64,000 nucleotides of DNA from Adhaeribacter pallidiroseus (GTDB lineage Bacteria > Bacteroidota > Bacteroidia > Cytophagales > Hymenobacteraceae): the NCBI RefSeq assembly GCF_003340495.1, contig NZ_QASA01000001.1, positions 5,642,001 to 5,706,000 of the forward strand, given 5' to 3'. Below, piece after piece: positions 1 through 64,000 of the stretch (within the stretch, counting starts at the first letter, position 1; every line of letters starts with the position of its first letter). The position numbers and the translations under genes were made by a program. The notes beneath the pieces were generated by a model, which was not told the DNA's origin, ran no database searches, and saw only the letters and a list, made by a program, of their open reading frames with translations.

Positions 1-127
1 TTTCTTTTTACTTTATTTTATATACACTGGGTTTGAAATTTATCACATTCTGACTAACTTGCGCCAAAATTCAAAAAAGCAATTATAACCTTTTTCGTGT
101 AAATAAAGGTTTTTATATAAAAGTCTC

Positions 128-1186
128 TTGATGAAGAAGTTACTTGTTTTACTATTTTCGTTCTTTTCTTTTGTTACCATTGCTGCTGAGCCCGCGAACG
201 AAGATGCTGCCTTTGATCCGGGCAGCATGATTACGCACCACATTAGTGATGAGCATAGTTGGGAATTCGCGCACGGAACTACCTTGCATTTGCCCGTTAT
301 TTTGTTCGGTAAAAATGGATTAGAAATATTTTCTTCGGGTAACTTCTATAACGAGCAGCATGAGTTAGTGCCTTATAAAGGTTACGTACTAGAGCACGGG
401 CATATTTATTATGCTAACGAAGAAGGAGAACCTTTGACGGAAACTACTGCCGACGGTAAAGAAAAGCACGTTGGGCCGTTAGATTTCTCTATAACTAAAA
501 ACGTGGCTTCGTTATTTTTAAGCGTTGCTTTATTATTAATTATTTTCTTTACCATAGCGGGCCGTTATAAGTCTAATCGGGGCAAAGCTCCCCGGGGCAT
601 TCAATCTTTCTTTGAACCAATCATTTTGTTTGTCCGGGATGATATTGCTAAGCCAAATATTGGTCCGAAATACGAACGCTATGTGCCTTACTTACTCACC
701 ATATTCTTCTTTATCTGGTTTAATAACTTGTTAGGTTTAATGCCAGGTGGCGCTAACTTAACCGGTAACATTGCAGTTACTTTGGTACTGGCGGTATTTA
801 CTTTGCTTATTACCTTATTCAGCTCTAACAAAGCTTACTGGGCGCATATTTTTAATACTCCCGGCGTGCCTGCTGCATTATTACCCATTATGGTACCCAT
901 TGAGTTAGTTGGTATTTTAACAAAGCCCTTCTCTTTAATGGTCCGGTTATTTGCTAATATTACCGCTGGTCACATTATTATTCTAAGTTTATTTTCCCTC
1001 ATATTTATTTTCAAAAGTTTTGCTCTTGGGCCGGTAAGTGTGGCTTTTGCCGTCTTCATGAACTTCCTGGAGTTGTTCGTGGCTCTATTGCAGGCCTATG
1101 TTTTTACCTTATTAACGTCTATGTATTTTGGTGGGGCTGTGGAAGAACATGACCACGCTGACGACATGGGGCATGGCGGACACTAA
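128..1186 (+). CDS. atpB: F0F1 ATP synthase subunit a
   Basis: This is the membrane stator subunit that forms the two proton half-channels beside the c-ring. The protein has 352 residues. It opens with a signal-like hydrophobic stretch (residues 3-18) and a soluble N-terminal extension of about 110 residues, as in Bacteroidota subunit a. The conserved membrane core follows. The essential arginine lies in MVRLFANITAGH (Arg273), and the tail is rich in His and Asp (EEHDHADDMGHGGH). It is the first gene of the atpBEFHAG cluster, and atpE follows after 37 bases. The ATG at 128 is followed by a second ATG codon, so the start could be one codon later. Identification is secure. Confidence 0.97.
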   Translation: MMKKLLVLLFSFFSFVTIAAEPANEDAAFDPGSMITHHISDEHSWEFAHGTTLHLPVILFGKNGLEIFSSGNFYNEQHELVPYKGYVLEHGHIYYANEEGEPLTETTADGKEKHVGPLDFSITKNVASLFLSVALLLIIFFTIAGRYKSNRGKAPRGIQSFFEPIILFVRDDIAKPNIGPKYERYVPYLLTIFFFIWFNNLLGLMPGGANLTGNIAVTLVLAVFTLLITLFSSNKAYWAHIFNTPGVPAALLPIMVPIELVGILTKPFSLMVRLFANITAGHIIILSLFSLIFIFKSFALGPVSVAFAVFMNFLELFVALLQAYVFTLLTSMYFGGAVEEHDHADDMGHGGH

Positions 1187-1214
1187 GTTTTTTTTATTTT
1201 TTTTCACTTTTTAA

Positions 1215-1493
<279 letters not shown>

Positions 1494-1506
1494 TTTATAC
1501 CTTATG

Positions 1507-1558
1507 TTTTCAGCCGCCTGGCTTTAAGGGCATGCCTTCCTGACCAGGTGGCTGAAAA
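1507..1558 (+). promoter_or_regulatory. Strong mRNA hairpin between atpE and atpF
   Basis: Bases 1507-1521 pair with 1544-1558 to form a 15-bp stem with a single G-U wobble (TTTTCAGCCGCCTGG against CCAGGTGGCTGAAAA). The enclosed bases contain a second small stem, AAGG with CCTT around CATG. No T-tract follows, so it does not look like an efficient intrinsic terminator. Its position behind the gene for the multicopy c subunit suggests mRNA stabilisation, or partial attenuation that lowers expression of the downstream genes. That role is inferred. Confidence 0.6.
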
Positions 1559-1658
1559 TGGAATGATGAAGTAAGTTCGGCCATCTTGAATTATATACAA
1601 AAGGATAAAAGAATCTACCCTTTCGGGTTTACCTCATAATCTTAAAAATTACTACCTA

Positions 1659-2153
1659 ATGGAATTGATTACCCCTGGTATAGGCCTCATCTTCTGGCAA
1701 ACCATAACCTTTATTGTTGTTTTATTTTTGCTTTCAAAATTTGCCTGGCGCCCCATTATGGCTTCATTGCGCGAGCGGGAGCAATCCATTGAGTCGGCCT
1801 TAAGTATGGCCGAAAGAGCTAAGCTGGAGATGCAAGCCTTAAAAGCTGACAATGAAAAATTATTGCAGGAAGCTCGGGTAGAACGTGATCGGATTTTAAA
1901 AGAAGCTGTCGATAATGGCCGAGCCCTAATTGAAGATGCTAAGAACCGGGCTACCGCCGAAAGTAATCGCATTTTTACTCAAGCAAAAGCCGAAATTGAA
2001 AACGAGAAAAAATCCGCTTTGGCAGAAGTGAAGAATGTAGCCGCTACTGTTTCGATAGAAATAGCGGAGCGTATTTTAAGACATGAGCTTCGTGATACCG
2101 GATCGCAGCAAGCCTTAGTACAAGAATATTTAAAAGATGTAAAATTAAACTAG
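1659..2153 (+). CDS. atpF: F0F1 ATP synthase subunit b
   Basis: This is the peripheral stalk subunit holding F1 to F0. It has 164 residues, the usual length. One N-terminal transmembrane helix (about residues 6-26) begins GLIFWQTITFIVVLFLL. After it comes a long charged helix (about 35-145) rich in Ala, Glu, Lys and Arg, predicted to form the coiled-coil dimer. The spacer before it is 165 bases and holds the hairpin at 1507-1558. The spacer after it contains degenerate TAACTAACCAAC-type repeats. Confidence 0.95.
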   Translation: MELITPGIGLIFWQTITFIVVLFLLSKFAWRPIMASLREREQSIESALSMAERAKLEMQALKADNEKLLQEARVERDRILKEAVDNGRALIEDAKNRATAESNRIFTQAKAEIENEKKSALAEVKNVAATVSIEIAERILRHELRDTGSQQALVQEYLKDVKLN

Positions 2154-2155
2154 TT

Positions 2156-2227
2156 GTTCGTTGTTGTTTAGTTGTTAGAGATAATTAATAACTAACCAAC
2201 CAACATCCAATAACTAACAACCAATAA
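2156..2227. repeat. Degenerate spacer repeat (gttgttagt / taactaac type)
   Basis: The spacer between atpF and atpH is built from variants of GTTGTTxxTTGTT followed by the complementary-looking AACTAACCAACCAAC and AATAACTAACAACCAAT. The two halves are rough inverted copies. Similar low-complexity spacers recur at 11921-11967, 56613-56644 and 62341-62411. Function is unknown. Confidence 0.45.
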
Positions 2228-2233
2228 AAAAAT

Positions 2234-2794
2234 ATGTCTGATGTTAGAGTTGCTTCCCGTTATGCCAAATCGTTGATTGAATTAGCGCAGGAAAGAGGTA
2301 TTCTGGAGAATGTGTATCAGGATATGTTGCTTTTTACAAAAACAGTAACTGCTAGTCGCGACTTAGGTTTAATGCTGCGCAACCCTATTGTAAAGCACGA
2401 TAAGAAGTTAGCCGTATTAAAAGCAATATTTACGGGCAAGGTAAATGATCTAACTTTATCGTTCTTTACCATTATAACGGAAAAAAACCGGGAAGCTGTT
2501 CTTAGTAGCGTAGCAACAGAATTTATAACCCAGTATAATTTGTTAAAAAAAATACAAAAAGCGCAGATTATCACGGCTACTCCACTTACTCCTGAATTAC
2601 GAGCCGAGTTTAATCGCATGGTAATAAATCGGACTGGCATGGAAACGGTAGTTCTGGAAGAAAAAGTAGATCCGGCGTTAATCGGTGGCTTTGTTTTGCG
2701 GATTGGGGATGTACAGATTGATGATTCGGTTAGTACCAGCCTATTGCGCTTAAAAAATAAATTAAAAGATAATTCTTACACTAGTCAATTATAA
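2234..2794 (+). CDS. atpH: F0F1 ATP synthase subunit delta
   Basis: This stator subunit links the b dimer to the top of the alpha/beta hexamer. It has 186 residues. The N-terminal helical domain starts [17 protein letters not shown], the family's characteristic opening. The C-terminal part contains the conserved segment [19 protein letters not shown] with the glycine-rich strand. It ends two bases before the atpA start, so the two genes are almost certainly translated from one message with coupling. Confidence 0.95.
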
Positions 2795-2796
2795 TC

Positions 2797-4377
2797 ATGG
2801 CAGAAGTTAGACCTGATGAAGTATCAGCGATATTAAGAGAACAGTTATCCAATTTCAGAACCGAAGCCGAGTTAGAAGAAGTAGGAACTGTATTGCAGGT
2901 AGGGGATGGGGTAGCTCGCATCTACGGCTTGTCTAAAGCCCAATCGGGTGAATTGTTAGAATTTGAGAATGGTTTACAAGCGCTAGTTCTAAACTTAGAA
3001 GAAGATAACGTAGGAGCCGTAATGCTCGGTGACTACAGCGAAATAAAAGAAGGTGCTACTGTTAAACGCACCAATAAAATTGCCAGCATTCAAGTAGGTG
3101 ATGCCATGGTAGGCCGGGTAGTAAATACTTTAGGTCTGCCAATTGATGGTAAAGGACCAATTGCTGGACCGTTGTACGATATGCCTTTGGAAAGAAAAGC
3201 TCCTGGGGTAATTTTCCGTCAGCCGGTAAACGAACCGATGCAAACCGGTATTAAGGCGATTGACTCCATGATTCCAATCGGACGGGGGCAGCGGGAATTA
3301 ATCATTGGTGACCGTCAAACTGGAAAGTCCGCGGTTGCTATTGATACTATTATCAATCAAAAAGAATTTTATCAAAGAGGCGAGCCTGTTTTCTGTATTT
3401 ATGTAGCTGTAGGGCAAAAAGCATCTACGGTAGCTCAGGTGGTAAATGCGTTAACGCAAGGTGGCGCTATGGATTACACGGTAGTGGTTTCTGCTGCTGC
3501 TTCTGATCCGGCCCCAATGCAGTTCTTTGCTCCTTTTACCGGCGCAGCTATTGGTGAGTTCTTCCGGGATACCGGTCGTCCGGCGTTAGTGGTATACGAT
3601 GATTTATCTAAACAAGCGGTTGCTTACCGCGAAGTATCTTTATTGTTACGTCGTCCGCCAGGACGGGAAGCTTACCCTGGTGATGTATTTTATCTGCACT
3701 CTCGTTTGTTAGAACGGGCCGCAAAAATTAATGCTTCTGATGAGATTGCCCGGAACATGAACGATTTACCAGAATCGATTAAGCACTTGGTAAAAGGGGG
3801 TGGCTCTTTAACAGCATTGCCTTTAATTGAAACACAAGCTGGTGACGTTTCGGCGTATATTCCCACCAACGTAATCTCTATTACCGATGGCCAGATATTC
3901 CTGGAAACGAACTTGTTTAACTCGGGTATTCGTCCGGCCATTAACGTAGGGATTTCGGTATCGCGGGTAGGCGGAAATGCCCAAATTAAATCCATGAAAA
4001 AAGTAGCCGGTACATTAAAGCTGGATCAAGCGCAATTCCGGGAATTGGAAGCGTTTGCTAAATTTGGTTCAGACTTAGATGCATCTACTAAATTAACGAT
4101 TGAACGCGGTCGCCGGAATTTGGAAGTGTTGAAACAAGCTCAGTTCTCTCCGGTGCCGGTTGCGCAGCAAGTAGCTATAATTTACTGCTGTACCAACGGT
4201 TTAATTGATGATGTGCCAGTAAACGAAGTAAGAAACTTTGAACAAGAGTTTCTGCGTAGCATGGAACTGAACCACCGGGATGCTTTAGACCTATTGCGTG
4301 CAGGTAAGTTAGAAGAAGGCGCCATTGGAGCCATTAAACAAGTTGCGAAAGAAGTTTCGGCGAGATACAAAAAATAA
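2797..4377 (+). CDS. atpA: F0F1 ATP synthase subunit alpha
   Basis: This is the non-catalytic nucleotide-binding subunit of F1. It has 526 residues. A beta-barrel N-terminal domain is followed by the P-loop GDRQTGKS at about residues 171-178. The alpha signature [35 protein letters not shown] appears in part around residues 265-290, with the arginine finger in the SVSRVGG segment. A helical C-terminal domain ends the protein. The catalytic beta subunit gene is not next to it in this window. Confidence 0.98.
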
Positions 4378-4501
4378 TTTAAATTCAGTAGTTCGGCTCT
4401 GTAATACTGGAGTGGCAATTACTTAATTTACTAATAAGTTAGAGTCAGAGGGCAAAGTGCATATTAATGTAATTTCCCTTTTACATATCTAAAAACAATA
4501 A

Positions 4502-5398
4502 ATGGCCAGTTTAAAAGAAGTACGAAGTCGAATTGTTTCGGTAACCTCCACCCAGCAAATTACCAAGGCAATGAAAATGGTGGCGGCGGCTAAATTACGG
4601 CGGGCGCAAGATAATATTATCCGAATGCGGCCTTACGCACAACGTTTAGGCAGCATTCTAGCGAATTTGTCTCGTTTAACGGATGATTCTACGTCTAACG
4701 TGTACGCCGAGCGACGGGAAATTAATCGGGTATTGGTGGTAGTTATTACTTCGGACCGAGGTTTGGCAGGAGCTTTTAACAGCAATGTTTTAAAAGCAGT
4801 TAACAGCTTAGTAAATGAGCAATATAGCCGCCAAATGGCAGCCGGTCAAGTAGATTTCTTAGCCATTGGCCGACGCGGACACGATTATTTATCTAAACGG
4901 GGATCTAAGTTAATAGGTAATTATACGCACGTTTTTGCGCAACTTTCGTTCGATACGGTTAGGGTAGCAGCTGAATACGCCATGAATGCTTTTCGGGCGG
5001 GCGAATACGATCAGGTTGATATTGTGTACAACGAATTTAAGAACGTAGCTACCCAAATTATCCGTACAGAGCAATTTTTGCCTATTCAGGAGCACGCACC
5101 TGTTGTATCGGCAACCAACACGACCACGAATACAGATTATATCTTTGAGCCGTCGAAAGAGCAGATTATTGCGGAATTAATTCCTAAATCGTTGAAGATA
5201 CAATTCTATAAAGCAGTTCTGGAATCTAATGCTTCCGAACACGGGGCTCGAATGACCGCTATGGACAAAGCAACAGACAATGCAGGTGAATTGTTAAAAC
5301 AATTAAAATTAACGTACAACCGTTCGCGCCAAGCGGCTATTACCACCGAAATCCTCGAGATTGTTGGCGGAGCAGAAGCGTTGGCTGCAAGCAGATAA
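4502..5398 (+). CDS. atpG: F0F1 ATP synthase subunit gamma
   Basis: This is the central rotor shaft that turns inside the alpha/beta hexamer. It has 298 residues. The N-terminal helix contains the conserved ITKAMKMVAAAKLRRAQ, and the Rossmann-like middle domain begins VVVITSDRGLAGAFN. The C-terminal helix has MTAMDKATDNAGELL and ends TTEILEIVGGAEAL. A 124-base spacer separates it from atpA, and an intrinsic terminator follows at 5421-5454. The cluster therefore ends here without atpD and atpC. Confidence 0.97.
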   Translation: MASLKEVRSRIVSVTSTQQITKAMKMVAAAKLRRAQDNIIRMRPYAQRLGSILANLSRLTDDSTSNVYAERREINRVLVVVITSDRGLAGAFNSNVLKAVNSLVNEQYSRQMAAGQVDFLAIGRRGHDYLSKRGSKLIGNYTHVFAQLSFDTVRVAAEYAMNAFRAGEYDQVDIVYNEFKNVATQIIRTEQFLPIQEHAPVVSATNTTTNTDYIFEPSKEQIIAELIPKSLKIQFYKAVLESNASEHGARMTAMDKATDNAGELLKQLKLTYNRSRQAAITTEILEIVGGAEALAASR

Positions 5399-5420
5399 TT
5401 TTTGAATTTTTAAATCTTAA

Positions 5421-5454
5421 GTAAAAAGGCTCTTATTAGTAGGAGCCTTTTTAC
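5421..5454 (+). terminator. Terminator of the atp cluster
   Basis: A perfect 12-bp stem (GTAAAAAGGCTC at 5421-5432 with its complement at 5443-5454) closes on a 10-base loop. The descending arm carries a run of five T. It lies 22 bases past the atpG stop. Confidence 0.8.
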
Positions 5455-5515
5455 TTTAATCTGTTTTTAGGATTTTAACTGAGTTTATGCAATTGTTAAA
5501 TGTTACATTAATCTA

Positions 5516-5545
5516 TTGGGAATAATAAGTTGTAGTTTATTTTTG
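5516..5545 (+). promoter_or_regulatory. Candidate Bacteroidota-type promoter for the PafA-like gene
   Basis: TTG at 5516-5518 (-33) is separated by 19 bases from TATTTTTG at 5538-5545, an exact match to the Bacteroidota -7 consensus TAnnTTTG. The start codon at 5573 lies 28 bases downstream. The call rests on motif and spacing only. Confidence 0.5.
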
Positions 5546-5572
5546 TACGCATTGTAAAATTAGATACTGGTT

Positions 5573-7270
5573 TTGTTCAAACAAATATTCGTGAAAAGAT
5601 ACATTTCATTTCCATATAGCAGCCTGCTTGGTTGCCTTCTGCTATTATCTACCGCCGTTTTTGCCCAAAAGAAAAGTAAAAAAGAAAACACTAGTGTACT
5701 AGCCAGGCCCAAATTAGTCGTGGGGATTGTGGTTGACCAGATGCGTTATGACTACTTGTACCGATATTGGGATAAGTATGGAGAAGGTGGTTTCAAAAGG
5801 TTGATGCAGCAAGGCTTTAATTTTAAAAATACGCATTATAACTACGTACCAACCGCTACGGCACCAGGTCATACTTCTATTTATACTGGAACAACTCCGG
5901 GAAGACACGGAATAATTGGCAATAACTGGTACGTTCGCGAAACTGGTAAATCTATCTACTGTACCGACGATTTAACGGTAAAAGGAGTAGGCACTACTGC
6001 GGACGCTGGTAAAATGTCTCCGGCCAATATGCTGGCTACCACTATTACGGATGAACTGAAACTCGCAACGAATCAACAAGCAAAAGTAATTGGCGTTTGC
6101 ATTAAAGACCGGGGATCCATATTGCCAGCGGGGCATGCGGCTAATGCTGCTTACTGGTACGATTCGGAGGTAAAAGGCTTTATATCCAGTACTTTTTACA
6201 TGACCCAATTACCAGCCTGGGTGCAGCAATTCAATAACCGGAACTTACCTAATACTTATTTAAAAAATCCCTGGACAACGCTTTTGCCAGTAGCTCAATA
6301 TACCGAAAGTACGCCCGACGATAATAATTTTGAAAATACCTTTGTAGGCGAAGACCGCCCAGTTTTCCCCCACAACTTACCAGAACTTCAAGCAAAAAAC
6401 CCGGATATCTTCCGCACAACTCCGTTTGGGAATACCTACACCAAAGATTTTGCCATTGAAACTTTAAAGGCCGAAAAGATGGGTCAGGGAAATTTCACTG
6501 ATTTTTTAGCACTAAGTTTCTCCAGTACAGATTATGTTGGTCATCATTTCGGGCCAAACTCGATTGAGGTAGAAGATACGTACCTTCGGTTAGATAAAGA
6601 CTTAGCCGATTTTCTTCAATTCTTAGATTCGTATATCGGAAAAGATAACGTATTAATTTTTCTGACGGCCGATCATGCCGCCGCTAATAATGTAGCGTAT
6701 TTGAATTCGTTAAGAATACCCGCTGATAGTGAAGCACCCAAAAATACACAGGATTCCTTAAAGCAATATTTAAACACGCAGTATGGGGTGGGCAATTGGG
6801 TAGAGGCGTACATTAACCAGCAAGTGTATTTAAATCATAAGCTTATAAAAAGTAAGAAAATTAATTTACCCGAAATACAGCAAAAAGTAGCCGACTATCT
6901 GTTACAGTTTAATAGCGTTCAGCGGACTATAACGGCCACTACGCTCATGCAATCGAACTGGGCCAGTGGGTTAATCAGTTTTGTGGCGAATGGCTATTTC
7001 CCAAAACGGTCTGGCGACGTAATGGTAACTCTACAACCTGGTTGGATAGAAGGCTATTCTGGTAGATTAACCAAGGGAACTACGCACGGCACATCGGGCA
7101 ATTATGACACGCATGTGCCCTTATTGTGGTACGGCTGGAAGGTAAAGCCCGGTGAATCGGCTCACCCAGCCAGTATTACGGATATTGCTCCTACGGTGGC
7201 CTATGCCTTATCTATTCAGGAACCAAATGCATGTTCCGGGCAGCCATTGCAGGAAGTTTTACGTTATTAG
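5573..7270 (+). CDS. PafA-like secreted alkaline phosphatase
   Basis: This is an exported phosphomonoesterase of the alkaline phosphatase superfamily that likely releases phosphate from organic esters in the periplasm. It has 565 residues, with a signal peptide (about residues 14-32, ending VFAQ). The Flavobacteria-type PafA active-site set is visible. There is a metal Asp in VDQMRYD, the nucleophile Thr96 in TATAPGH, Asn in GNNWY, and Lys/Arg in KDRG. Further ligands are Asp/His in TDYVGHHFG and TADHAA, and a His in THGTSGNYDTHVP. The KDRG pair is what separates phosphate monoesterases of this type from diesterases. Translation starts at TTG 5573; a GTG at 5591 would also keep the signal peptide. 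Confidence 0.88.
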   Translation: MFKQIFVKRYISFPYSSLLGCLLLLSTAVFAQKKSKKENTSVLARPKLVVGIVVDQMRYDYLYRYWDKYGEGGFKRLMQQGFNFKNTHYNYVPTATAPGHTSIYTGTTPGRHGIIGNNWYVRETGKSIYCTDDLTVKGVGTTADAGKMSPANMLATTITDELKLATNQQAKVIGVCIKDRGSILPAGHAANAAYWYDSEVKGFISSTFYMTQLPAWVQQFNNRNLPNTYLKNPWTTLLPVAQYTESTPDDNNFENTFVGEDRPVFPHNLPELQAKNPDIFRTTPFGNTYTKDFAIETLKAEKMGQGNFTDFLALSFSSTDYVGHHFGPNSIEVEDTYLRLDKDLADFLQFLDSYIGKDNVLIFLTADHAAANNVAYLNSLRIPADSEAPKNTQDSLKQYLNTQYGVGNWVEAYINQQVYLNHKLIKSKKINLPEIQQKVADYLLQFNSVQRTITATTLMQSNWASGLISFVANGYFPKRSGDVMVTLQPGWIEGYSGRLTKGTTHGTSGNYDTHVPLLWYGWKVKPGESAHPASITDIAPTVAYALSIQEPNACSGQPLQEVLRY

Positions 7271-7332
7271 AACGAAACATTCAATTATTGGAAGATATTA
7301 TAACAGATAGTGTCGCAGTTCGGGATAAATCG

Positions 7333-7340
7333 TATTTTTG
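7333..7340 (+). promoter_or_regulatory. Possible -7 element for ppa
   Basis: TATTTTTG matches TAnnTTTG and lies 38 bases before the ppa ATG. No TTTG or TTG sits at the expected -33 distance, so support is weak. Confidence 0.3.
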
Positions 7341-7378
7341 TGTGATTTATTTTAATAAAATCATTATTGATATTTTAA

Positions 7379-7942
7379 ATGACAAGAAAAAATAACCCCT
7401 GGCACAGTGTGAAGTTTGGCGAGAACGCGCCAGAAGTAGTTACTGGTATTATTGAAATACCAAAAGGTTCTAAAGCAAAATATGAATTAGATAAAGACAG
7501 TGGTTTATTAAAATTAGACCGCGTTTTGTTTTCATCGGTTCATTATCCGGCTAATTACGGGTTCATTCCGCAAACGTATTGCGATGATAGTGACCCGCTG
7601 GATATCTTAGTAATTTGCTCTATTGATGTACATCCGATGTGTATTATCGAAGCCAAAGTAATTGGGGTAATGCAGATGATTGATAACAACGAAGAGGATG
7701 ACAAAATCATTGCCGTGGCTAAGAATGATATGTCCGTAAATCACATTAGTGATATCTCGCAATTGCCCCCGCATACTTTATTAGAAATCCGTCGCTTTTT
7801 TGAGGATTATAAAAAACTCGAAAACAAAGAAGTAGTGGTAGAACAGTTTTTAGGTAGAGAGCAGGCTTACGAAATTATTAACAAAAGCATTGAGTTATAT
7901 AATACTACTTTCCGGAATAAACCTGAATTAACCGAAAGATAA
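7379..7942 (+). CDS. ppa: Inorganic pyrophosphatase (family I)
   Basis: This cytoplasmic enzyme hydrolyses pyrophosphate to phosphate and pulls biosynthetic reactions forward. It has 187 residues, normal for family I. The metal-binding signature is DSDPLDILV (usual DGDPLDVLV, with Gly replaced by Ser). Further family blocks are [29 protein letters not shown] and EEDDKIIAV. It follows a phosphatase gene and is closed by a clear terminator at 8001-8030, so it is probably its own transcription unit. Confidence 0.96.
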
Positions 7943-8000
7943 TTACGTGATAGGAACGAGTTTCCTGAGTGTAATTAAAAAGCTAAAAAGTTTTACAGAA

Positions 8001-8030
8001 AACCGGCTATTTTTCAATAGCCGGTTTTTT
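8001..8030 (+). terminator. Terminator of ppa
   Basis: A perfect 10-bp stem (AACCGGCTAT at 8001-8010 with ATAGCCGGTT at 8017-8026) has a six-base loop and runs straight into six T. Confidence 0.85.
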
Positions 8031-8166
8031 AGTTTACTAGGTTACAGGCGTTAATTCTAATACTAAAGTAATTGCAGTACCAAATAGTATTAAATTGCAG
8101 AGCAACACGATAAGTGAAACTGCTTTCCGTAATTATAAAATTTAAAAAATCTACTTATTACTATCA

Positions 8167-9036
8167 TTGAGGGTACTTTCTTTTTTCCGGATTATAGGAC
8201 GGGGTATTTTGTTCAGCAATTTGTTTATTGCAACCTGTGCTTTCGGATTAGTATGCCAAACTTATTTATTATTACATTTACCCGTTAGGTATTGGCAAGC
8301 TTGTTTAGCTTTTCTGGCTACCTTTTTTATCTACAACTTGGATGGATTGCTGCCTTATAAGTTTAATCAGAATGTAATAGTATCGGAGCGCAAAGTTTGG
8401 TTAATGAACAACCGAAGCGTTTTGTTATTTTCGATTGGTCTCGCGGCTATAATGGCTGTATTCTTGTTTATCCGCTACGGCCAGCCGCATTATTTTTGGC
8501 TTATTGGGCACTTAGTAGCTATTTCATTCTTTTACTCCTGGCGCATTATCCCGCAAAAAAATGGAGTTTCTATTCCGTTGCGCAACATACCTTTATTAAA
8601 AATTTTTTTAATTGCTTATGTCTGGAGTTGCGTTACGGTAATTCTGCCGTTACTAGCTTTAGCTGTGGATAATTTTCTATTATCTACCAACGTAGGTATA
8701 TTATTTATGCGACGTTTTACTTTTTTGTTTGCTTTAACCTTAGTATTTGATATCCGAGATTATAAAAAAGACAAGATTACCCATACGCTTACTTTCCCGG
8801 GTTTGGTGGGCGTATTTTCAACGAAAGTTTTTGCTTCGCTGTTACTGCTGGTATTTGCCGTTCTCACCTGGTATTCCGAAAGTGGTTCCGCCTTAATACA
8901 TCTGGAGCTATCGGCCGGATTGGCTTTATTAGTGGTATGGTTTAGTACGGAAAACCGGAGCGACTATTATTTTTTAATTTTTGCCGATGGCATGATGCTG
9001 GTTCAATCAATATTAGTATTAATGGCAACTCACTAA
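8167..9036 (+). CDS. UbiA-like integral membrane protein
   Basis: The protein has 289 residues and about eight hydrophobic helices. Residues near 196-205 read FDIRDYKKDK and are followed by TLTFPGLVG. This resembles the second Asp-rich motif of UbiA-type prenyltransferases (DxRDxxxD...T.P...G). The first motif, usually NDxxDxxxD, is reduced here to YNLDGLLPYKFN and lacks the Asp set. It may be a diverged UbiA homologue with altered or lost prenyltransferase activity. It starts with TTG at 8167, and no in-frame ATG near the start gives a better N-terminus. It converges with the nnr gene. The substrate cannot be told. Confidence 0.65.
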   Translation: MRVLSFFRIIGRGILFSNLFIATCAFGLVCQTYLLLHLPVRYWQACLAFLATFFIYNLDGLLPYKFNQNVIVSERKVWLMNNRSVLLFSIGLAAIMAVFLFIRYGQPHYFWLIGHLVAISFFYSWRIIPQKNGVSIPLRNIPLLKIFLIAYVWSCVTVILPLLALAVDNFLLSTNVGILFMRRFTFLFALTLVFDIRDYKKDKITHTLTFPGLVGVFSTKVFASLLLLVFAVLTWYSESGSALIHLELSAGLALLVVWFSTENRSDYYFLIFADGMMLVQSILVLMATH

Positions 9037-9068
9037 GTCAGCTTATTCTTACTGGTAACACCCAAAAT

Positions 9069-10601
9069 TTAAAATTTTTTCTTTTTGTGATCGTATGATT
9101 GTACTTCTAAAAAAGCTTTACCTAAATACGATACCATGTCGGAAGCAAGAAGTGCTTGTTCGCCTATCTCGGCTTTCACTAAATCACCGGCCAGGCCGTG
9201 CAAGTAAACGCCCACAATGCAAGATTCTAATGGAGAATAATGTTGTGCTACCAAAGCAGTTATAATACCGGTAAGTACATCGCCGGTACCGCCGGTAGCC
9301 ATGCCGGGATTTCCAGTACTGTTAAAGTAAAAAGTACCGACCGGAGTGCCAATACACGTATGCGCCCCTTTTAAAACAACATAACAACTATGTTCCTGGC
9401 AAAACTCTTTCAACAACTCCAGCCGGTGATAATCATTTTGAGCAATGCCCGCTAAACGTTCAAACTCTTTAGGATGTGGCGTTAGGATACTATCCGGCGG
9501 AATAGATTTTTTTAAATTTTCGTCTTCCGAGATGATATTGAGAGCATCCGCATCTATTACCAGAGGTGCTTTCGTAGTTTCGAGTAATTGTTTTACTAAC
9601 TGGTGCGTAGCGGAGGCTTTTCCTAAGCCTGGGCCAATTCCAATAGCATTGTACGTGCTTATATCCGGTAATTGCGACGTATACTGCTCCTTGGGGTCGG
9701 TTACTGTCATGGCTTCGGGTACAGCGGTTTGCAAAATAAAATACCCCGCCGATGGGCAATATACGGTAAGCAATCCCACTCCGCTTCGTAAACAGGCCCG
9801 CGACGAAAGTACCGTGGCCCCCATTTTACCATAACTGCCGCTAATTAACAAAGCATGACCAAAAGAGCCTTTATGTCCGTACTTTGGCCGGGGTTTTAAA
9901 ATAGCAGCAGCCACATCCGGAGAAATATAAAAGTAGGAGGATGGCGCTTGCGAAATAAATTTAACACTTAATCCAATAGGTACTACCGTCCATTCACCTA
10001 CATATAAGGCCTTGCTTGGTAAAAGAAATGCTAGCTTGGGTAACTCAAACGATAAAGTAAAATCAGCTTCAATAATAATATCTTCAGGTGCATTAGGTGC
10101 ATCAGCAAATAAGCCCGTCGGCATATCCACGGCAATTACTGTAGCCAGGCTCTGGTTAATGTATTGTACCAAATCTGTTATAAACCCGGATAACGGACGA
10201 TTAAGACCCGTACCAAACAAAGTATCTAACACCAGGGCATTCGCTGGAATTTCTGGAAAGTCGCTGGCCTGTTGCAGGTGTTTTCTGACAATTTCTTCCG
10301 GCAAACGGTTTAAATTAGCCTTGAAATCAGGTGCATAAGAGCCATTAGTGGATAAGATAAAAACCTGCACATTGTAGTTATGCTGATGCAGAAGCCGGGC
10401 TATTGCCAAGCCATCACCCCCGTTATTACCCGGACCACAAAAGATTAAAACGGGTCGGCCGGTTTTAGAAGTAAACTTATCTTCGAACCACGCTAGAAAC
10501 GCTTTTACAGCCCGTTCCATTAGTTCCAGCGAAGTTATATTTTCCTGCTCAGCAGTATAAGCATCGGCGAGGCGTGTCTGAGCGGCTGTAAGAATCTTCA
10601 T
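9069..10601 (-). CDS. nnr: Bifunctional NAD(P)HX epimerase/dehydratase
   Basis: This is a metabolite-repair enzyme for hydrated NADH and NADPH. The N-terminal YjeF_N domain (about 1-215) epimerises NAD(P)HX, shown by FCGPGNNGGDGLAIAR and VIAVDMPTGLFAD. The C-terminal ribokinase-like domain (about 225-500) is the ADP-dependent dehydratase, shown by GHKGSFGHALLISGSYGKMGA, ILTPHPKEF and GGTGDVLTGI. At 510 residues it has the full fused length. It sits downstream of nuoD on the same strand with a 109-base spacer. A link to NADH turnover by complex I is suggestive, but gene order alone does not prove it. Confidence 0.95.
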   Translation of the reverse strand: MKILTAAQTRLADAYTAEQENITSLELMERAVKAFLAWFEDKFTSKTGRPVLIFCGPGNNGGDGLAIARLLHQHNYNVQVFILSTNGSYAPDFKANLNRLPEEIVRKHLQQASDFPEIPANALVLDTLFGTGLNRPLSGFITDLVQYINQSLATVIAVDMPTGLFADAPNAPEDIIIEADFTLSFELPKLAFLLPSKALYVGEWTVVPIGLSVKFISQAPSSYFYISPDVAAAILKPRPKYGHKGSFGHALLISGSYGKMGATVLSSRACLRSGVGLLTVYCPSAGYFILQTAVPEAMTVTDPKEQYTSQLPDISTYNAIGIGPGLGKASATHQLVKQLLETTKAPLVIDADALNIISEDENLKKSIPPDSILTPHPKEFERLAGIAQNDYHRLELLKEFCQEHSCYVVLKGAHTCIGTPVGTFYFNSTGNPGMATGGTGDVLTGIITALVAQHYSPLESCIVGVYLHGLAGDLVKAEIGEQALLASDMVSYLGKAFLEVQSYDHKKKKF

Positions 10602-10710
10602 TTACCTATTTTGATAATCGGTTTATAACGGAACTAAACGTTTTGCTTTGAGTTGCTATGAAGCTTTTTTTTCTAAAAAATTTAAAAAATTGGTAGCAAC
10701 ACAAGCTAAA

Positions 10711-11913
10711 TTACCGGTCTAGCTCTCCCAGTACAATATCAACAGATCCCACAATCGCAATTAAATCGGCAACCATACAACCTTTAGCAATTTCGGGTAG
10801 CACCGATAAGTTAGAGAAGCAAGGCGACCGGCCTTTGCACCGAAACGGAATATCTGATTTACCGGTTGTCCGGAAGTAGTAACCTAACTCGCCCCGCGGC
10901 GTTTCGGCCCGAAAATAAAATTCCTGTTCTTTGGGCCGGATCTTTTTCGGGCACATTGCTTGTGGATCAAAGTCGGGCGAACGCTTGCAATCGGTGGTTA
11001 AGCGGTGTAAGCATTGTTTAATAATTTTAAGTGATTCCCGCATTTCCTGGGCCCGTACATAATTGCGATCCCAGCAATCTCCGGTGGTGCCTACCAAGCC
11101 TTGTCCTATTGGTATGTCAAATTCTAACTCCGGGTAAACCGAATAACCATCGACCCGGCGTAAATCAAACTTTAACCCCGAGGAGCGCAGCATAGGACCG
11201 GAGCAACCATAATTAATAGCCACATCCAAGGGTAAAACGCCCACATGAGCGGTGCGATCAATAAATATTTTATTATTAATTAAAATTTGATCTAATTCCT
11301 CTAATTTGGGAATAAAGTAATTTACAAATTCAAGGCAGCGATCTTCAAACCCGATGGGCAAATCGTAGTATAAACCGCCAATCCAGATGTAATTATACAA
11401 CATGCGGGAGCCCGAAGTCCATTCGAGTAAGCGTTGAATATGTTCGCGGTCGCGGAGCAGCCATAAAAAAGGCGTAAATGCCCCAATGTCAATGGCATAG
11501 GTGCCAATAGCTACCAAATGTGAGGCGATGCGGTTTAACTCGGCTACCAATACCCGAATGTATTCGACGCGTTTCGGTAACTGACCCGTTAATCCCAGCA
11601 TTTTTTCTACGCCCATGCACCACACGTGTTCCGAGTTCATAGCTGCCAGGTAGTCCATGCGATCGACGTAAGGCAAAGTTTGATTATATGCCAACGACTC
11701 GGCGTGTTTTTCAAAACAGCGATGCAAGTAGCCTATATGCGGTACTACATCCACTACTATTTCGCCGTCTGTAATTAATTCGAGCCGCAAAACGCCGTGC
11801 GTGGCCGGGTGTTGCGGCCCCATATTCAAGAGCATCTCGCCGGCTTTTAAGTCAGAAATGGCAAATTTATTAGGTTCAGCCTGCAGTAGATATTCCGTAT
11901 AGCGAGTTGTCAT
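10711..11913 (-). CDS. nuoD: NADH-quinone oxidoreductase subunit D
   Basis: This is the 49-kDa-type subunit of complex I, which forms much of the quinone-binding cavity with NuoB. It has 400 residues. Conserved blocks include [16 protein letters not shown] near residue 31, [11 protein letters not shown], and [14 protein letters not shown]. The C-terminus carries [33 protein letters not shown] and VLGELDR in part. It is the last nuo gene of this cluster. It is separated from nuoC by about 1.1 kb holding an unrelated nuclease-like gene and a short tandem repeat. Confidence 0.97.
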
Positions 11914-11925
11914 TATTTAGTTGAT

Positions 11926-11967
11926 AGTCGATAGTCCACAGTCGATAGTCCACAGTCGATAGTCCAC
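11926..11967. repeat. Three exact tandem copies of a 14-base unit
   Basis: The unit AGTCGATAGTCCAC occurs at 11926-11939, 11940-11953 and 11954-11967. It is preceded by a partial copy (TTGAT). It fills the short spacer between the DUF5655 gene and nuoD. Confidence 0.9.
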
Positions 11968-12004
11968 GGAAAATATGTTAAGAAAGGTATTTGAATGAGG
12001 AATT

Positions 12005-12922
12005 TTACAGTACATCGTTATAAGACTGTTCAATCAATTGCATCACATAGTCAAGTTCTTCTAAATTATTTAAATAAACTCTTCTATCCATAGCCCAATG
12101 ATAGCTTTCGGGCATTTTTTCAACTTTGTTTAATGGATCATCATAATTGGCTGGACGTAAATACATTTTTATTTGCTGTTTACCAAGGTGAACTTCTGCA
12201 AAGTTCTTAGAAAGACGATAAGCAATGTATCTTGAGTTAGGCTTTTCAATTACATTCTCATCCATCTGCAGTATTCTGCTGCGGAGTTCTTCAAAGAGAT
12301 TCCGAATAGATGATGGTGCTTTTACAAGATTTTTGTTGACACTGTTTGTAATCTCATTGGTGAAGTTTATATTCTCGGGAATACTATTTGTTGTTGTAAT
12401 AGCTTCTGACTTTTCATTAGCTGATGCATTTGTATTTAAAGGTTCTAAGCTAAATATGCCGTTCTCATAATAGCGGTATTTAAATAACTCTAACCGCATT
12501 GGTATTACCTCTACCGTGTCAATATCAAACTTACTGTAGTTTTCAGCGATACAAATAACCCGTGGGTTTTGCCAGTCAATTTTTAATTTATCCGATAGTT
12601 CCTTGCCTAATTTTCGGATGATCAGCATCTCAAAAAACTCAACTTTTTGGGCTTTGAGCCAGCGGAGGTAAGACAAGGCTTGATTAATTACATTATCATT
12701 TCTATTTAACTTATACTCTATAATTACAGGAGCCCCATCCATATCAACTGCAAGAGTATCAATTCGCCCGCCAAAAGTGGTAGAGTATTCGGTAGCTAAG
12801 AGATGCATATCTAAAACTTCCAACAAATTTTGTTCAATCAATAATTGAAGACTTTTTTCTTTTGTTAATGTATTAATCTTCAGTTTTTTTAATTGTCCGT
12901 TATTTTCTTGAAATATAGGCAT
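12005..12922 (-). CDS. PD-(D/E)XK nuclease-like protein with C-terminal DUF5655
   Basis: The protein has 305 residues. The N-terminal part shows the restriction-endonuclease-like core: Asp55 in GRIDTLAVD, then Glu69 and Lys71 in IIEYK, and Gln81 in NQALSYLRWL. That is the D...ExK...Q pattern of the NucS/DUF91 type. Residues from about 205 to the end match the DUF5655 style (IRNLFEELRSRIL...YIAYRLSKNFAEVHLGKQQIKMYLRP), often joined to such nuclease folds. It lies inside the nuo cluster between nuoC and nuoD and is more AT-rich than both. Its insertion there is probably recent. DNA processing or defence is possible, but the true role is unknown. Confidence 0.75.
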   Translation of the reverse strand: MPIFQENNGQLKKLKINTLTKEKSLQLLIEQNLLEVLDMHLLATEYSTTFGGRIDTLAVDMDGAPVIIEYKLNRNDNVINQALSYLRWLKAQKVEFFEMLIIRKLGKELSDKLKIDWQNPRVICIAENYSKFDIDTVEVIPMRLELFKYRYYENGIFSLEPLNTNASANEKSEAITTTNSIPENINFTNEITNSVNKNLVKAPSSIRNLFEELRSRILQMDENVIEKPNSRYIAYRLSKNFAEVHLGKQQIKMYLRPANYDDPLNKVEKMPESYHWAMDRRVYLNNLEELDYVMQLIEQSYNDVL

Positions 12923-13011
12923 AATTATATTTTGGGTATGAACTATCAGCTAACTAAAGATTCTTTTCCTTGGCTTTAGTTTAACAATCTTGCATTAAAA
13001 TTTAAAAATCA

Positions 13012-13563
13012 TTAATTATTCTGCCAATCTTCGCCCTTAAAGCCATTATTCCGGTTATGTTCGTCGAAGGCTACCCGGATACCATGGTAATATTCTTGCG
13101 CTTCGTAGTCTTTTCGGAGTGGATACCCTTCCCAATCAGCCGCACACAAAATCCGGCGCATATCCGGGTGCCCGGAAAACTGGATTCCCAATAGGTCAAA
13201 GATTTCTCGTTCGTGCCAATCGGCCGTGCGCCAGATGTGGCTAACCGTAGGAACAACAGGCAGCGGTTCATCCGCTGAATTACGGTTAACTACTACTTTC
13301 AGGCATACTTGATGGTTGTATGGGATCGAGTATAGATTATAAGCTACTTCTAAGGTGCCTGCTGCCGGGCCGTTGTCCATACCGGTTTGGCAAGATAATA
13401 CATCAAAATACAACTGCTCGTAGGCGTGTAATTCGGCGCAAACAGCAGCTATTTGATCGGTTTGGATAACCAAATAGGACATTAATTCCTGGCGTTGCTC
13501 GCGCACCAGTACAGCTTCCCCGAATTTATTTGTAATAAAAGCTTTTATTTCGTCGAATGACAT
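13012..13563 (-). CDS. nuoC: NADH-quinone oxidoreductase subunit C
   Basis: This is the 30-kDa subunit of the complex I peripheral arm. It has 183 residues. The family signature is WHEREIFDLLGIQFSGHPD, followed by RRILCAADWEGYPLRKDY (residues about 126-165). The gene is separate from nuoD, not fused as in E. coli. It starts 59 bases after nuoB on the same strand. Confidence 0.96.
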   Translation of the reverse strand: MSFDEIKAFITNKFGEAVLVREQRQELMSYLVIQTDQIAAVCAELHAYEQLYFDVLSCQTGMDNGPAAGTLEVAYNLYSIPYNHQVCLKVVVNRNSADEPLPVVPTVSHIWRTADWHEREIFDLLGIQFSGHPDMRRILCAADWEGYPLRKDYEAQEYYHGIRVAFDEHNRNNGFKGEDWQNN

Positions 13564-13622
13564 TTTGTAGTTTCATAAACCTCGGCAAACAATAACTTGC
13601 CTGATGCTGTATTTTAAAAAAA

Positions 13623-14192
13623 TCAGATAGTAGCTCCTATGGAATGTTCGCTACCAGCAAGTGGTTTTAAGTTTTCGCCCATTAGCCGCTGCACAGCATG
13701 TGGTGGGGCAAGTAAGGATTCTTGCCTGATTTTTTCTTGTAATTGTAAAAAGCCACCAATTAAAGCTTCTGGGCGCGGCGGGCAACCGGGTACGTAAACA
13801 TCTACCGGAATAATGCGATCAACGCCTTTTACCACATGGTACCCATGCTCCCAGTAGGGGCCACCACAATTAGAGCAGGATCCCATCGAAATTACATACC
13901 GAGGCTCGGGCATTTGCTCGTAGAGGCGCCGGATACGATCTGCCATTTTAAAAGTAACCGTACCAGCTATAATAATCACATCTGACTGGCGCGGCGAAGC
14001 CCGGGGAATAACGCCCATGCGGTCAATATCATACGCCGAGGACCAGGCTCCCATCATCTCGATCGCGCAACAGGCCAAACCAAACTGCATCGGCCACAAT
14101 GCTGAAAGGCGGGCATAACTCAGGAAATCATCTAGCTTACCAATAATAATACTGCCTTCTCCGGTTTTCGCTCTACTCGATAATGTGTTCAT
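13623..14192 (-). CDS. nuoB: NADH-quinone oxidoreductase subunit B
   Basis: This subunit carries the terminal iron-sulphur cluster N2 that reduces quinone. It has 189 residues. The cluster ligands are the tandem cysteines of LACCAIEMM, the Cys in [13 protein letters not shown] and the Cys in [11 protein letters not shown]. All four required cysteines are present. It sits between nuoA and nuoC. Confidence 0.97.
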
Positions 14193-14244
14193 CTTGTCTA
14201 TCTAATGATAATCTTTAAGTTAAATATTGTAAAGACAATTGCAT

Positions 14245-14751
14245 CTACTTTATTTCAATTACTTCTTTCTTTACTTCGTACCGTTGCGCGTTTATTTTAG
14301 AATAGGCCGAAAGTGGAATTTTAGAAATACTCTCTGGAATTACTGGCTTTTGTTTTACCCAATCTAAATGGCCTTTAGCCCAGGCGTAAGCTAAACCTAA
14401 AGCCAGTATAGCAATAAATATGACCATTTCGGTCAGAGCAAACCATCCCCATAAACCGTCAGTTTCCTCTATTAACGAGCGCTGACCAAACACCACCGCC
14501 CACGGAAATAAAAATGCTAGCTCTACATCAAAGATTATAAAAATAAGGGCGATAATGTAAAACCGTGGATTAAACTGCACCCACGAACTACCCAAAGCTT
14601 CTTCCCCGCATTCGTACGATGATAATTTCTCTGCATTAGGTTTAGCTGGCCGGATTAAACGGGCTGTTGCCAAACCAATTAAAATAAAAATGCCCCCACC
14701 AATCAAAAAAAGCAGGATAGTACCGAAATCAGATAAATAGGATTGGTTCAT
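14245..14751 (-). CDS. nuoA: NADH-quinone oxidoreductase subunit A
   Basis: This small membrane subunit of complex I has three transmembrane helices. Conserved features are [19 protein letters not shown] (the loop with the key Cys), [23 protein letters not shown] and a third helix near residues 105-125. I prefer the ATG at 14751 (168 residues, [10 protein letters not shown]). An upstream in-frame start at 14799 would add a 16-residue charged extension unlike the family. It begins the nuoABC(D) unit and diverges from the thioredoxin-NHL gene across about 230 bases. Confidence 0.94.
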
Positions 14752-14980
14752 AAGTGCAAATTTACAATTTTTTAAATTTTTAACTTTCCGGAAGCACACG
14801 TTGCAATATGGCCGCTAAATCTTGTTATTCAAAAGTTTACTTTTGTATTCAGATAATGTTGAATAAAGGATAAAACTATATTCCTGCCTGATTGTGTAAC
14901 TTTTACGAATAAAGAGTGGTTCAACTACTTGTTCTTACTGGTTTATTCCAGCTTATTATTCACTTAGTCAAGCCTGAACT

Positions 14981-16405
14981 ATGTTAACTGGCCGTGTAAA
15001 TGCTCCTGAAATTAATACGAAATACGGTTGGCTCAACACTAAGGGCAAATCGTACTTCATAAACGATTTTAAAGGTAAAATTGTCTTGCTTGATTTCTGG
15101 ACTTTAGGCTGTATTAATTGCCAGCATATTATTCCGGATTTACAACGTCTGGAAGCAGAATACCCTGAAGAGTTAGTAGTAATTGGAGTGCACTCCGCTA
15201 AGTTTGATAATGAAAAAATGCAGCATGCTATTCGTAAAGCTATTCTTAAATTTGGAATTAAGCATCCGGTGGTAAACGACGCCGGGTTTGAGGTTTGGAA
15301 ACATTACGCTGTGAATGCCTGGCCTACCATTGTATTGATAGATCCGGATGGTAAAGTAATTGGGCAGCGCGCCGGTGAAGGCATTTACGATATTGTTAAA
15401 CCAAATCTCGCACTTTTAATCGAGAATTTTGAAAAAAAACTGAACCGTACTATTTTTCCTTTTCAGCCGGAAGAGCAGCTACCCGGTATTTTAGAATTTC
15501 CTTCTAAATTAATAGCTAGCCCAATGGGCGATATTTACCTGGCTGATAGCGGCCACCATCGTATTTTAAAAATAAACCAAGAAGGAAGTATTTTACAAGT
15601 AATTGGTAGTGGCGAGCGGGGTTTTACTAATGGCTCCATTACTGAAGCCACTTTTAACGAACCGCACGGCTTAGCTTTGCATGCATCTTATTTGTACATA
15701 GCTGATGCTAAAAATAACGCTATCCGGAAGGTCGATTTAAAAACAGACCAGGTAACTACAATAGCCGGTACCGGAGAATTAAGCTATTACTTTTTTGAAG
15801 ATTCGTTAGATGCACCCGTGAACCCCAATAGTCCCTGGGATTTAGTTATCGAAGATGAAACTTTATATATAGCTAGTGCCGGTAACCACCAAATTTTAAA
15901 AATGGATTTAAAAACGGAATCAGTCTGGCGGTTTGCCGGTACCGGTCGCGAAGCTTTAGCCGATGGAACATTGTTGGAAGCCGCCTTTAACCAGCCCAGC
16001 GGTTTAGCTTTACATAACGGTATACTGTACATAGCCGATGCCGAAGCTAGCGCCATACGGGCAATAGATTTAAATAATAGATTAGTAAGTACTTTAATTG
16101 GTACCGGCTTATTTGATTTTGGCGACGTAGATGGTGACTTAGATGGGGCACAATTGCAGCATGCCATGGGTATTTCGTTTCATCAGAATCAGATTTACCT
16201 TGCCGATACGTATAACGGTAAAATAAAAGCAATAAACCTGGATAATAACCGCATCACTACCATCCTGGCCGGTTTAGACGAACCCAATGATGTAACGTTT
16301 ATAGATGATAAAATGTGGGTAACAGATACCAACCATCATCAACTCATTAAAGTAGATCTGAGTACGGGCGAAAAGTTTTTAGTTTCTGTTAATGAGAAAC
16401 AGTAG
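14981..16405 (+). CDS. Thioredoxin-fold protein with NHL-repeat beta-propeller
   Basis: The protein has 474 residues. The N-terminal thioredoxin-like domain (about 1-150) has the redox motif CINC in LDFWTLGCINCQHI and the cis-proline segment NAWPTIVLIDPDG. Residues about 165-470 are NHL repeats (for example GDIYLADSGHHRILKI and HGLALHASYLYIADAKNNAIRKVD), predicted to form a six-bladed propeller. The arrangement is that of NHLRC2-type proteins. No signal peptide is seen, so it is probably cytoplasmic. Its substrate is unknown. Confidence 0.88.
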   Translation: MLTGRVNAPEINTKYGWLNTKGKSYFINDFKGKIVLLDFWTLGCINCQHIIPDLQRLEAEYPEELVVIGVHSAKFDNEKMQHAIRKAILKFGIKHPVVNDAGFEVWKHYAVNAWPTIVLIDPDGKVIGQRAGEGIYDIVKPNLALLIENFEKKLNRTIFPFQPEEQLPGILEFPSKLIASPMGDIYLADSGHHRILKINQEGSILQVIGSGERGFTNGSITEATFNEPHGLALHASYLYIADAKNNAIRKVDLKTDQVTTIAGTGELSYYFFEDSLDAPVNPNSPWDLVIEDETLYIASAGNHQILKMDLKTESVWRFAGTGREALADGTLLEAAFNQPSGLALHNGILYIADAEASAIRAIDLNNRLVSTLIGTGLFDFGDVDGDLDGAQLQHAMGISFHQNQIYLADTYNGKIKAINLDNNRITTILAGLDEPNDVTFIDDKMWVTDTNHHQLIKVDLSTGEKFLVSVNEKQ

Positions 16406-16601
16406 GCATTTTAATCTTAAGAGTTGCTTATTAAGTTTTACAGAATAGAACGATTAATAAGTAAGTATAAGGTATTTCCCCATTAATTTTTCGTCTTAGT
16501 ACTTAAATTAGTCTGTTCATTAGGCAGGTAAGCAGCTTTAGCATTTAATAAAATAAAATTAACTGCTTACTTTCAATCACAATCCATACTAACAGTATCA
16601 G

Positions 16602-16659
16602 ATGGCACAATTATTTGAATAAATATATAAACATATATTTATTCAAATAATTGTGCCAT
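16602..16659. repeat. Perfect inverted repeat, 27-bp arms, 4-base loop
   Basis: The left arm 16602-16628 begins ATGGCACAATTATTTGAAT. The right arm 16633-16659 is its exact reverse complement, around the loop AAAC. The right arm overlaps the -33 position of the candidate promoter for the next gene. It could be a terminator of the thioredoxin-NHL gene, an operator, or the boundary of the following AT-rich cassette. Confidence 0.9.
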
Positions 16660-16681
16660 ATCGAATATTAACTTAATTTTG
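16651..16681 (+). promoter_or_regulatory. Candidate promoter of the HTTM cassette
   Basis: TTG at 16651-16653 and TAATTTTG at 16674-16681 are 20 bases apart. This fits the Bacteroidota -33/-7 arrangement. The first coding ATG is at 16729. Confidence 0.5.
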
Positions 16682-16728
16682 TAGCTCCATAATCCTCATT
16701 AAACTTTTGAAATTTATAAATTATATTT

Positions 16729-17220
16729 ATGAGAAGGAATAGTATTAGAATACTGTTTGTAGTAGTCTCTGTCTTTTTGGTGATACAACTCATGTACATT
16801 TGGAAATTCTCAGAGCCTTATCCAGCAATTCGGTTTCCTGGTTTTGGTAAGATTCCGCAAGTTGGTGGGGAAGTAAGTTTTACAAAGTATGAAGTGGTGG
16901 CTTATGCATCTCAGGATTCAGTAACTGTTAAACCGGAAGAGTTATTTGATAATATTCCTAAACATTACCTGCCAAATTTGTTAAATAATCTAATCAAGAA
17001 GCGTACAGAAGATTCACAACCTAATGCAACTATTAGTACAAAGAAACGCCAAGATTATGAGGATTTTAAAATTTACATTGCCAACCGTTTAAATATACTG
17101 TATAATAAAAAATATGATAAACTGGTAATAAACAAGTTTGATGTTAAACGAAATCCCGAACTATCTGATTCAGTAGGAAGAAAAAGCTTAATTGAAACAG
17201 CAGGTATCATTTTACACTAA
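16729..17220 (+). CDS. Small membrane-anchored protein of unknown function
   Basis: The protein has 163 residues and I do not recognise it. Residues 8-26 form one hydrophobic segment with a positively charged start (MRRNSIR), so it is a signal anchor or an uncleaved signal. The rest is soluble, with a proline/glycine-rich segment (PAIRFPGFGKIPQVGG) and a lysine-rich C-terminal half. It is followed after 70 bases by the HTTM-like gene on the same strand. Both are much more AT-rich than the flanking housekeeping genes and lie between two perfect hairpins. A joint function is likely but unproven. Confidence 0.7.
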   Translation: MRRNSIRILFVVVSVFLVIQLMYIWKFSEPYPAIRFPGFGKIPQVGGEVSFTKYEVVAYASQDSVTVKPEELFDNIPKHYLPNLLNNLIKKRTEDSQPNATISTKKRQDYEDFKIYIANRLNILYNKKYDKLVINKFDVKRNPELSDSVGRKSLIETAGIILH

Positions 17221-17290
17221 CATGATATCGTCATAAAATTCTTGTTTGAAACTATAGACTTACTTATACCTAACCTTAAATAATGATTCT

Positions 17291-18445
17291 ATGTCATTAA
17301 GTAAAAAAGTATTAGACAAATATGATTTTTTTGTATTTGATTCCTTTAAGCTACATCCAAATCAATTAGCACTTTATAGAATACTTTATTGCGTATTTAC
17401 TTTTCTATTTTACGGAATTCCGAATTACGTTTGGATAGGAAAGAGTCCAGATTATTTATTTACTCCGCCTCATATTAGTTTAGCACATTTGTTTGATGGA
17501 TTCCCTGGTACATTATTTTTTACTGTACTAAATGTTCTTATTGTAGTTTTATATTTTGTACTATTGTTTGGTTGGAACACAAAAGTTACTTCCCTTTTAC
17601 TATTTTTTCTTCTCTTAATTGGCCAAAGCTTCTCTTTTTCTTTTGGTAAAATAGATCATACTATTATATGGTTAATTATACCGTTGATAATGGCCTTTTC
17701 TGGGTGGGGCAATGCTTATTCTGTTGATGCGGCTGTAAATAAAAAATCAGAGGTAAATGCTTGGGCAATTAGCTTGATGGCTTTATTGTTGGGTTTTGCT
17801 ATGTTTACTGCCAGTTTACCGAAAATTATGGAAGGTTGGCTATCCTTTGATTCGCAGGCTTCAAGATCGCATTTGCTTTTTAATTACTTGTATTGGGAAA
17901 GAAGACCATTGCTCTTAGAAGCCGTTTTACAAGTTAAAAGCCTGGTCTTTTGGGAGCTCTTTGATTATTTAACAGTAATATTCGAGTTTGGATTTTTATT
18001 AGCCATTTTAAATCCAACCATATTCAGACTATTTGTTATAGCTGCAGTTATATTTCATATCTCGGTTTTTTTAACTTTTGGAATATTATTCACAAGTAAT
18101 CTTTTGACCTACTTAATATTTATTAATTGGGCCATTTTTGATTCTTTATTCAAATCAAATAAATTAAATACTTTAGCTAGTAGAATATTTACTTTGAGGA
18201 ATTTAGTTGTATGTATAAGCTTAGTTTCGCTTTATAGCCTAATAGCTATTGTTTTAAATTCAAACTTTAAATTTCCTTCAGTTCTCCGGCTTTTTATAAG
18301 TACTTTTAACATTCATGTAGATAATCTTAATACTTACATACTTTTTACAATTTCCTTATTTATTACAATTGCGAGCGTTATAACTTATTTTCAAAAAAAC
18401 AGTATAGTTTACACGCAACAAAAAAGGTATAAAACTGTGAAGTAG
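17291..18445 (+). CDS. HTTM-like multi-pass membrane protein
   Basis: The protein has 384 residues with about eight to nine hydrophobic helices. The start (KLHPNQLALYRILYCVFTFLF) and the segments GKIDHTIIWLIIPLIMAFSGWGNAYSVD and ARSHLLFNYLYW-like loop resemble HTTM-domain proteins, the membrane family related to vitamin K-dependent gamma-carboxylase. A carboxylase activity cannot be claimed, because I cannot locate the catalytic lysine with confidence. It is paired with the preceding small anchored protein. The base composition is strongly AT-biased and may mark horizontal transfer. Confidence 0.65.
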   Translation: MSLSKKVLDKYDFFVFDSFKLHPNQLALYRILYCVFTFLFYGIPNYVWIGKSPDYLFTPPHISLAHLFDGFPGTLFFTVLNVLIVVLYFVLLFGWNTKVTSLLLFFLLLIGQSFSFSFGKIDHTIIWLIIPLIMAFSGWGNAYSVDAAVNKKSEVNAWAISLMALLLGFAMFTASLPKIMEGWLSFDSQASRSHLLFNYLYWERRPLLLEAVLQVKSLVFWELFDYLTVIFEFGFLLAILNPTIFRLFVIAAVIFHISVFLTFGILFTSNLLTYLIFINWAIFDSLFKSNKLNTLASRIFTLRNLVVCISLVSLYSLIAIVLNSNFKFPSVLRLFISTFNIHVDNLNTYILFTISLFITIASVITYFQKNSIVYTQQKRYKTVK

Positions 18446-18500
18446 TCTGATGATTGAATTAAAAATTAAAAATTTAAAAAACTCTAAGAAGGTTGATGTG

Positions 18501-18564
18501 ATTCAAAAAAGAAAGCTCGAAATAATTCTATAGTTAGAATTATTTCGAGCTTTCTTTTTTGAAT
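18501..18564. terminator. Perfect 30-bp hairpin, bidirectional terminator
   Basis: The left arm 18501-18530 and right arm 18535-18564 are exact reverse complements around the loop TAGT. The arms start ATTCAAAAAAGAAAGCTCG, so T-rich tracts occur on both strands. It lies between two convergent genes and would stop transcription from both sides. Confidence 0.8.
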
Positions 18565-18587
18565 GAAATTGTTAGCTAATTATACCT

Positions 18588-19127
18588 TTATTTAACAACA
18601 CTTAAAGGCGGAATTTCGGATCCTTCCTTAACTACAACATTGCGTAAAATAATGGCTCCAGGATTAATCAAAACTCCTTTCTCTAAAATAGAACCACCTC
18701 CAATATAAGCATTTGGGTAAACAAGAACAAAATCATTTATTACTGCATCATGATCAACGCAAACGCCTGCATTAATAATTACATGTTTTCCAATGCAAGC
18801 TTTTGATTGCACCACTGCATTAGCCAGAATAACAGTTCCTTCTCCTAGTTCTACATCTTCAGCTACGTAAGCCGACGGATGAATCAAAGTGCCAAATTTA
18901 TGTTTTACTCTACCTGCAATCTTTTCGCGAACAACATTATTGCCAATACCAATTATTAATCGCGATTCAGAATGAAGTATTTCTTCATATGGTCTAACTA
19001 AGGCTGATTTATCATCTTTTAACTGATCATTAAAAAAAGCCTCTACTTTGCCGCCTTGCAGTTTAATTAAATCGGCCACTACTGTGGCATGGCCTCCTGC
19101 TCCATAGATAACATAAGAAGTTCTCAT
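18588..19127 (-). CDS. NeuD/PglD-like sugar O/N-acyltransferase
   Basis: The protein has 179 residues. An N-terminal nucleotide-sugar-binding fold (YGAGGHATVVADLI) is followed by a left-handed beta-helix of hexapeptide repeats from about residue 80 (LIHPSAYVAEDVELGEGTVI). His residues for catalysis are in INAGVCVDHDAVI. It probably adds an acetyl group to a sugar precursor of the exopolysaccharide. Its start overlaps the end of the MraY-like gene by four bases (ATGA), so the two are translationally coupled. It is the last gene of the polysaccharide locus. Confidence 0.86.
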   Translation of the reverse strand: MRTSYVIYGAGGHATVVADLIKLQGGKVEAFFNDQLKDDKSALVRPYEEILHSESRLIIGIGNNVVREKIAGRVKHKFGTLIHPSAYVAEDVELGEGTVILANAVVQSKACIGKHVIINAGVCVDHDAVINDFVLVYPNAYIGGGSILEKGVLINPGAIILRNVVVKEGSEIPPLSVVK

Positions 19128-19924
19128 GAAAGTGCTCTTTTGGGCATTAAGATCGGCTTGGTAATTACGTAGATCATAATCAAAGGCAAGGCCACCAGAA
19201 TGAAAATGTAAATAAAATCAAGCGAAGAAAACAGCACTAAGCAATTTACTAATAATTGAACAAGCGCATATAAAGCTGATACAATTAGGTGCGGTACTTT
19301 ACGCTCATTGGCCAGTATTTGATAAAAGTGCAAGCGGTGCGGTTCGAAAATGTTTTGCCTTAAAAGAAGCCGGTGTATGATTGTTAGTACCGTATCTACC
19401 CCATATACCGCCAGGAAGAGGATATAAGTTAAGGATTCTGTTTTTAGAATAAGCATGAGTAATAACGCAAGAATCCAAAAGCCAATGCTTACGCTACCTA
19501 CGTCTCCCGCAAAGCACTTCGCTTTCTTTCGAAAATTAAAAAAAAGAAAAACTATGGAGGCAATAATCGGGCAAATAATAAAGGCTGAGTCTGCGAAGCT
19601 AACGATGCGTTCGTTTACGTACAGGAGCGAGCACAAAATAATTAAGCTGTATAAACCTGTAATGCCATTAATACCATCCATAAAATTATAAGCATTGATA
19701 ATACCTATTATAAGAATGTATACAATAGGAATAAGCCAGATTGGTAATGATTGAAATGCATTTACAGAATATAGTAAAGCAGTAACAGCCAATAAGTGAA
19801 CCAGCAAGCGAACTCGGCTAGGTAAACTACTTATATCATCCCAAAAGCTTATCAAACTTATAAGCAGCATGCCAAAAAGCAGAAAAGCGGAAGCATCGTG
19901 GAAAAAGACAGCATACAAAATCAT
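19124..19924 (-). CDS. MraY/WecA-family sugar-1-phosphate transferase, N-terminus cut off by frameshift
   Basis: This family moves a sugar-1-phosphate onto undecaprenyl phosphate, the first membrane step of polysaccharide synthesis. The frame from ATG 19924 gives 266 residues and about eight helices. It retains the family motifs FWDD, NAYNFMDGINGI, FAGDVGSVSIG and HRLHFYQ. It lacks the first helix and the RSSH...RGGG block, which are encoded upstream in another frame (19939-20076). Adding one G to the G6 tract (C6 at 19947-19952 on the + strand) restores one 317-residue protein of normal length. Without frame restoration, the product from this internal ATG is probably inactive. Confidence 0.85.
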   Translation of the reverse strand: MILYAVFFHDASAFLLFGMLLISLISFWDDISSLPSRVRLLVHLLAVTALLYSVNAFQSLPIWLIPIVYILIIGIINAYNFMDGINGITGLYSLIILCSLLYVNERIVSFADSAFIICPIIASIVFLFFNFRKKAKCFAGDVGSVSIGFWILALLLMLILKTESLTYILFLAVYGVDTVLTIIHRLLLRQNIFEPHRLHFYQILANERKVPHLIVSALYALVQLLVNCLVLFSSLDFIYIFILVALPLIMIYVITKPILMPKRALS

Positions 19925-19938
19925 GGCGAAAGGATAAA

Positions 19939-20076
19939 CTATACCACCCCCCGAATAGTAATTGCCGTATGGGAACTACGATTATTAGGTTTATCAATAA
20001 TATTGAAACGATCCGCAATCCGGAAATAACCAAGTAATAAGATAAAAAGCAATAAGGTAATAAAGGCGTAAATCAT
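19939..20076 (-). pseudogene. Out-of-frame N-terminus of the MraY/WecA-family gene
   Basis: ATG at 20076 overlaps the stop of the preceding epimerase gene (ATGA), the usual coupled start. It encodes a transmembrane helix and then NIIDKPNNRSSHTAITIRG, the diagnostic N-terminal block of WecA/MraY-type enzymes. The frame then hits TAG at 19939-19941 just past the G6 tract. The continuation GGGIVYPFAMILY is in the frame of the 19124-19924 ORF, so the break is a single missing base. Confidence 0.88.
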
Positions 20077-20978
20077 ACGATCATGGGCAATTTTAGTAAA
20101 ACAGATGATGGATGCCAGTTTAATTTTTCCTTTGCCTTAGAATCATCAAAGGTTAACGTCGACATCATTTTATGAAGTTTAAGAGTAGTTATGGGCGATT
20201 TGGAGCCAAGTAAGTTGCCAAACAAAGCAATGCTTTTGGCAAGAGGCACCGGTATATGCAAAGGTTGTTTTTTGCCTGCAGCTGCAGCAATGCCATCCTC
20301 TAGTTCTTTAAAGCTGGGGTGATAACCATCTGTTAAATTGTACGTACCACCAACTTCGGCTGCTTTAGGGATGATAGCAGCTACATCTTCGGCCCATACT
20401 ACGCTCTTTCGGGCAGCTGATTTACCAATGCCTAAATATCGTCCGCTATTGATGCCTTTAATCATAGCTCCTAGGTTACCCGGTGGATTAGGACCTGCAA
20501 TTAAGGGTAGCCTTAATATTCCGAGTTTTACATTATGCTTCGTTGCCCACTTTTGTAACCATTCTTCTGCTAAAATTTTTGATTTAGCATAGGGGGTTTC
20601 TCCTTTAAGCGATTGGTTCTCGCGGATTAACTGGCCTTCTTCTAGCCCATAAACCGCTACGGTACTAATAAAAATAAAGCTTTTAACGGGCAATCCTGAA
20701 GCTAAAAGACCTTGGCACAAGTTTTTTGTTCCCTCGAGATTAACCTGAAAAAATTCTTTATTTTCTGCTTCATTCCTTGGTACAACGTGCGCTTTGCCAG
20801 CAGCATGGATTACAATATCCAGAGCTGTATCAATAACAGGAACTTCTTTTTGCAAATCGGCTCTTATTTCATTGCTTTTTGCTCTGCCTAAAGTAATAAC
20901 GTTATAATTTTGATTAGCTAAGCTGGTATGTAGTACTTTACCTAAAAAGCCTGATGCTCCCGTTAACAATGCATTCAT
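20073..20978 (-). CDS. NAD-dependent sugar epimerase/dehydratase
   Basis: This extended short-chain dehydrogenase has 301 residues. The nucleotide-binding motif is TGASGFLG (residues 6-13), and the catalytic Tyr130/Lys134 pair lies in TPYAKSK. It resembles the WbpV/WbiG-type enzymes that finish UDP-N-acetyl-6-deoxyhexosamine precursors. In other bacteria these sit beside a WecA/WbpL-like transferase, as here. It probably makes the first sugar that the neighbouring transferase loads onto the lipid carrier. The exact sugar is inference. Confidence 0.88.
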   Translation of the reverse strand: MNALLTGASGFLGKVLHTSLANQNYNVITLGRAKSNEIRADLQKEVPVIDTALDIVIHAAGKAHVVPRNEAENKEFFQVNLEGTKNLCQGLLASGLPVKSFIFISTVAVYGLEEGQLIRENQSLKGETPYAKSKILAEEWLQKWATKHNVKLGILRLPLIAGPNPPGNLGAMIKGINSGRYLGIGKSAARKSVVWAEDVAAIIPKAAEVGGTYNLTDGYHPSFKELEDGIAAAAGKKQPLHIPVPLAKSIALFGNLLGSKSPITTLKLHKMMSTLTFDDSKAKEKLNWHPSSVLLKLPMIV

Positions 20979-20979
20979 C

Positions 20980-22188
20980 TTATCTATGCTTATTATTTAA
21001 CAAAACCATTGCATTCAGGAAGTCATTTGCTAACTTATTTCGATTAAAATAATTTTGAGCCAAGCTTAAACTATTAGCCGCCATTTGGTTTCGGACTAAC
21101 GGATTGTTTACCAAATATTCTATGGCATCAGCAAAAATAGCCGGCTCATCTGGTAAAACAGTGATACCAGCGTTATGCTTCTGGAGTGTTTGTTTGATCC
21201 AGCCTTGCGTGGATTGAATTATTGGCACTCCTGCAGCAAAGGCATCGAACATTTTATTCGGAGAGCTTGTTTGCAAAACTTCTAAATTCTTAAATACAAC
21301 AAAAGCACCATATGCTTTTTGCAACCAACCTATTACTTGTGTTTTGGGAATGAGACCTAAGAAATGAACATTATCTAAAGCGTTTTTTACGCAAAACTCT
21401 TGTAAATACTTCTTTTCTGCTCCTTCCCCAATCATAACAATTTTAACCTGGTTGTTTCCCCTTCTTTTCAGTTCTAAGGCTGCCATAATTATTTGTTGGC
21501 AATCGTCCATTAACCCTAAGGAACCGGTATAAACAAAAACACATTTTTCTTGCGCCCATTCTGGCAATGTTAATTCAATGGGTTGTTGAAATAACTCTAC
21601 ATCGCTCGCATTAGGAATAACAAGCACGTTTGTCTCGGGATACCTGGTTTTTATAGAATCCCGCATACCATCTGAACAGGCAACAATAAGACTAGAAGCT
21701 CGGTAGCATATTTTTTCAAAGCCATAAGCTATGCTCTTCATCCAATTGCTTTTCATAAAGCCCAACTGAATAGCTCCTTCGGGCCAAAGATCTCGTACTT
21801 CAAATACCAAATTTTTTCCTCTGAGATAACGAGCCGTTAAGCCAGGCAAGCCAATTGTAATGGGGCCTGAAGAGGCAATTACTACATCACACTTTAATTT
21901 AAGACTATAAAAGATAGATATTAAGGAGAAGGCGCAAAAAGTAAAAAGTCTTTTAAGTACGTGGTGTTTATTTGATTGTAAAAGATTAATGGCAATAACT
22001 TGGATGCCTTCAAAATTATACTTTGATATTAATCCCTTACCTACAGGTAAGTCAGATTTGTCGTAAGGAGAGGTAACTACAGTAACCTCATGGCCTGCCG
22101 CAACCCATCTTTTAGTCATTTCATATACTCTGGTACTCCAACCTCCTTTTGGAGTACCAAAATATTGATAAAAGTAAACAATTTTCAT
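20980..22188 (-). CDS. WbuB-like glycosyltransferase, family 4
   Basis: The protein has 402 residues with two Rossmann-like domains (GT-B fold). The N-terminal part has GTPKGGWSTRVYEMTKRWVAAGHEVTVVTSPY. The donor-binding half has FVYTGSLGLMDDCQQII and the NKMFDAFAAGVPII segment with the conserved acidic region. It ends one base before the epimerase start, so it is in the same operon. The WbuB group adds an N-acetyl-6-deoxyhexosamine in O-antigen pathways; the same role here is inferred. Confidence 0.87.
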   Translation of the reverse strand: MKIVYFYQYFGTPKGGWSTRVYEMTKRWVAAGHEVTVVTSPYDKSDLPVGKGLISKYNFEGIQVIAINLLQSNKHHVLKRLFTFCAFSLISIFYSLKLKCDVVIASSGPITIGLPGLTARYLRGKNLVFEVRDLWPEGAIQLGFMKSNWMKSIAYGFEKICYRASSLIVACSDGMRDSIKTRYPETNVLVIPNASDVELFQQPIELTLPEWAQEKCVFVYTGSLGLMDDCQQIIMAALELKRRGNNQVKIVMIGEGAEKKYLQEFCVKNALDNVHFLGLIPKTQVIGWLQKAYGAFVVFKNLEVLQTSSPNKMFDAFAAGVPIIQSTQGWIKQTLQKHNAGITVLPDEPAIFADAIEYLVNNPLVRNQMAANSLSLAQNYFNRNKLANDFLNAMVLLNNKHR

Positions 22189-22377
22189 TTTGTATTAATA
22201 CCTACGTTTGAGTTATCAGTGTGCTAAGTGTTATATTGTTGAGTTATCAAATCAAAGCTGCAAAGTAGGTACACATTTATACTTAATTTTCTGCTTGCAA
22301 ATTTAACCTCAGCTCTGTAGTTGCAAGAAAGCTTACTTGTAAAAGGTAATTAATGATTGGGGTAACTTAACTTTAAG

Positions 22378-23481
22378 TTAAAGATTGTTATTGATGTTAG
22401 TAATATAGTTTTTAATTAAATAGTCCCACTCAAAATTCTGACTAACTCTTGTCGTATTTTCAATTAAGGAACTATAATTAGCTACAACTAAATCTAATTT
22501 TTCCTTTAGTTCTTCCATGGATTCATGGCTGCAAGAGTAACCGACTTCCCCATCTTTAAAGTAACCATCTACACCATCGCCTCTGGTATAAATAATTGGC
22601 AGTCCCTGCGATAAAGCTTCGATATAGACAACACCAAAAGTTTCGCGGTAAGAAAGCAGAACGAAAACATCGTTGTTTTTATAAATATCGAGTAACTGGT
22701 TTCTATCTCTTACTTCGCCGATGTAATTGATAACATTGCCATTTGTAACAGATTGGGAAATTTTATTAAACTCTAGGTTCAATAAATTTTTGCCTACAAT
22801 ATTCAGGACATATTTTCTATCGTTGTATTTTTTAATAAAATCGATTAATAAATCAAGCTTTTTTCTTTTAATAATCTGCCCTACAAAAAGAATGTTTACG
22901 GTATTTAGGTTTTGTGTTTCTTTATCTTTTTTATGTTTGTTGTTTAGCCAGAAGTCGTCAATTCCATTAGGTAATGGGAAATATTTTTTTTTATCAATCT
23001 GCGGAAATAAGTTTATGATTTTTTCCTTGTAGGCTGGAGACACAAAGAAAACCATATCAGCGGTAGTAAGTATTTTATTAGCGATAGATCGAAATATCCT
23101 GCTCTTTTTGATATAGACATCCACATCTGCACTTCTAACGGTTATCACTAATTTTTTCTTAGTGATTCTGCTCAACAAATAGGCCGGTATGCCATCGCTG
23201 ATTAAAGTATGAGCATGTATGTAAGTATACCCTTGCGTAAGTTTTTTCTTGTATGCTAACCTAATTACTTTTAAGGCTTTAGTAAAAAAGAAAATCTTAT
23301 CAGTCTTAGTAAAAATGTAATCTACCTCTAAGCCTTCAATGTGCTTCTCCGCTTTAAAGCTTTTATAAACTGGAATCAAAAAGATATCCGGTCGGTATTT
23401 TAAAATAGCATTCCGAAGATTATAATGAATTTTATTATCCAGAAAATAACTATTTATATGCAAAGCATTTTTAACGGACAT
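22378..23481 (-). CDS. Glycosyltransferase, family 4
   Basis: From the ATG at 23481 the protein has 367 residues. A TTG at 23511 would add ten residues, but ATG is the likelier start. The C-terminal GT-B domain shows VNILFVGQIIKRKKLDLLIDFIKKY and FVLLSYRETFGVVYIEALSQGLPII, which carries the EX7E donor-binding motif. The coding sequence is very AT-rich, as is common in exchangeable surface-polysaccharide genes. Acceptor and donor are unknown. Confidence 0.85.
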   Translation of the reverse strand: MSVKNALHINSYFLDNKIHYNLRNAILKYRPDIFLIPVYKSFKAEKHIEGLEVDYIFTKTDKIFFFTKALKVIRLAYKKKLTQGYTYIHAHTLISDGIPAYLLSRITKKKLVITVRSADVDVYIKKSRIFRSIANKILTTADMVFFVSPAYKEKIINLFPQIDKKKYFPLPNGIDDFWLNNKHKKDKETQNLNTVNILFVGQIIKRKKLDLLIDFIKKYNDRKYVLNIVGKNLLNLEFNKISQSVTNGNVINYIGEVRDRNQLLDIYKNNDVFVLLSYRETFGVVYIEALSQGLPIIYTRGDGVDGYFKDGEVGYSCSHESMEELKEKLDLVVANYSSLIENTTRVSQNFEWDYLIKNYITNINNNL

Positions 23482-23866
23482 GCTGCTTTTGTTTAAACTA
23501 AACTTTAACAAGGAATAAGATAATATTAAAATAAATTAGTGCTGTTTGGGCTTCGCAAATATTCAGCCAATTTGTTTATTCTTAATCAGGTATATAGATC
23601 TTTTTTAATAAATACTCTTGGGAGTCTTTAGGTTAGATAATGAATTATTCTAGACTTGTATAATTTATGCATATTTTAATAATATCACCGCAAAAGTAAA
23701 AATTTAATTCTAATTTATTGCTAGTTTTATAATATATATAATATATAAGCTTCTTTGTTTAAAAATGTATTGCTACTTCTTAGTGAGAATTTGTAATTTG
23801 TTTACCAGAATAAAGTTATATTGATGCCTTAAATTAAAGGCCTTGAGTGTTCTACCAAGTTCAAAG

Positions 23867-24072
23867 TAACGCGAGTTCAACAGAAGAAGTAATTCCAGAA
23901 TAGAGAATAAGAAGTTGTCCTCCCAAAAAAGTCTTCAGCACAGCAAGGCAATCAAATAAGTAAAGCATTTTGTTGCTTATCTGTTTTGTTCTGGATGCAA
24001 AGATTCTTTTTACGTGAACTTAGTAAAATACTTGTAACCTTCCCTATTTCTTATTAAAGTGAATTCGCGTTA
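23867..24072. mobile_element. Possible MITE or IS remnant with 13-bp terminal inverted repeats
   Basis: TAACGCGAGTTCA at 23867-23879 and TGAATTCGCGTTA at 24060-24072 are inverted copies with one mismatch, 206 bases apart overall. AAG directly flanks both ends and could be a 3-base target duplication. No transposase is encoded between them. The call rests on structure alone. Confidence 0.45.
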
Positions 24073-24138
24073 AAGTATATTCTTTTACCGGCTAGTTGAA
24101 ATTCTGGAGAATCGCCAAATTAGTAATAGTGATTAGAG

Positions 24139-24190
24139 TATCTTAAGTAAAAAGGCATGGTACATGTACCATGCCTTTTTACTTAAGATA
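24139..24190. terminator. Perfect 52-base palindrome, terminator of the alginate-lyase-like gene
   Basis: Bases 24139-24164 are exactly complementary to 24165-24190 (the arm includes AAGTAAAAAGGCATGGTACA). As RNA it forms a long GC-topped hairpin with U-rich flanks on both strands. It lies 37 bases past the minus-strand gene that stops at 24227. Confidence 0.75.
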
Positions 24191-24226
24191 ACTTTGTATT
24201 TTTGAAAATAGGAAATTTAAAAAACA

Positions 24227-25447
24227 CTAATAATAACGTGAAGTTAAAAGCTCCATGTAAGAACCAGATACAAAACGAGCATGACTTTCGGATAATATGG
24301 CTTGTACATTTAAGTCTTTGTATATGGCAGAAGCGGTTCTAGCAACTGGAGTAAAGTATTCTATTTTAAAATCTCCAATTTGGTCAAAATCCCAAACTTT
24401 TGTTCTGGTAACATAAGGCATCATCCATTGAAAGGCATTTTTCAAACTTTTGCCACTTGCCGAAGTATAATTCCATAAATTTATACCAACATTCTCCGCA
24501 CAACTAGCTAAGTTAAACCATCCTTTTAAATTTTTATTACAATAGGTCCAAGAATTAGTCCGGGCAAGCTCATATATTTGTTCCCCATTGGATTTGAACT
24601 GGCCATCTAGTCTATTGTAAGTCTGCAGCTCTATTATCGATTTTGCCAAAGCTTTATTTCCCGTAAACAAAGCATATGAAACAATCTGAAGATTATAAAA
24701 AGTACCGATATTATTAGGAGAAGCGCTAGCTAGTTTACCTGCTTCGCTATCCATTAACCAATTTAAATATTGATTAAACCACTCTTGTAAGGCTTCCTGA
24801 TTTTCAGAAGTCCAGGAGCTAGATCCAATTAGTAGTTGTACGCCATCTATAAGTTCTGGTAATTGCTCCGTATCAACTGTGCCAGTACCGTATACTCTGC
24901 TATCCCCTCTTATAAGTTGAGCATATTTTAAATTAGGGTTCATGCGCGTAGCACTATTTAAAAAAAATACTTTTAATAGTTCTGCTGCTTTACTTGCATA
25001 TTTTTCATCATCAGTAAAATAATAAGAAAGTCCTAATAGTCTAATGTCTTTACATAAATCTCGGATGTAAGTATTATCTTTTATATTACTTGCCTCCGGA
25101 TTAGACTGCCCATCTTTACGTATGTAAGGTAAGCCAGTAGCTGAGTTCGGGTCAGGCCACCAATAAGGAGCTAAACTTATATAATCATGTTTATCGCCGC
25201 TAGGCGGAGTAATTGATTTGTTTACTACAGAATAGGGCGTACGGATAAGCGATGGAGCAGTTGCTGATAAAAGTACTTTGAGCGCTGATAAACACTGCTC
25301 ATTTCCAGCATTTATTTTAAATTTATTTTGCATTAAAAGGTCAGCATTCATTAAAAAGGTATTAGGCCTTAATTGAGCCGTTCCTCTTAACGTAAAGATT
25401 AATAAGAATACTAATAGGATTGAGATGGATTGTGTAAATGTCTTCAT
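24227..25447 (-). CDS. Alginate-lyase-family secreted protein
   Basis: The preferred start at 25447 gives 406 residues beginning MKTFTQSISILL, a signal peptide ending near TAQ. An upstream in-frame start at 25498 adds 17 residues ahead of that signal and is unlikely. The alginate lyase fold (alpha/alpha barrel, PF05426 type) shows YISLAPYWWPDP, GLPYIRKDGQSNPE and ARTNSWTYCNKNL. The usual catalytic NNHG motif reads NNIGTFYNLQ, so the His is replaced by Ile. Located inside an exopolysaccharide locus, it may trim or release the polymer, or bind it without cutting. Confidence 0.82.
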   Translation of the reverse strand: MKTFTQSISILLVFLLIFTLRGTAQLRPNTFLMNADLLMQNKFKINAGNEQCLSALKVLLSATAPSLIRTPYSVVNKSITPPSGDKHDYISLAPYWWPDPNSATGLPYIRKDGQSNPEASNIKDNTYIRDLCKDIRLLGLSYYFTDDEKYASKAAELLKVFFLNSATRMNPNLKYAQLIRGDSRVYGTGTVDTEQLPELIDGVQLLIGSSSWTSENQEALQEWFNQYLNWLMDSEAGKLASASPNNIGTFYNLQIVSYALFTGNKALAKSIIELQTYNRLDGQFKSNGEQIYELARTNSWTYCNKNLKGWFNLASCAENVGINLWNYTSASGKSLKNAFQWMMPYVTRTKVWDFDQIGDFKIEYFTPVARTASAIYKDLNVQAILSESHARFVSGSYMELLTSRYY

Positions 25448-25771
25448 GCTTATTAGTTTGGATGTGGTATGTAATGCAAAAGTACAAATGAAACACAATA
25501 TTAGAAAAATGCGGTTGTGTTGTTCTATTGTATTATTAGCGTAAACAGGGTGCGTTTGTAATTTATGAAAGATCGTATAATCAGTTATGTAAGAATTTTA
25601 TACAGACGTAATAACGAGTAAAGAAGTATGTTCAACTTTTGACTTGACTGATTTAAGATAATAAAAAGAAGTATAAATATTGCTAATTGCCCGCTATATT
25701 TACCTCTATTGCTTTAATAGTGATACTCAACAAGGCAACTAGTAAATATAATAATTATGAGTTAAATGTTA

Positions 25772-25801
25772 ATAAAAAAGCCACCCTGAATTAGAGTAGC
25801 T
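25772..25801 (-). terminator. Terminator of the GT4 gene 25839-27020
   Basis: On the minus strand a 9-bp stem, AGCTACTCT with AGGGTGGCT (two G-U pairs), has a five-base loop. It runs directly into six T and lies 37 bases after the stop. Confidence 0.65.
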
Positions 25802-25838
25802 CTTATTTGGAAATTATGAGTAAACACATGAATAAACA

Positions 25839-27020
25839 TTAATTTCTGCTTTTACTATAAATGCTTTTTAATTTATTGGCATGAGCTTCAGGAGAATGAT
25901 TTACCTTTATTTGTGTTAGGCATTTTTCCGCTTTTACTTGAATAGATTCTTGATTTTTAAAGATTTCTATCAAACACTTCTCCAAACCGTTCTCTATAGC
26001 TTGTGCAATGGCGGCGCGATCTGCTGTTGTTGTATAAATGGCTTCTCCTAATCTGTTTTTAGGAATATTGATGATCCATCCTAAATCATTATTATTAATT
26101 TCAGGGAGAGCTCTTATATCTGTGGTAATAACTGGGCAACCACTTGCTTGCATCTCAAGAACAGAAAAACCATAAGTTTCTGCCCAGGTGGGCAGCAAAC
26201 CTATATGAGAGTTCTTCATCAATTCCAGTACCTGATTGTTTGGCAAAGAATTATAATATTGAATCCAAGAGCTGTTTTTAATTAACTCTTTGGCTTGGAT
26301 AACATCTTCTTCTGATTCTTTTTTTGCCCACCCGCTACGTGCAAAGCTACTCACAATGATGAGTTCAAAATCATATAGATGCCGTAATTTATTAAAAACA
26401 TTATACATCTCTACGCCACCTTTTCTATGAAATGCCCCACCAACAAACAAAAATCGAAGTTTGCCCGAGTAATTTAATTTTTTATCTTCTAACTGCTTTA
26501 CTAGCAGTTTCTGTGGTGGATGCGTAACGAATGTCTTCTTCTGAATAGTTTCTGCGTATTTTGGAAAGTGCTTTAAAAAATCTAACTGCATCCGTTTAGA
26601 GCACTCGGACAAAGGTAAAATGCCTAGGCAAGATTTATCAGCAATTGCATTTAAAGCATTGTCAACTTCTTTATCTTCTTTTAAGGCTGCATAATCTGGG
26701 TGACTCCCATGATGACAGTTAAGTGTTTGAGACAAACGAGGCACTAAAGTTTCACAAGAAGTAACCCAAGGTGTAAAAGAAGATAAACTGATACTGTTAA
26801 AAAAATGGTATACATCTATTTCTTTATTCTTCCATATTTCTTTAAACTTAAACTGATCGTCATACTTAATTTTAAAAATATTTACTTTTAGCTTTTTATT
26901 TATTACTTTTTTGAGAGTAAATAAATCCGTCTTGTTAGCATAGATGTATTTATTTTCAGCAATTTTTCCATTGATATTTCTTTGGTGCGGATAAAAATCA
27001 CCAACAATCCCTATATTCAT
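25839..27020 (-). CDS. Glycosyltransferase, family 4
   Basis: The protein has 393 residues. The N-terminal domain starts MNIGIVGDFYPHQRNINGKIAENKY. The C-terminal donor-binding domain has LRFLFVGGAFHRKGGVEMYNVF and GLLPTWAETYGFSVLEMQASGCPVITTDI, with the family EX7E motif (Glu in AETYGFSVLE). It follows the broken polymerase gene after a 1-kb spacer with transposase debris, and its own terminator lies just downstream. It may therefore be transcribed separately from the rest of the locus. Confidence 0.84.
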   Translation of the reverse strand: MNIGIVGDFYPHQRNINGKIAENKYIYANKTDLFTLKKVINKKLKVNIFKIKYDDQFKFKEIWKNKEIDVYHFFNSISLSSFTPWVTSCETLVPRLSQTLNCHHGSHPDYAALKEDKEVDNALNAIADKSCLGILPLSECSKRMQLDFLKHFPKYAETIQKKTFVTHPPQKLLVKQLEDKKLNYSGKLRFLFVGGAFHRKGGVEMYNVFNKLRHLYDFELIIVSSFARSGWAKKESEEDVIQAKELIKNSSWIQYYNSLPNNQVLELMKNSHIGLLPTWAETYGFSVLEMQASGCPVITTDIRALPEINNNDLGWIINIPKNRLGEAIYTTTADRAAIAQAIENGLEKCLIEIFKNQESIQVKAEKCLTQIKVNHSPEAHANKLKSIYSKSRN

Positions 27021-28009
27021 ACTTTAGGCAGAAGCTAATTGTTTATTAAAAAAGATTATGTGTTTATTTTAAAAGATTAGAAGTGTGCATTTTACACAAA
27101 CAATGGTAGTTGTTATTTGACAAAGTCAAAATTAATAATAAAAAACAATATTCAATAAGAGATAGTGTGTTAGATATTAAAAGACGAAGTGTTACAGACA
27201 GAATTATCAGCGTTTAGGCATTTCAGAAATTATAGCTAAGTAGCCCATAGATCGACTGCATATTGTGTTCTTTCATGGTCTTTGCTTTAGCATCTTGCAT
27301 TTAGGATCTGGGTCAAGGTTCTTTCCAACATCCATAATATAGGCAGAATTTCAAATTTCTTTGTATCGTCTGTTTTCAAAGCTAGTAAGCAGCATCATCC
27401 TACAACCTTTTACAAATTTCTGCGGATCTTCTCCCGGTAGTCGCCATCTAGTCTGCTGGCACATCTTTCGCCCACAAAGCTATTGAATAAATTCCTGAGC
27501 GGCATCTTTGCTCCAACGATAATAATTATTATAAGCTGTTTGCTGGCAGACATGAATTTATGGTCAAGACAGCATCCAGTCTTAACCATATAAAAGATGC
27601 ATTTATTATTTTTTTAATCTGCTTGCGGGTAGCAGCTATCTTGCTTCCCAGCTAAACAAACAAGTAATCATTTTTATCAGTTCTCAGTTATCTTTGCTTA
27701 TATCACTTGAATAGCTTTTTCTTTTTAGCAGTAATCACCTAACTTTTAAATAAATAGTTGGTCAGATAACTTTCTTAACCAAAGGTGATTTTTTCCCCAT
27801 TTAAAACATATTTTTAAATGAAAGCGAAGTATTCCATAAAACTTGTAAGTTTACTATAAACCTAGCGGTAACATTTCACAGTTTTTAATTGCTGATGTTA
27901 GATGACTTTCAAATATAGAGCACAACACGGAAGTTAAACTAAGTTTAGTAATGTAATATTTAAAAAATGATTGGTGTAGAAGCAATGAATAATTCCATAT
28001 TCGTGTAGT
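27021..28009. other. Non-coding spacer with transposase debris
   Basis: This 1-kb gap holds the decayed IS5-like transposase at about 27207-27600. Bases 27600-28009 are AT-rich with no recognised gene. There is a short inverted pair, AATCACCT and AGGTGATT, near 27733-27792. Confidence 0.5.
27207..27600 (-). pseudogene. Decayed IS5-family transposase remnant
   Basis: Read on the minus strand in shifting frames, the first part gives VKTGC and then AYNNYYRWSKDAAQEFIQ. This resembles the N-terminal helix-turn-helix region of IS5-type transposases. The last part gives FEILPILWMLERTLTQILN, then SKDHERTQYAVDL, then GYLAIISEMPKR and a stop. That matches the C-terminal block of the same family (normally ...RWVVERTFAWL...SKDYERT...). 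Stops and frameshifts interrupt it, and the catalytic middle is missing. Confidence 0.55.
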
Positions 28010-29026
28010 CTATATTGTCAGCTCGCGTTGTTTTGCAGCAGTATATAGCATGTGGCTTTTACGCATCATAATGGAGCTGTAAGCTATTAAAAGCCCATAC
28101 CACAACCAAAAACTTCCCTCAACTATAATAGTACTTGGTCCTACTGCCATAATAGGAAAAACTAATATCATGGCTTTAAACATCGCGGGCAGAGCATTGG
28201 AAATAACATTCTGGTACGAGCTGAATTTTCTAAAGGATATATAGAGGAAGTAAAGCATTCCTAGTAGAATAACAATTCCGTATTCCATTAGTATTTGTAA
28301 AAAGAAATTATGCGGAGGAAGTCCATCCAAAGGAAAAATGGAAGATCCTGGTCCGGTACCAAATCCTAAATGATCCAAGGCATAATTAAGGCACGTGGTG
28401 TAAATATTAACGCGAGTATCATCCGAAGATGATTCATTTTTTTCTACAACCAAATTTAACTTATCAGTTATAGTGTCTAAGATAGATGTATCAATTACTA
28501 GTACACTGATAAATAGTACAAATAGAACAGCTACAATCTTAATGATATTCTGTTTGTAATTATTATGGGAAGTTAATGAAAATACTATAAAAAGTGCAGT
28601 GCCTAAAGCAACGGCTGCTATACCTGCTCTGGAATAAGAACTTATAAGTAAGTACAAACTCATTCCCAAACTTATCCAGTTAAGAACATACCATTTTAAA
28701 GGTCGATAAGGTTTAATTAACTTGCCTAGTAAAAGAAGAGTTGTCAAGGAGTTGAAAAAAGCATAATTGTTCTGATTTGCAAACATTGCTCGTGGAGCAA
28801 GAAAGCCAATGCGCATTGCTAATCTCTCTGTTTTGCCACCAACCTCACTAGCTATCAAATACTTTTGGGTAACTACTTCATAGAAACCAATGAGGTTGAC
28901 AAATAAAGCCGCTACAATCCAGATATTTATAACCGTATTTATTCTGTCCTCAGTATTAACATACCTAATAACTAACCAAGTTAAGGCAATACCGGTTTGT
29001 AAAATGCCAAATTCTTTAATGGCCAA
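28010..29026 (-). CDS. O-antigen ligase/polymerase (Wzy-like), N-terminus cut off by frameshift
   Basis: The uninterrupted frame from TTG 29026 gives 338 residues with about nine helices. It has the O-antigen ligase-type loop SYSRAG and the signature PPHNFFLQILMEYGI. The open frame continues upstream without a start to 29139. There a T7 tract (A7 at 29139-29145 on the + strand) breaks continuity with an N-terminal segment starting at ATG 29295. One extra T restores a 428-residue protein of normal polymerase length. The role would be joining repeat units of the polymer. As sequenced, the first helices are missing. Confidence 0.8.
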   Translation of the reverse strand: MAIKEFGILQTGIALTWLVIRYVNTEDRINTVINIWIVAALFVNLIGFYEVVTQKYLIASEVGGKTERLAMRIGFLAPRAMFANQNNYAFFNSLTTLLLLGKLIKPYRPLKWYVLNWISLGMSLYLLISSYSRAGIAAVALGTALFIVFSLTSHNNYKQNIIKIVAVLFVLFISVLVIDTSILDTITDKLNLVVEKNESSSDDTRVNIYTTCLNYALDHLGFGTGPGSSIFPLDGLPPHNFFLQILMEYGIVILLGMLYFLYISFRKFSSYQNVISNALPAMFKAMILVFPIMAVGPSTIIVEGSFWLWYGLLIAYSSIMMRKSHMLYTAAKQRELTI

Positions 29027-29136
29027 GCTTGTATCCGGGGCCCAGATAATGCTAACTAAACCTAGTAATAAAAAGATTACACTGAATTTATAATAACTTT
29101 CTAGGAAAGGATCTCCCCAGCCTATCCTGGATAAAA

Positions 29137-29295
29137 TTAAAAAAAGCCTACAAAGCCGAATAATCTTAAAGGATACAGTTGAAAAAAGCCTACATCTAGC
29201 TTAATTAAAGGAGTACCAAAAAAAACACTCGCCACCGCGCAGTAAGTAATGAGCAATCCCCAGTCCCATGTAGTAGCTTTACTATCCTTTATCAT
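29137..29295 (-). pseudogene. Out-of-frame N-terminus of the Wzy-like gene
   Basis: ATG at 29295 starts MIKDSKATTWDWGLLITYC, giving one and a half hydrophobic helices. The frame ends at TAA (29137-29139) within the T7 tract after GFVGFF. The sequence beyond the tract, LILSRIGWGDPFLESYYKF, continues in the frame of the 28010-29026 ORF. That points to a single-base deletion rather than an independent small gene. Confidence 0.82.
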
Positions 29296-29402
29296 CTTGC
29301 CTTATTTTACTGTAGCGCTAAGCCGTATTTATTTACGAACTAAAATTTAGAAATTCATCGTGAAAGCCGCTCATGAACTAGATTCCTATCATTATTAGTT
29401 CA

Positions 29403-30320
29403 TCAACTTTTAAAAGAGTGCCTTAAATTATTGAGATGAAGTTTTAAAGAAAGCCATAAACCTTGCCTATTCAGGTTCATCTTTTTTAATAAATTATAAT
29501 TTATTCCTCTGCCTTGGTACACATTCCCATTTATATCAATGTAGATATACCGGTTCTGATAACATTTAACGGCTTCCTTTAAATTCTTATCGTTACTAGT
29601 TTGCAGCAGATTTTGCAAAAAAGGTGAAAAAATAAAACCTGTTTCCCGATTCACCTTTTGAGTAACCATGTTAACCGAATCAATGTGGTAATAAGACATG
29701 GTTTTATTCAGCCAAACACTTTTTTTGCTTTGCCAGAGGCACCGGGTCCAAGTATCCATATCACCCCCACGTCTAAATTCTTTTTCCGGAAACTTACCAG
29801 CCTTGAGCAGTACTTCTCGCTTCATGGCAACGGCTCCGGTCCAGATAGGCTGTGGTCCTTTTAAAAAATCAATTAGAGTAAAGGTTCTGCTGGTGTGTGC
29901 TTTATTTGCTAAAGAGAAGGCGTCTAATCTTTTTTCATTTCCTTTGGTCCAATACCAACCCCAACTAATTATCTCTACTTCTTTATCAGCTTTAATTGTT
30001 TCGGCTAAAGTAGCTAACAAGTCTAATTCCCAGGCATCATCGGCATCTAAAAAGCAAATCCAATCATACTTAGCATTGTCTATACCCACGTTTCGAGCAG
30101 CATATCCTCCCGGACCAGGGGTATCCCGACGAAATCTGCTAATTCTGTTATCCTGAAATCCAGCTAATTTTTCGGAGGATCCATCGGATGAGGCATCATC
30201 CACCAGAATAACTTCAAAATTAGGATAAGTCTGTTTTAATACTGAATCTACCGACCTATCCAAGTGGGGCAACTTATTATGTACAGGAATTACAACGGAG
30301 AAAAAAGGATTGGCACTCAT
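29403..30320 (-). CDS. Glycosyltransferase, family 2
   Basis: The protein has 305 residues. The GT-A fold opens with FSVVIPVHNKLPHLDRSVDSVL. The nucleotide-binding acidic motif is VDDASSDGS (residues about 40-48), the metal-binding DxD lies in CFLDADDAW, and an acceptor-side block is RRGGDMDTWTR. It is a cytoplasmic or membrane-associated enzyme adding one sugar of the repeat unit. It follows the other GT2 gene in the same operon. Confidence 0.88.
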   Translation of the reverse strand: MSANPFFSVVIPVHNKLPHLDRSVDSVLKQTYPNFEVILVDDASSDGSSEKLAGFQDNRISRFRRDTPGPGGYAARNVGIDNAKYDWICFLDADDAWELDLLATLAETIKADKEVEIISWGWYWTKGNEKRLDAFSLANKAHTSRTFTLIDFLKGPQPIWTGAVAMKREVLLKAGKFPEKEFRRGGDMDTWTRCLWQSKKSVWLNKTMSYYHIDSVNMVTQKVNRETGFIFSPFLQNLLQTSNDKNLKEAVKCYQNRYIYIDINGNVYQGRGINYNLLKKMNLNRQGLWLSLKLHLNNLRHSFKS

Positions 30321-30426
30321 AACAATTTTAATACAGGTGTGGGAATAAAGTACTGTTTGTTAATAACATGCAGTATCTTAAGTTTTTTAATTTTGTAGCT
30401 AAACGGCACCTAAAATATAACCTTAG

Positions 30427-31314
30427 TTAAGCATCATACATGGGTTTAGCCCCGTGAGCTAATCGGAGTTCCTCGTAAGCCCGGGTAACTTTTATATTGT
30501 ACCTGGTTAAAAAAACAAGAAGCTTTAATCTCATATTAAGTTGTTTGCCTCTTGAAAAAATATGTTTAAATTCTTTTACAGGAGGACGCATCTCATAAAA
30601 GAAGTTTAAATACTTATCTACGGTGCTTCTTTTAACCATCTCTGCTTTCCCAGAAACTACTCGTCGTGCTTTCTTGGTAATTTGCTTTAATTCTTTTCTG
30701 GCCGGATGATTTATAATTACATCTGGAGCATACCCTATTTTAAAATTATTAGCTAAAGCCCTTTCTCCCCATTCAAAGTCGCCACCAGAATACATATTTT
30801 GGTTAAATGGGCCTATAACATCTATAACCTTCTTTTTGGTAATCATATTAGCTGTTACAGACCTCCCTTTTTTTACGTTTTCATCTTGTCGGAAAGCGTA
30901 TACAATTTCGTAGGCTTCTGCTAAAGTGTAGTGTGTACCTGAGAAAAATAATTCTACTTTTCCCCCAATTCTATCGTACTGCAGATTCTTTTTAAAAAAT
31001 CGAACAGCGTTCATCAACCAATTAGGATCAGGAATACAATCAGAATCTGTAAATCCAAATATTTCACCTTTTGCTAAACTTATTCCTTTGTTTCGGGCAG
31101 CATAAGAACCCGAGGTACTCTCGGTGGTTATTACCATATTAGCTGGTAAAAAGTACCCGGTTGGTATCTCATCTTTAGGATCATTATTAACAATAATTAC
31201 CTCAAATGATTCTTTTGGATAGGTTTGTTTATCTAAAGCATCAATGCAGTATGATAGTCTTTTCCAATCACGGTAAGTAGGAACTATTACGGAGATAAAA
31301 GGTTCGGAAGACAT
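30427..31314 (-). CDS. Glycosyltransferase, family 2
   Basis: The protein has 295 residues with an N-terminal GT-A domain: ISVIVPTYRDWKRLSYCIDAL, the acidic motif IVNNDPKDE and the DxD motif in FGFTDSDCIPDPNW. GGDFEWGERA is the likely catalytic-base segment. The C-terminal part is basic and may bind the membrane surface. It differs clearly in sequence from its neighbour at 29403-30320, so the two probably add different sugars. Confidence 0.87.
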   Translation of the reverse strand: MSSEPFISVIVPTYRDWKRLSYCIDALDKQTYPKESFEVIIVNNDPKDEIPTGYFLPANMVITTESTSGSYAARNKGISLAKGEIFGFTDSDCIPDPNWLMNAVRFFKKNLQYDRIGGKVELFFSGTHYTLAEAYEIVYAFRQDENVKKGRSVTANMITKKKVIDVIGPFNQNMYSGGDFEWGERALANNFKIGYAPDVIINHPARKELKQITKKARRVVSGKAEMVKRSTVDKYLNFFYEMRPPVKEFKHIFSRGKQLNMRLKLLVFLTRYNIKVTRAYEELRLAHGAKPMYDA

Positions 31315-31596
31315 TAGAACTAAAAATTTGATTATTGATAATAACGCTTATCAGTACCTAAAAAAGAAGTATCATTAAAATAGTTTTCTCGCATGGATAA
31401 ACCTTTTTTGAAAACGATGCACAATTAGAAATATTTAATAAATGTAATATCCAAAAGAGAATTGATAATGATGGCTAATAAGTTGCTTGAGCAATTGTTT
31501 TGAAATATATACTCGGATTTAAAAATATTAACTTCTGATCTACAAGTAATCTGAAATTTATTAAAAAAATTTCTTTATGTAAATTCTCAATTAATC

Positions 31597-33057
31597 TCAA
31601 ATAGCTACTTGTTTTTTATTCCGATTTCTAAATTGTTGAATCTGTTTTGTTAATTCGGAACTCATAAATAACCAAACTACTCCAGCATAGCTTAGGGCCA
31701 TCACTAGCGCGCATAATATAAAATGTACATTAGCGGTGTAGAGGGAATAAGATACTGCAAAAGAAATGGCGGTAGCTACTAGCGGCGCTTTTAAATTAAA
31801 AAATAGCTCTAAAATTGACACGTTTAACAGCTTTTTAAGATAATATTGCGCTATTATTACTTCTAAAACTTTATTCACGAGGTAGCCTAAAGCAGCACCT
31901 ACAATTCCGTATTTATAAATGCCTAGCGATATTAAAGGTGCATAAAGACATACGGCTTTAAATAGTTGCAAATTCATCTCTAATTTTGGCCGGCCAAGTC
32001 CTCTTATCAGAGAACTATGGCTACTCACCATCATGTGCACCATAACAGCCAAGGATAATATTTTTAAGGGCAATATAGTATCGTGCCACTTGGCGCCAAA
32101 CATGGTTATAATAAATGGCTCACCCAGCACTACTAAAAATAACATTATGGGGTAGATAACCAAGCTATTATATTTAATAACATTCAAGTAGTAGCGTTTA
32201 AGCGAATGAATGTCGTCTTGTTTTTTGCCATAAACCGGATACATTACTTTGTTCATGATATTCATCAACTGGCTTCTAAAGGTGTCGGTAAGCACAAAGG
32301 CAAGCGTGTAAGTTCCCAAAGCCGAAGCGCTTAAAAGTTTACCAATTAGCAAATAGTCAATTTTTTGGATCAGGTTATTAAATAAGTTCGTGCCTGTGGT
32401 GTATACACCAAAACCAAAAATATCTTTAAACGCTTGCTTACTCCAAATAAACTTAGGATACCAACCCGTTGCTCTAAAGTAGAGTGGCATTGCCACAATA
32501 AAAGTTGCCACAGAATTAAATACCAAAGCCCATACTCCTAAACCAAAATAGGCTAATATTAAAGCTAAAACCCCCGAAAAAATGGTAGAAACGTTGCTGA
32601 TAAAGGCTAGTTTCTTGAAATCCATTTTCTTAGTTAATTGTGCGCTATGCACTAAATTTATTGGGCTAGACAATACTCCTAAACTTAGGACCGGAATAAT
32701 GTTTCGTAATAATGGTTCTTTATAAAATATGGCAGCTAGCGGAGCTACTGCAAATAAAATGATTAAGTATATTCCTACCGACCATATGACTCCGGTCCAG
32801 AAAGAAGTATGGTAATGTTCTTCGGTTAATTGTTCATCTTTACGTTGTACAAGAGCTGAAGCAATGCCCAGGTCATTAAAAACCTGAACAAAGCTAGTAA
32901 AGACTGATGCCATGCCCACAATACCAAATTGGTTGGGGAATAAAAGTCTTGCTAAGATAAGTTTAATAGCAAAATCAAAAGATCTATTTACAAGAAGTTG
33001 AACAACATTCCAAAAAACGCCTGTTACTACTTTCCCTTTCAGGTTTTGAGAATCCAT
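31597..33057 (-). CDS. Polysaccharide flippase (Wzx/WzxC-like)
   Basis: The protein has 486 residues and about twelve to fourteen helices of the MOP exporter superfamily. The N-terminus contains FWNVVQLLVNRSFDFAIKLI and LARLLFPNQFGIVGMASVF, the typical opening of WzxC-like lipid-linked oligosaccharide translocases. It would flip the undecaprenyl-linked repeat unit to the periplasmic face for polymerisation. It is the third gene of the locus, after the export protein and the kinase, with a 259-base spacer before it. Confidence 0.9.
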   Translation of the reverse strand: MDSQNLKGKVVTGVFWNVVQLLVNRSFDFAIKLILARLLFPNQFGIVGMASVFTSFVQVFNDLGIASALVQRKDEQLTEEHYHTSFWTGVIWSVGIYLIILFAVAPLAAIFYKEPLLRNIIPVLSLGVLSSPINLVHSAQLTKKMDFKKLAFISNVSTIFSGVLALILAYFGLGVWALVFNSVATFIVAMPLYFRATGWYPKFIWSKQAFKDIFGFGVYTTGTNLFNNLIQKIDYLLIGKLLSASALGTYTLAFVLTDTFRSQLMNIMNKVMYPVYGKKQDDIHSLKRYYLNVIKYNSLVIYPIMLFLVVLGEPFIITMFGAKWHDTILPLKILSLAVMVHMMVSSHSSLIRGLGRPKLEMNLQLFKAVCLYAPLISLGIYKYGIVGAALGYLVNKVLEVIIAQYYLKKLLNVSILELFFNLKAPLVATAISFAVSYSLYTANVHFILCALVMALSYAGVVWLFMSSELTKQIQQFRNRNKKQVAI

Positions 33058-33248
33058 TTTTTAATAATAGATGTTATTAGAATGGCTGAATTACAATTCT
33101 AAATAATTACTAGAAAGTGCCAGCAACTTTATATGATATTGCAGAAGCAAACTTATAACCAATTGTTTGAGTTCTTAACGGCAAGTTAGAAATACGTATT
33201 TTTAATCTTAAAAATACGTAGGATTAACTATTCACTGGTACCATTTAT

Positions 33249-33293
33249 TAACCTAATGAGCTACTTAATTTTAAAAAATAGCTTATTAGGTTA
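33249..33293. repeat. Inverted repeat between the kinase and flippase genes
   Basis: TAACCTAATGAGCTA (33249-33263) pairs with TAGCTTATTAGGTTA (33279-33293), with one mismatch that is a G-U pair on the + strand. A T-run follows on the + strand only. For the minus-strand operon it could be a weak attenuator or an RNA-processing site. Confidence 0.5.
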
Positions 33294-33316
33294 GTTTTTT
33301 GTTAATTCTGTATCAC

Positions 33317-35659
33317 CTAAGCATTAGCTCGGTTTTTATATTTCATTTTCCAAGAAACTTTCTTCTCTTCGGTATAACCGTACCCATAGCTTCCATATCC
33401 TTTTAATTTTTTTGCGTCATTCATTACCATCATAAGATTTTTGAGTTTATTGTTTTTATAAATATCCTCAATTATGTTTACCTGATCTTTAAAGGTATAA
33501 TTGTACCGCATCAAATAAATAGTGGAGTCGATGTAAGGGGAGAGAGATAACGCATCTGCTACTTGCCCAACTGGGGATGTATCTAATACAATATGATCAA
33601 ATCGCTCTCTTAATTCTTCCATCATTTCATTAACTTTTGGCGATAAAATTAGTTCTGCTGGGTTGTAAGGAGTAGGACCAGATCCAATAGCATATAGCCC
33701 AGAAACAGTTTGCAAGGAAACTAATATATCATCAATACTAGATACTTCCGAAGCTAAATAGTTGCTGATGCCTTTTTCGTTCGGAATACCCAAATTTTGA
33801 GTAAGCCCCGATTTTCTAAGATCAAAATCTAACACGGCCACTTTTTTACCGGCTAAAGCTAAACTTGATGCTAAGTTTAAGCTGAAAAATGTTTTCCCTT
33901 CACCCGCCATGCTGGAGGTAACTAATATAACTTTGTTATCCTGCCCGAGAGTGGCTAATTGTAAATTAGCTCTGTTATGACGGAACAATTCAGCCACCAA
34001 GCTTCTGCTTTTATCGGTAACTACCAAAGTTTCTCTGGTGTCGTTATGCGAAATTTCACCTAACAGCGGAGCAGCGGTAATTAATTCAACGTCTTTAAAT
34101 TCTTGAACTCTCTCGTTAAAGCTGTCTTTGATAAAGACAAAGGCAAAAGGAAGTCCTACTCCAACAACAAATGCCAGGAAGAATATTAAAGGCTTTTTGG
34201 GTTTTACAGGATCATCGCCCGCAGCGGGAGCATCAATCACCCGGGATATAGATACGGAGGCCGCTAAAGACAACGCCGATTCTTCGCGCTTTTGTAACAG
34301 ATACTGATAAAGCGCTTGTTTGATACTTTGCTGGCGGTTAATCTCTAATAAATCTCGCTCCATAGAAGGCACTTGCTGTATTCTGGATGTATTTTGAGCC
34401 AGGTTAGAGCGCAACTGATTACGCGCAATAACTAATCCGCCCTTAATATTTTTTAAATTTTCCAGCATAGTAGTCTGCAGATTAGCTAATTGCTCGTTTA
34501 TATTTTGCACTAATGGGTTATCTGGTTGGGTAGTACGCAGCATACGTTGCCGCTCCAGTTGCAAAGCATTGAATCTGGTAACAAGTTCTAGTAAAGTAGG
34601 GTCTTTAATGTTTAAGTTACTTGGGGCTAATCCGTATCGGCTACCTGATCTTCTTAAGTAATTTTCTAAAGACGTTAATACATTTATCTGAACATCCCAG
34701 TCTGTTAACGACTTGGTGTATTCGCTGGCATTGTTAAGTGATAACCGTGCTTCTGCCTGAACATCGGTTAAAGCATGCTGACTTCTGTATTTTTCTACAT
34801 TTTTTTCAACATCAGATAACTCTCCGGTAAGATCTCTTAGGCGAGCATCAATAAACTGAACAGTATTGGTAGCTATACTATTTTTATCTTCTATTGCTTC
34901 TTTATTGTATACCTCAATTAGTTTATTCACGATGTCCTTTCCTTTTTCCGGAACTGCATCTGTTAAGGTAATAGAAAGCACATTGGTTTCTTTCGTAATG
35001 GGGGCAACTTCTAGTTTGCTGTTATAAGAATTTGCCAGTTTAGTTAAGTTGTTAAACTTTACTTCAATATATTTAATATCGCTGGCCGGAGCAATAAGGT
35101 TGGGTTGTACTGTAAAAGTAGCATAAGGTTTTACAATTTCTTGTCCGATCTTATAAGCTTTAACTCCAAAAGCATCTTTTAAAGTAAATGTATTCTTATC
35201 TTCTAAATTAATGGCAATCCGTTGATTGTCATACGCTAACGGATTAAACTGACGTACGGCTACTTTAATTGGTAGATAATTAACGTAAACCTCTTTTGCT
35301 TTAATTGGGCCTTCTACAAAGTAACTGGCATTCATAGAGAGTTCGGAAAGAACTCGGTACATCAGACTTTTAGCTTTTAAAACTTCAATCTCATTATGAA
35401 TGTTTTTAGTAGATGCAAATATATCCAGATCGTTGAAAGCATCGGCTTTAGCAGCGCCCGGATCTTTTTTATCATCCTTAATCTGGATAGTGCTTACTAT
35501 ACTGTATTCAGGGGTAGCATACAACAAATAAACATATGCTAAGCCCATGCAGAGTAGAAGCGATAGCACAAACAAGTGCCAGTATTTTAAATATTTACTT
35601 ACAACGTTCTTTAAACTTACGGGCTCTGTCTCAAATGGAAGAACTTCTCTATTAACCAT
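33317..35659 (-). CDS. Wzc-like tyrosine autokinase, chain-length regulator
   Basis: This inner-membrane protein couples polymerisation with export and is controlled by tyrosine phosphorylation. It has 780 residues. A Wzz domain with a transmembrane helix (about 28-50) is followed by a periplasmic coiled-coil/GNVR region (about 255-450). A second transmembrane helix lies near 490-512. The cytoplasmic BY-kinase domain has Walker A SSMAGEGKTF (about 583-592), Walker A' VAVLDFDLRKS and Walker B HIVLDTSPVG. The tail has a tyrosine cluster, YGSYGYGY. It starts 10 bases after the export lipoprotein gene. Confidence 0.94.
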   Translation of the reverse strand: MVNREVLPFETEPVSLKNVVSKYLKYWHLFVLSLLLCMGLAYVYLLYATPEYSIVSTIQIKDDKKDPGAAKADAFNDLDIFASTKNIHNEIEVLKAKSLMYRVLSELSMNASYFVEGPIKAKEVYVNYLPIKVAVRQFNPLAYDNQRIAINLEDKNTFTLKDAFGVKAYKIGQEIVKPYATFTVQPNLIAPASDIKYIEVKFNNLTKLANSYNSKLEVAPITKETNVLSITLTDAVPEKGKDIVNKLIEVYNKEAIEDKNSIATNTVQFIDARLRDLTGELSDVEKNVEKYRSQHALTDVQAEARLSLNNASEYTKSLTDWDVQINVLTSLENYLRRSGSRYGLAPSNLNIKDPTLLELVTRFNALQLERQRMLRTTQPDNPLVQNINEQLANLQTTMLENLKNIKGGLVIARNQLRSNLAQNTSRIQQVPSMERDLLEINRQQSIKQALYQYLLQKREESALSLAASVSISRVIDAPAAGDDPVKPKKPLIFFLAFVVGVGLPFAFVFIKDSFNERVQEFKDVELITAAPLLGEISHNDTRETLVVTDKSRSLVAELFRHNRANLQLATLGQDNKVILVTSSMAGEGKTFFSLNLASSLALAGKKVAVLDFDLRKSGLTQNLGIPNEKGISNYLASEVSSIDDILVSLQTVSGLYAIGSGPTPYNPAELILSPKVNEMMEELRERFDHIVLDTSPVGQVADALSLSPYIDSTIYLMRYNYTFKDQVNIIEDIYKNNKLKNLMMVMNDAKKLKGYGSYGYGYTEEKKVSWKMKYKNRANA

Positions 35660-35669
35660 GGTTTACTAA

Positions 35670-36482
35670 TTAAAAAAATCTTGTTATAATAAGGGTAGCA
35701 ATAGATATAACACCAACTACTACCGATGTATAGGTTCTATTGGTATTTGCTTGCGCAGCTCTGTATCGGCTTTTATCTGGTTCTACGTAAACTACATCAT
35801 TCTGCTGAAGATAGAAGTAAGGTGAGTTAAGCGTTTCTTTATCATTTAAGTTAATTCGAGTAATGGTGCGCTTACCTTCTTTTTCCCGGATTATCAAAAC
35901 ATTTTCCCGTTTGCCGTAAACAGTCATGTCCCCAGCCATACCCAAAGCTTCTAAAATGTTAATTTTTTCGGTAGGTACTGCTAAAGTGGAAGGTCTGCTA
36001 ACTTCACCAATAACAGTAACTCTAAAGTTTAAATAACGAATATTAACAATTGGTTCCCCTTTGATGTATCTTTTAAGCTCGTTTATCATTTTCTTAGTAG
36101 CTTCTTCCTTGGAAAGCCCGGCTAATTTAACTTGGCCTAATACCGGGAAACTGATAAACCCATTTTTATCTACGAGATAACCTTCTTTAATAGCATTACC
36201 GTTGATATTGTTAGCATTATTAAGGTTTGGTAATAGAATGCCGCTATTAAACAAGGCATTTGATTCTGGATTTAAGGTGCTCACTGTAATAGAAAGAAGA
36301 TCATCCGGTTGAATCTTAGGATCCAGGGTATTAACTATATTCACGCTTTGGTCGCTGTTTGCTTGTAAATCACTGAAGTAAACCAAATCCCGACCGGTTT
36401 TACACGAAAACGTAAAAAGAAGCAGTATCACATAAAATATTTTATACATTCTGCTGGTAATCTTCTTATTGGTGTAGAGCAT
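35670..36482 (-). CDS. Wza-like polysaccharide export lipoprotein
   Basis: This is an outer-membrane channel component for polysaccharide export. It has 270 residues. A lipobox LLFTFSC gives a lipidated Cys (Cys27 from this start, Cys16 from the ATG at 36449, which is an equally good start). A poly-export domain (about 55-150) contains IQPDDLLSITV and GFISFPVLGQVKL. An SLBB-like domain (about 158-205) has VTVIGEVSRPSTLAVP. A C-terminal hydrophobic helix ends TLIITRFF. It is the first gene of the locus, and no gene lies upstream for 1 kb. Confidence 0.9.
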   Translation of the reverse strand: MLYTNKKITSRMYKIFYVILLLFTFSCKTGRDLVYFSDLQANSDQSVNIVNTLDPKIQPDDLLSITVSTLNPESNALFNSGILLPNLNNANNINGNAIKEGYLVDKNGFISFPVLGQVKLAGLSKEEATKKMINELKRYIKGEPIVNIRYLNFRVTVIGEVSRPSTLAVPTEKINILEALGMAGDMTVYGKRENVLIIREKEGKRTITRINLNDKETLNSPYFYLQQNDVVYVEPDKSRYRAAQANTNRTYTSVVVGVISIATLIITRFF

Positions 36483-37484
36483 TTTAAAGTATTATAATTA
36501 CAAAGTAAATAGATTTTTTCTAAAGAAAAGTATAATAAATATTAAAGATAGATTAAAAATTTTAAATTATTGAACAAAAATCGTTCTAAAAGTTAAATCA
36601 AATCTTTATATTTTAATAAGGGATATTTTATATTACTTACTTATATTGTCCAGTATTAGTACTGATATGATTTGTTCTTACTTTAAAAACTATATGGAAG
36701 CGACTTCACTGACTTTAAAGCAAATATACGTTAACGAAGTTATATTGTTGTTACTATATATTATATTTTTTTAATATTTATAAGCATTACAGGGCAAGTT
36801 AAAATTGTAAGATTAGTAAAATTGTTTTTAAGCTAAGGGAAATTACAAATATTAAGCCATTATTAAAAAAATTAATTAATATAGAGGCAAAATACAAGTA
36901 AGTTAATTACAAGTATGACAATAGGATATAAATTTTTTAAATTAATCAGGAAAAGATAGGGTACTCTATTGTACTTGAATCAGACTAAATTTAGTTGTAC
37001 TCACCGATCGTTTATTTGCATAATAAGCTTAATCGGTACATAAGTTTTTACAAATCTTTGTGTCTGGTATTTGCCAGGTAATTTTTCGTTGACAATAAGA
37101 CTAAAGAACAGTTTACTGGTTTTAATAGCCTTTATTGTTAAAAGTGTCATTTTACTACCTGTAAGTTTATAATCCTAAAACATAATCTAGTCTTGAAATT
37201 GCTATTTTCATCTAATAGTCGGAAAAAGTTAGATGCAATCTCCCATAATTATTAATTAGGATCCGAAATACAGAACTAGCTACTGTAAACGCCTCAAAAA
37301 CTTTTCCGGTCTTGTAACCATTATAAACTCTTTATTTTTACATTCTAATAAAGATTAAATGTTATAAACCAGCTGCTATAGAAAGTAAGTCAAGACTTTA
37401 ACACGTATTTTGAACAGCTTTTTTTAAATCTAACGTTTAATAATCTTAAAAACTATTGTGTAAAGAACTAAAGTTAGGGCATTT
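36483..37484. other. Leader region of the polysaccharide locus
   Basis: This 1-kb AT-rich stretch lies upstream of the first polysaccharide gene and past the stop of the MFS gene, which is on the same strand. I see no ORF, no RNA gene and no strong hairpin. CAAATATA at 36721-36728 is a minus-strand TAnnTTTG match without a -33 partner. The regulatory region of the locus must lie here. Confidence 0.5.
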
Positions 37485-38735
37485 TTAAACCGGAGTAATC
37501 ACTTCTTTAGAAATGTTTACTGGCGATCGGTAATTAGCTAACGACCGGATAGCTAGTAACAAACTTATCAATGTTAAAACTGCTCCCATTAAAAAAGGTG
37601 CTCCTGGAAAATAAAAGGGGGCTGCATTAGATGTGAAATAAGCAAAAAGGTTTGTCATTAATGGAGGACCAATAATAGATGTTACACTAATCAGGCTAGT
37701 TAAAGCGCCTTGTAATTCACCTTGTTCATTAGGGGGTACTTGACCCGAAATAATACCTTGTATAGCAGGTCCAGCGATACCGCCTAAACAATAAGGGACC
37801 AGAAAAGCAAACATCATCCAGCTTTTAGTAGCAAAAGCAAATAAAACAAATCCAAAAGTGTACAAGGCTAAGCCCAGATAAACCGAACGTTTTGGCCCTA
37901 AAAGCGGATTGATAAACCGGATTAAACCTCCTTGAACCAAAGCTACCATAAAACCAACCGCTCCTAACGAATAACCTACCCAAGCTTCATTCCACTTAAA
38001 TTTTTCCATGGTGTAGTATGCCCAGGTGCTTTGAGTAGCATGAGCTCCAATGTAAATGAATATGAGACAACTTACCAAACCAATGATTACCGGATAGCGC
38101 TTCAACTGCAACAGCGAACCAATGGGATTAGCCCGTTTCCAGTTAAAAGGCCGTTGATTTTCTGGAGCTAAGGATTCTGGTAAAATGAAATACCCATATA
38201 ACCAATTAATTAAAGTAAGGCCAGCAGCGGCCAGAAAAGGTACACGCGGGCCAAACTGCCCGAGCACTCCTCCAATTACGGGACCAATGATGAAACCTAG
38301 TCCAAATGCAGCTCCTACCATTCCAAAATTCTGAGCTCGCTTTTCGGGGGTACTAATATCGGCTATATAGGCAATAGCCGTAGTCATACTGGCCCCAGTT
38401 ATGCCAGCGATTAAACGACCCACAAAAAGCCAGACCAGCGTGGGCGCAAAAGCGACAAATAAGTAATCCAGAGCAAAGCCAAATAAAGAAATAAGCAACA
38501 CGGGTCGCCGGCCATAGCGGTCACTAAGATTACCGAGTACCGGCGAGAAAAGAAATTGCATAATCGAAAAAGCAAACATAAGCCAACCGCCATAACGCGA
38601 AGCGTCGCTTAAATTGCCATGAATAAGCTGGCTGATGAGCTTCGGGATGACCGGTATAATAATACCAAAGCCAATTACATCAATAAGAAGAGTTACGAAA
38701 ATAAATCCTAAAGCTGCTTGTCGTTTACCGGCCAT
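37485..38735 (-). CDS. MFS drug/metabolite exporter, TetA-like
   Basis: The protein has 416 residues and twelve predicted helices. Motif A of the DHA1/TCR group is clear in [17 protein letters not shown], and [23 protein letters not shown] follows in helices 4-5. It is closest in style to the TCR/Tet proton antiporters. Many such genes in environmental Bacteroidota export unknown compounds, so tetracycline resistance should not be assumed. A minus-strand TACATTTG (38752-38759) precedes the ATG as a possible -7 element. Confidence 0.85.
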
Positions 38736-39051
38736 ATATTTGATTATTATTCAAATGTAAAGGGTTGTTGCTAAGGATGGAATGTATTATCAGAAAAAAT
38801 TTTGAAAGAGTGGATTGGTTCTGAAGATATCGCCATTTACTCTACCAGGAAGTGATTCAAATATGGGTAAGATCTTGTACTTGTAAAAGATTAGTACGGG
38901 CAACCAACTTTGTTTAAAACAGATAGACGATCCTATCCATAATTTGAGTAGGCAAATAGGGAAATTTTTGAAAAAGCAGGTATTTAGATGTTCCAGGCAA
39001 GTCCAAAATTAAAAAAGGAGCTATGAGGCTCCTTTTTAATTTTGGTAATGG
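38736..39051. other. Spacer with terminator of the 39052 gene
   Basis: It holds the hairpin at 39003-39040 and a possible -7 element (38752-38759, minus strand) for the MFS gene. Nothing else is seen. Confidence 0.5.
39003..39040 (-). terminator. Terminator of the small gene 39052-39420
   Basis: CCAAAATTAAAAAAGGAGC at 39003-39021 is complementary to the bases from 39029 through about 39045, with one bulged A. On the minus strand the descending arm ends in a T-rich tract. Confidence 0.7.
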
Positions 39052-39420
39052 CTAAATCTTATTAGAGGTAGTGGCCTGACCGGCAAGCTCAAAGTTAGTG
39101 GCTTGTTTAATGGTTTTTTCTTTACCGTCAGCATCCTCGTAAGTTCGTTCTTCTACTTCTACCGAGAGTGTTTTTCCTTGCAGCTCTTTGGTGTCCAGTT
39201 CAGATTTGTCAATTCCGGCCGCTCTTAAGAAACCAGCTAGAATGGGTTGACCTGGTTCGCTTAAATAGAAGCGTTGATTGACAAAACCTTCTTCGTTCTC
39301 TAAACGGCAATTTATAAAAGGAACATTCTTATTTTCGCTGGTACCTTCTTCTACTTCTGTAATCGTTACTACATGACGACCATCCGGTAAGAAAGGTTTT
39401 TCATTTACTTTTACTTTCAT
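39052..39420 (-). CDS. Small acidic protein of unknown function
   Basis: The protein has 122 residues with no signal peptide and no membrane segment, and it is rich in Glu and Thr. It reads like a single compact beta domain (MKVKVNEKPFLPDGRHVVTI ... FYLSEPGQPILAGFLRAAGI). The shape and the LxGFLRAAG segment recall phage single-strand-binding-associated proteins, but I cannot assign a family. It has its own terminator and stands alone. Confidence 0.6.
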   Translation of the reverse strand: MKVKVNEKPFLPDGRHVVTITEVEEGTSENKNVPFINCRLENEEGFVNQRFYLSEPGQPILAGFLRAAGIDKSELDTKELQGKTLSVEVEERTYEDADGKEKTIKQATNFELAGQATTSNKI

Positions 39421-39583
39421 AGCTATTCGTTTTACTAAAATTATACGAATTCCGGAAAGTTAAAGTTGCTTATTTTGCTATAATAATTGGCATAGGTAAA
39501 AAATTTAGTATTGCCTTGATTCTTAGTACTAGCATTTGATCTTCAGGCAGTGCCTGCATCGTGTATTTTTAAAATTTTACCAA

Positions 39584-39625
39584 AACAAAAAGCACCTGAA
39601 ATGCTGGATTCCAGGTGCTTTGTTT
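39584..39625 (-). terminator. Terminator of the giant T9SS protein gene
   Basis: AAAGCACCTG (39589-39598) pairs with CAGGTGCTTT (39612-39621). On the minus strand the stem runs into TTTGTTTT. It lies about 50 bases past the stop. Confidence 0.75.
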
Positions 39626-39671
39626 GGACTAAACTCATTACGTGGTTGTAACAAGTTTTACAGGAATTAAA

Positions 39672-42600
39672 TTATTGAATGAGCAATTTAGCGCTTACTT
39701 TTTTAGTATTACTTACGGCTACCACAATATACTCACCGCCCGCTAGTTTATTAGCAAATACCAGATTGATTTTAGTAGTGCCATTTGTATCAACAGTAAC
39801 GGCTTGTGCCTGAATAACTCTACCTTGTAAATCCCGCAAAGTTAAACTTACCGCTTCTTTAGAGTTAAAGCCATCTAAATCAATGGTAACCTTATCGCCC
39901 GGATTTGGATTTGGATATAAGTTTACCGAAGCTTTTTCACCGGTATTTAGTTTACTGCCAACCTCTATAGAAGAAGCATTATTTACCGTTACGGTAGCAC
40001 CTGTGGTTACTTGCGGTATGATCTCGATAGCCGCTAATTCCGGTAGATTTACTTTACCGCTGGTAAAATCAAGGTTTAATACCCCATCGGTAACAGTTAC
40101 CTGGAATGTTTCCCGAACGGCCTTCCGGGCTCCGCCTGCTTTCACGAAGATATCATAATTTGTTAATTTACGAACACCTTCAATATCAACGTTGAACATA
40201 CGCTTACCGGATGCAGTAAAGTAAACTTCTGCAAAGTGTAAAACCACATTTACTGTTCCGTTTGGCACGGGTATGCTGTAGTTAAAATTAGTAGCAGAAC
40301 GATAATCCTGGTACATGGCATCATCGGTTGTATTTGTAATGTCTAAAGTGCTAGGCGTTCCTACCCGATCCACGCCACCGTAGAAGGTATCCGCTACAAA
40401 AGTGCGGTTATCCGCTGTGGTAAATGCTGCGCCTCCCGCATTAATTCGAATTGCTTTGGCAGTTACAGCAGTGTCATTTACGGTTATGGAAATTTGCTCT
40501 TCATCGCTCAGAACGGGTGAACCGTTGTCTGTTACTTTTACCGTAAAGGTAAATGTACCTACCGTAGTCGGAGTCCAGTTCACTACACCGGTTGAGTCGT
40601 TAATAACCATATCACCGGGTGCATTAATTAAGGAATACACGTGCTTTTGGTTAACATCTGCATCGGTGGCGGAAGCTGTAAAGTTTACGGCTTGATTTAC
40701 CGTGGTGGTTTTATTACCAATAACGGCCAAAACTGGAGCTACATTCGTTACAGGGCTTTGATCGATTACGGTGATAGTAATCAGCTCTTCATCAGATAAA
40801 GCGGGAGTGCCATTATCAGTGGCCACTACGGTAAAGGTGTAGGTTCCTGCTTGCGTTGGTGTCCAAGTAAACAAACCAGTAGAGGCCTTAATAATGGCAT
40901 TTTCTGGAGCATTTACCAAAGAGTAAGCCTTAATCTGGTTAACATCTGCATCCGTAGCGCTAGCTGTAAAATTAAAGGCTTGGCCAACTGTAGCTGATTG
41001 ATTACCGATCGTTGCTAATACCGGAGCTTTATTTACAGGGGTATTAGTTGCAGGTAATACTTCAATTGCAGAGACTTTAGGCAAATTAACTGATCCGCTG
41101 GTGAAGTTGATGTTTAAAATACCGTCCGTTACAGTTACCTGGAAGCTTTCCTGAATTGCTTTCATAGCTCCTCCAGCTTTAGCGAAGATGTCGTAGTTAG
41201 TTAATTTACGGCCGCCTTCTATGTCCACGTGGAACATTCTGCGGCCAGCACCGGCCGGACCACGACCCGGAGCACCAAACCAGATTTCCGCGAAATGAAG
41301 GATAACCTGTACATTGCCATTTGCCACGGGCACCGCGTAGTTAAAGCTAGCTGCCGAGCGCTCGGTGCGGTACAATTCATCGTCGGTAGTATTTAAAATT
41401 TCACCGTTAGCGATGGAGCCGGTTCTGTTTTCACCACCAAAGTAAGTATCAGCTACAAACTGTTGGTTACCACTTGCTAAATAGGAAGTACCTCCGGAAT
41501 TAATGCGGATAGCTGTAACCTCTGGAGTACCACCACAATTTTGAGTACGGGTAACGGTAAATTCCTGTGTTTTGCTGCATCCTGAAGCATCAGCAATAGT
41601 AACCGTGTAGGTGCCTGGTACCAGGTTGGTAGCGGTAGTTCCGGTTTGAGCAGGAGCAGTGTTCCAGGTAATGGTATAGTTACCGGAACCTCCTGTAATA
41701 TTACTGATAGTGGCCGAACCAGTGGTAGCCTCGCAAGTAACTACAGGTGCCATAACACTAAATACTAGGTTGTTTTCCTGCGTTGGAATAGTAAACGCTT
41801 TAAATGTTTCGCATCCACCCGTATTATTTTCTTTCGCGTAGAAAGTATAAGTACCAGCTGCTAAGTTATTAAATACCGGTGATGACTGATACGTGCCATT
41901 CATCCCCAATTTATATAACAAGTCAGTGGTAGAGGCATTGGAAGCACTTAACGTAATTGACCCGTTGGATGCATTGCAGTTTGCTCCGGTAACAGCATTT
42001 TGGTTTAAAACCAAAGTGCTTTGGCTACCAGAAACCGCAAATACTTCGAGACCGGCAAGCGCTACGCGGTTAGCAGTAGGGTTGAATTTTAAATTTAACT
42101 GACCATCCGTTAAGGTAACTTCAAAATCTTTTACCAAAGCGGCTTTATAACCTACTTCCCGGAAAATATCCAGATTAGATAAACGTGTTTCGCCCTCTAC
42201 CGCAATACTAAATACCCGGCTCCCCATAGTGGTGTAAAAGTTTTCTACGAAGTGCAGCCGTACCATGTAATTGCCGTTTGCTAATGGAATCTGGTAACGG
42301 GTTTCGGCCAGATTGGTGCTAGCGGAAAGATATGTTTGATACAGAACATCGTCATCAGTGCCAGCAATCGGGGTTACGGCTGGTTTGTCTAACTGTACGG
42401 ATCCTTGGCGGTAAGCTTTGTCCGCTTCCCATTGTTTACCGTTGATGGTAACAGCAGCATCCGCGCCACCTTTAATCCGTTTTATCGCCGTAATAGCAGC
42501 ACAATCATTGTCACCGGTTCCATAAAGCGGGATACGCAATGGAGAGGTTGAGTTATTATAGTGTACCAGCAACGCTGCGTTTTTAATTCCTTGACTGGTA

Positions 42601-45600
42601 GGTTTGTAAGAAACATTCACCGAAGCAGTTGCCTGGGCCGTAATAGTGGATGTAGTTAATCCGGCTACCGTAAACTCAGACGCATTAGCACCTTTTATTT
42701 CTAAACTTTTAATCGTAATCGCAGGATCACTACCGTTCGCATACACTTTGCCTAAGTTATTCAAGGTAATGGCTCGGGTATTAGTGGTGCCTACGCGACC
42801 AGAACCAAAATCATGGGCCGATGGCGTTGCCGCAAGTTCGGAGAAATAAGCTGGCCCTTCGGCTGGTTTAATGTTGCTTACAAAGTAAACGTTGTCCTGG
42901 TAATCATAATTTGTTACGCCAGGGTTAGCAATGTAATCGTGCGCAATAATGTAGGCATTCGGAATGATATTGCCTTTCGGGTCAATTGCTTTGTAAACCC
43001 GGATTCCTATCCGGCCTTCTCCGTTACGGGTGCGATCGGTGTACGCTGAATTAGCTTTAAATCCAAAAGTAGTAGTAGGAGAGAAGGAAGCTTCTGCTTG
43101 TACTAAATCAGTGCTTGCTTTTAAAGGTAAAAGTGATTGGCCATCAAGCGCCCGGTGTCTCAGAATATTCGTTTGCGTGGTAGCACCTTGAGCAAACCAC
43201 TGCAATGTTTCTACGGAAGCACAGCAGCCATGATAAGCGGCCATTTGAATGGCATAGGCAGGTTTAGAAGCATCTGCCCGAACAAAGTATTGCGAGAATA
43301 TCTCATCCGAGTTCGCGATAATACTGGTGCCTTCATTGCCATCTGTTTTACCAATACCCACATTGGTTTTAAATCCAAAAGCATTCACGATTTCCTGCAA
43401 GTAAGGTTCATTGGCACCTTCACCTTTATTTTGCCATAAACCATGTAACACAATTTTCTTCTTCGGCTCCAGATCATCATTCGATATAATAGATAGCGTA
43501 TCGTTTAAAATTTTGATCCGGCCAGTGGTGAATTTCGCGATAAACTGAACAGTGGCTTCAATGGAGCTGCCAGGAGCTATTGTAATAGGCAGTTTAGCAG
43601 CAGCATCATACGGCTGATTATTTACAGCGGCAATTTTCCAGGCGCTGGCATTAGAAAGATTTAAATTTTTAAGCGTAAGTACGCCCGTTCCGCGATTACT
43701 GATTTTTACAGTTACACTGTCGTGGTTTTGATTGTAAGGAGTAACCGCTGGAGTTGTCCGGTGCCACGGAGTTTGTATCAGCGAAAAAGTAAGCCGGTCA
43801 TTAGCTGGAAACTTATCTAAATTTTCCACGATCATAGTAGCGTTACTTGGCTGAGTTGGACCTGTGGCAACTACTTCTAAGTTAATTTTAAAAGTAGCAG
43901 CTAAATAACCCTCTGCAGAAGCAGTAACGGTTGCAGAGTAAGTTCCGGGGCTTAAATTAGCATCCTGAACATTAAAAGATAAGGTTCCTAAGCTAGCAGC
44001 CGGGATAGTTAACCATGGGCTGCTGCCCTCTGATTGCGTAAGTGCCACCACTGGCGTGCCTGTGCTAGCCGATAAAGTAACGGTTTGCGCAGAAACAGGC
44101 GTGCCTAGAGTTAAATTAAAAGCTAACGATTCACTGGAGAAGGCAAGTTTTTTAGCTAGCACTTGGTTAGCTGGTTTCACATTGTATACCGCTACAACTA
44201 CATCCTGGTAATCAAAGCCGGAAACATGTTCTTCCGTAGCAATAATGTAAGCATTCTCCACTAAGGTGCCGTCTGCATTTTTTAACGGATATACCCGAAC
44301 GTGATGCGGTACAGCGCCAGTAAATGTGTTCAGAGCATCTTCGCTGTATAAATGCCGGTTCTCGAAGAAAGGCCAGCGCGAGTAGAAGCCAAACGTAGTA
44401 GCTCCTGGATCAAAGGACAGATTACTGGTCGTCTGTACATCTACCGTCTGATAATTGCTGTTAGCAACTGTAAATAATTCGTTTTTGGCATTAGCATCAC
44501 CAGAAGTATACCAACCAAAAGCCGTAACAATACCGCCGGTGTGTTGCGGACCAAATACAGACAATGGTTTAATAGTTACTGGGGCATCTTCGGCCCGTAC
44601 AAACTGCTGTACAGCCACTTCTTCGCCGAGTATAGGAGCTTTATAATTACTACTGTGAATAATGTTGGTGTTTTTATCATTATCGCCTACTACTATTTTA
44701 AAACCGTGTACATCCAGTACTGCTTGCAAAGATGGTTCATTAGTGCCAGAAAGTCCGGCTGTACCTAAACCTTTGAGGGTAACTTCTTTTGCTGCGTTGT
44801 TAGTGCTGGTTACAACTATTCTGGCAGCTTTAACGCCGGTGGTAGTTGGATTAAACGCCACGTTAAAAGTAAGGGCACTGTTTGGTGCTATAATTACCGG
44901 AGCGGCGGCTGTCGGGGCGGGTGCTCCGATCAACTGGAACTGAGTTTTATCTACACCATCCAGGATTATACCGGTTACCTGTAAACTGCTATTACCAGTA
45001 TTAGCAACTGTTATGGTGTGGTTCTTACCCGCTGCACCATTAATAACATCATTGTCTATTACTTCTGTTGGGCTTATCGTAGTAATACCGGTTTGGGCCG
45101 AAACAGCAGTAGCTTTTAGTAAAGTAATCTGAGCAGTTTTGCCGGCGGTGTTGTTCCAGTTATACTCAATTACATACAAGTTACCGGTTTGCACATCTTC
45201 GGTCAAATCCAGAGGGTTCACAAAGCCACCTAAGCCAGTAATGCCATTGGTACCAGAACCTGTCTGGGAATTTACAATATCATAAATCTTGTCGTTGGCC
45301 GTAGCTGAATTAACCGAAGGATCTTTTACCATGGAGCCGGGCTCCAGTACAATTATATCACTGCCTCCACTGAAGCGGCAAACCAAAATTTTTCCTTTTA
45401 AGGCACCACCGAAATTATTGCTCTTGTATTCTATTACGCCGTTTGGTGACTTGTTCAGTTCAAAACTAAATGCTGCACCGCGGTAATTTGCATCCGGACT
45501 AATAGTAGAAGGGTATTTTGGATTATCTATATAACCGCGGTGGGCCACGTATTCTCCCCGCAGTGGATTAGGGTGGCCAAAAAAGCCTACTGGTTTTAGC

Positions 45601-48600
45601 GGATTAACACGGAATAACCAGTCTGGTTGTACTTGTACGCCACTAGTAGCGGGGATGGCAGGGCCATTATAAAAAGTACCATTTGGCCGGCGGGTACCAG
45701 GTACAGAAGCAGGCGAGTTACCTCCGGCTGCTGAGCCGTTAGTAGGAACGTACAACTGGCCGTTGGTATGCCAAAGCAAATCGTAGGCATTCCGTACGCC
45801 AGAAGCGTAGATAGTAAGCGGAGAATTGGTAGCGTACGGATTGTAAGTACCATCGGACATCCGGATATTATTAGCCGGTGCAGCGTTGATTACATTAAGG
45901 TTGGCGGTAGTTCTTACATCTAGTGGTAAAGTAATACCAGCTAGTTTCGTTAGGTCTAAGCGTAACACACTACCAGCTAATAAGCTTTCGTCGCGTTGCC
46001 AGGTGCCGTCATAATTTCCCATAGAGCTGTTGCTGCCTTGGCAGAAATACAAAGCCTTATCCGGTCCAAAAACAATGTTGTTTACTAAATGATCTTTTTG
46101 CGAGCGCGGTAATTTAGTAACCATTAGTTCTTCGCTGCCTAGATCCATACCAGAAAGTCGGGATAAATTTCCATCAAATTCTGGCGCATTAGTTAAACCT
46201 GCGCTGCAATGAGAAACCCAGGCAACTAAATTAGAGGCAGTAGCAGCAGGATCAAAGGCTAAACCAACTGCTGAACGGGCACCTCTTTTTTCTACCAACG
46301 AAGTAATTTCTACTGCGCCAGACAACATACCTGTTTCTCGGTTAACATTATATCGCTCAATTACACCGTCTAAACGAAGAGCATAGAATCTGCCATCCGG
46401 ACCAAATGTTAAACTGGTATATTTCTTACCGGTAGTACCGGGTATGGTTTGTTTCGCAAATTCTATAGAATTCGAGCCAGTGGGAGCAGCAACACTACCC
46501 GTTGTAAATGTGGCCTGGTACGGCAGAAATGCGGCACCGCTATAGGATTTTACGGCATCTGTAATTACGAATTTATAAGTGGTGTTGGGTTCCAGAGCAT
46601 AGGTTGGAGAAAAACTAATAGCGTCACCGCCACCAGTCCCTTGTATTACTCCCTGTATTTCAGAAGTAGTACTACCTGCTACCTTTAACACTTTTACCGA
46701 AGCAGCATTCAGGGTAGTATTATCTACTCCTCCTTTAAAACCAGAAACTTCTGGCACATACAAGTTATTAGCCGCAATGCTGGAAGTATTAACGCTTACA
46801 TTGGTAGCGCCATTTGCTGGTGTAGAGGAGATAACATAGGGCTGATTGCTTCCGGAAGAAACTACGCTTATTTGTACCGTGGTGCTAGCGCTGCTGTAAC
46901 CAGTGGCAGATGCCATGATTGTAGCGGTATAAGTGCCTTCTGGCAGGTTTTTAGCGGCGGTATAATCAAAAGTTACGTTAGGTTCGCTGTTATTATGGGT
47001 AGCATCAAAACTTAACCAATTAGAAGCACCTGCACTGTAAGTGGCACTTAAAGAAACCGGTAAGTTCTCCTGGTTACCGGAGTTATTCAGGTCTAAAGAA
47101 AAAGTTTTAGTAGTGGTGGTGCCTTTTTCTATTACTAAGTTATGAGAACTGGCTGACCACAGTAAATACGGTTTGGTATCAACCGGTAAGATATGAACCG
47201 AGTTTATTTTAGTATTGGTACCACCGTCAGCATTAATAGTAAGATAACCATCCGTAACGGTTACACGAACTTTATTCGATTTAAAACGGGTAGCACTGCC
47301 TGCGGCACCGCTAGGCACAAATCCGTTAATGGCATTTACCCCTTCTACATTTAAGGTATGAATTTCTGGTACTGCCGGCACAGTGGTACTGGGAGAAGCA
47401 TCACCGGCACTAACAGTTACATCGTACTGGCCATTAGCTACTTTTAATTCCCAGTAACCTTCGGTTTTGGTACCGTTAAAAGAGCTGGCAATATCATCGG
47501 CCTGCATGTGCATAATTGTGGCTTGCAATACATCAATCGGCTTAGTAAGGCTACTATTGCGATTTCGGCCGTTACCGGGCACTGATAAATCTAAGTCGGT
47601 ACCGTCAGACCGTTTTCTCCAGCCATATTCTAAATTACCATCTTGGTAGGCACCTGTTTTTAAGCCAAAAGGCTGACCATAATCGCGTACCCAGCCAGTT
47701 GGAGGCACGGTATAAGCATCCTGAAAATTAACTTTTACCTCTTGCGAAACGGCAGGTGACGAAACAGTTAAGTTAATGCTAAGTACTGCTGGTTCGTAAC
47801 CTTCGGCAGTGGCAACAACTTTAGCTTCGTACAGGCCCGGACTCATAGTGGAGGTAATATTATTAGCCCCGAAGGTAATGGTACCTAAAGCAGCGCTTGG
47901 CAGCTTTAACCAACTGGCGGTAGTAGGAGTAAAGCTAACAATTGGTTGGTCTTGATTAGCTGAAAGTACAGTAGACTTAGCAGTTACGGTACCCCCTTGT
48001 ACAGCTGTAAAGTCAAGGGCATTTGGTAAAAAGGCTAATGTTTTAGTAGCTGAGTTATTGAGCGATTTAATACTGAAATCATCAAACGAATAACTTACTG
48101 GTGTGGTAGCCAAGCGGTGTGTGGCATATATACCGGCAAACGCAAGTTTTTTGTCGCTAACCTGCTTACCAGCAATAAAGCTGGCGGGCAATTCAAAAGT
48201 GCCTAAAGATACCTCGGCACCGCCATCAATGATATATTTACCCTCTACGGTACCGTTAGCAGTAGCAGTTGCGCCGCGTTTGATTACTAATTTTAATTTA
48301 ACAATACTTTTACTAATAGTAACAGGCGTAGCGGTGCTTATTTTATCCGCCGCACTAGTATTAGAAGACAACCCGTTAACTTCGCGCCGGAACTCAAAAT
48401 TGTTTCTGCCATAAGTAGAAGAAACTGCAGCTATTTTTACATAATTATCTTCGTTTAAGCCAAACCATAAACCGGCTTGCTCTGACTTGTTGGTACCAGC
48501 AGTGGGTTGTAGCAAAGTAGTCTCAATTTCAAAATCTTGTTTACTGGCTTCAACTCCTACTCCTAAAGCATTTAATTGCGAATTTGTAGCGGAAGTAGTA

Positions 48601-49376
48601 GTAGTGGTGCTACCATTGCGTAGAAAAGCTATACCGGGACTAGTGGTAATAGTAAGTTTACCCGTACCAGCCGGGTCAAGCGTTAATTTACCAGGTTCGT
48701 AGCCAGGCACCGCCGGGTAGGTAGGTGTACCGTCGGCTGTTAAACGGGCCGATGGAGCATCCACCATGGTAAAGCCTACTTTAGCGCCGTTTTTATCCGC
48801 TAAACCACCTTCGCTGCTATCAAAAATTAACATATACGGCAATGCCACGCCTATTTCGGAGCATGGTAAAGTGCTTAGCGGAGAGCAAGCGGTTGCACTA
48901 GCCGCTTTTTCCACGTTAATAGAGAAAGAAGCGCTAATAGAAGCTTGTGATTTATCCGTAGCTGTAATCCGGATTAAAGAAATACCCGTTGTGCTGGGTG
49001 CCATGCCGTTAAAAGTCTGGGTAGCAGCATTAAATTGTAACCAGGCCGGTAGAGCTTTGCCATCCGATAAGGTTGCGGTGTAAGTTAACGCATCGCCAAC
49101 ATCTGGGTCGGAAAAGCTGCCGGTATTAAAGGAAAAGGCTTGACCGCTGGTAAGGTTCTGTGCTTCTGGGGAAGAAACAATTACCGGCGATGAATTAACA
49201 ACTGTACTTATATTAGAAATAATTGCAGTAGCAAGCCCGTAAGTGTATTGGCGAGCCAGGTTTAATGCATTTGATTGCCAACTAAGTAATAATCCGGAAG
49301 AAATCAGGACTAGTAATAACCAATAACGCGTACTATTTGGCGTTCGATTTTGAATAAAGGAGTATCCTTTTTTCAT
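39672..49376 (-). CDS. Giant T9SS-secreted protein: malectin-like domains, sugar-dehydrogenase-like propeller, Ig-like repeats
   Basis: The protein has 3234 residues, is predicted to be secreted, and is probably cell-surface bound. An N-terminal hydrophobic segment (19-36) is followed by a He_PIG-type Ig domain (about 62-158) and a lectin-like/DUF1349-like region (170-440). Malectin-like domain I is at 545-725, a Big_5 Ig domain at 849-962 and a glucose/sorbosone-dehydrogenase-like propeller at about 969-1419. Choice-of-anchor-D domains lie near 1429-1535 and 2175-2292. An unnamed 190-residue domain occurs twice (about 1545-1737 and 1985-2170). Malectin II-IV are at about 2292-2449, 2617-2773 and 2972-3120. 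SprB-like repeats (2464-2612) and two cadherin-like Ig domains (2780-2967) precede the T9SS sorting domain (3147-3234, VNLYPNPNPGD...SAKLLIQ). Boundaries are estimates. It probably binds and oxidises or processes carbohydrate. Confidence 0.88.
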   Translation of the reverse strand: MKKGYSFIQNRTPNSTRYWLLLVLISSGLLLSWQSNALNLARQYTYGLATAIISNISTVVNSSPVIVSSPEAQNLTSGQAFSFNTGSFSDPDVGDALTYTATLSDGKALPAWLQFNAATQTFNGMAPSTTGISLIRITATDKSQASISASFSINVEKAASATACSPLSTLPCSEIGVALPYMLIFDSSEGGLADKNGAKVGFTMVDAPSARLTADGTPTYPAVPGYEPGKLTLDPAGTGKLTITTSPGIAFLRNGSTTTTTSATNSQLNALGVGVEASKQDFEIETTLLQPTAGTNKSEQAGLWFGLNEDNYVKIAAVSSTYGRNNFEFRREVNGLSSNTSAADKISTATPVTISKSIVKLKLVIKRGATATANGTVEGKYIIDGGAEVSLGTFELPASFIAGKQVSDKKLAFAGIYATHRLATTPVSYSFDDFSIKSLNNSATKTLAFLPNALDFTAVQGGTVTAKSTVLSANQDQPIVSFTPTTASWLKLPSAALGTITFGANNITSTMSPGLYEAKVVATAEGYEPAVLSINLTVSSPAVSQEVKVNFQDAYTVPPTGWVRDYGQPFGLKTGAYQDGNLEYGWRKRSDGTDLDLSVPGNGRNRNSSLTKPIDVLQATIMHMQADDIASSFNGTKTEGYWELKVANGQYDVTVSAGDASPSTTVPAVPEIHTLNVEGVNAINGFVPSGAAGSATRFKSNKVRVTVTDGYLTINADGGTNTKINSVHILPVDTKPYLLWSASSHNLVIEKGTTTTKTFSLDLNNSGNQENLPVSLSATYSAGASNWLSFDATHNNSEPNVTFDYTAAKNLPEGTYTATIMASATGYSSASTTVQISVVSSGSNQPYVISSTPANGATNVSVNTSSIAANNLYVPEVSGFKGGVDNTTLNAASVKVLKVAGSTTSEIQGVIQGTGGGDAISFSPTYALEPNTTYKFVITDAVKSYSGAAFLPYQATFTTGSVAAPTGSNSIEFAKQTIPGTTGKKYTSLTFGPDGRFYALRLDGVIERYNVNRETGMLSGAVEITSLVEKRGARSAVGLAFDPAATASNLVAWVSHCSAGLTNAPEFDGNLSRLSGMDLGSEELMVTKLPRSQKDHLVNNIVFGPDKALYFCQGSNSSMGNYDGTWQRDESLLAGSVLRLDLTKLAGITLPLDVRTTANLNVINAAPANNIRMSDGTYNPYATNSPLTIYASGVRNAYDLLWHTNGQLYVPTNGSAAGGNSPASVPGTRRPNGTFYNGPAIPATSGVQVQPDWLFRVNPLKPVGFFGHPNPLRGEYVAHRGYIDNPKYPSTISPDANYRGAAFSFELNKSPNGVIEYKSNNFGGALKGKILVCRFSGGSDIIVLEPGSMVKDPSVNSATANDKIYDIVNSQTGSGTNGITGLGGFVNPLDLTEDVQTGNLYVIEYNWNNTAGKTAQITLLKATAVSAQTGITTISPTEVIDNDVINGAAGKNHTITVANTGNSSLQVTGIILDGVDKTQFQLIGAPAPTAAAPVIIAPNSALTFNVAFNPTTTGVKAARIVVTSTNNAAKEVTLKGLGTAGLSGTNEPSLQAVLDVHGFKIVVGDNDKNTNIIHSSNYKAPILGEEVAVQQFVRAEDAPVTIKPLSVFGPQHTGGIVTAFGWYTSGDANAKNELFTVANSNYQTVDVQTTSNLSFDPGATTFGFYSRWPFFENRHLYSEDALNTFTGAVPHHVRVYPLKNADGTLVENAYIIATEEHVSGFDYQDVVVAVYNVKPANQVLAKKLAFSSESLAFNLTLGTPVSAQTVTLSASTGTPVVALTQSEGSSPWLTIPAASLGTLSFNVQDANLSPGTYSATVTASAEGYLAATFKINLEVVATGPTQPSNATMIVENLDKFPANDRLTFSLIQTPWHRTTPAVTPYNQNHDSVTVKISNRGTGVLTLKNLNLSNASAWKIAAVNNQPYDAAAKLPITIAPGSSIEATVQFIAKFTTGRIKILNDTLSIISNDDLEPKKKIVLHGLWQNKGEGANEPYLQEIVNAFGFKTNVGIGKTDGNEGTSIIANSDEIFSQYFVRADASKPAYAIQMAAYHGCCASVETLQWFAQGATTQTNILRHRALDGQSLLPLKASTDLVQAEASFSPTTTFGFKANSAYTDRTRNGEGRIGIRVYKAIDPKGNIIPNAYIIAHDYIANPGVTNYDYQDNVYFVSNIKPAEGPAYFSELAATPSAHDFGSGRVGTTNTRAITLNNLGKVYANGSDPAITIKSLEIKGANASEFTVAGLTTSTITAQATASVNVSYKPTSQGIKNAALLVHYNNSTSPLRIPLYGTGDNDCAAITAIKRIKGGADAAVTINGKQWEADKAYRQGSVQLDKPAVTPIAGTDDDVLYQTYLSASTNLAETRYQIPLANGNYMVRLHFVENFYTTMGSRVFSIAVEGETRLSNLDIFREVGYKAALVKDFEVTLTDGQLNLKFNPTANRVALAGLEVFAVSGSQSTLVLNQNAVTGANCNASNGSITLSASNASTTDLLYKLGMNGTYQSSPVFNNLAAGTYTFYAKENNTGGCETFKAFTIPTQENNLVFSVMAPVVTCEATTGSATISNITGGSGNYTITWNTAPAQTGTTATNLVPGTYTVTIADASGCSKTQEFTVTRTQNCGGTPEVTAIRINSGGTSYLASGNQQFVADTYFGGENRTGSIANGEILNTTDDELYRTERSAASFNYAVPVANGNVQVILHFAEIWFGAPGRGPAGAGRRMFHVDIEGGRKLTNYDIFAKAGGAMKAIQESFQVTVTDGILNINFTSGSVNLPKVSAIEVLPATNTPVNKAPVLATIGNQSATVGQAFNFTASATDADVNQIKAYSLVNAPENAIIKASTGLFTWTPTQAGTYTFTVVATDNGTPALSDEELITITVIDQSPVTNVAPVLAVIGNKTTTVNQAVNFTASATDADVNQKHVYSLINAPGDMVINDSTGVVNWTPTTVGTFTFTVKVTDNGSPVLSDEEQISITVNDTAVTAKAIRINAGGAAFTTADNRTFVADTFYGGVDRVGTPSTLDITNTTDDAMYQDYRSATNFNYSIPVPNGTVNVVLHFAEVYFTASGKRMFNVDIEGVRKLTNYDIFVKAGGARKAVRETFQVTVTDGVLNLDFTSGKVNLPELAAIEIIPQVTTGATVTVNNASSIEVGSKLNTGEKASVNLYPNPNPGDKVTIDLDGFNSKEAVSLTLRDLQGRVIQAQAVTVDTNGTTKINLVFANKLAGGEYIVVAVSNTKKVSAKLLIQ

Positions 49377-50290
49377 GAGTAGTTTTTTTGAAGAATTTAA
49401 ATAAAGTGATAGGAATTATTTTTGATTAGGTAAAATCTGTTCGTGAATATGGAAGCACAAGAGTGCCAGGAGCGATAAAAATTAAAAAATTAGTAGATGG
49501 AGCGATTAGAATGTTGAGAAGATAACTGGCTTATTACGAACGCAATAAGTTGTGCAAATTCGTTTGGTTTTAAAGTTTGTAGTTGTTTTTACATATTTCT
49601 AAAATTAGCTTCATTTATAAGTAACTTGCAGCACCTAAATATTTTGGCAATTATTCAAGACTTTGTAGAAAGATTTAAACAAGAATAATGCTGATTTTAT
49701 ATATTATATCTAAATTTTTTAATTTTTACTGTATAAATTTATAAATTCTTAATTTTTAGTTTGTAGATCAGCAAGTTAGCTAGATCTGTATTTTTGCCTT
49801 TTTATTCTACTTAGCAGTATTTTATGTTTCTGATTGTTAATTACCCAGGTGTAAAACTGCTTTTATTATCAATCATCTAGTTCTAATGCAAAAGTAACGC
49901 AAATTAAATATATAATAAACTAAATATTAAAAATATTTAATGTTTTTTCTAAAACTCAGACTGCTTCTTTCATTAGATTTAAGAATGGTCATTTTTAATT
50001 GTTCCAAAATCCTAATGAGTAGGCGCAAAATTTTTATATTAAATTCTGCAAATCATCCCATACAGTAATAGAAAGCTTTTAACAATCAATTTTGTGGTCG
50101 AGAATAGAAACTAGGTTATCCAGGAGAACCAATAAGAGGTAAATTTTTTAAAATTATAGAGCGGGGAAATTAAAATTTGCTTTAAACAAGAAATTTGCGG
50201 GATTAATCTGGTACTGTTTAAGTATAATGGATGGGCAATTACTTAGCAAAACAACAAGCAAAGCATACTTGAGAAATTAATTAGAAGGCA
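49377..50290. other. AT-rich divergent spacer
   Basis: About 0.9 kb lies between the divergent giant-protein gene and the secreted-protein gene at 50291. It must contain both promoters. I see no ORF, RNA gene or strong hairpin, and no convincing -33/-7 pair. Confidence 0.5.
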
Positions 50291-50998
50291 ATGATTAAGG
50301 TATTTTTATTAGTAGGAGTATGGCTATGGTGTACACCTAAACTCGTAGCGCAGAATGCTAAATACACGAAGATAAAAGCCGACAATGATGCTGTTAAAAA
50401 AATACCTAATAATCAAAAGTATGCGTATGCGGATTTTAAATTGGGTAGTGTAGCTTATAATACAGGTAATGTAGCTACCGCATCTTTTAATTATAACTTC
50501 TTACTCGATGAGATGCACTTCATCAGTCCGGAAGGTGATACGCTTTCGCTGGCTAATGAATACTTGGTAAAACTAATTACAGTGGGGCAGGATACTTTCT
50601 ACTACCAGCCTAAAGTGGGGTATTTACAAGTGGTGGCATCTTATAAGCCCGTTATATTAGTGGTAAAACAAACAATGCGGATTTTAAGAAATGAGAAACA
50701 AGCGGGTTATGATCAATCATCGGCTGTTTCGGCTATCAAGCAATTTAGCTTTTACCTGGATCAGAACGGCCAGGTAAAAAAATTACAGCCCAAGGGTAAT
50801 TTACTCTTAACCAAAGAGAATAGCTATTATATTGTTGATCAGAATTTTAAGGTGTTCCGCGCTAATAAAGCCGCTATATTAAAGGTTTATGCAAAATATA
50901 CCGATAAAATAAATACTTACCTCAAGACCAATAAACCAAATCTTAGACAGGAAACAGAACTTAAACAGCTGTTGCAATACTGCCAGAAGTTAACCTAA
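50291..50998 (+). CDS. Secreted protein of unknown function
   Basis: The protein has 235 residues with a signal peptide of about 20 residues (MIKVFLLVGVWLWCTPKLVAQ). The mature part alternates beta-like stretches (YADFKLGSVAYNTGNVATASFNYNFLLDEMHFISPEGDTLSLAN) with a lysine-rich C-terminus. The pattern suggests a periplasmic protein with an N-terminal beta sandwich. I do not recognise a family. It is followed by an AraC-type regulator on the same strand after 62 bases. Confidence 0.65.
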   Translation: MIKVFLLVGVWLWCTPKLVAQNAKYTKIKADNDAVKKIPNNQKYAYADFKLGSVAYNTGNVATASFNYNFLLDEMHFISPEGDTLSLANEYLVKLITVGQDTFYYQPKVGYLQVVASYKPVILVVKQTMRILRNEKQAGYDQSSAVSAIKQFSFYLDQNGQVKKLQPKGNLLLTKENSYYIVDQNFKVFRANKAAILKVYAKYTDKINTYLKTNKPNLRQETELKQLLQYCQKLT

Positions 50999-51060
50999 TT
51001 TTTAAAATTTTAAGAAAATAAGTTGCAATAGGGCGTTAGCTGATAATAAGATTTGTTTCC

Positions 51061-51873
51061 ATGATTTACTATACCCTTTCGCCCGCACCAGAGTTAGCTG
51101 CTTATGTCCGCTTTTTTTGGGTGCTCGAAAGTAAGGCTTCGGTGAACCAACCGTATGTGCACCGTTCTATGGCCGATGGTTGCGCCGAACTTATATTTCA
51201 TTATCAAGGCTGTTTTAAAGAAATATACAAGAATGGTAAACTGGAGAATTCGTTTACGGCCGGTTTACACGGACCTTCACAAAATTTCCGGCGTTTTATT
51301 ATCGACAAAGATTTTGGCATTTTCGGGGTGTATTTATATCCGTTTGCTGTAGATGCGTTGTTTGCTATTCCGGCTACCATTATAAACAATCAAATGCCTG
51401 ATTTGGTGAGTTTGCTCGGGGCCGAAGGAGCAGAACTGGGAGACAAGATGAATTCGGCGACTAATACTAGTAGTCGGGTAGCGGTAATATCTGCATTCCT
51501 TCAGAAAAAATTAATCAAAAATCAGGCGGAACTATCACCTGCTGTATTTACGGCTATTAAGGCTATTATTCACAACCAAGGAGTAGTAAATATAGATTGC
51601 CTCGCCGACCAAACTGGTTTTTCTAGGCGCCAATTCGAGCGAAAATTTAAAAATTTCTCTGGTTTTAGCCCTAAACTGTTTTCCCGGATTATTCGGTTTC
51701 AGGCTGCTTTAAAGGAATATGGCAACCGTCATAAATCGCTGACCGAAATTGCTTACACTTGCGGGTATTACGACCAATCCCATTTTATCCACGACTTTAA
51801 AGAATTTTCCGGCTACTGCCCAGGAGTTTATTTCTCAGGTAAGTCTGGTGATAATAATTATAAAGATAGCTGA
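51061..51873 (+). CDS. AraC-family transcriptional regulator
   Basis: The protein has 270 residues. The N-terminal region (about 1-160) is of the DUF6597 type seen in many environmental AraC proteins (SPAPELAAYVRFFWVLE). The C-terminal double helix-turn-helix (about 170-265) includes CLADQTGFSRRQFERKFKNFSGFSPK and LTEIAYTCGYYDQSHFIHDFKEFSGYCPG in part. The effector is unknown. The VOC-family gene just downstream is a plausible target or functional partner. Confidence 0.9.
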   Translation: MIYYTLSPAPELAAYVRFFWVLESKASVNQPYVHRSMADGCAELIFHYQGCFKEIYKNGKLENSFTAGLHGPSQNFRRFIIDKDFGIFGVYLYPFAVDALFAIPATIINNQMPDLVSLLGAEGAELGDKMNSATNTSSRVAVISAFLQKKLIKNQAELSPAVFTAIKAIIHNQGVVNIDCLADQTGFSRRQFERKFKNFSGFSPKLFSRIIRFQAALKEYGNRHKSLTEIAYTCGYYDQSHFIHDFKEFSGYCPGVYFSGKSGDNNYKDS

Positions 51874-51947
51874 GAATGTCGTGATTTTCCAATTTGTGGC
51901 GCTTGGGGCTATTTATCTTTACCAGCTTAAACCTAACAATTAGAAAT

Positions 51948-52322
51948 ATGAACTTACCCAATGGCCATCAAACCGTAATGCCTTACTTAATGCTAACCAA
52001 CGCCACTACGTTTATTAACTTTGTGCAACAGGTGTTTAGCGCTGAACTAACTTTTGAACGGAAGCGGGATGAAGATAAACTGATGCACGCAGAAGTGCGG
52101 ATCAATAATTCTACGCTGATGTTCTGCGATGCCACGGATGCGTATAAAGCGCAAACGGCTAATTTATTTGTGTACGTACCCAATGCCGACGAAGCTTACC
52201 AAAAAGCCGTGCTGGCGGGTGCCGAAACAATAATGCCTTTATCGGATCAGGATTACGGCCGCACCTGCGGCATAAAAGATCCTACGGGTAACACCTGGTG
52301 GATTACTTCGATTAAGGAGTGA
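51948..52322 (+). CDS. VOC-family protein (glyoxalase/PhnB-like)
   Basis: From the ATG at 51948 the protein has 124 residues (MNLPNGHQTVMPYLM). An upstream in-frame start at 51894 would add 18 hydrophobic residues and overlap little else, but it looks unlike the family. The paired beta-alpha-beta-beta-beta modules are visible in MPYLMLTNATTFINFVQQVF and TCGIKDPTGNTWWITS. This PhnB/YnfE-like subgroup lacks a well-defined substrate. It sits directly after the AraC regulator. Confidence 0.85.
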   Translation: MNLPNGHQTVMPYLMLTNATTFINFVQQVFSAELTFERKRDEDKLMHAEVRINNSTLMFCDATDAYKAQTANLFVYVPNADEAYQKAVLAGAETIMPLSDQDYGRTCGIKDPTGNTWWITSIKE

Positions 52323-52904
52323 TAAAGACAGCTACTGATTAATGTAATTCAGGTAGAAATTTAAAAATTTACCCTTTAACCTTGTTGAACTTAATAATTA
52401 TATTACTAGAGTAAAAGCTTTAGAAACTAACGCTAAACGACAAAGACTACGAATGTCCGAAAACACCCATAGTCTCTCTCGGGAATATCTCTATTTAATT
52501 AAAGGTTTAGCTTATCAGCCAAAAATAATGGGCAAACTTATGTCCTATTTTAACCAGAACTTATCTTAAAATGTTTTACAACTTACTCTGTAAAATCAAA
52601 CATTCTTACAAGGAACAAGCTTTTGCTATAGGATGAATAATTAACTTATAGAGAACAAAAAATTTAAAAAATTAAAACTAGTAAAAGAAGTAGTAATATA
52701 AATTCCTGTTTTGGTTAGAGTTAGTTTTATACCGCATACTCCACGGAAAGCACTACCTAGGCTTTCTACAATATACATTACAAACAATTTATTTAAAATT
52801 ATAAGCCGGAATAATTTCTCGCATTTCCTTAATTAATATAGATACATGCCAAATTATTTATCAATTTTGCAAGCTATAGATTTGAAGTAATTAAATTAAG
52901 ACGC
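52323..52904. other. Non-coding spacer before lysS
   Basis: It contains two copies of the recurrent AT word AAATTTAAAAA (near 52357 and 52661). No ORF, RNA gene or clear terminator is recognised. The lysS promoter is expected here. Confidence 0.45.
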
Positions 52905-54443
52905 ATGCAATTAAGCGAACAAGAAATCCGCCGCCGTCATGAGCGCGAAGAACTGGAAAAATTAGGCATCAATCCTTATCCTTCGGAGTTATTTGAAATT
53001 AACGCTTATGCAAAAGAAATAAAGGAAAACTACAGCCCTGAGCAAAATAATTACCAGGAGGTAGCTTTAGCCGGCCGGTTAATGAGCCGCCGGATCATGG
53101 GAAAAGCTTCTTTTGCCGAATTAATGGATTCTTCCGGGCGTATTCAGATTTACGTGTCGCGCGACGACATTGCGCCCGGCGAAAATAAAGACCTGTACAA
53201 CACGGTTTTTAAAAAAATGCTCGATATCGGCGACTTTATTGGCATTAAAGGTTATGTGTTTATCACGCAGGTAGGCGAAATATCGGTGCACGTTACTGCG
53301 TTAAAATTGCTTAGCAAATCGCTGAAACCGTTGCCCATTGTAAAAGAAGTAGTAGACGAACAAGGTAATAAAACTACTTACGACGCTTTAACCGATCCCG
53401 AATTCCGGTACCGCCAACGCTACGTAGATTTAGTGGTAAACCCAGAAGTGCGGGCCACTTTTGTAAAACGTACGCAGCTTACCAACTCCATGCGTAACTA
53501 CCTGAACGGCCGGGGTTATCTGGAAGTGGAAACGCCTATTTTGCAGCCTTTGTACGGCGGTGCGGCGGCGCGACCGTTTAAAACCCACCACAATACCCTG
53601 GATATGACACTTTACCTCCGGATTGCGAATGAGCTTTACTTGAAGCGGTTGATCGTAGGCGGTTTCGATGGCGTGTACGAGTTCTCCAAAGATTTCCGGA
53701 ACGAAGGCATGAGCCGTTTCCATAATCCGGAATTCACCCAAATGGAGCTGTACGTGGCTTACAAAGACTATTATTGGATGATGGACCTGGTAGAGGAAAT
53801 GGTAGAAAAAATTGCCCTGGACTTACACGGCACTACGCAAGTACAGGTAGGAGAACACACTATTGATTTTAAACGACCGTGGCAACGTTTTACCATGTTC
53901 GAAGCCATCGAGCATTTTACCAAAATTGATATTTCGGCGATGGAAGAACCGCAACTGCGCGAAACGGCTGCCAGCTTAAACATTCATTTAAACCCGAACT
54001 TAGGTAAAGGAAAAATTATTGATGAAATTTTCGGCGAAATGTGCGAACCGCACCTCATCCAGCCTACTTTTATCACCGATTACCCCGTAGAAATGTCGCC
54101 GCTGGCTAAAAAGCACCGAACTAAAGAAGGTTTAGTAGAACGGTTTGAAGCTATTTGTAACGGCAAAGAAATCTGCAATGCCTTCTCGGAGTTAAACGAC
54201 CCAATTGACCAGCGGGCCCGTTTTGAAGAACAACTAGAATTAGGTAAGCGCGGCGATACCGAAGCCATGGTGTTGGACGAAGATTTTTTACGAGCTCTGG
54301 AATACGGCATGCCCCCAACGGCTGGTTTAGGGATTGGCATCGATCGCCTGAGTATGATTATGACTAACTCTAAATCAATCCAAGATGTATTATTCTTCCC
54401 GCAAATGAAACCAGAGAAAACCGAAGACCAGTCGGAAGAATAA
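52905..54443 (+). CDS. lysS: Lysyl-tRNA synthetase, class II
   Basis: This enzyme charges tRNA-Lys with lysine. It has 512 residues. An OB-fold anticodon-binding domain (about 55-165) precedes the class II catalytic core. Motif 2 is [18 protein letters not shown], and motif 3 is [13 protein letters not shown] near the C-terminus. Length and order are normal. A strong terminator follows at 54538-54572. Confidence 0.97.
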
Positions 54444-54753
54444 CGGGTAATAATGGCAGTACAAAAAAGTTGATGAATTTACTTTTTAATTATTGCTGCT
54501 TCTCAAGCAAAGTAAAAATTTAAAAAAGGCTAAAACTAAAAGGCCTTCCTTTTTCAAGGGAAGGCCTTTTTTATTGATTAAATAACTCAAGACGAATTAC
54601 TATTTATGATGTAACGTTTTAAGTCAATATTCTCTGATACTAATCTATTTCAGGAATTAATATCAAATGTGAATTTTAACTTTTTGCTTCACTCACTTAT
54701 TATTTAATCAATCTTTCTTTTTATACGGGAAAGTTTTCCCTGGTTTTCAAATA
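54444..54753. other. Spacer with lysS terminator
   Basis: It contains the terminator at 54538-54572 and a copy of the AT word (54513-54527). No gene is seen between the convergent lysS and YtxH genes. Confidence 0.5.
54538..54572. terminator. Terminator of lysS
   Basis: AAAAGGCCTTCC (54538-54549) pairs perfectly with GGAAGGCCTTTT (54559-54570), followed by more T. Confidence 0.85.
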
Positions 54754-55128
54754 TTAAGAATGGCCTTGTTCGCCAGCTGCTGATCCGCCTGCTCCTTCGG
54801 CACCGGCTCCGGCACCAGGAGTGCTTGCGCCACCAGCTTTCTTAGCCCCTGCACCGGCACCGGCACCGGCAGCAGAACCACCAGCGGCACTTTCGTCGGC
54901 TCCGCCTTTATTACCTAAGCCAATTGAACTTAATAAAGCACCAGTATCAATTTTAGACAGGCTTTCTTGGAAAGTTTTTTCTAAGTCTTTGCTTAGTTTA
55001 CCGGCATAGTTTTTCAGGTTTTCTCTGGAAACAGTACCGCTATCCGGTGCCATTAACAAACCAGCTACTATACCTGCACTTGCCCCAGCTAATAAGGCTA
55101 AAATAATTTTACCGCTATTGTCTTTCAT
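54754..55128 (-). CDS. YtxH-domain protein with Gly/Ala-rich tail
   Basis: I prefer the start at 55128 (124 residues, MKDNSGKIILALL). An in-frame ATG at 55167 adds a 13-residue lysine-rich leader. Residues about 5-30 form a small-residue-rich hydrophobic helix (LLAGASAGIVAGLLMAPDSG), the hallmark of YtxH stress proteins. An amphipathic helix follows. The last 50 residues are almost only Gly, Ala and Ser (AAGAGAGAGAKKAGGA) and look disordered. It neighbours a second YtxH gene and is probably a stress- or stationary-phase-induced membrane protein. Confidence 0.8.
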   Translation of the reverse strand: MKDNSGKIILALLAGASAGIVAGLLMAPDSGTVSRENLKNYAGKLSKDLEKTFQESLSKIDTGALLSSIGLGNKGGADESAAGGSAAGAGAGAGAKKAGGASTPGAGAGAEGAGGSAAGEQGHS

Positions 55129-55286
55129 AGTGTTTTTAAGTTTAAATTTTTTAGATTTTGATTTCATTACAGATAGATTAATTATTAACGTTTAAAGCAT
55201 TACTAACGATAATATGCGTATAATGTTTTGATACGCATAAAAGCGCGAAAAATGCCTTACATTAATGTAGCAAGAAGCAGATAATT

Positions 55287-55688
55287 TTAAATTTCTTCAA
55301 TTATTTGGCGAAGTTCTTTTTTGCCTTTACCTAGTTTAAATTCTAAGTTTCCCAAAAAATGATCTTCCTGGCCTTCTACATAAGCTAAATCATCATCGGT
55401 TAAAGCAGAGTATCGGGTTTTTAAACGACCTTTTACCTCATCCCAAGTTCCTTGCATTTTAAGGCTGCTACCGGTAGTAGTTATGTTGTTTCCTTCTAAC
55501 TGGCGCATTAATTTACGAGCCACTTGGTCTAGCTGATCGCCGTAATCCAAAGCTTTGTTTTTTAAACCACTAATCGTATCCTTGCCCGATTCAGGAGCCA
55601 TTAGTAAACCAGCAATTATTCCGGCACTTAAACCAGCTAAACCAGCCAGTATAATTTTACCACTTTTGTCTTTTACATGCAACATCAT
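55287..55688 (-). CDS. YtxH-CsbD fusion protein
   Basis: The protein has 133 residues. The N-terminal YtxH segment (KDKSGKIILAGLAGLSAGII, then GLLMAPESGKDTI) parallels its downstream neighbour. The C-terminal half (about 78-133) is a CsbD-like domain with GTWDEVKGRLKTRYSALTDDDLAYVEGQED. CsbD proteins are general-stress proteins in other bacteria. Fusion of the two stress-associated domains in one small membrane protein is the point of interest here. Confidence 0.85.
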   Translation of the reverse strand: MMLHVKDKSGKIILAGLAGLSAGIIAGLLMAPESGKDTISGLKNKALDYGDQLDQVARKLMRQLEGNNITTTGSSLKMQGTWDEVKGRLKTRYSALTDDDLAYVEGQEDHFLGNLEFKLGKGKKELRQIIEEI

Positions 55689-55963
55689 AGTTTTATCAAT
55701 TATAGATTAGACGGTTAAAACAAATTAAAAATTTGTTTTTTATGTAATCCGTATTTCTTGTAACTCGCGCATAAAATACGGATTGCAATCTCTATACGCT
55801 ACAATACTCTAATAGTTAACCAACTAAAGCAGATACGTGCAAATGACAGAGAATTTTGTAAATTACTTTACTAATAAACAGCAGCTTTATTTTTGCTCTT
55901 TAAAAATTAATGCCCCATATAGCGTTCAGGTTACACTTTCTAATACCAATTAGCCGCTTATAA

Positions 55964-56185
55964 ATGGTTACACATAAATATTTACTGGTTGGAGGTTTGT
56001 TACTCATAAGTTGTAAAACCGTTTCCAATACTTGTATAGATGTAACTAAAATTCGCACCGATGTAATCTGTACCCAACAATATGAGCCGGTTTGTGGTTG
56101 CAATGGCAAAACTTACGGCAATGCCTGCACCGCTGAGAACGCCGGTTTAATCCAATACACCAAAGGCGAATGCCCCACCAAGTAA
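55964..56185 (+). CDS. Kazal-type serine protease inhibitor-like lipoprotein
   Basis: The protein has 73 residues. A lipoprotein signal ends LLLISC with the lipidated Cys17. A single Kazal domain follows (ICTQQYEPVCGCNGKTYGNA, then CTAENAGLIQYTKGEC), with the cysteine spacing and the VCG.NGKTY core of the family. It is likely tethered to the outer membrane facing outward or to the periplasm. There it could restrain host, predator or self proteases. TATTTTTG at 55888-55895 is a possible -7 element. Confidence 0.85.
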   Translation: MVTHKYLLVGGLLLISCKTVSNTCIDVTKIRTDVICTQQYEPVCGCNGKTYGNACTAENAGLIQYTKGECPTK

Positions 56186-56243
56186 CCATCTAACTTCGTT
56201 CCGGAAGGATACGTACTACCTTTATCTTTTATTAAGATTGAAC

Positions 56244-56612
56244 ATGGAGCCAAAATATTATAGACAAACGAAACCGTTCCGGGTACCTACCATCGATAAT
56301 AAATTAATTGAAGAACACTTTGGACTGGCTTCAACCCGAACAGGTGCGTTTAGTGTAGCGCATATGGTTGCTCCGCCCAATTGGAGCGAACCGCACCAGA
56401 AACCTGCTTTCGACGAAATTACCATTGTCATCCGGGGACGAAAGCAAATTGAAGTGGACGGCGACGTAATTGAACTAAATGCCGGTGAAACGTTACTGGT
56501 AAAAGCAGGGGCTCGGGTGAAGTATTCCAATCCGTTTGACGAAGAATCCGAATACTGGTCGGTGTGCGTGCCCGCCTTTGATATAAATACCGTTAACCGC
56601 GAAGGCGAGTAA
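56244..56612 (+). CDS. Cupin-domain protein
   Basis: From ATG 56244 the protein has 122 residues (a TTG two codons upstream is also possible). A single beta-barrel cupin fold (PF07883 type) shows HMVAPPNWSEPHQKPAFDEI with metal-ligand candidates His and Glu. It continues through EVDGDVIELNAGETLLVKAGARVKYSNP in part. The substrate is unknown. It converges with fabI across a shared bidirectional terminator. Confidence 0.82.
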   Translation: MEPKYYRQTKPFRVPTIDNKLIEEHFGLASTRTGAFSVAHMVAPPNWSEPHQKPAFDEITIVIRGRKQIEVDGDVIELNAGETLLVKAGARVKYSNPFDEESEYWSVCVPAFDINTVNREGE

Positions 56613-56644
56613 AGTTGCCGGTTACAAGTTGCCGGTTGCAAGTT
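56613..56644. repeat. Short GTTGCxxGTT spacer repeat
   Basis: AGTTGCCGGTTACAAGTTG is followed by CCGGTTGCAAGTTTT, two and a half degenerate copies of one unit. It is the same type as the repeats at 62341-62411. Confidence 0.5.
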
Positions 56645-56680
56645 TTTTAATAACCTCGAAAACTATTAAAAAAGAATATA

Positions 56681-56724
56681 AAATAAAAAGAGCGGCTAAA
56701 GTAAGTTGGCCGCTCTTTTTATTT
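56681..56724. terminator. Bidirectional terminator between the cupin gene and fabI
   Basis: AAATAAAAAGAGCGGC (56681-56696) pairs exactly with 56709-56724. The GC-rich top and A/T-rich base serve both converging genes. Confidence 0.85.
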
Positions 56725-56739
56725 TTTAAAAATTTACTC

Positions 56740-57552
56740 TTATTTATTCATCTGATTCACAATTTCTTCCGAGATACCTACGCTGGAGAAGCCGCCGTCG
56801 TGCAGTAAATTTTGCATGGTAACCAAACGGGTTAAATCCGAGAACAAGGTAATGCAGTAATTGGCGCAATCTTCGGCGCTGGCGTTGCCGAGCGGCGACA
56901 TTTTATCAGCGTATTCAAAGAAAGCATCAAAACCGCCTACGCCAGTACCGGCCGTAGTTTTAGTGGGCGATTGCGAAATTGTATTTACCCGTACTTTTTT
57001 TAATTTTCCGAAACGCTGACCGTAAGAGCGGGCAATGGATTCCAGCATCGCTTTCGCCTGGGCCATATCGCTGTAATCCGGAAAGCTTCGTTGCGCGGCG
57101 ATGTACGACAGCGCCAGGATCGAACCCCACTCGTTCATCGCATCCTGCTTCTCGGCTACCTGCATTACTTTATGGAACGACAAGGCCGATACATCTAAGG
57201 TTTTCTGAAACCATTCGTAGTTTAAGTCGCCGTACGTTTTGCCTTTCCGCACATTAGGGCTCATGCCAATCGAATGCAACACAAAGTCAAGTTTACCGCC
57301 CAAAATCTCCTGAGACTGGGTAAATAGATTTTGCAGATCTTCTACGGAAGTAGCATCAGCCGGAATTACCTGGGCGTTGCACTCTTCGGCAAGTTTGTTA
57401 ATTTCACCCATGCGCATGGCTAAGGGCGCGTTGGTTAATACAAATTGCGCGCCTTCTTCGTGCGCCCGTTGCGCCACTTTCCAGGCAATGGATTTATCGT
57501 TGAGAGCGCCAAATATAATTCCTTTTTTACCTTGCAGCAGGTTGTAGGCCAT
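56740..57552 (-). CDS. fabI: Enoyl-[acyl-carrier-protein] reductase (NADH)
   Basis: This enzyme catalyses the last reduction of each fatty-acid elongation cycle. It has 270 residues. The SDR fold starts LLQGKKGIIFGALNDKSIAW, typical of FabI rather than classical SDRs. The catalytic Tyr and Lys lie in RSFPDYSDMAQAKAMLES with the Tyr-x6-Lys spacing. The substrate-loop region SPTKTTAGTGVGGFD precedes the C-terminal helix pair. It is read in the same direction as recN, which lies upstream of it after a 211-base gap. Confidence 0.95.
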   Translation of the reverse strand: MAYNLLQGKKGIIFGALNDKSIAWKVAQRAHEEGAQFVLTNAPLAMRMGEINKLAEECNAQVIPADATSVEDLQNLFTQSQEILGGKLDFVLHSIGMSPNVRKGKTYGDLNYEWFQKTLDVSALSFHKVMQVAEKQDAMNEWGSILALSYIAAQRSFPDYSDMAQAKAMLESIARSYGQRFGKLKKVRVNTISQSPTKTTAGTGVGGFDAFFEYADKMSPLGNASAEDCANYCITLFSDLTRLVTMQNLLHDGGFSSVGISEEIVNQMNK

Positions 57553-57763
57553 AGTTCTATCTTTTTAAGTTCGATTTATAAATTACTCCCAGGAGTACAC
57601 CCTGCAATATTACCAAATCTAGCGCAACCCGTAAAAAAATAATTATTTTTTAAGTAATCGGGGTCGCTATAATTTGCAACTGCGCTCCGGAAAAGCTTTG
57701 GGGAAAGCAAAAATTTAAAAATTTAATCGGCAAACAAATTTTTTAACTTTTTCAACCTGCAAC

Positions 57764-59416
57764 CTATAACGCTAACAACTCCCGCGCACTCTGAAAAGCG
57801 TGTTTACTTGGGTTAGCCCCGGCGATCATGGTAGCGATTTCTTTTATCCGTTCTTCGGTTTCTAATTGCCGGATGCGGCTAATGGTGCGGTCAGCGCGGT
57901 CTTCTTTGTAAACGAAATAGTGCGCGTTGCCTTGGGCCGCCATTTGCGGTAAGTGCGATATGGCAATCAGCTGGTGCTTCTTCGCCATTTGCTGCATCAT
58001 TTTGCCCACTTTCACGGCAATTTCGCCCGAAATACCCGTATCAATCTCATCAAAGATAATAGTTGGTAAAGAAGTTTTATCGGCTAGCAAATATTTTACG
58101 CACAGCATTAACCGCGAAAACTCCCCACCGGAAGCGGCTTTGCTTAAGGTTTGTGGCGCCGAGCCTTTGTTGGCGCTAAACAAAATACTGATCACATCAA
58201 TACCCGTGGCCGTTGGCGTACCCGTAACGTGCTGAAAAACTATCCGGGCGTTGGGCATGCCCAGTTCGGCCAGCAAACTATGAATTTCTTCCTGAAAATG
58301 GGTAAATACCGCTTGGCGCGATTCGGATAGCTGACCCGCCAAAGTAGTTACTTGGTCGTAAGCCGCCTCCATGTCTTTTTTCGTGCGGCTGATGGCTTCG
58401 TCTAAGTTTAAAACGCTGCTTACTTTTTGCTGCAAGTCGGCTTGAATTTGCAAAAGCTCGGCGTTATCGCGGGACTGGTGTTTGCGCTGTAAATTATAAA
58501 TCAGCGTTAGCCTCTCGGAAGTTTGTTCGGCTTTTTCCGGATCGGCTTCGGTTTTCCGTTCGGCGGTTTCCACTTCGGCGGCAATGTCGTTAATTTCGAT
58601 TAAACAGGAATCTATCCGGTCCTTTAAAGCCTGAAAATGGTCGCTGTAAGCGGAAACCTGGTTGAGCAGGTAAGCCGCATCTTTTAACGAAACCGCCACG
58701 TTAAATTCCGACTCCGACAAGTATTGTAAAGCCTGGCTTAATTTTAATTTTATTTCCTCGGCGTGCTCCAATTGTTTGAGCAAGCTTTCTAATTCTTCCT
58801 GCTCTTCTTCCTGCAGTTTGGCTTCTTCCAGTTCATTAAGCAGGAAAGTATTATAATCCAGTTCTTTCTGCGCCTGGGCTAACTGACTTTCCAGCTTTTT
58901 ATAATCACTTTCCAGCTTTTTATACTGCCGGTAAGTTTCCTGGTATTGATTTTTTAAATTTTGATTGCCCGCGTATAAATCCACGATATTCAACTGAAAA
59001 GTAGTATCGCCCAGCATGAGCGTATCGTGCTGTGAGTGAATATCCATCAGGTTAGCACCGATAGTACGTAAGGCATCCAGGGTAACGGGCGTATCGTTTA
59101 TAAAGGCCCGGCTTTTACCAGTTGGCGTAATCTCGCGGCGCAAGATGCACTGCGTATCATAATCAATATCTTCCTGCGTAAATAAATCTTCCAGGTGGTA
59201 CGACGAGATATCGAATATGCCTTCTACCACGCATTTTTCGGCGGTATTAAAAAGCACTTTGGTATCGGCCCGGTTGCCCAGCAACAAGCCAATAGCCCCC
59301 AGCATAATAGATTTACCCGCTCCTGTTTCGCCGGTAATAATGTTTAACAACGGCGAAGGCTGTAGCTCTAATTGCTCAATTAAAGCGTAATTTTTTATTC
59401 GTAAATTAACCAGCAT
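57764..59416 (-). CDS. recN: DNA repair protein RecN
   Basis: This SMC-like ATPase acts early in double-strand-break repair. It has 550 residues. Walker A is GETGAGKS (residues 29-36). A long coiled coil spans about 155-375, and signature plus Walker B are AASGGEFSRLMLC and PTIIFDEIDTGISG near 435-475. A C-terminal LIAISHLPQMAAQG block follows. It starts three bases after the stop of the small Sm-like gene, so the two are co-translated. Confidence 0.96.
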   Translation of the reverse strand: MLVNLRIKNYALIEQLELQPSPLLNIITGETGAGKSIMLGAIGLLLGNRADTKVLFNTAEKCVVEGIFDISSYHLEDLFTQEDIDYDTQCILRREITPTGKSRAFINDTPVTLDALRTIGANLMDIHSQHDTLMLGDTTFQLNIVDLYAGNQNLKNQYQETYRQYKKLESDYKKLESQLAQAQKELDYNTFLLNELEEAKLQEEEQEELESLLKQLEHAEEIKLKLSQALQYLSESEFNVAVSLKDAAYLLNQVSAYSDHFQALKDRIDSCLIEINDIAAEVETAERKTEADPEKAEQTSERLTLIYNLQRKHQSRDNAELLQIQADLQQKVSSVLNLDEAISRTKKDMEAAYDQVTTLAGQLSESRQAVFTHFQEEIHSLLAELGMPNARIVFQHVTGTPTATGIDVISILFSANKGSAPQTLSKAASGGEFSRLMLCVKYLLADKTSLPTIIFDEIDTGISGEIAVKVGKMMQQMAKKHQLIAISHLPQMAAQGNAHYFVYKEDRADRTISRIRQLETEERIKEIATMIAGANPSKHAFQSARELLAL

Positions 59417-59419
59417 TCT

Positions 59420-59647
59420 TTAGTATAATGTTTCTCGGTCGTACACCACCTCCCTTACGTGGCCCGGTGAAATACGGTGCAAATTAAAACGGGCATCCTG
59501 GATTAATAATTCCGTAGCGGATAAATCTTGTACCACCCCGGTAATTACCCGGTTGGCTTCCATAATCACCTGTACCTTTTGTCCCCGCAAATCATCGGCT
59601 TTGCTGACTAAATCTTGCTGACTTATCCGGAATTGCCGTTTGCCCAA
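59420..59647 (-). CDS. Small conserved protein, Sm-like beta barrel suggested
   Basis: The protein has 75 residues. From residue 20 on it reads LRGQKVQVIMEANRVITGVV, then QDLSATELLIQDARFNLHRI. This strand pattern resembles the Sm/Lsm fold (bent five-strand sheet with GxV turn and a D-AR motif), though it is not Hfq. It sits directly ahead of recN and may act with it or with nucleic acid generally. The fold call is inference. Confidence 0.6.
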   Translation of the reverse strand: MGKRQFRISQQDLVSKADDLRGQKVQVIMEANRVITGVVQDLSATELLIQDARFNLHRISPGHVREVVYDRETLY

Positions 59648-59891
59648 GTTTTTTTTTGAGTTAAAAGTTATGAGTTTTTAAAAAAAAGTATTAACCATCA
59701 GAAGTAAAAGATTTACTTCTGGACTGCATATGGACAAAGATTTAAATTATACCTGAAAGTTAAGGGTATTTTGGCAAATTAACATCTGTCAGCAAAACGA
59801 CTTGCTAGGAAAATGTCAGTAAAAAAGTACAGGATAAGTTAATTTACGAATTAAGAAAATTAACTCATAACTCTAAACTCAGAACTCTTAA

Positions 59892-60800
59892 CTATCTCTG
59901 AAGTAGTCCCTGGTACTTATTAATATTGGTAGGATCCAGTTCCGATAAAATGGCGTAAACAGTTTGCTTCTCGGAAGAATTACCGCCTTTAAAAACCGAA
60001 AATATTTCGTCGGACTTCGCATCGAAGAAAGAACGAATGATTGCTGTACCGGGCCGGCGTTGGGCTACTTGCTGAATGCTTTTAATCGCGTTTAAGATGT
60101 TGGTGCGGGCATCAGCGGGTTTGGTAGCAAAAATATCCATGCCTTGCCGGAAGTAGTTATATACGGCGGTCCGGAAAGGCTCTATCTGTGGGTCGCGCAA
60201 ATTGGTGAGCAGCCAATAGCGGTTACGGGTATCTTCAAAAGCTTGCCAACCTGGCGCCCCGGAGTTCTGCGAGGTAACGTTATTCAACACGTTAGTGGCC
60301 CGGTCGTACATAGCCGAGCCACCCAGACGCGCAAAGCTGTCGTTATCTAAGCCAATGATTAAATACGCGTAAAAAGTAAGTAGTGAAGCCAGTTGCGAGG
60401 TGTACGAATTTTCGGAGAATTGTAAAGGCTGCGCATCGTTGTATTCAAATACCCAATCTTTATCAAAGAAGGAGAGTACCGAAGTTTCATAACCGGTACT
60501 GTATACCGGTCTGGCGGATAATACCTGCACAGTAGCGGTATAGTTACCAACGCTGGGCACGCTGGTAATGGTAATGAGCATGCGGGCCTGAATTCTTTCT
60601 TCAGACTTATATAAGGTAGAAGTCCAGCGCTGGTTATTCATAAAATTAAAAATATCGCGCTGCATATTCTGGAATACACGTTTATCGGTAACCGTAACTT
60701 GGTCGTCGTTGATTAAAACTTCGCACTGCAACTCTTGCGCAAAAGCGCAGCGGCATGCTAAAAACAAACTAAAAGAAACGGTTAATAAATATTTAAACAT
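59892..60800 (-). CDS. DUF4835-family, PorD-like protein
   Basis: The protein has 302 residues with a signal peptide (about 1-21, ending AFAQ). The body contains VTDKRVFQNMQRDIFNFMNNQRWTS in part, and SLLTFYAYLIIGLDNDSFA, both typical of the DUF4835 family. In Bacteroidota this family is annotated as PorD and linked to type IX secretion. That would fit the T9SS cargo at 39672-49376. It overlaps the coaB stop by eight bases. Confidence 0.85.
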   Translation of the reverse strand: MFKYLLTVSFSLFLACRCAFAQELQCEVLINDDQVTVTDKRVFQNMQRDIFNFMNNQRWTSTLYKSEERIQARMLITITSVPSVGNYTATVQVLSARPVYSTGYETSVLSFFDKDWVFEYNDAQPLQFSENSYTSQLASLLTFYAYLIIGLDNDSFARLGGSAMYDRATNVLNNVTSQNSGAPGWQAFEDTRNRYWLLTNLRDPQIEPFRTAVYNYFRQGMDIFATKPADARTNILNAIKSIQQVAQRRPGTAIIRSFFDAKSDEIFSVFKGGNSSEKQTVYAILSELDPTNINKYQGLLQR

Positions 60801-61449
60801 GTACTTTCTCCCCTATGTATCGCACTATATCGCGGGCCACTTCTAGCTTGGGCTTTAATTCAAAGTTAACTATTTTCTCTTTCTCCATAATCGAGATTTT
60901 GTTGGTGTCGTGGCGGAACCCGGCCCCCGAATCGTTCAATGAATTAAGAATGATTAAATCAAAGTTTTTCTTTAGCAGCTTGGCTTGTGCATTTTCTGTT
61001 TCCTGGTCTGTTTCTAAGGCAAAGCCTACGGAGAGTTGCTCTGGTTTTTTAAATTTTCCTAAGGCTGCTGCTATATCAACGTTTTTTACCAGTTCAATTG
61101 TTAAGGTAGCTTCCTTTTTTTTAATTTTTTTATCTGCTACTACCTTCGGGCGGTAATCGGCCACGGCGGCCGCAAAAATCCAGATGTTGGTCTGGGCCGC
61201 TAATTGCAGGCATTGCTCGTACATTTGCTCCGCCGATACTACCGGGAAAGTGGTAATATTACGATGTTGCGCTTGTAATGCGGTTGGGCCAGCTACCAGT
61301 AAAACAAGAGCACCTTCTTCGGCCAGGCACTCGGCCAAGGCATAACCCATTTTACCCGACGAATGATTACTAATAAACCGGACAGGATCAATGGCTTCCT
61401 GCGTGGGGCCAGCCGTAAGCAAGACGGTTTTACCTTTAAGCGAATGCAC
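60793..61449 (-). CDS. coaB: Phosphopantothenate-cysteine ligase (CoaB half)
   Basis: This enzyme joins 4'-phosphopantothenate with cysteine in coenzyme A synthesis. It has 218 residues and starts with GTG at 61449. The motifs of the CoaB domain are present: VLLTAGPTQEAIDPVRFISN, HSSGKMGYALAE, and AAVADYRPK with the KKIKK segment. In most Bacteroidota this is the C-terminal half of a fused CoaBC. Here it is a separate frame overlapping coaC by 14 bases. All CoaB parts are intact, so it may work as a separate subunit. Confidence 0.9.
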   Translation of the reverse strand: MHSLKGKTVLLTAGPTQEAIDPVRFISNHSSGKMGYALAECLAEEGALVLLVAGPTALQAQHRNITTFPVVSAEQMYEQCLQLAAQTNIWIFAAAVADYRPKVVADKKIKKKEATLTIELVKNVDIAAALGKFKKPEQLSVGFALETDQETENAQAKLLKKNFDLIILNSLNDSGAGFRHDTNKISIMEKEKIVNFELKPKLEVARDIVRYIGEKVHV

Positions 61450-61996
61450 TTACCTCGAAATGTTTTTGAAGAATAGCTACTATTTCTTCGGGTTCGGCCA
61501 AGCGGCCTTGTCCTTCTAAACCACTGGCTAATTCGCCGTGCGTCGCATCAATAATAGTATTGCCGTAGGAACGTAGCTTTGATAAATTATTTTGCACGGC
61601 GGGGTGTGCGTACATATCTAAATCCATAGCGGGCGCAAAAAATACTGGGCAACGGGCCGATAAATAAGTAGCCGAAAGCAAGTTGTCGCAAAAGCCATTG
61701 GCCGCTTTGGCAATGGTGTTGGCACTGGCCGGGGCGATAACCAGGGCATCGGCCCATAAGCCCAGGGCCACGTGGTTAGTCCATTCACCGCCCGTTTCGT
61801 CTTTTATAAAACTGGAAAATACCGGGCGCTTGGAGAGCGTGGCTAAGGTTAAAGGGGTAATAAAAGCAGAAGCAGAAGCCGTGAGTATAATTTGTACTTC
61901 GGCTTCTGCTTTTATTAATAAGCGGGTAAGTAATGCTGCTTTATAGGCCGCAATACTTCCGCTAACTCCCAAAATTATTTTTTTATGCCGCAGCAT
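61436..61996 (-). CDS. coaC: Phosphopantothenoylcysteine decarboxylase (CoaC half)
   Basis: This flavin-dependent enzyme decarboxylates the CoaB product to 4'-phosphopantetheine. It has 186 residues. The flavoprotein fold begins KKIILGVSGSIAAYKAALLTR, with the active-site His in NHVALGLWADALVIAPASANT. The PAMDLDMY and NTIIDATHGELASGLEGQGR blocks follow. The frame ends EVSAFA just where the fused enzyme would continue. Removing one base of the AA in GTAAGTG would join it to CoaB. Confidence 0.92.
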   Translation of the reverse strand: MLRHKKIILGVSGSIAAYKAALLTRLLIKAEAEVQIILTASASAFITPLTLATLSKRPVFSSFIKDETGGEWTNHVALGLWADALVIAPASANTIAKAANGFCDNLLSATYLSARCPVFFAPAMDLDMYAHPAVQNNLSKLRSYGNTIIDATHGELASGLEGQGRLAEPEEIVAILQKHFEVSAFA

Positions 61997-62004
61997 GCAG
62001 CCAA

Positions 62005-62328
62005 TTATAAACCGGAAGTTTCTTCTTCGGCATCCGGGCGACGGAAAAATACTTTGCCTTCTAAAAATTCTTCGATGGCTAGGTTCGTTGGTTTAGGCAT
62101 GCGCTCGTAGTATTTCGAGATTTCGATTTGCTCGCGGTTTTCAAAAATCTCTTCCAGGTTATCTACGGTAGTAGCAAACTCCGCTAATTTAGAGTTTAAC
62201 TCTTCTTTAATTTTAACCGAAATTTGATTGGCTCTTTTGGAAATAATTGCTACCGATTCGTATACGTTTCCCGTTTCGTCGGCGAAATCGGCCATGTTGC
62301 GGGTAATAATTGAAGATGAAACTGCCAT
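62005..62328 (-). CDS. rpoZ: DNA-directed RNA polymerase subunit omega, Bacteroidota type
   Basis: The protein has 107 residues. It contains the omega core segment NVYESVAIISKRANQISVKI, the conserved helix that clamps the beta' C-terminus. The rest is the Bacteroidota-specific extension (FEGREQ-like helix, ISKYYERMPKPTNLAIEEFLEGKVFFRRP). It lies eight bases ahead of coaC in a gene order (bamD, rpoZ, coaBC) seen widely in this phylum. Confidence 0.92.
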   Translation of the reverse strand: MAVSSSIITRNMADFADETGNVYESVAIISKRANQISVKIKEELNSKLAEFATTVDNLEEIFENREQIEISKYYERMPKPTNLAIEEFLEGKVFFRRPDAEEETSGL

Positions 62329-62340
62329 ATAATTAGTTGT

Positions 62341-62411
62341 AAAGTTTAAAAGTTAGAAAGTTGAAAGGTTGTATGTTACAAGTTGCAAGTTGCAAGTTAC
62401 AGGTTGTAGGT
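62341..62411. repeat. Degenerate GTTGCAAGTTACA spacer repeats
   Basis: The spacer between bamD and rpoZ is a run of variants of AAAGTTG and ACAAGTTGCAAGTTGCAAGT, then TACAGGTTGTAGGTT. Related runs are at 2156-2227, 56613-56644 and near 59850-59890. Function is unknown. Confidence 0.5.
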
Positions 62412-62548
62412 TATAACGACACCCGTTTTCTAGTACAACAAATTAACCCGACTACATGAGTATTTTAAAAATTTAAAAAATTTGCTTGTTAATTAAGGTT
62501 TAAGAGCAGTTAACGTAAAACATACGACTTATCACCTATTACCAAAAC

Positions 62549-63385
62549 CTACTTGCTGGCCGTACTTGGTCCTTTGGTCGTGTCTTTTAATCTTTCGAGT
62601 TGCTTAGTGCTTTTATCAAAAAAGCTTTCGGCATTTTTTAAATATTTGCTTTTCGGGTACTTATCTACTAAATCCTGATAAAAGGCAACAGTTTCTAAAT
62701 AACGTTCCCGTTGTTTATCCGCTACACTACGCTCTGCTAAGTTATACTGGGCTTCTAACCTTAAAAAAGAGGCCTCTTCGTTATAGTTAGAAGAAGGAAA
62801 ACTGCGCTGAAAGTTGTTGAAGGCCGTTACCGCTGCCTGATAATATCGCATAGAGGCATAAATGCGGGCACTTTCAAAAGCTTTGCGTTCTACTTTCGCC
62901 GACAGCTCCTGGTACATTTTATCGGCTTCATCTTTCATTTTACTCGCCGGATACCGGTTTAGGAAGTCCTGAATCGCTTCGATGGCCGTGTAGGTACTGG
63001 TTTGATCGAGGTTAAAAGTAGGCGAATCGCGGTACAGCGATTTCGCGTGCATAAAAAGTGCTTCTTCGGCATACTCGCTCCGCGGGTACGTGTCGTAAAA
63101 CGATTTAAAATGAAAAGAACTCAACGGGTAAGAGCGCTGGTAAAACTGCGTATAAGCAAAATAAAATTGGGCTTTTTCCGCTTCCGGCCGACCTTTTAGT
63201 ACCGGAATTAACTCTTCCAACAAAGTACTGGCCCGGTAATAATCCTGCTTTTCGTAATATTTTAAGGCCGCCTGGTATTTTGTATCGGCGTTGGTGCTTT
63301 TCAGGATTTTGTTGTAATCACTGCAGGCACTCAGCACCAAAATAAAAAATGCCGATATAACTGTGATATAAGAGGTTCTGGTCAT
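62549..63385 (-). CDS. bamD: Outer membrane assembly lipoprotein BamD
   Basis: This TPR lipoprotein of the BAM complex inserts outer-membrane beta barrels. It has 278 residues. The lipobox is LSAC with lipidated Cys21. Repeated helical pairs follow, such as YEKQDYYRASTLLEELIPVL and YPRSEYAEEALFMHAKSLY, with a C-terminal helix pair VDKYPKSKYLKNAESFFDKS. Length and order match BamD (YfiO). It opens the run bamD-rpoZ-coaC-coaB. Confidence 0.93.
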   Translation of the reverse strand: MTRTSYITVISAFFILVLSACSDYNKILKSTNADTKYQAALKYYEKQDYYRASTLLEELIPVLKGRPEAEKAQFYFAYTQFYQRSYPLSSFHFKSFYDTYPRSEYAEEALFMHAKSLYRDSPTFNLDQTSTYTAIEAIQDFLNRYPASKMKDEADKMYQELSAKVERKAFESARIYASMRYYQAAVTAFNNFQRSFPSSNYNEEASFLRLEAQYNLAERSVADKQRERYLETVAFYQDLVDKYPKSKYLKNAESFFDKSTKQLERLKDTTKGPSTASK

Positions 63386-63461
63386 GGGCTGGCAAAATTA
63401 GGAAAATCTGTTTCCATATGCAAACGCTTTCGGCATTAGTGCACTGGTCAGATAATTGGCT

Positions 63462-64000
63462 TTACTTCGATTTTTTATTATTTCTTTTAAACAGCGACTT
63501 CTTAGGGGTTGGTTCCGTTTTTAAGGTAGATGCTTTTTCCGGTGTTTTGGTTGCCTGCTTGGGGGTGCGTTTAGCTAAAACTAATTCTTTGGTAGGTTGT
63601 TCGGTAATGCGCCAGTTAAAACCTTTTAAACGTTTGTCCGGCTCTTTTAGCTCGTGCGGCGGAATAAAGCTGGCTTCCGGGTTGGTGAGTAACGAAACGG
63701 TATTTACTTTTCCTTCTTTAAACCGCAGAATTAAATCGCTGGAAATACTCCGGTTCATGCCGGTGGTAGCCGTATCGCCTTCCAAGGCAAAATAAATGCT
63801 TTCGCCGTTGCCGTTTACGTTTACTTTGGCTATTTGCCCGGCTTTAAAAAAAGCTTCCATGTTCCGGCCTTTTACCTGATTCAGGTTCTTCAGGGTGTCT
63901 TCCGAAATAATAAAGGCATTATTATACATGTACATTTTATCCAACGTTTTATTCCGGATAAACATATTCATACTATCAGCTAGCAACTGACTTTTTTCGC
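63462..64000 (-). CDS. OstA-like protein, C-terminal part (cut by window edge)
   Basis: The reading frame is open to the right end of the window, so the true start lies beyond 64000. The visible 178 residues contain an OstA/LptD-N-type repeat segment (LADSMNMFIRNKTLDKMYMYNNAF, in part, and IAKVNVNGNGESIYFALEGD). A proline-rich, very basic tail ends FKRNNKKSK. Such Bacteroidota OstA-like proteins are related to lipopolysaccharide transport. It lies upstream of bamD on the same strand, which fits an envelope-assembly role. Confidence 0.75.
   Translation of the reverse strand, partial: EKSQLLADSMNMFIRNKTLDKMYMYNNAFIISEDTLKNLNQVKGRNMEAFFKAGQIAKVNVNGNGESIYFALEGDTATTGMNRSISSDLILRFKEGKVNTVSLLTNPEASFIPPHELKEPDKRLKGFNWRITEQPTKELVLAKRTPKQATKTPEKASTLKTEPTPKKSLFKRNNKKSK

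Follow-up and report, generated by a model that had tools for sequence, protein, structure and literature searches.

The question raised by the transferase locus

When a gene for an initiating sugar-phosphate transferase changes frame by one base within a run of six G, should it be regarded as a switch, as a fixed loss or as an error of the assembly? The question is raised by an MraY/WecA-type transferase gene (PF00953) split by such a frame change on the minus strand at 19124-20076 of the window, by which we mean the whole 64,000-nucleotide stretch of Adhaeribacter pallidiroseus DNA that was analysed. The preliminary description treated these three explanations as equal, whereas an assembly error is clearly favoured by our analysis. 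Specifically, we consider it quite likely that the apparent break is an assembly artefact, namely a one-base under-call of a homopolymer. The underlying gene is probably an ordinary, intact member of the MraY/WecA family (a WbpL/WecA-like polyprenyl-phosphate sugar-1-phosphate transferase) in a Wzx/Wzy cluster.

Structure of the split gene

The first frame begins at ATG 20076, runs for 45 codons through NRSSHTAITIRG, has NRSSHTAITIRGVV as its C-terminal end and stops at a TAG (19941-19939). The second frame, GGGIVYPFAMILYAVFF, is open from the G6 run (19947-19952; C6 on the plus strand) and begins GGGIVYPFA; counted from its internal ATG at 19924, it encodes 266 amino acids and extends to 19124. 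The ATG at 20076 overlaps the stop codon of an upstream epimerase-family gene as ATGA (20073-20076), and the transferase stop overlaps the ATG of the next gene downstream. The features of the locus, in window positions, are as follows:

18588..19127, minus strand: PglD/NeuD-like sugar acetyltransferase, downstream, with an ATGA overlapping start
19124..19924, minus strand: C-terminal transferase piece, 266 aa, with the whole PF00953 domain and a frame open upstream to the G run; 89.5% identity to the sister species
19947..19952, minus strand: G6 run, the frame-change point by sequence reading
19939..20076, minus strand: N-terminal transferase piece, 45 codons, with the first membrane segment and the IIDKPNNRSSHTAITIRG block, ending at TAG; 95% identity to the sister species over 41 codons
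20073..20978, minus strand: NAD-dependent epimerase/dehydratase-family gene, upstream, with an ATGA overlap with the transferase
20980..36482, minus strand: remainder of the Wzx/Wzy-type polysaccharide cluster, with genes for glycosyltransferases, Wzx, Wzc and Wza; the sister species conserves most of it
28010..29191, minus strand: wzy-like polymerase gene belonging to this cluster, its frame broken in a homopolymer that lies within 29129-29151

The PF00953 domain sits whole in the downstream piece (3.3e-25, 89.4 bits), which exceeds the Pfam Glycos_transf_4 gathering score (cut-off 27), and the sister-species protein reaches 86.2 bits against the same cut-off of 27. The MraY/WecA-type identity proposed earlier is thus supported, and our reading agrees that the gene is split at the G6 run and that the downstream piece resumes at GGGI in another frame. 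The N-terminal block R(S/A)SH...RGGG, whose RSSH...RG portion had been called diagnostic, is present in the upstream piece but lies in a different frame from the PF00953 domain in this assembly. Chance arrangement of open reading frames does not account for a broken frame in a gene that is otherwise well conserved. This transferase is present as one copy in its own assembly (G000; 6.43 Mb, three contigs).

Two further proteins border the cluster. A hydrophobic protein of 384 amino acids (17291-18445, plus strand) with zero Pfam matches adjoins it, and a good counterpart was not found in the syntenic region of the sister species. Just upstream of the polysaccharide cluster lies a predicted secreted, repeat-rich protein of 3234 amino acids (39672-49376, minus strand).

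Homologues retain the N-terminal block

The congeneric sister species (G004) carries an intact orthologue of 317 amino acids, the very length that had been predicted for the normal enzyme, and it shares the N-terminal block and the coupled ATGA start. Gene order around the transferase is also the same, including the coupled neighbours. The full homologue set comprised 83 sequences (80 public-genome loci, two further whole-genome hits and the sister), and in every one of them R(S/A)SH...RGGG lies upstream of the site that corresponds to ATG 19924. It is in frame with the domain in the sister and the other homologues, bar one MAG with a separate break, and a split at the G6 run is common to no other homologue among those examined. 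Homologues starting at the internal ATG, which the preliminary description had named as evidence that would overturn its interpretation, are therefore absent from this set. We rejected a start at ATG 19924 because its product would be without a region that no homologue dispenses with. The exceptional MAG homologue (L075, Dysgonamonadaceae; about 4950-5010) has its own, separate frameshift, which lies immediately downstream of RGGG and not in a G run.

As judged from sequence divergence, both transferase pieces are under strong purifying selection, the same as their neighbours. The dN/dS against the sister is 0.028 for the N-terminal piece and 0.049 for the C-terminal piece, compared with 0.014-0.094 for the aligned neighbours (epimerase 0.069, Wzc 0.030, Wza 0.045, PglD-like 0.088), although dS is saturated or nearly so and the low values therefore say only that any loss is recent.

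One-base faults recur at homopolymers

The assembly itself was assessed by comparing 1.2 Mb of its sequence with 1.2 Mb of G004 and collecting open reading frames that match the other genome in two frames; the comparison covered about 509 kb of coding sequence matched between the two. Within this sequence, the own assembly has eight clean one-base frame changes, and all eight are deletions inside homopolymers:

19947-19952 of the window, G6 run: the transferase, one-base deletion relative to G004
29129-29151 of the window, T run: wzy-like polymerase, intact in the sister at 431 aa
C1:5586729-5586749, A run: polA, whose frame ends ENEKIKK and resumes KIGQNIKY
C1:5782074-5782096: MRJP-family gene, one-base homopolymer deletion
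C1:1401211-1401231, G6 run: GH95 gene, one-base homopolymer deletion
C1:1452258-1452279: putative SusC-like protein of 1024 aa (named by appearance), one-base homopolymer deletion
about C1:1144200, G run coding KGGGC: IscA-like gene, one-base deletion, whole in the sister
C1:1044665 region: murC-ftsQ boundary, A run one base shorter, two frames fused

The faults thus recur in unrelated genes, conserved single-copy ones included. polA is single-copy in the own assembly and occupies two open frames of 465 and 515 codons, such that its open frame encodes 515 amino acids compared with 963-984 in three relatives, where the gene is whole. The IscA-like break falls at a G run for Gly-Gly-Gly, which is the same context as the RGGG of the transferase. 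Only in the own assembly do murC and the 259-aa gene that follows it (named ftsQ by gene order) form one 726-codon frame; the two are separate in all four relatives (G001, G003, G004 and G006). We rejected the alternative that murC is broken in the sister, given that this five-genome check reveals the own assembly as the odd one, with the genes fused. The wzy-like break is probably the same kind of error as that in the transferase. Furthermore, the sister's only chorismate synthase gives two overlapping matches, with the split at a G6 run (G004 C3:3968158-3969188).

We counted neither a 10-base deletion found in a SusD-like gene (C1:1404031) nor a few candidates with poor alignments, since none of these is a clean one-base change in a homopolymer. 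The GH95 G-run break adjoins this SusD-like deletion (C1:1401211-1404034), and that locus may hold a real lesion.

The G run is probably not a specialized tract

Among the 81 homologues measured, the longest G run at RGGG is two bases in 52, three in 3, four in 13, five in 12 and six in the sister alone; runs of seven or more occur in 0 of the 81. Codon choice for RGGG varies freely between homologues, and the Gly codons of the sister are interrupted by C. We read the run as a by-product of four G-rich codons and not as a conserved tract. Genome-wide, exact G6 runs number 448 (one in roughly 14 kb) and exact G7 runs 53; among the runs listed, none exceeds eight and every longer one is G8. This G6:G7 ratio is close to those of six congeners and only slightly above the relatives' ratios. 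A genome-wide collapse of G7 to G6 was therefore rejected, and the errors are sporadic rather than global.

The preliminary description proposed that slippage changes the length of the G tract, turning the transferase on or off and with it the polymer. A homopolymer near the 5′ end of an initiating transferase is a plausible place for such phase variation. In meningococcus, the variable homopolymer tracts are predominantly those of at least eight bases, although a gene with C5/C6 variation is mentioned, such that short G/C runs can vary (PMC5084427). However, the tract in this assembly is six G, short of the length of about eight or more that characterizes contingency loci; it is commonplace, it is not kept among homologues (2-6 G), and the same loss is seen in housekeeping genes. 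Nothing marks the G6 run as a contingency tract, and we regard phase variation of the transferase as quite improbable. The broader proposal, that the RGGG G run and the wzy-like T run together make exopolysaccharide reversibly phase-variable in an environmental member of the Bacteroidota, is a shade less probable again.

Error, loss or tolerated break

Sequencing error is favoured because the same one-base faults recur at other base runs, including those of housekeeping genes. That polA, the Fe-S assembly factor, murC/ftsQ and the chorismate synthase of the sister have all truly been lost alike is much less likely than residual homopolymer deletions in two assemblies. If so, the reads would show a run longer than six G, and the assembly would rest on long reads without adequate polishing. 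Certain observations must be set against this explanation. The G6:G7 ratio gives no sign that G7 runs have collapsed on a large scale, homopolymers are also where genuine slippage mutations tend to occur, and this one polysaccharide cluster holds two of the eight breaks, as it would if the locus were truly decaying. Nevertheless, indel errors of long reads are for the most part associated with homopolymers, the majority being false deletions in the assembly studied (PMC12007338), and the eight deletions strengthen what had been offered earlier as only one option.

A real and recent loss-of-function frameshift might instead have been fixed in this strain, for example during laboratory subculture, leaving the cluster without its own initiating enzyme. 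The broken wzy-like gene of the same cluster and the redundant initiators encoded in the genome are in keeping with such a loss, as is a B. fragilis strain whose large capsule was lost, probably because a stop interrupts a putative initiating transferase (PMC3090145). However, the transferase gene has zero other lesions and a dN/dS as low as that of its neighbours, and a loss specific to polysaccharide synthesis fails to explain the observations because polA, murC/ftsQ and the IscA-like gene carry the same type of lesion. We therefore consider a fixed loss unlikely. Even more doubtful, to the point of being barely credible, is a real but tolerated break, with enough active enzyme made through reinitiation at ATG 19924, slippage during transcription or −1 slippage of the ribosome on GGG. 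Direct reading of the sequence indicates that GGG in the P site could shift back by one base within the run and pair again, and the downstream frame does have an ATG, but an in-frame X_XXY_YYZ heptamer is absent, the ATG 19924 product is without the N-terminal block kept in 83 of 83 homologues, and no homologue is split at the G6 run.

Consequences for the polysaccharide and for genome annotation

Enzymes of the PF00953 family transfer a sugar-1-phosphate onto polyprenyl phosphate, which is the start of repeat-unit synthesis, and the intact enzyme would perform this step in the Wzx/Wzy cluster. The genome also encodes MraY and, 38 kb away, a WecA-like protein of 340 aa, together with three PF02397 (WbaP-type) transferases. 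Given this second WecA-like enzyme and the three WbaP-type initiators, it is not clear that the polymer would be abolished even if the loss were real, and the earlier portrayal of the gene as an on/off switch for the capsule was overstated. If the loss is real, it amounts to a polysaccharide defect of one strain.

The more general message is one of caution. Homopolymers can give rise to numerous false pseudogenes in genomes that are nearly complete, and here there are eight in about 0.5 Mb of the coding sequence compared. Gly-run motifs such as RGGG and KGGGC readily yield G runs, and such runs may wrongly be taken for switches of phase variation.

Comparison with known systems

The siaD capsule gene of Neisseria meningitidis, which undergoes phase variation by slipped-strand mispairing, resembles the current locus in having a homopolymer in a polysaccharide gene. 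In contrast, the tract examined here is not conserved and was observed only at a length of six bases, and siaD encodes a polysialyltransferase rather than an initiating transferase. A closer likeness is to the WecA/WbpL-type polyprenyl-phosphate HexNAc-1-phosphate transferases, given the PF00953 score above cut-off, the length of 317 amino acids (in the sister) and the position after an epimerase/dehydratase gene and before a PglD/NeuD-like gene within a Wzx/Wzy cluster, although the frame is broken in this assembly and the score is well below the cut-off of the WecA model. The break itself most resembles the long-read homopolymer indel errors described in the Kastor paper (PMC12007338), in that one-base homopolymer deletions are found across unrelated genes, including housekeeping genes.
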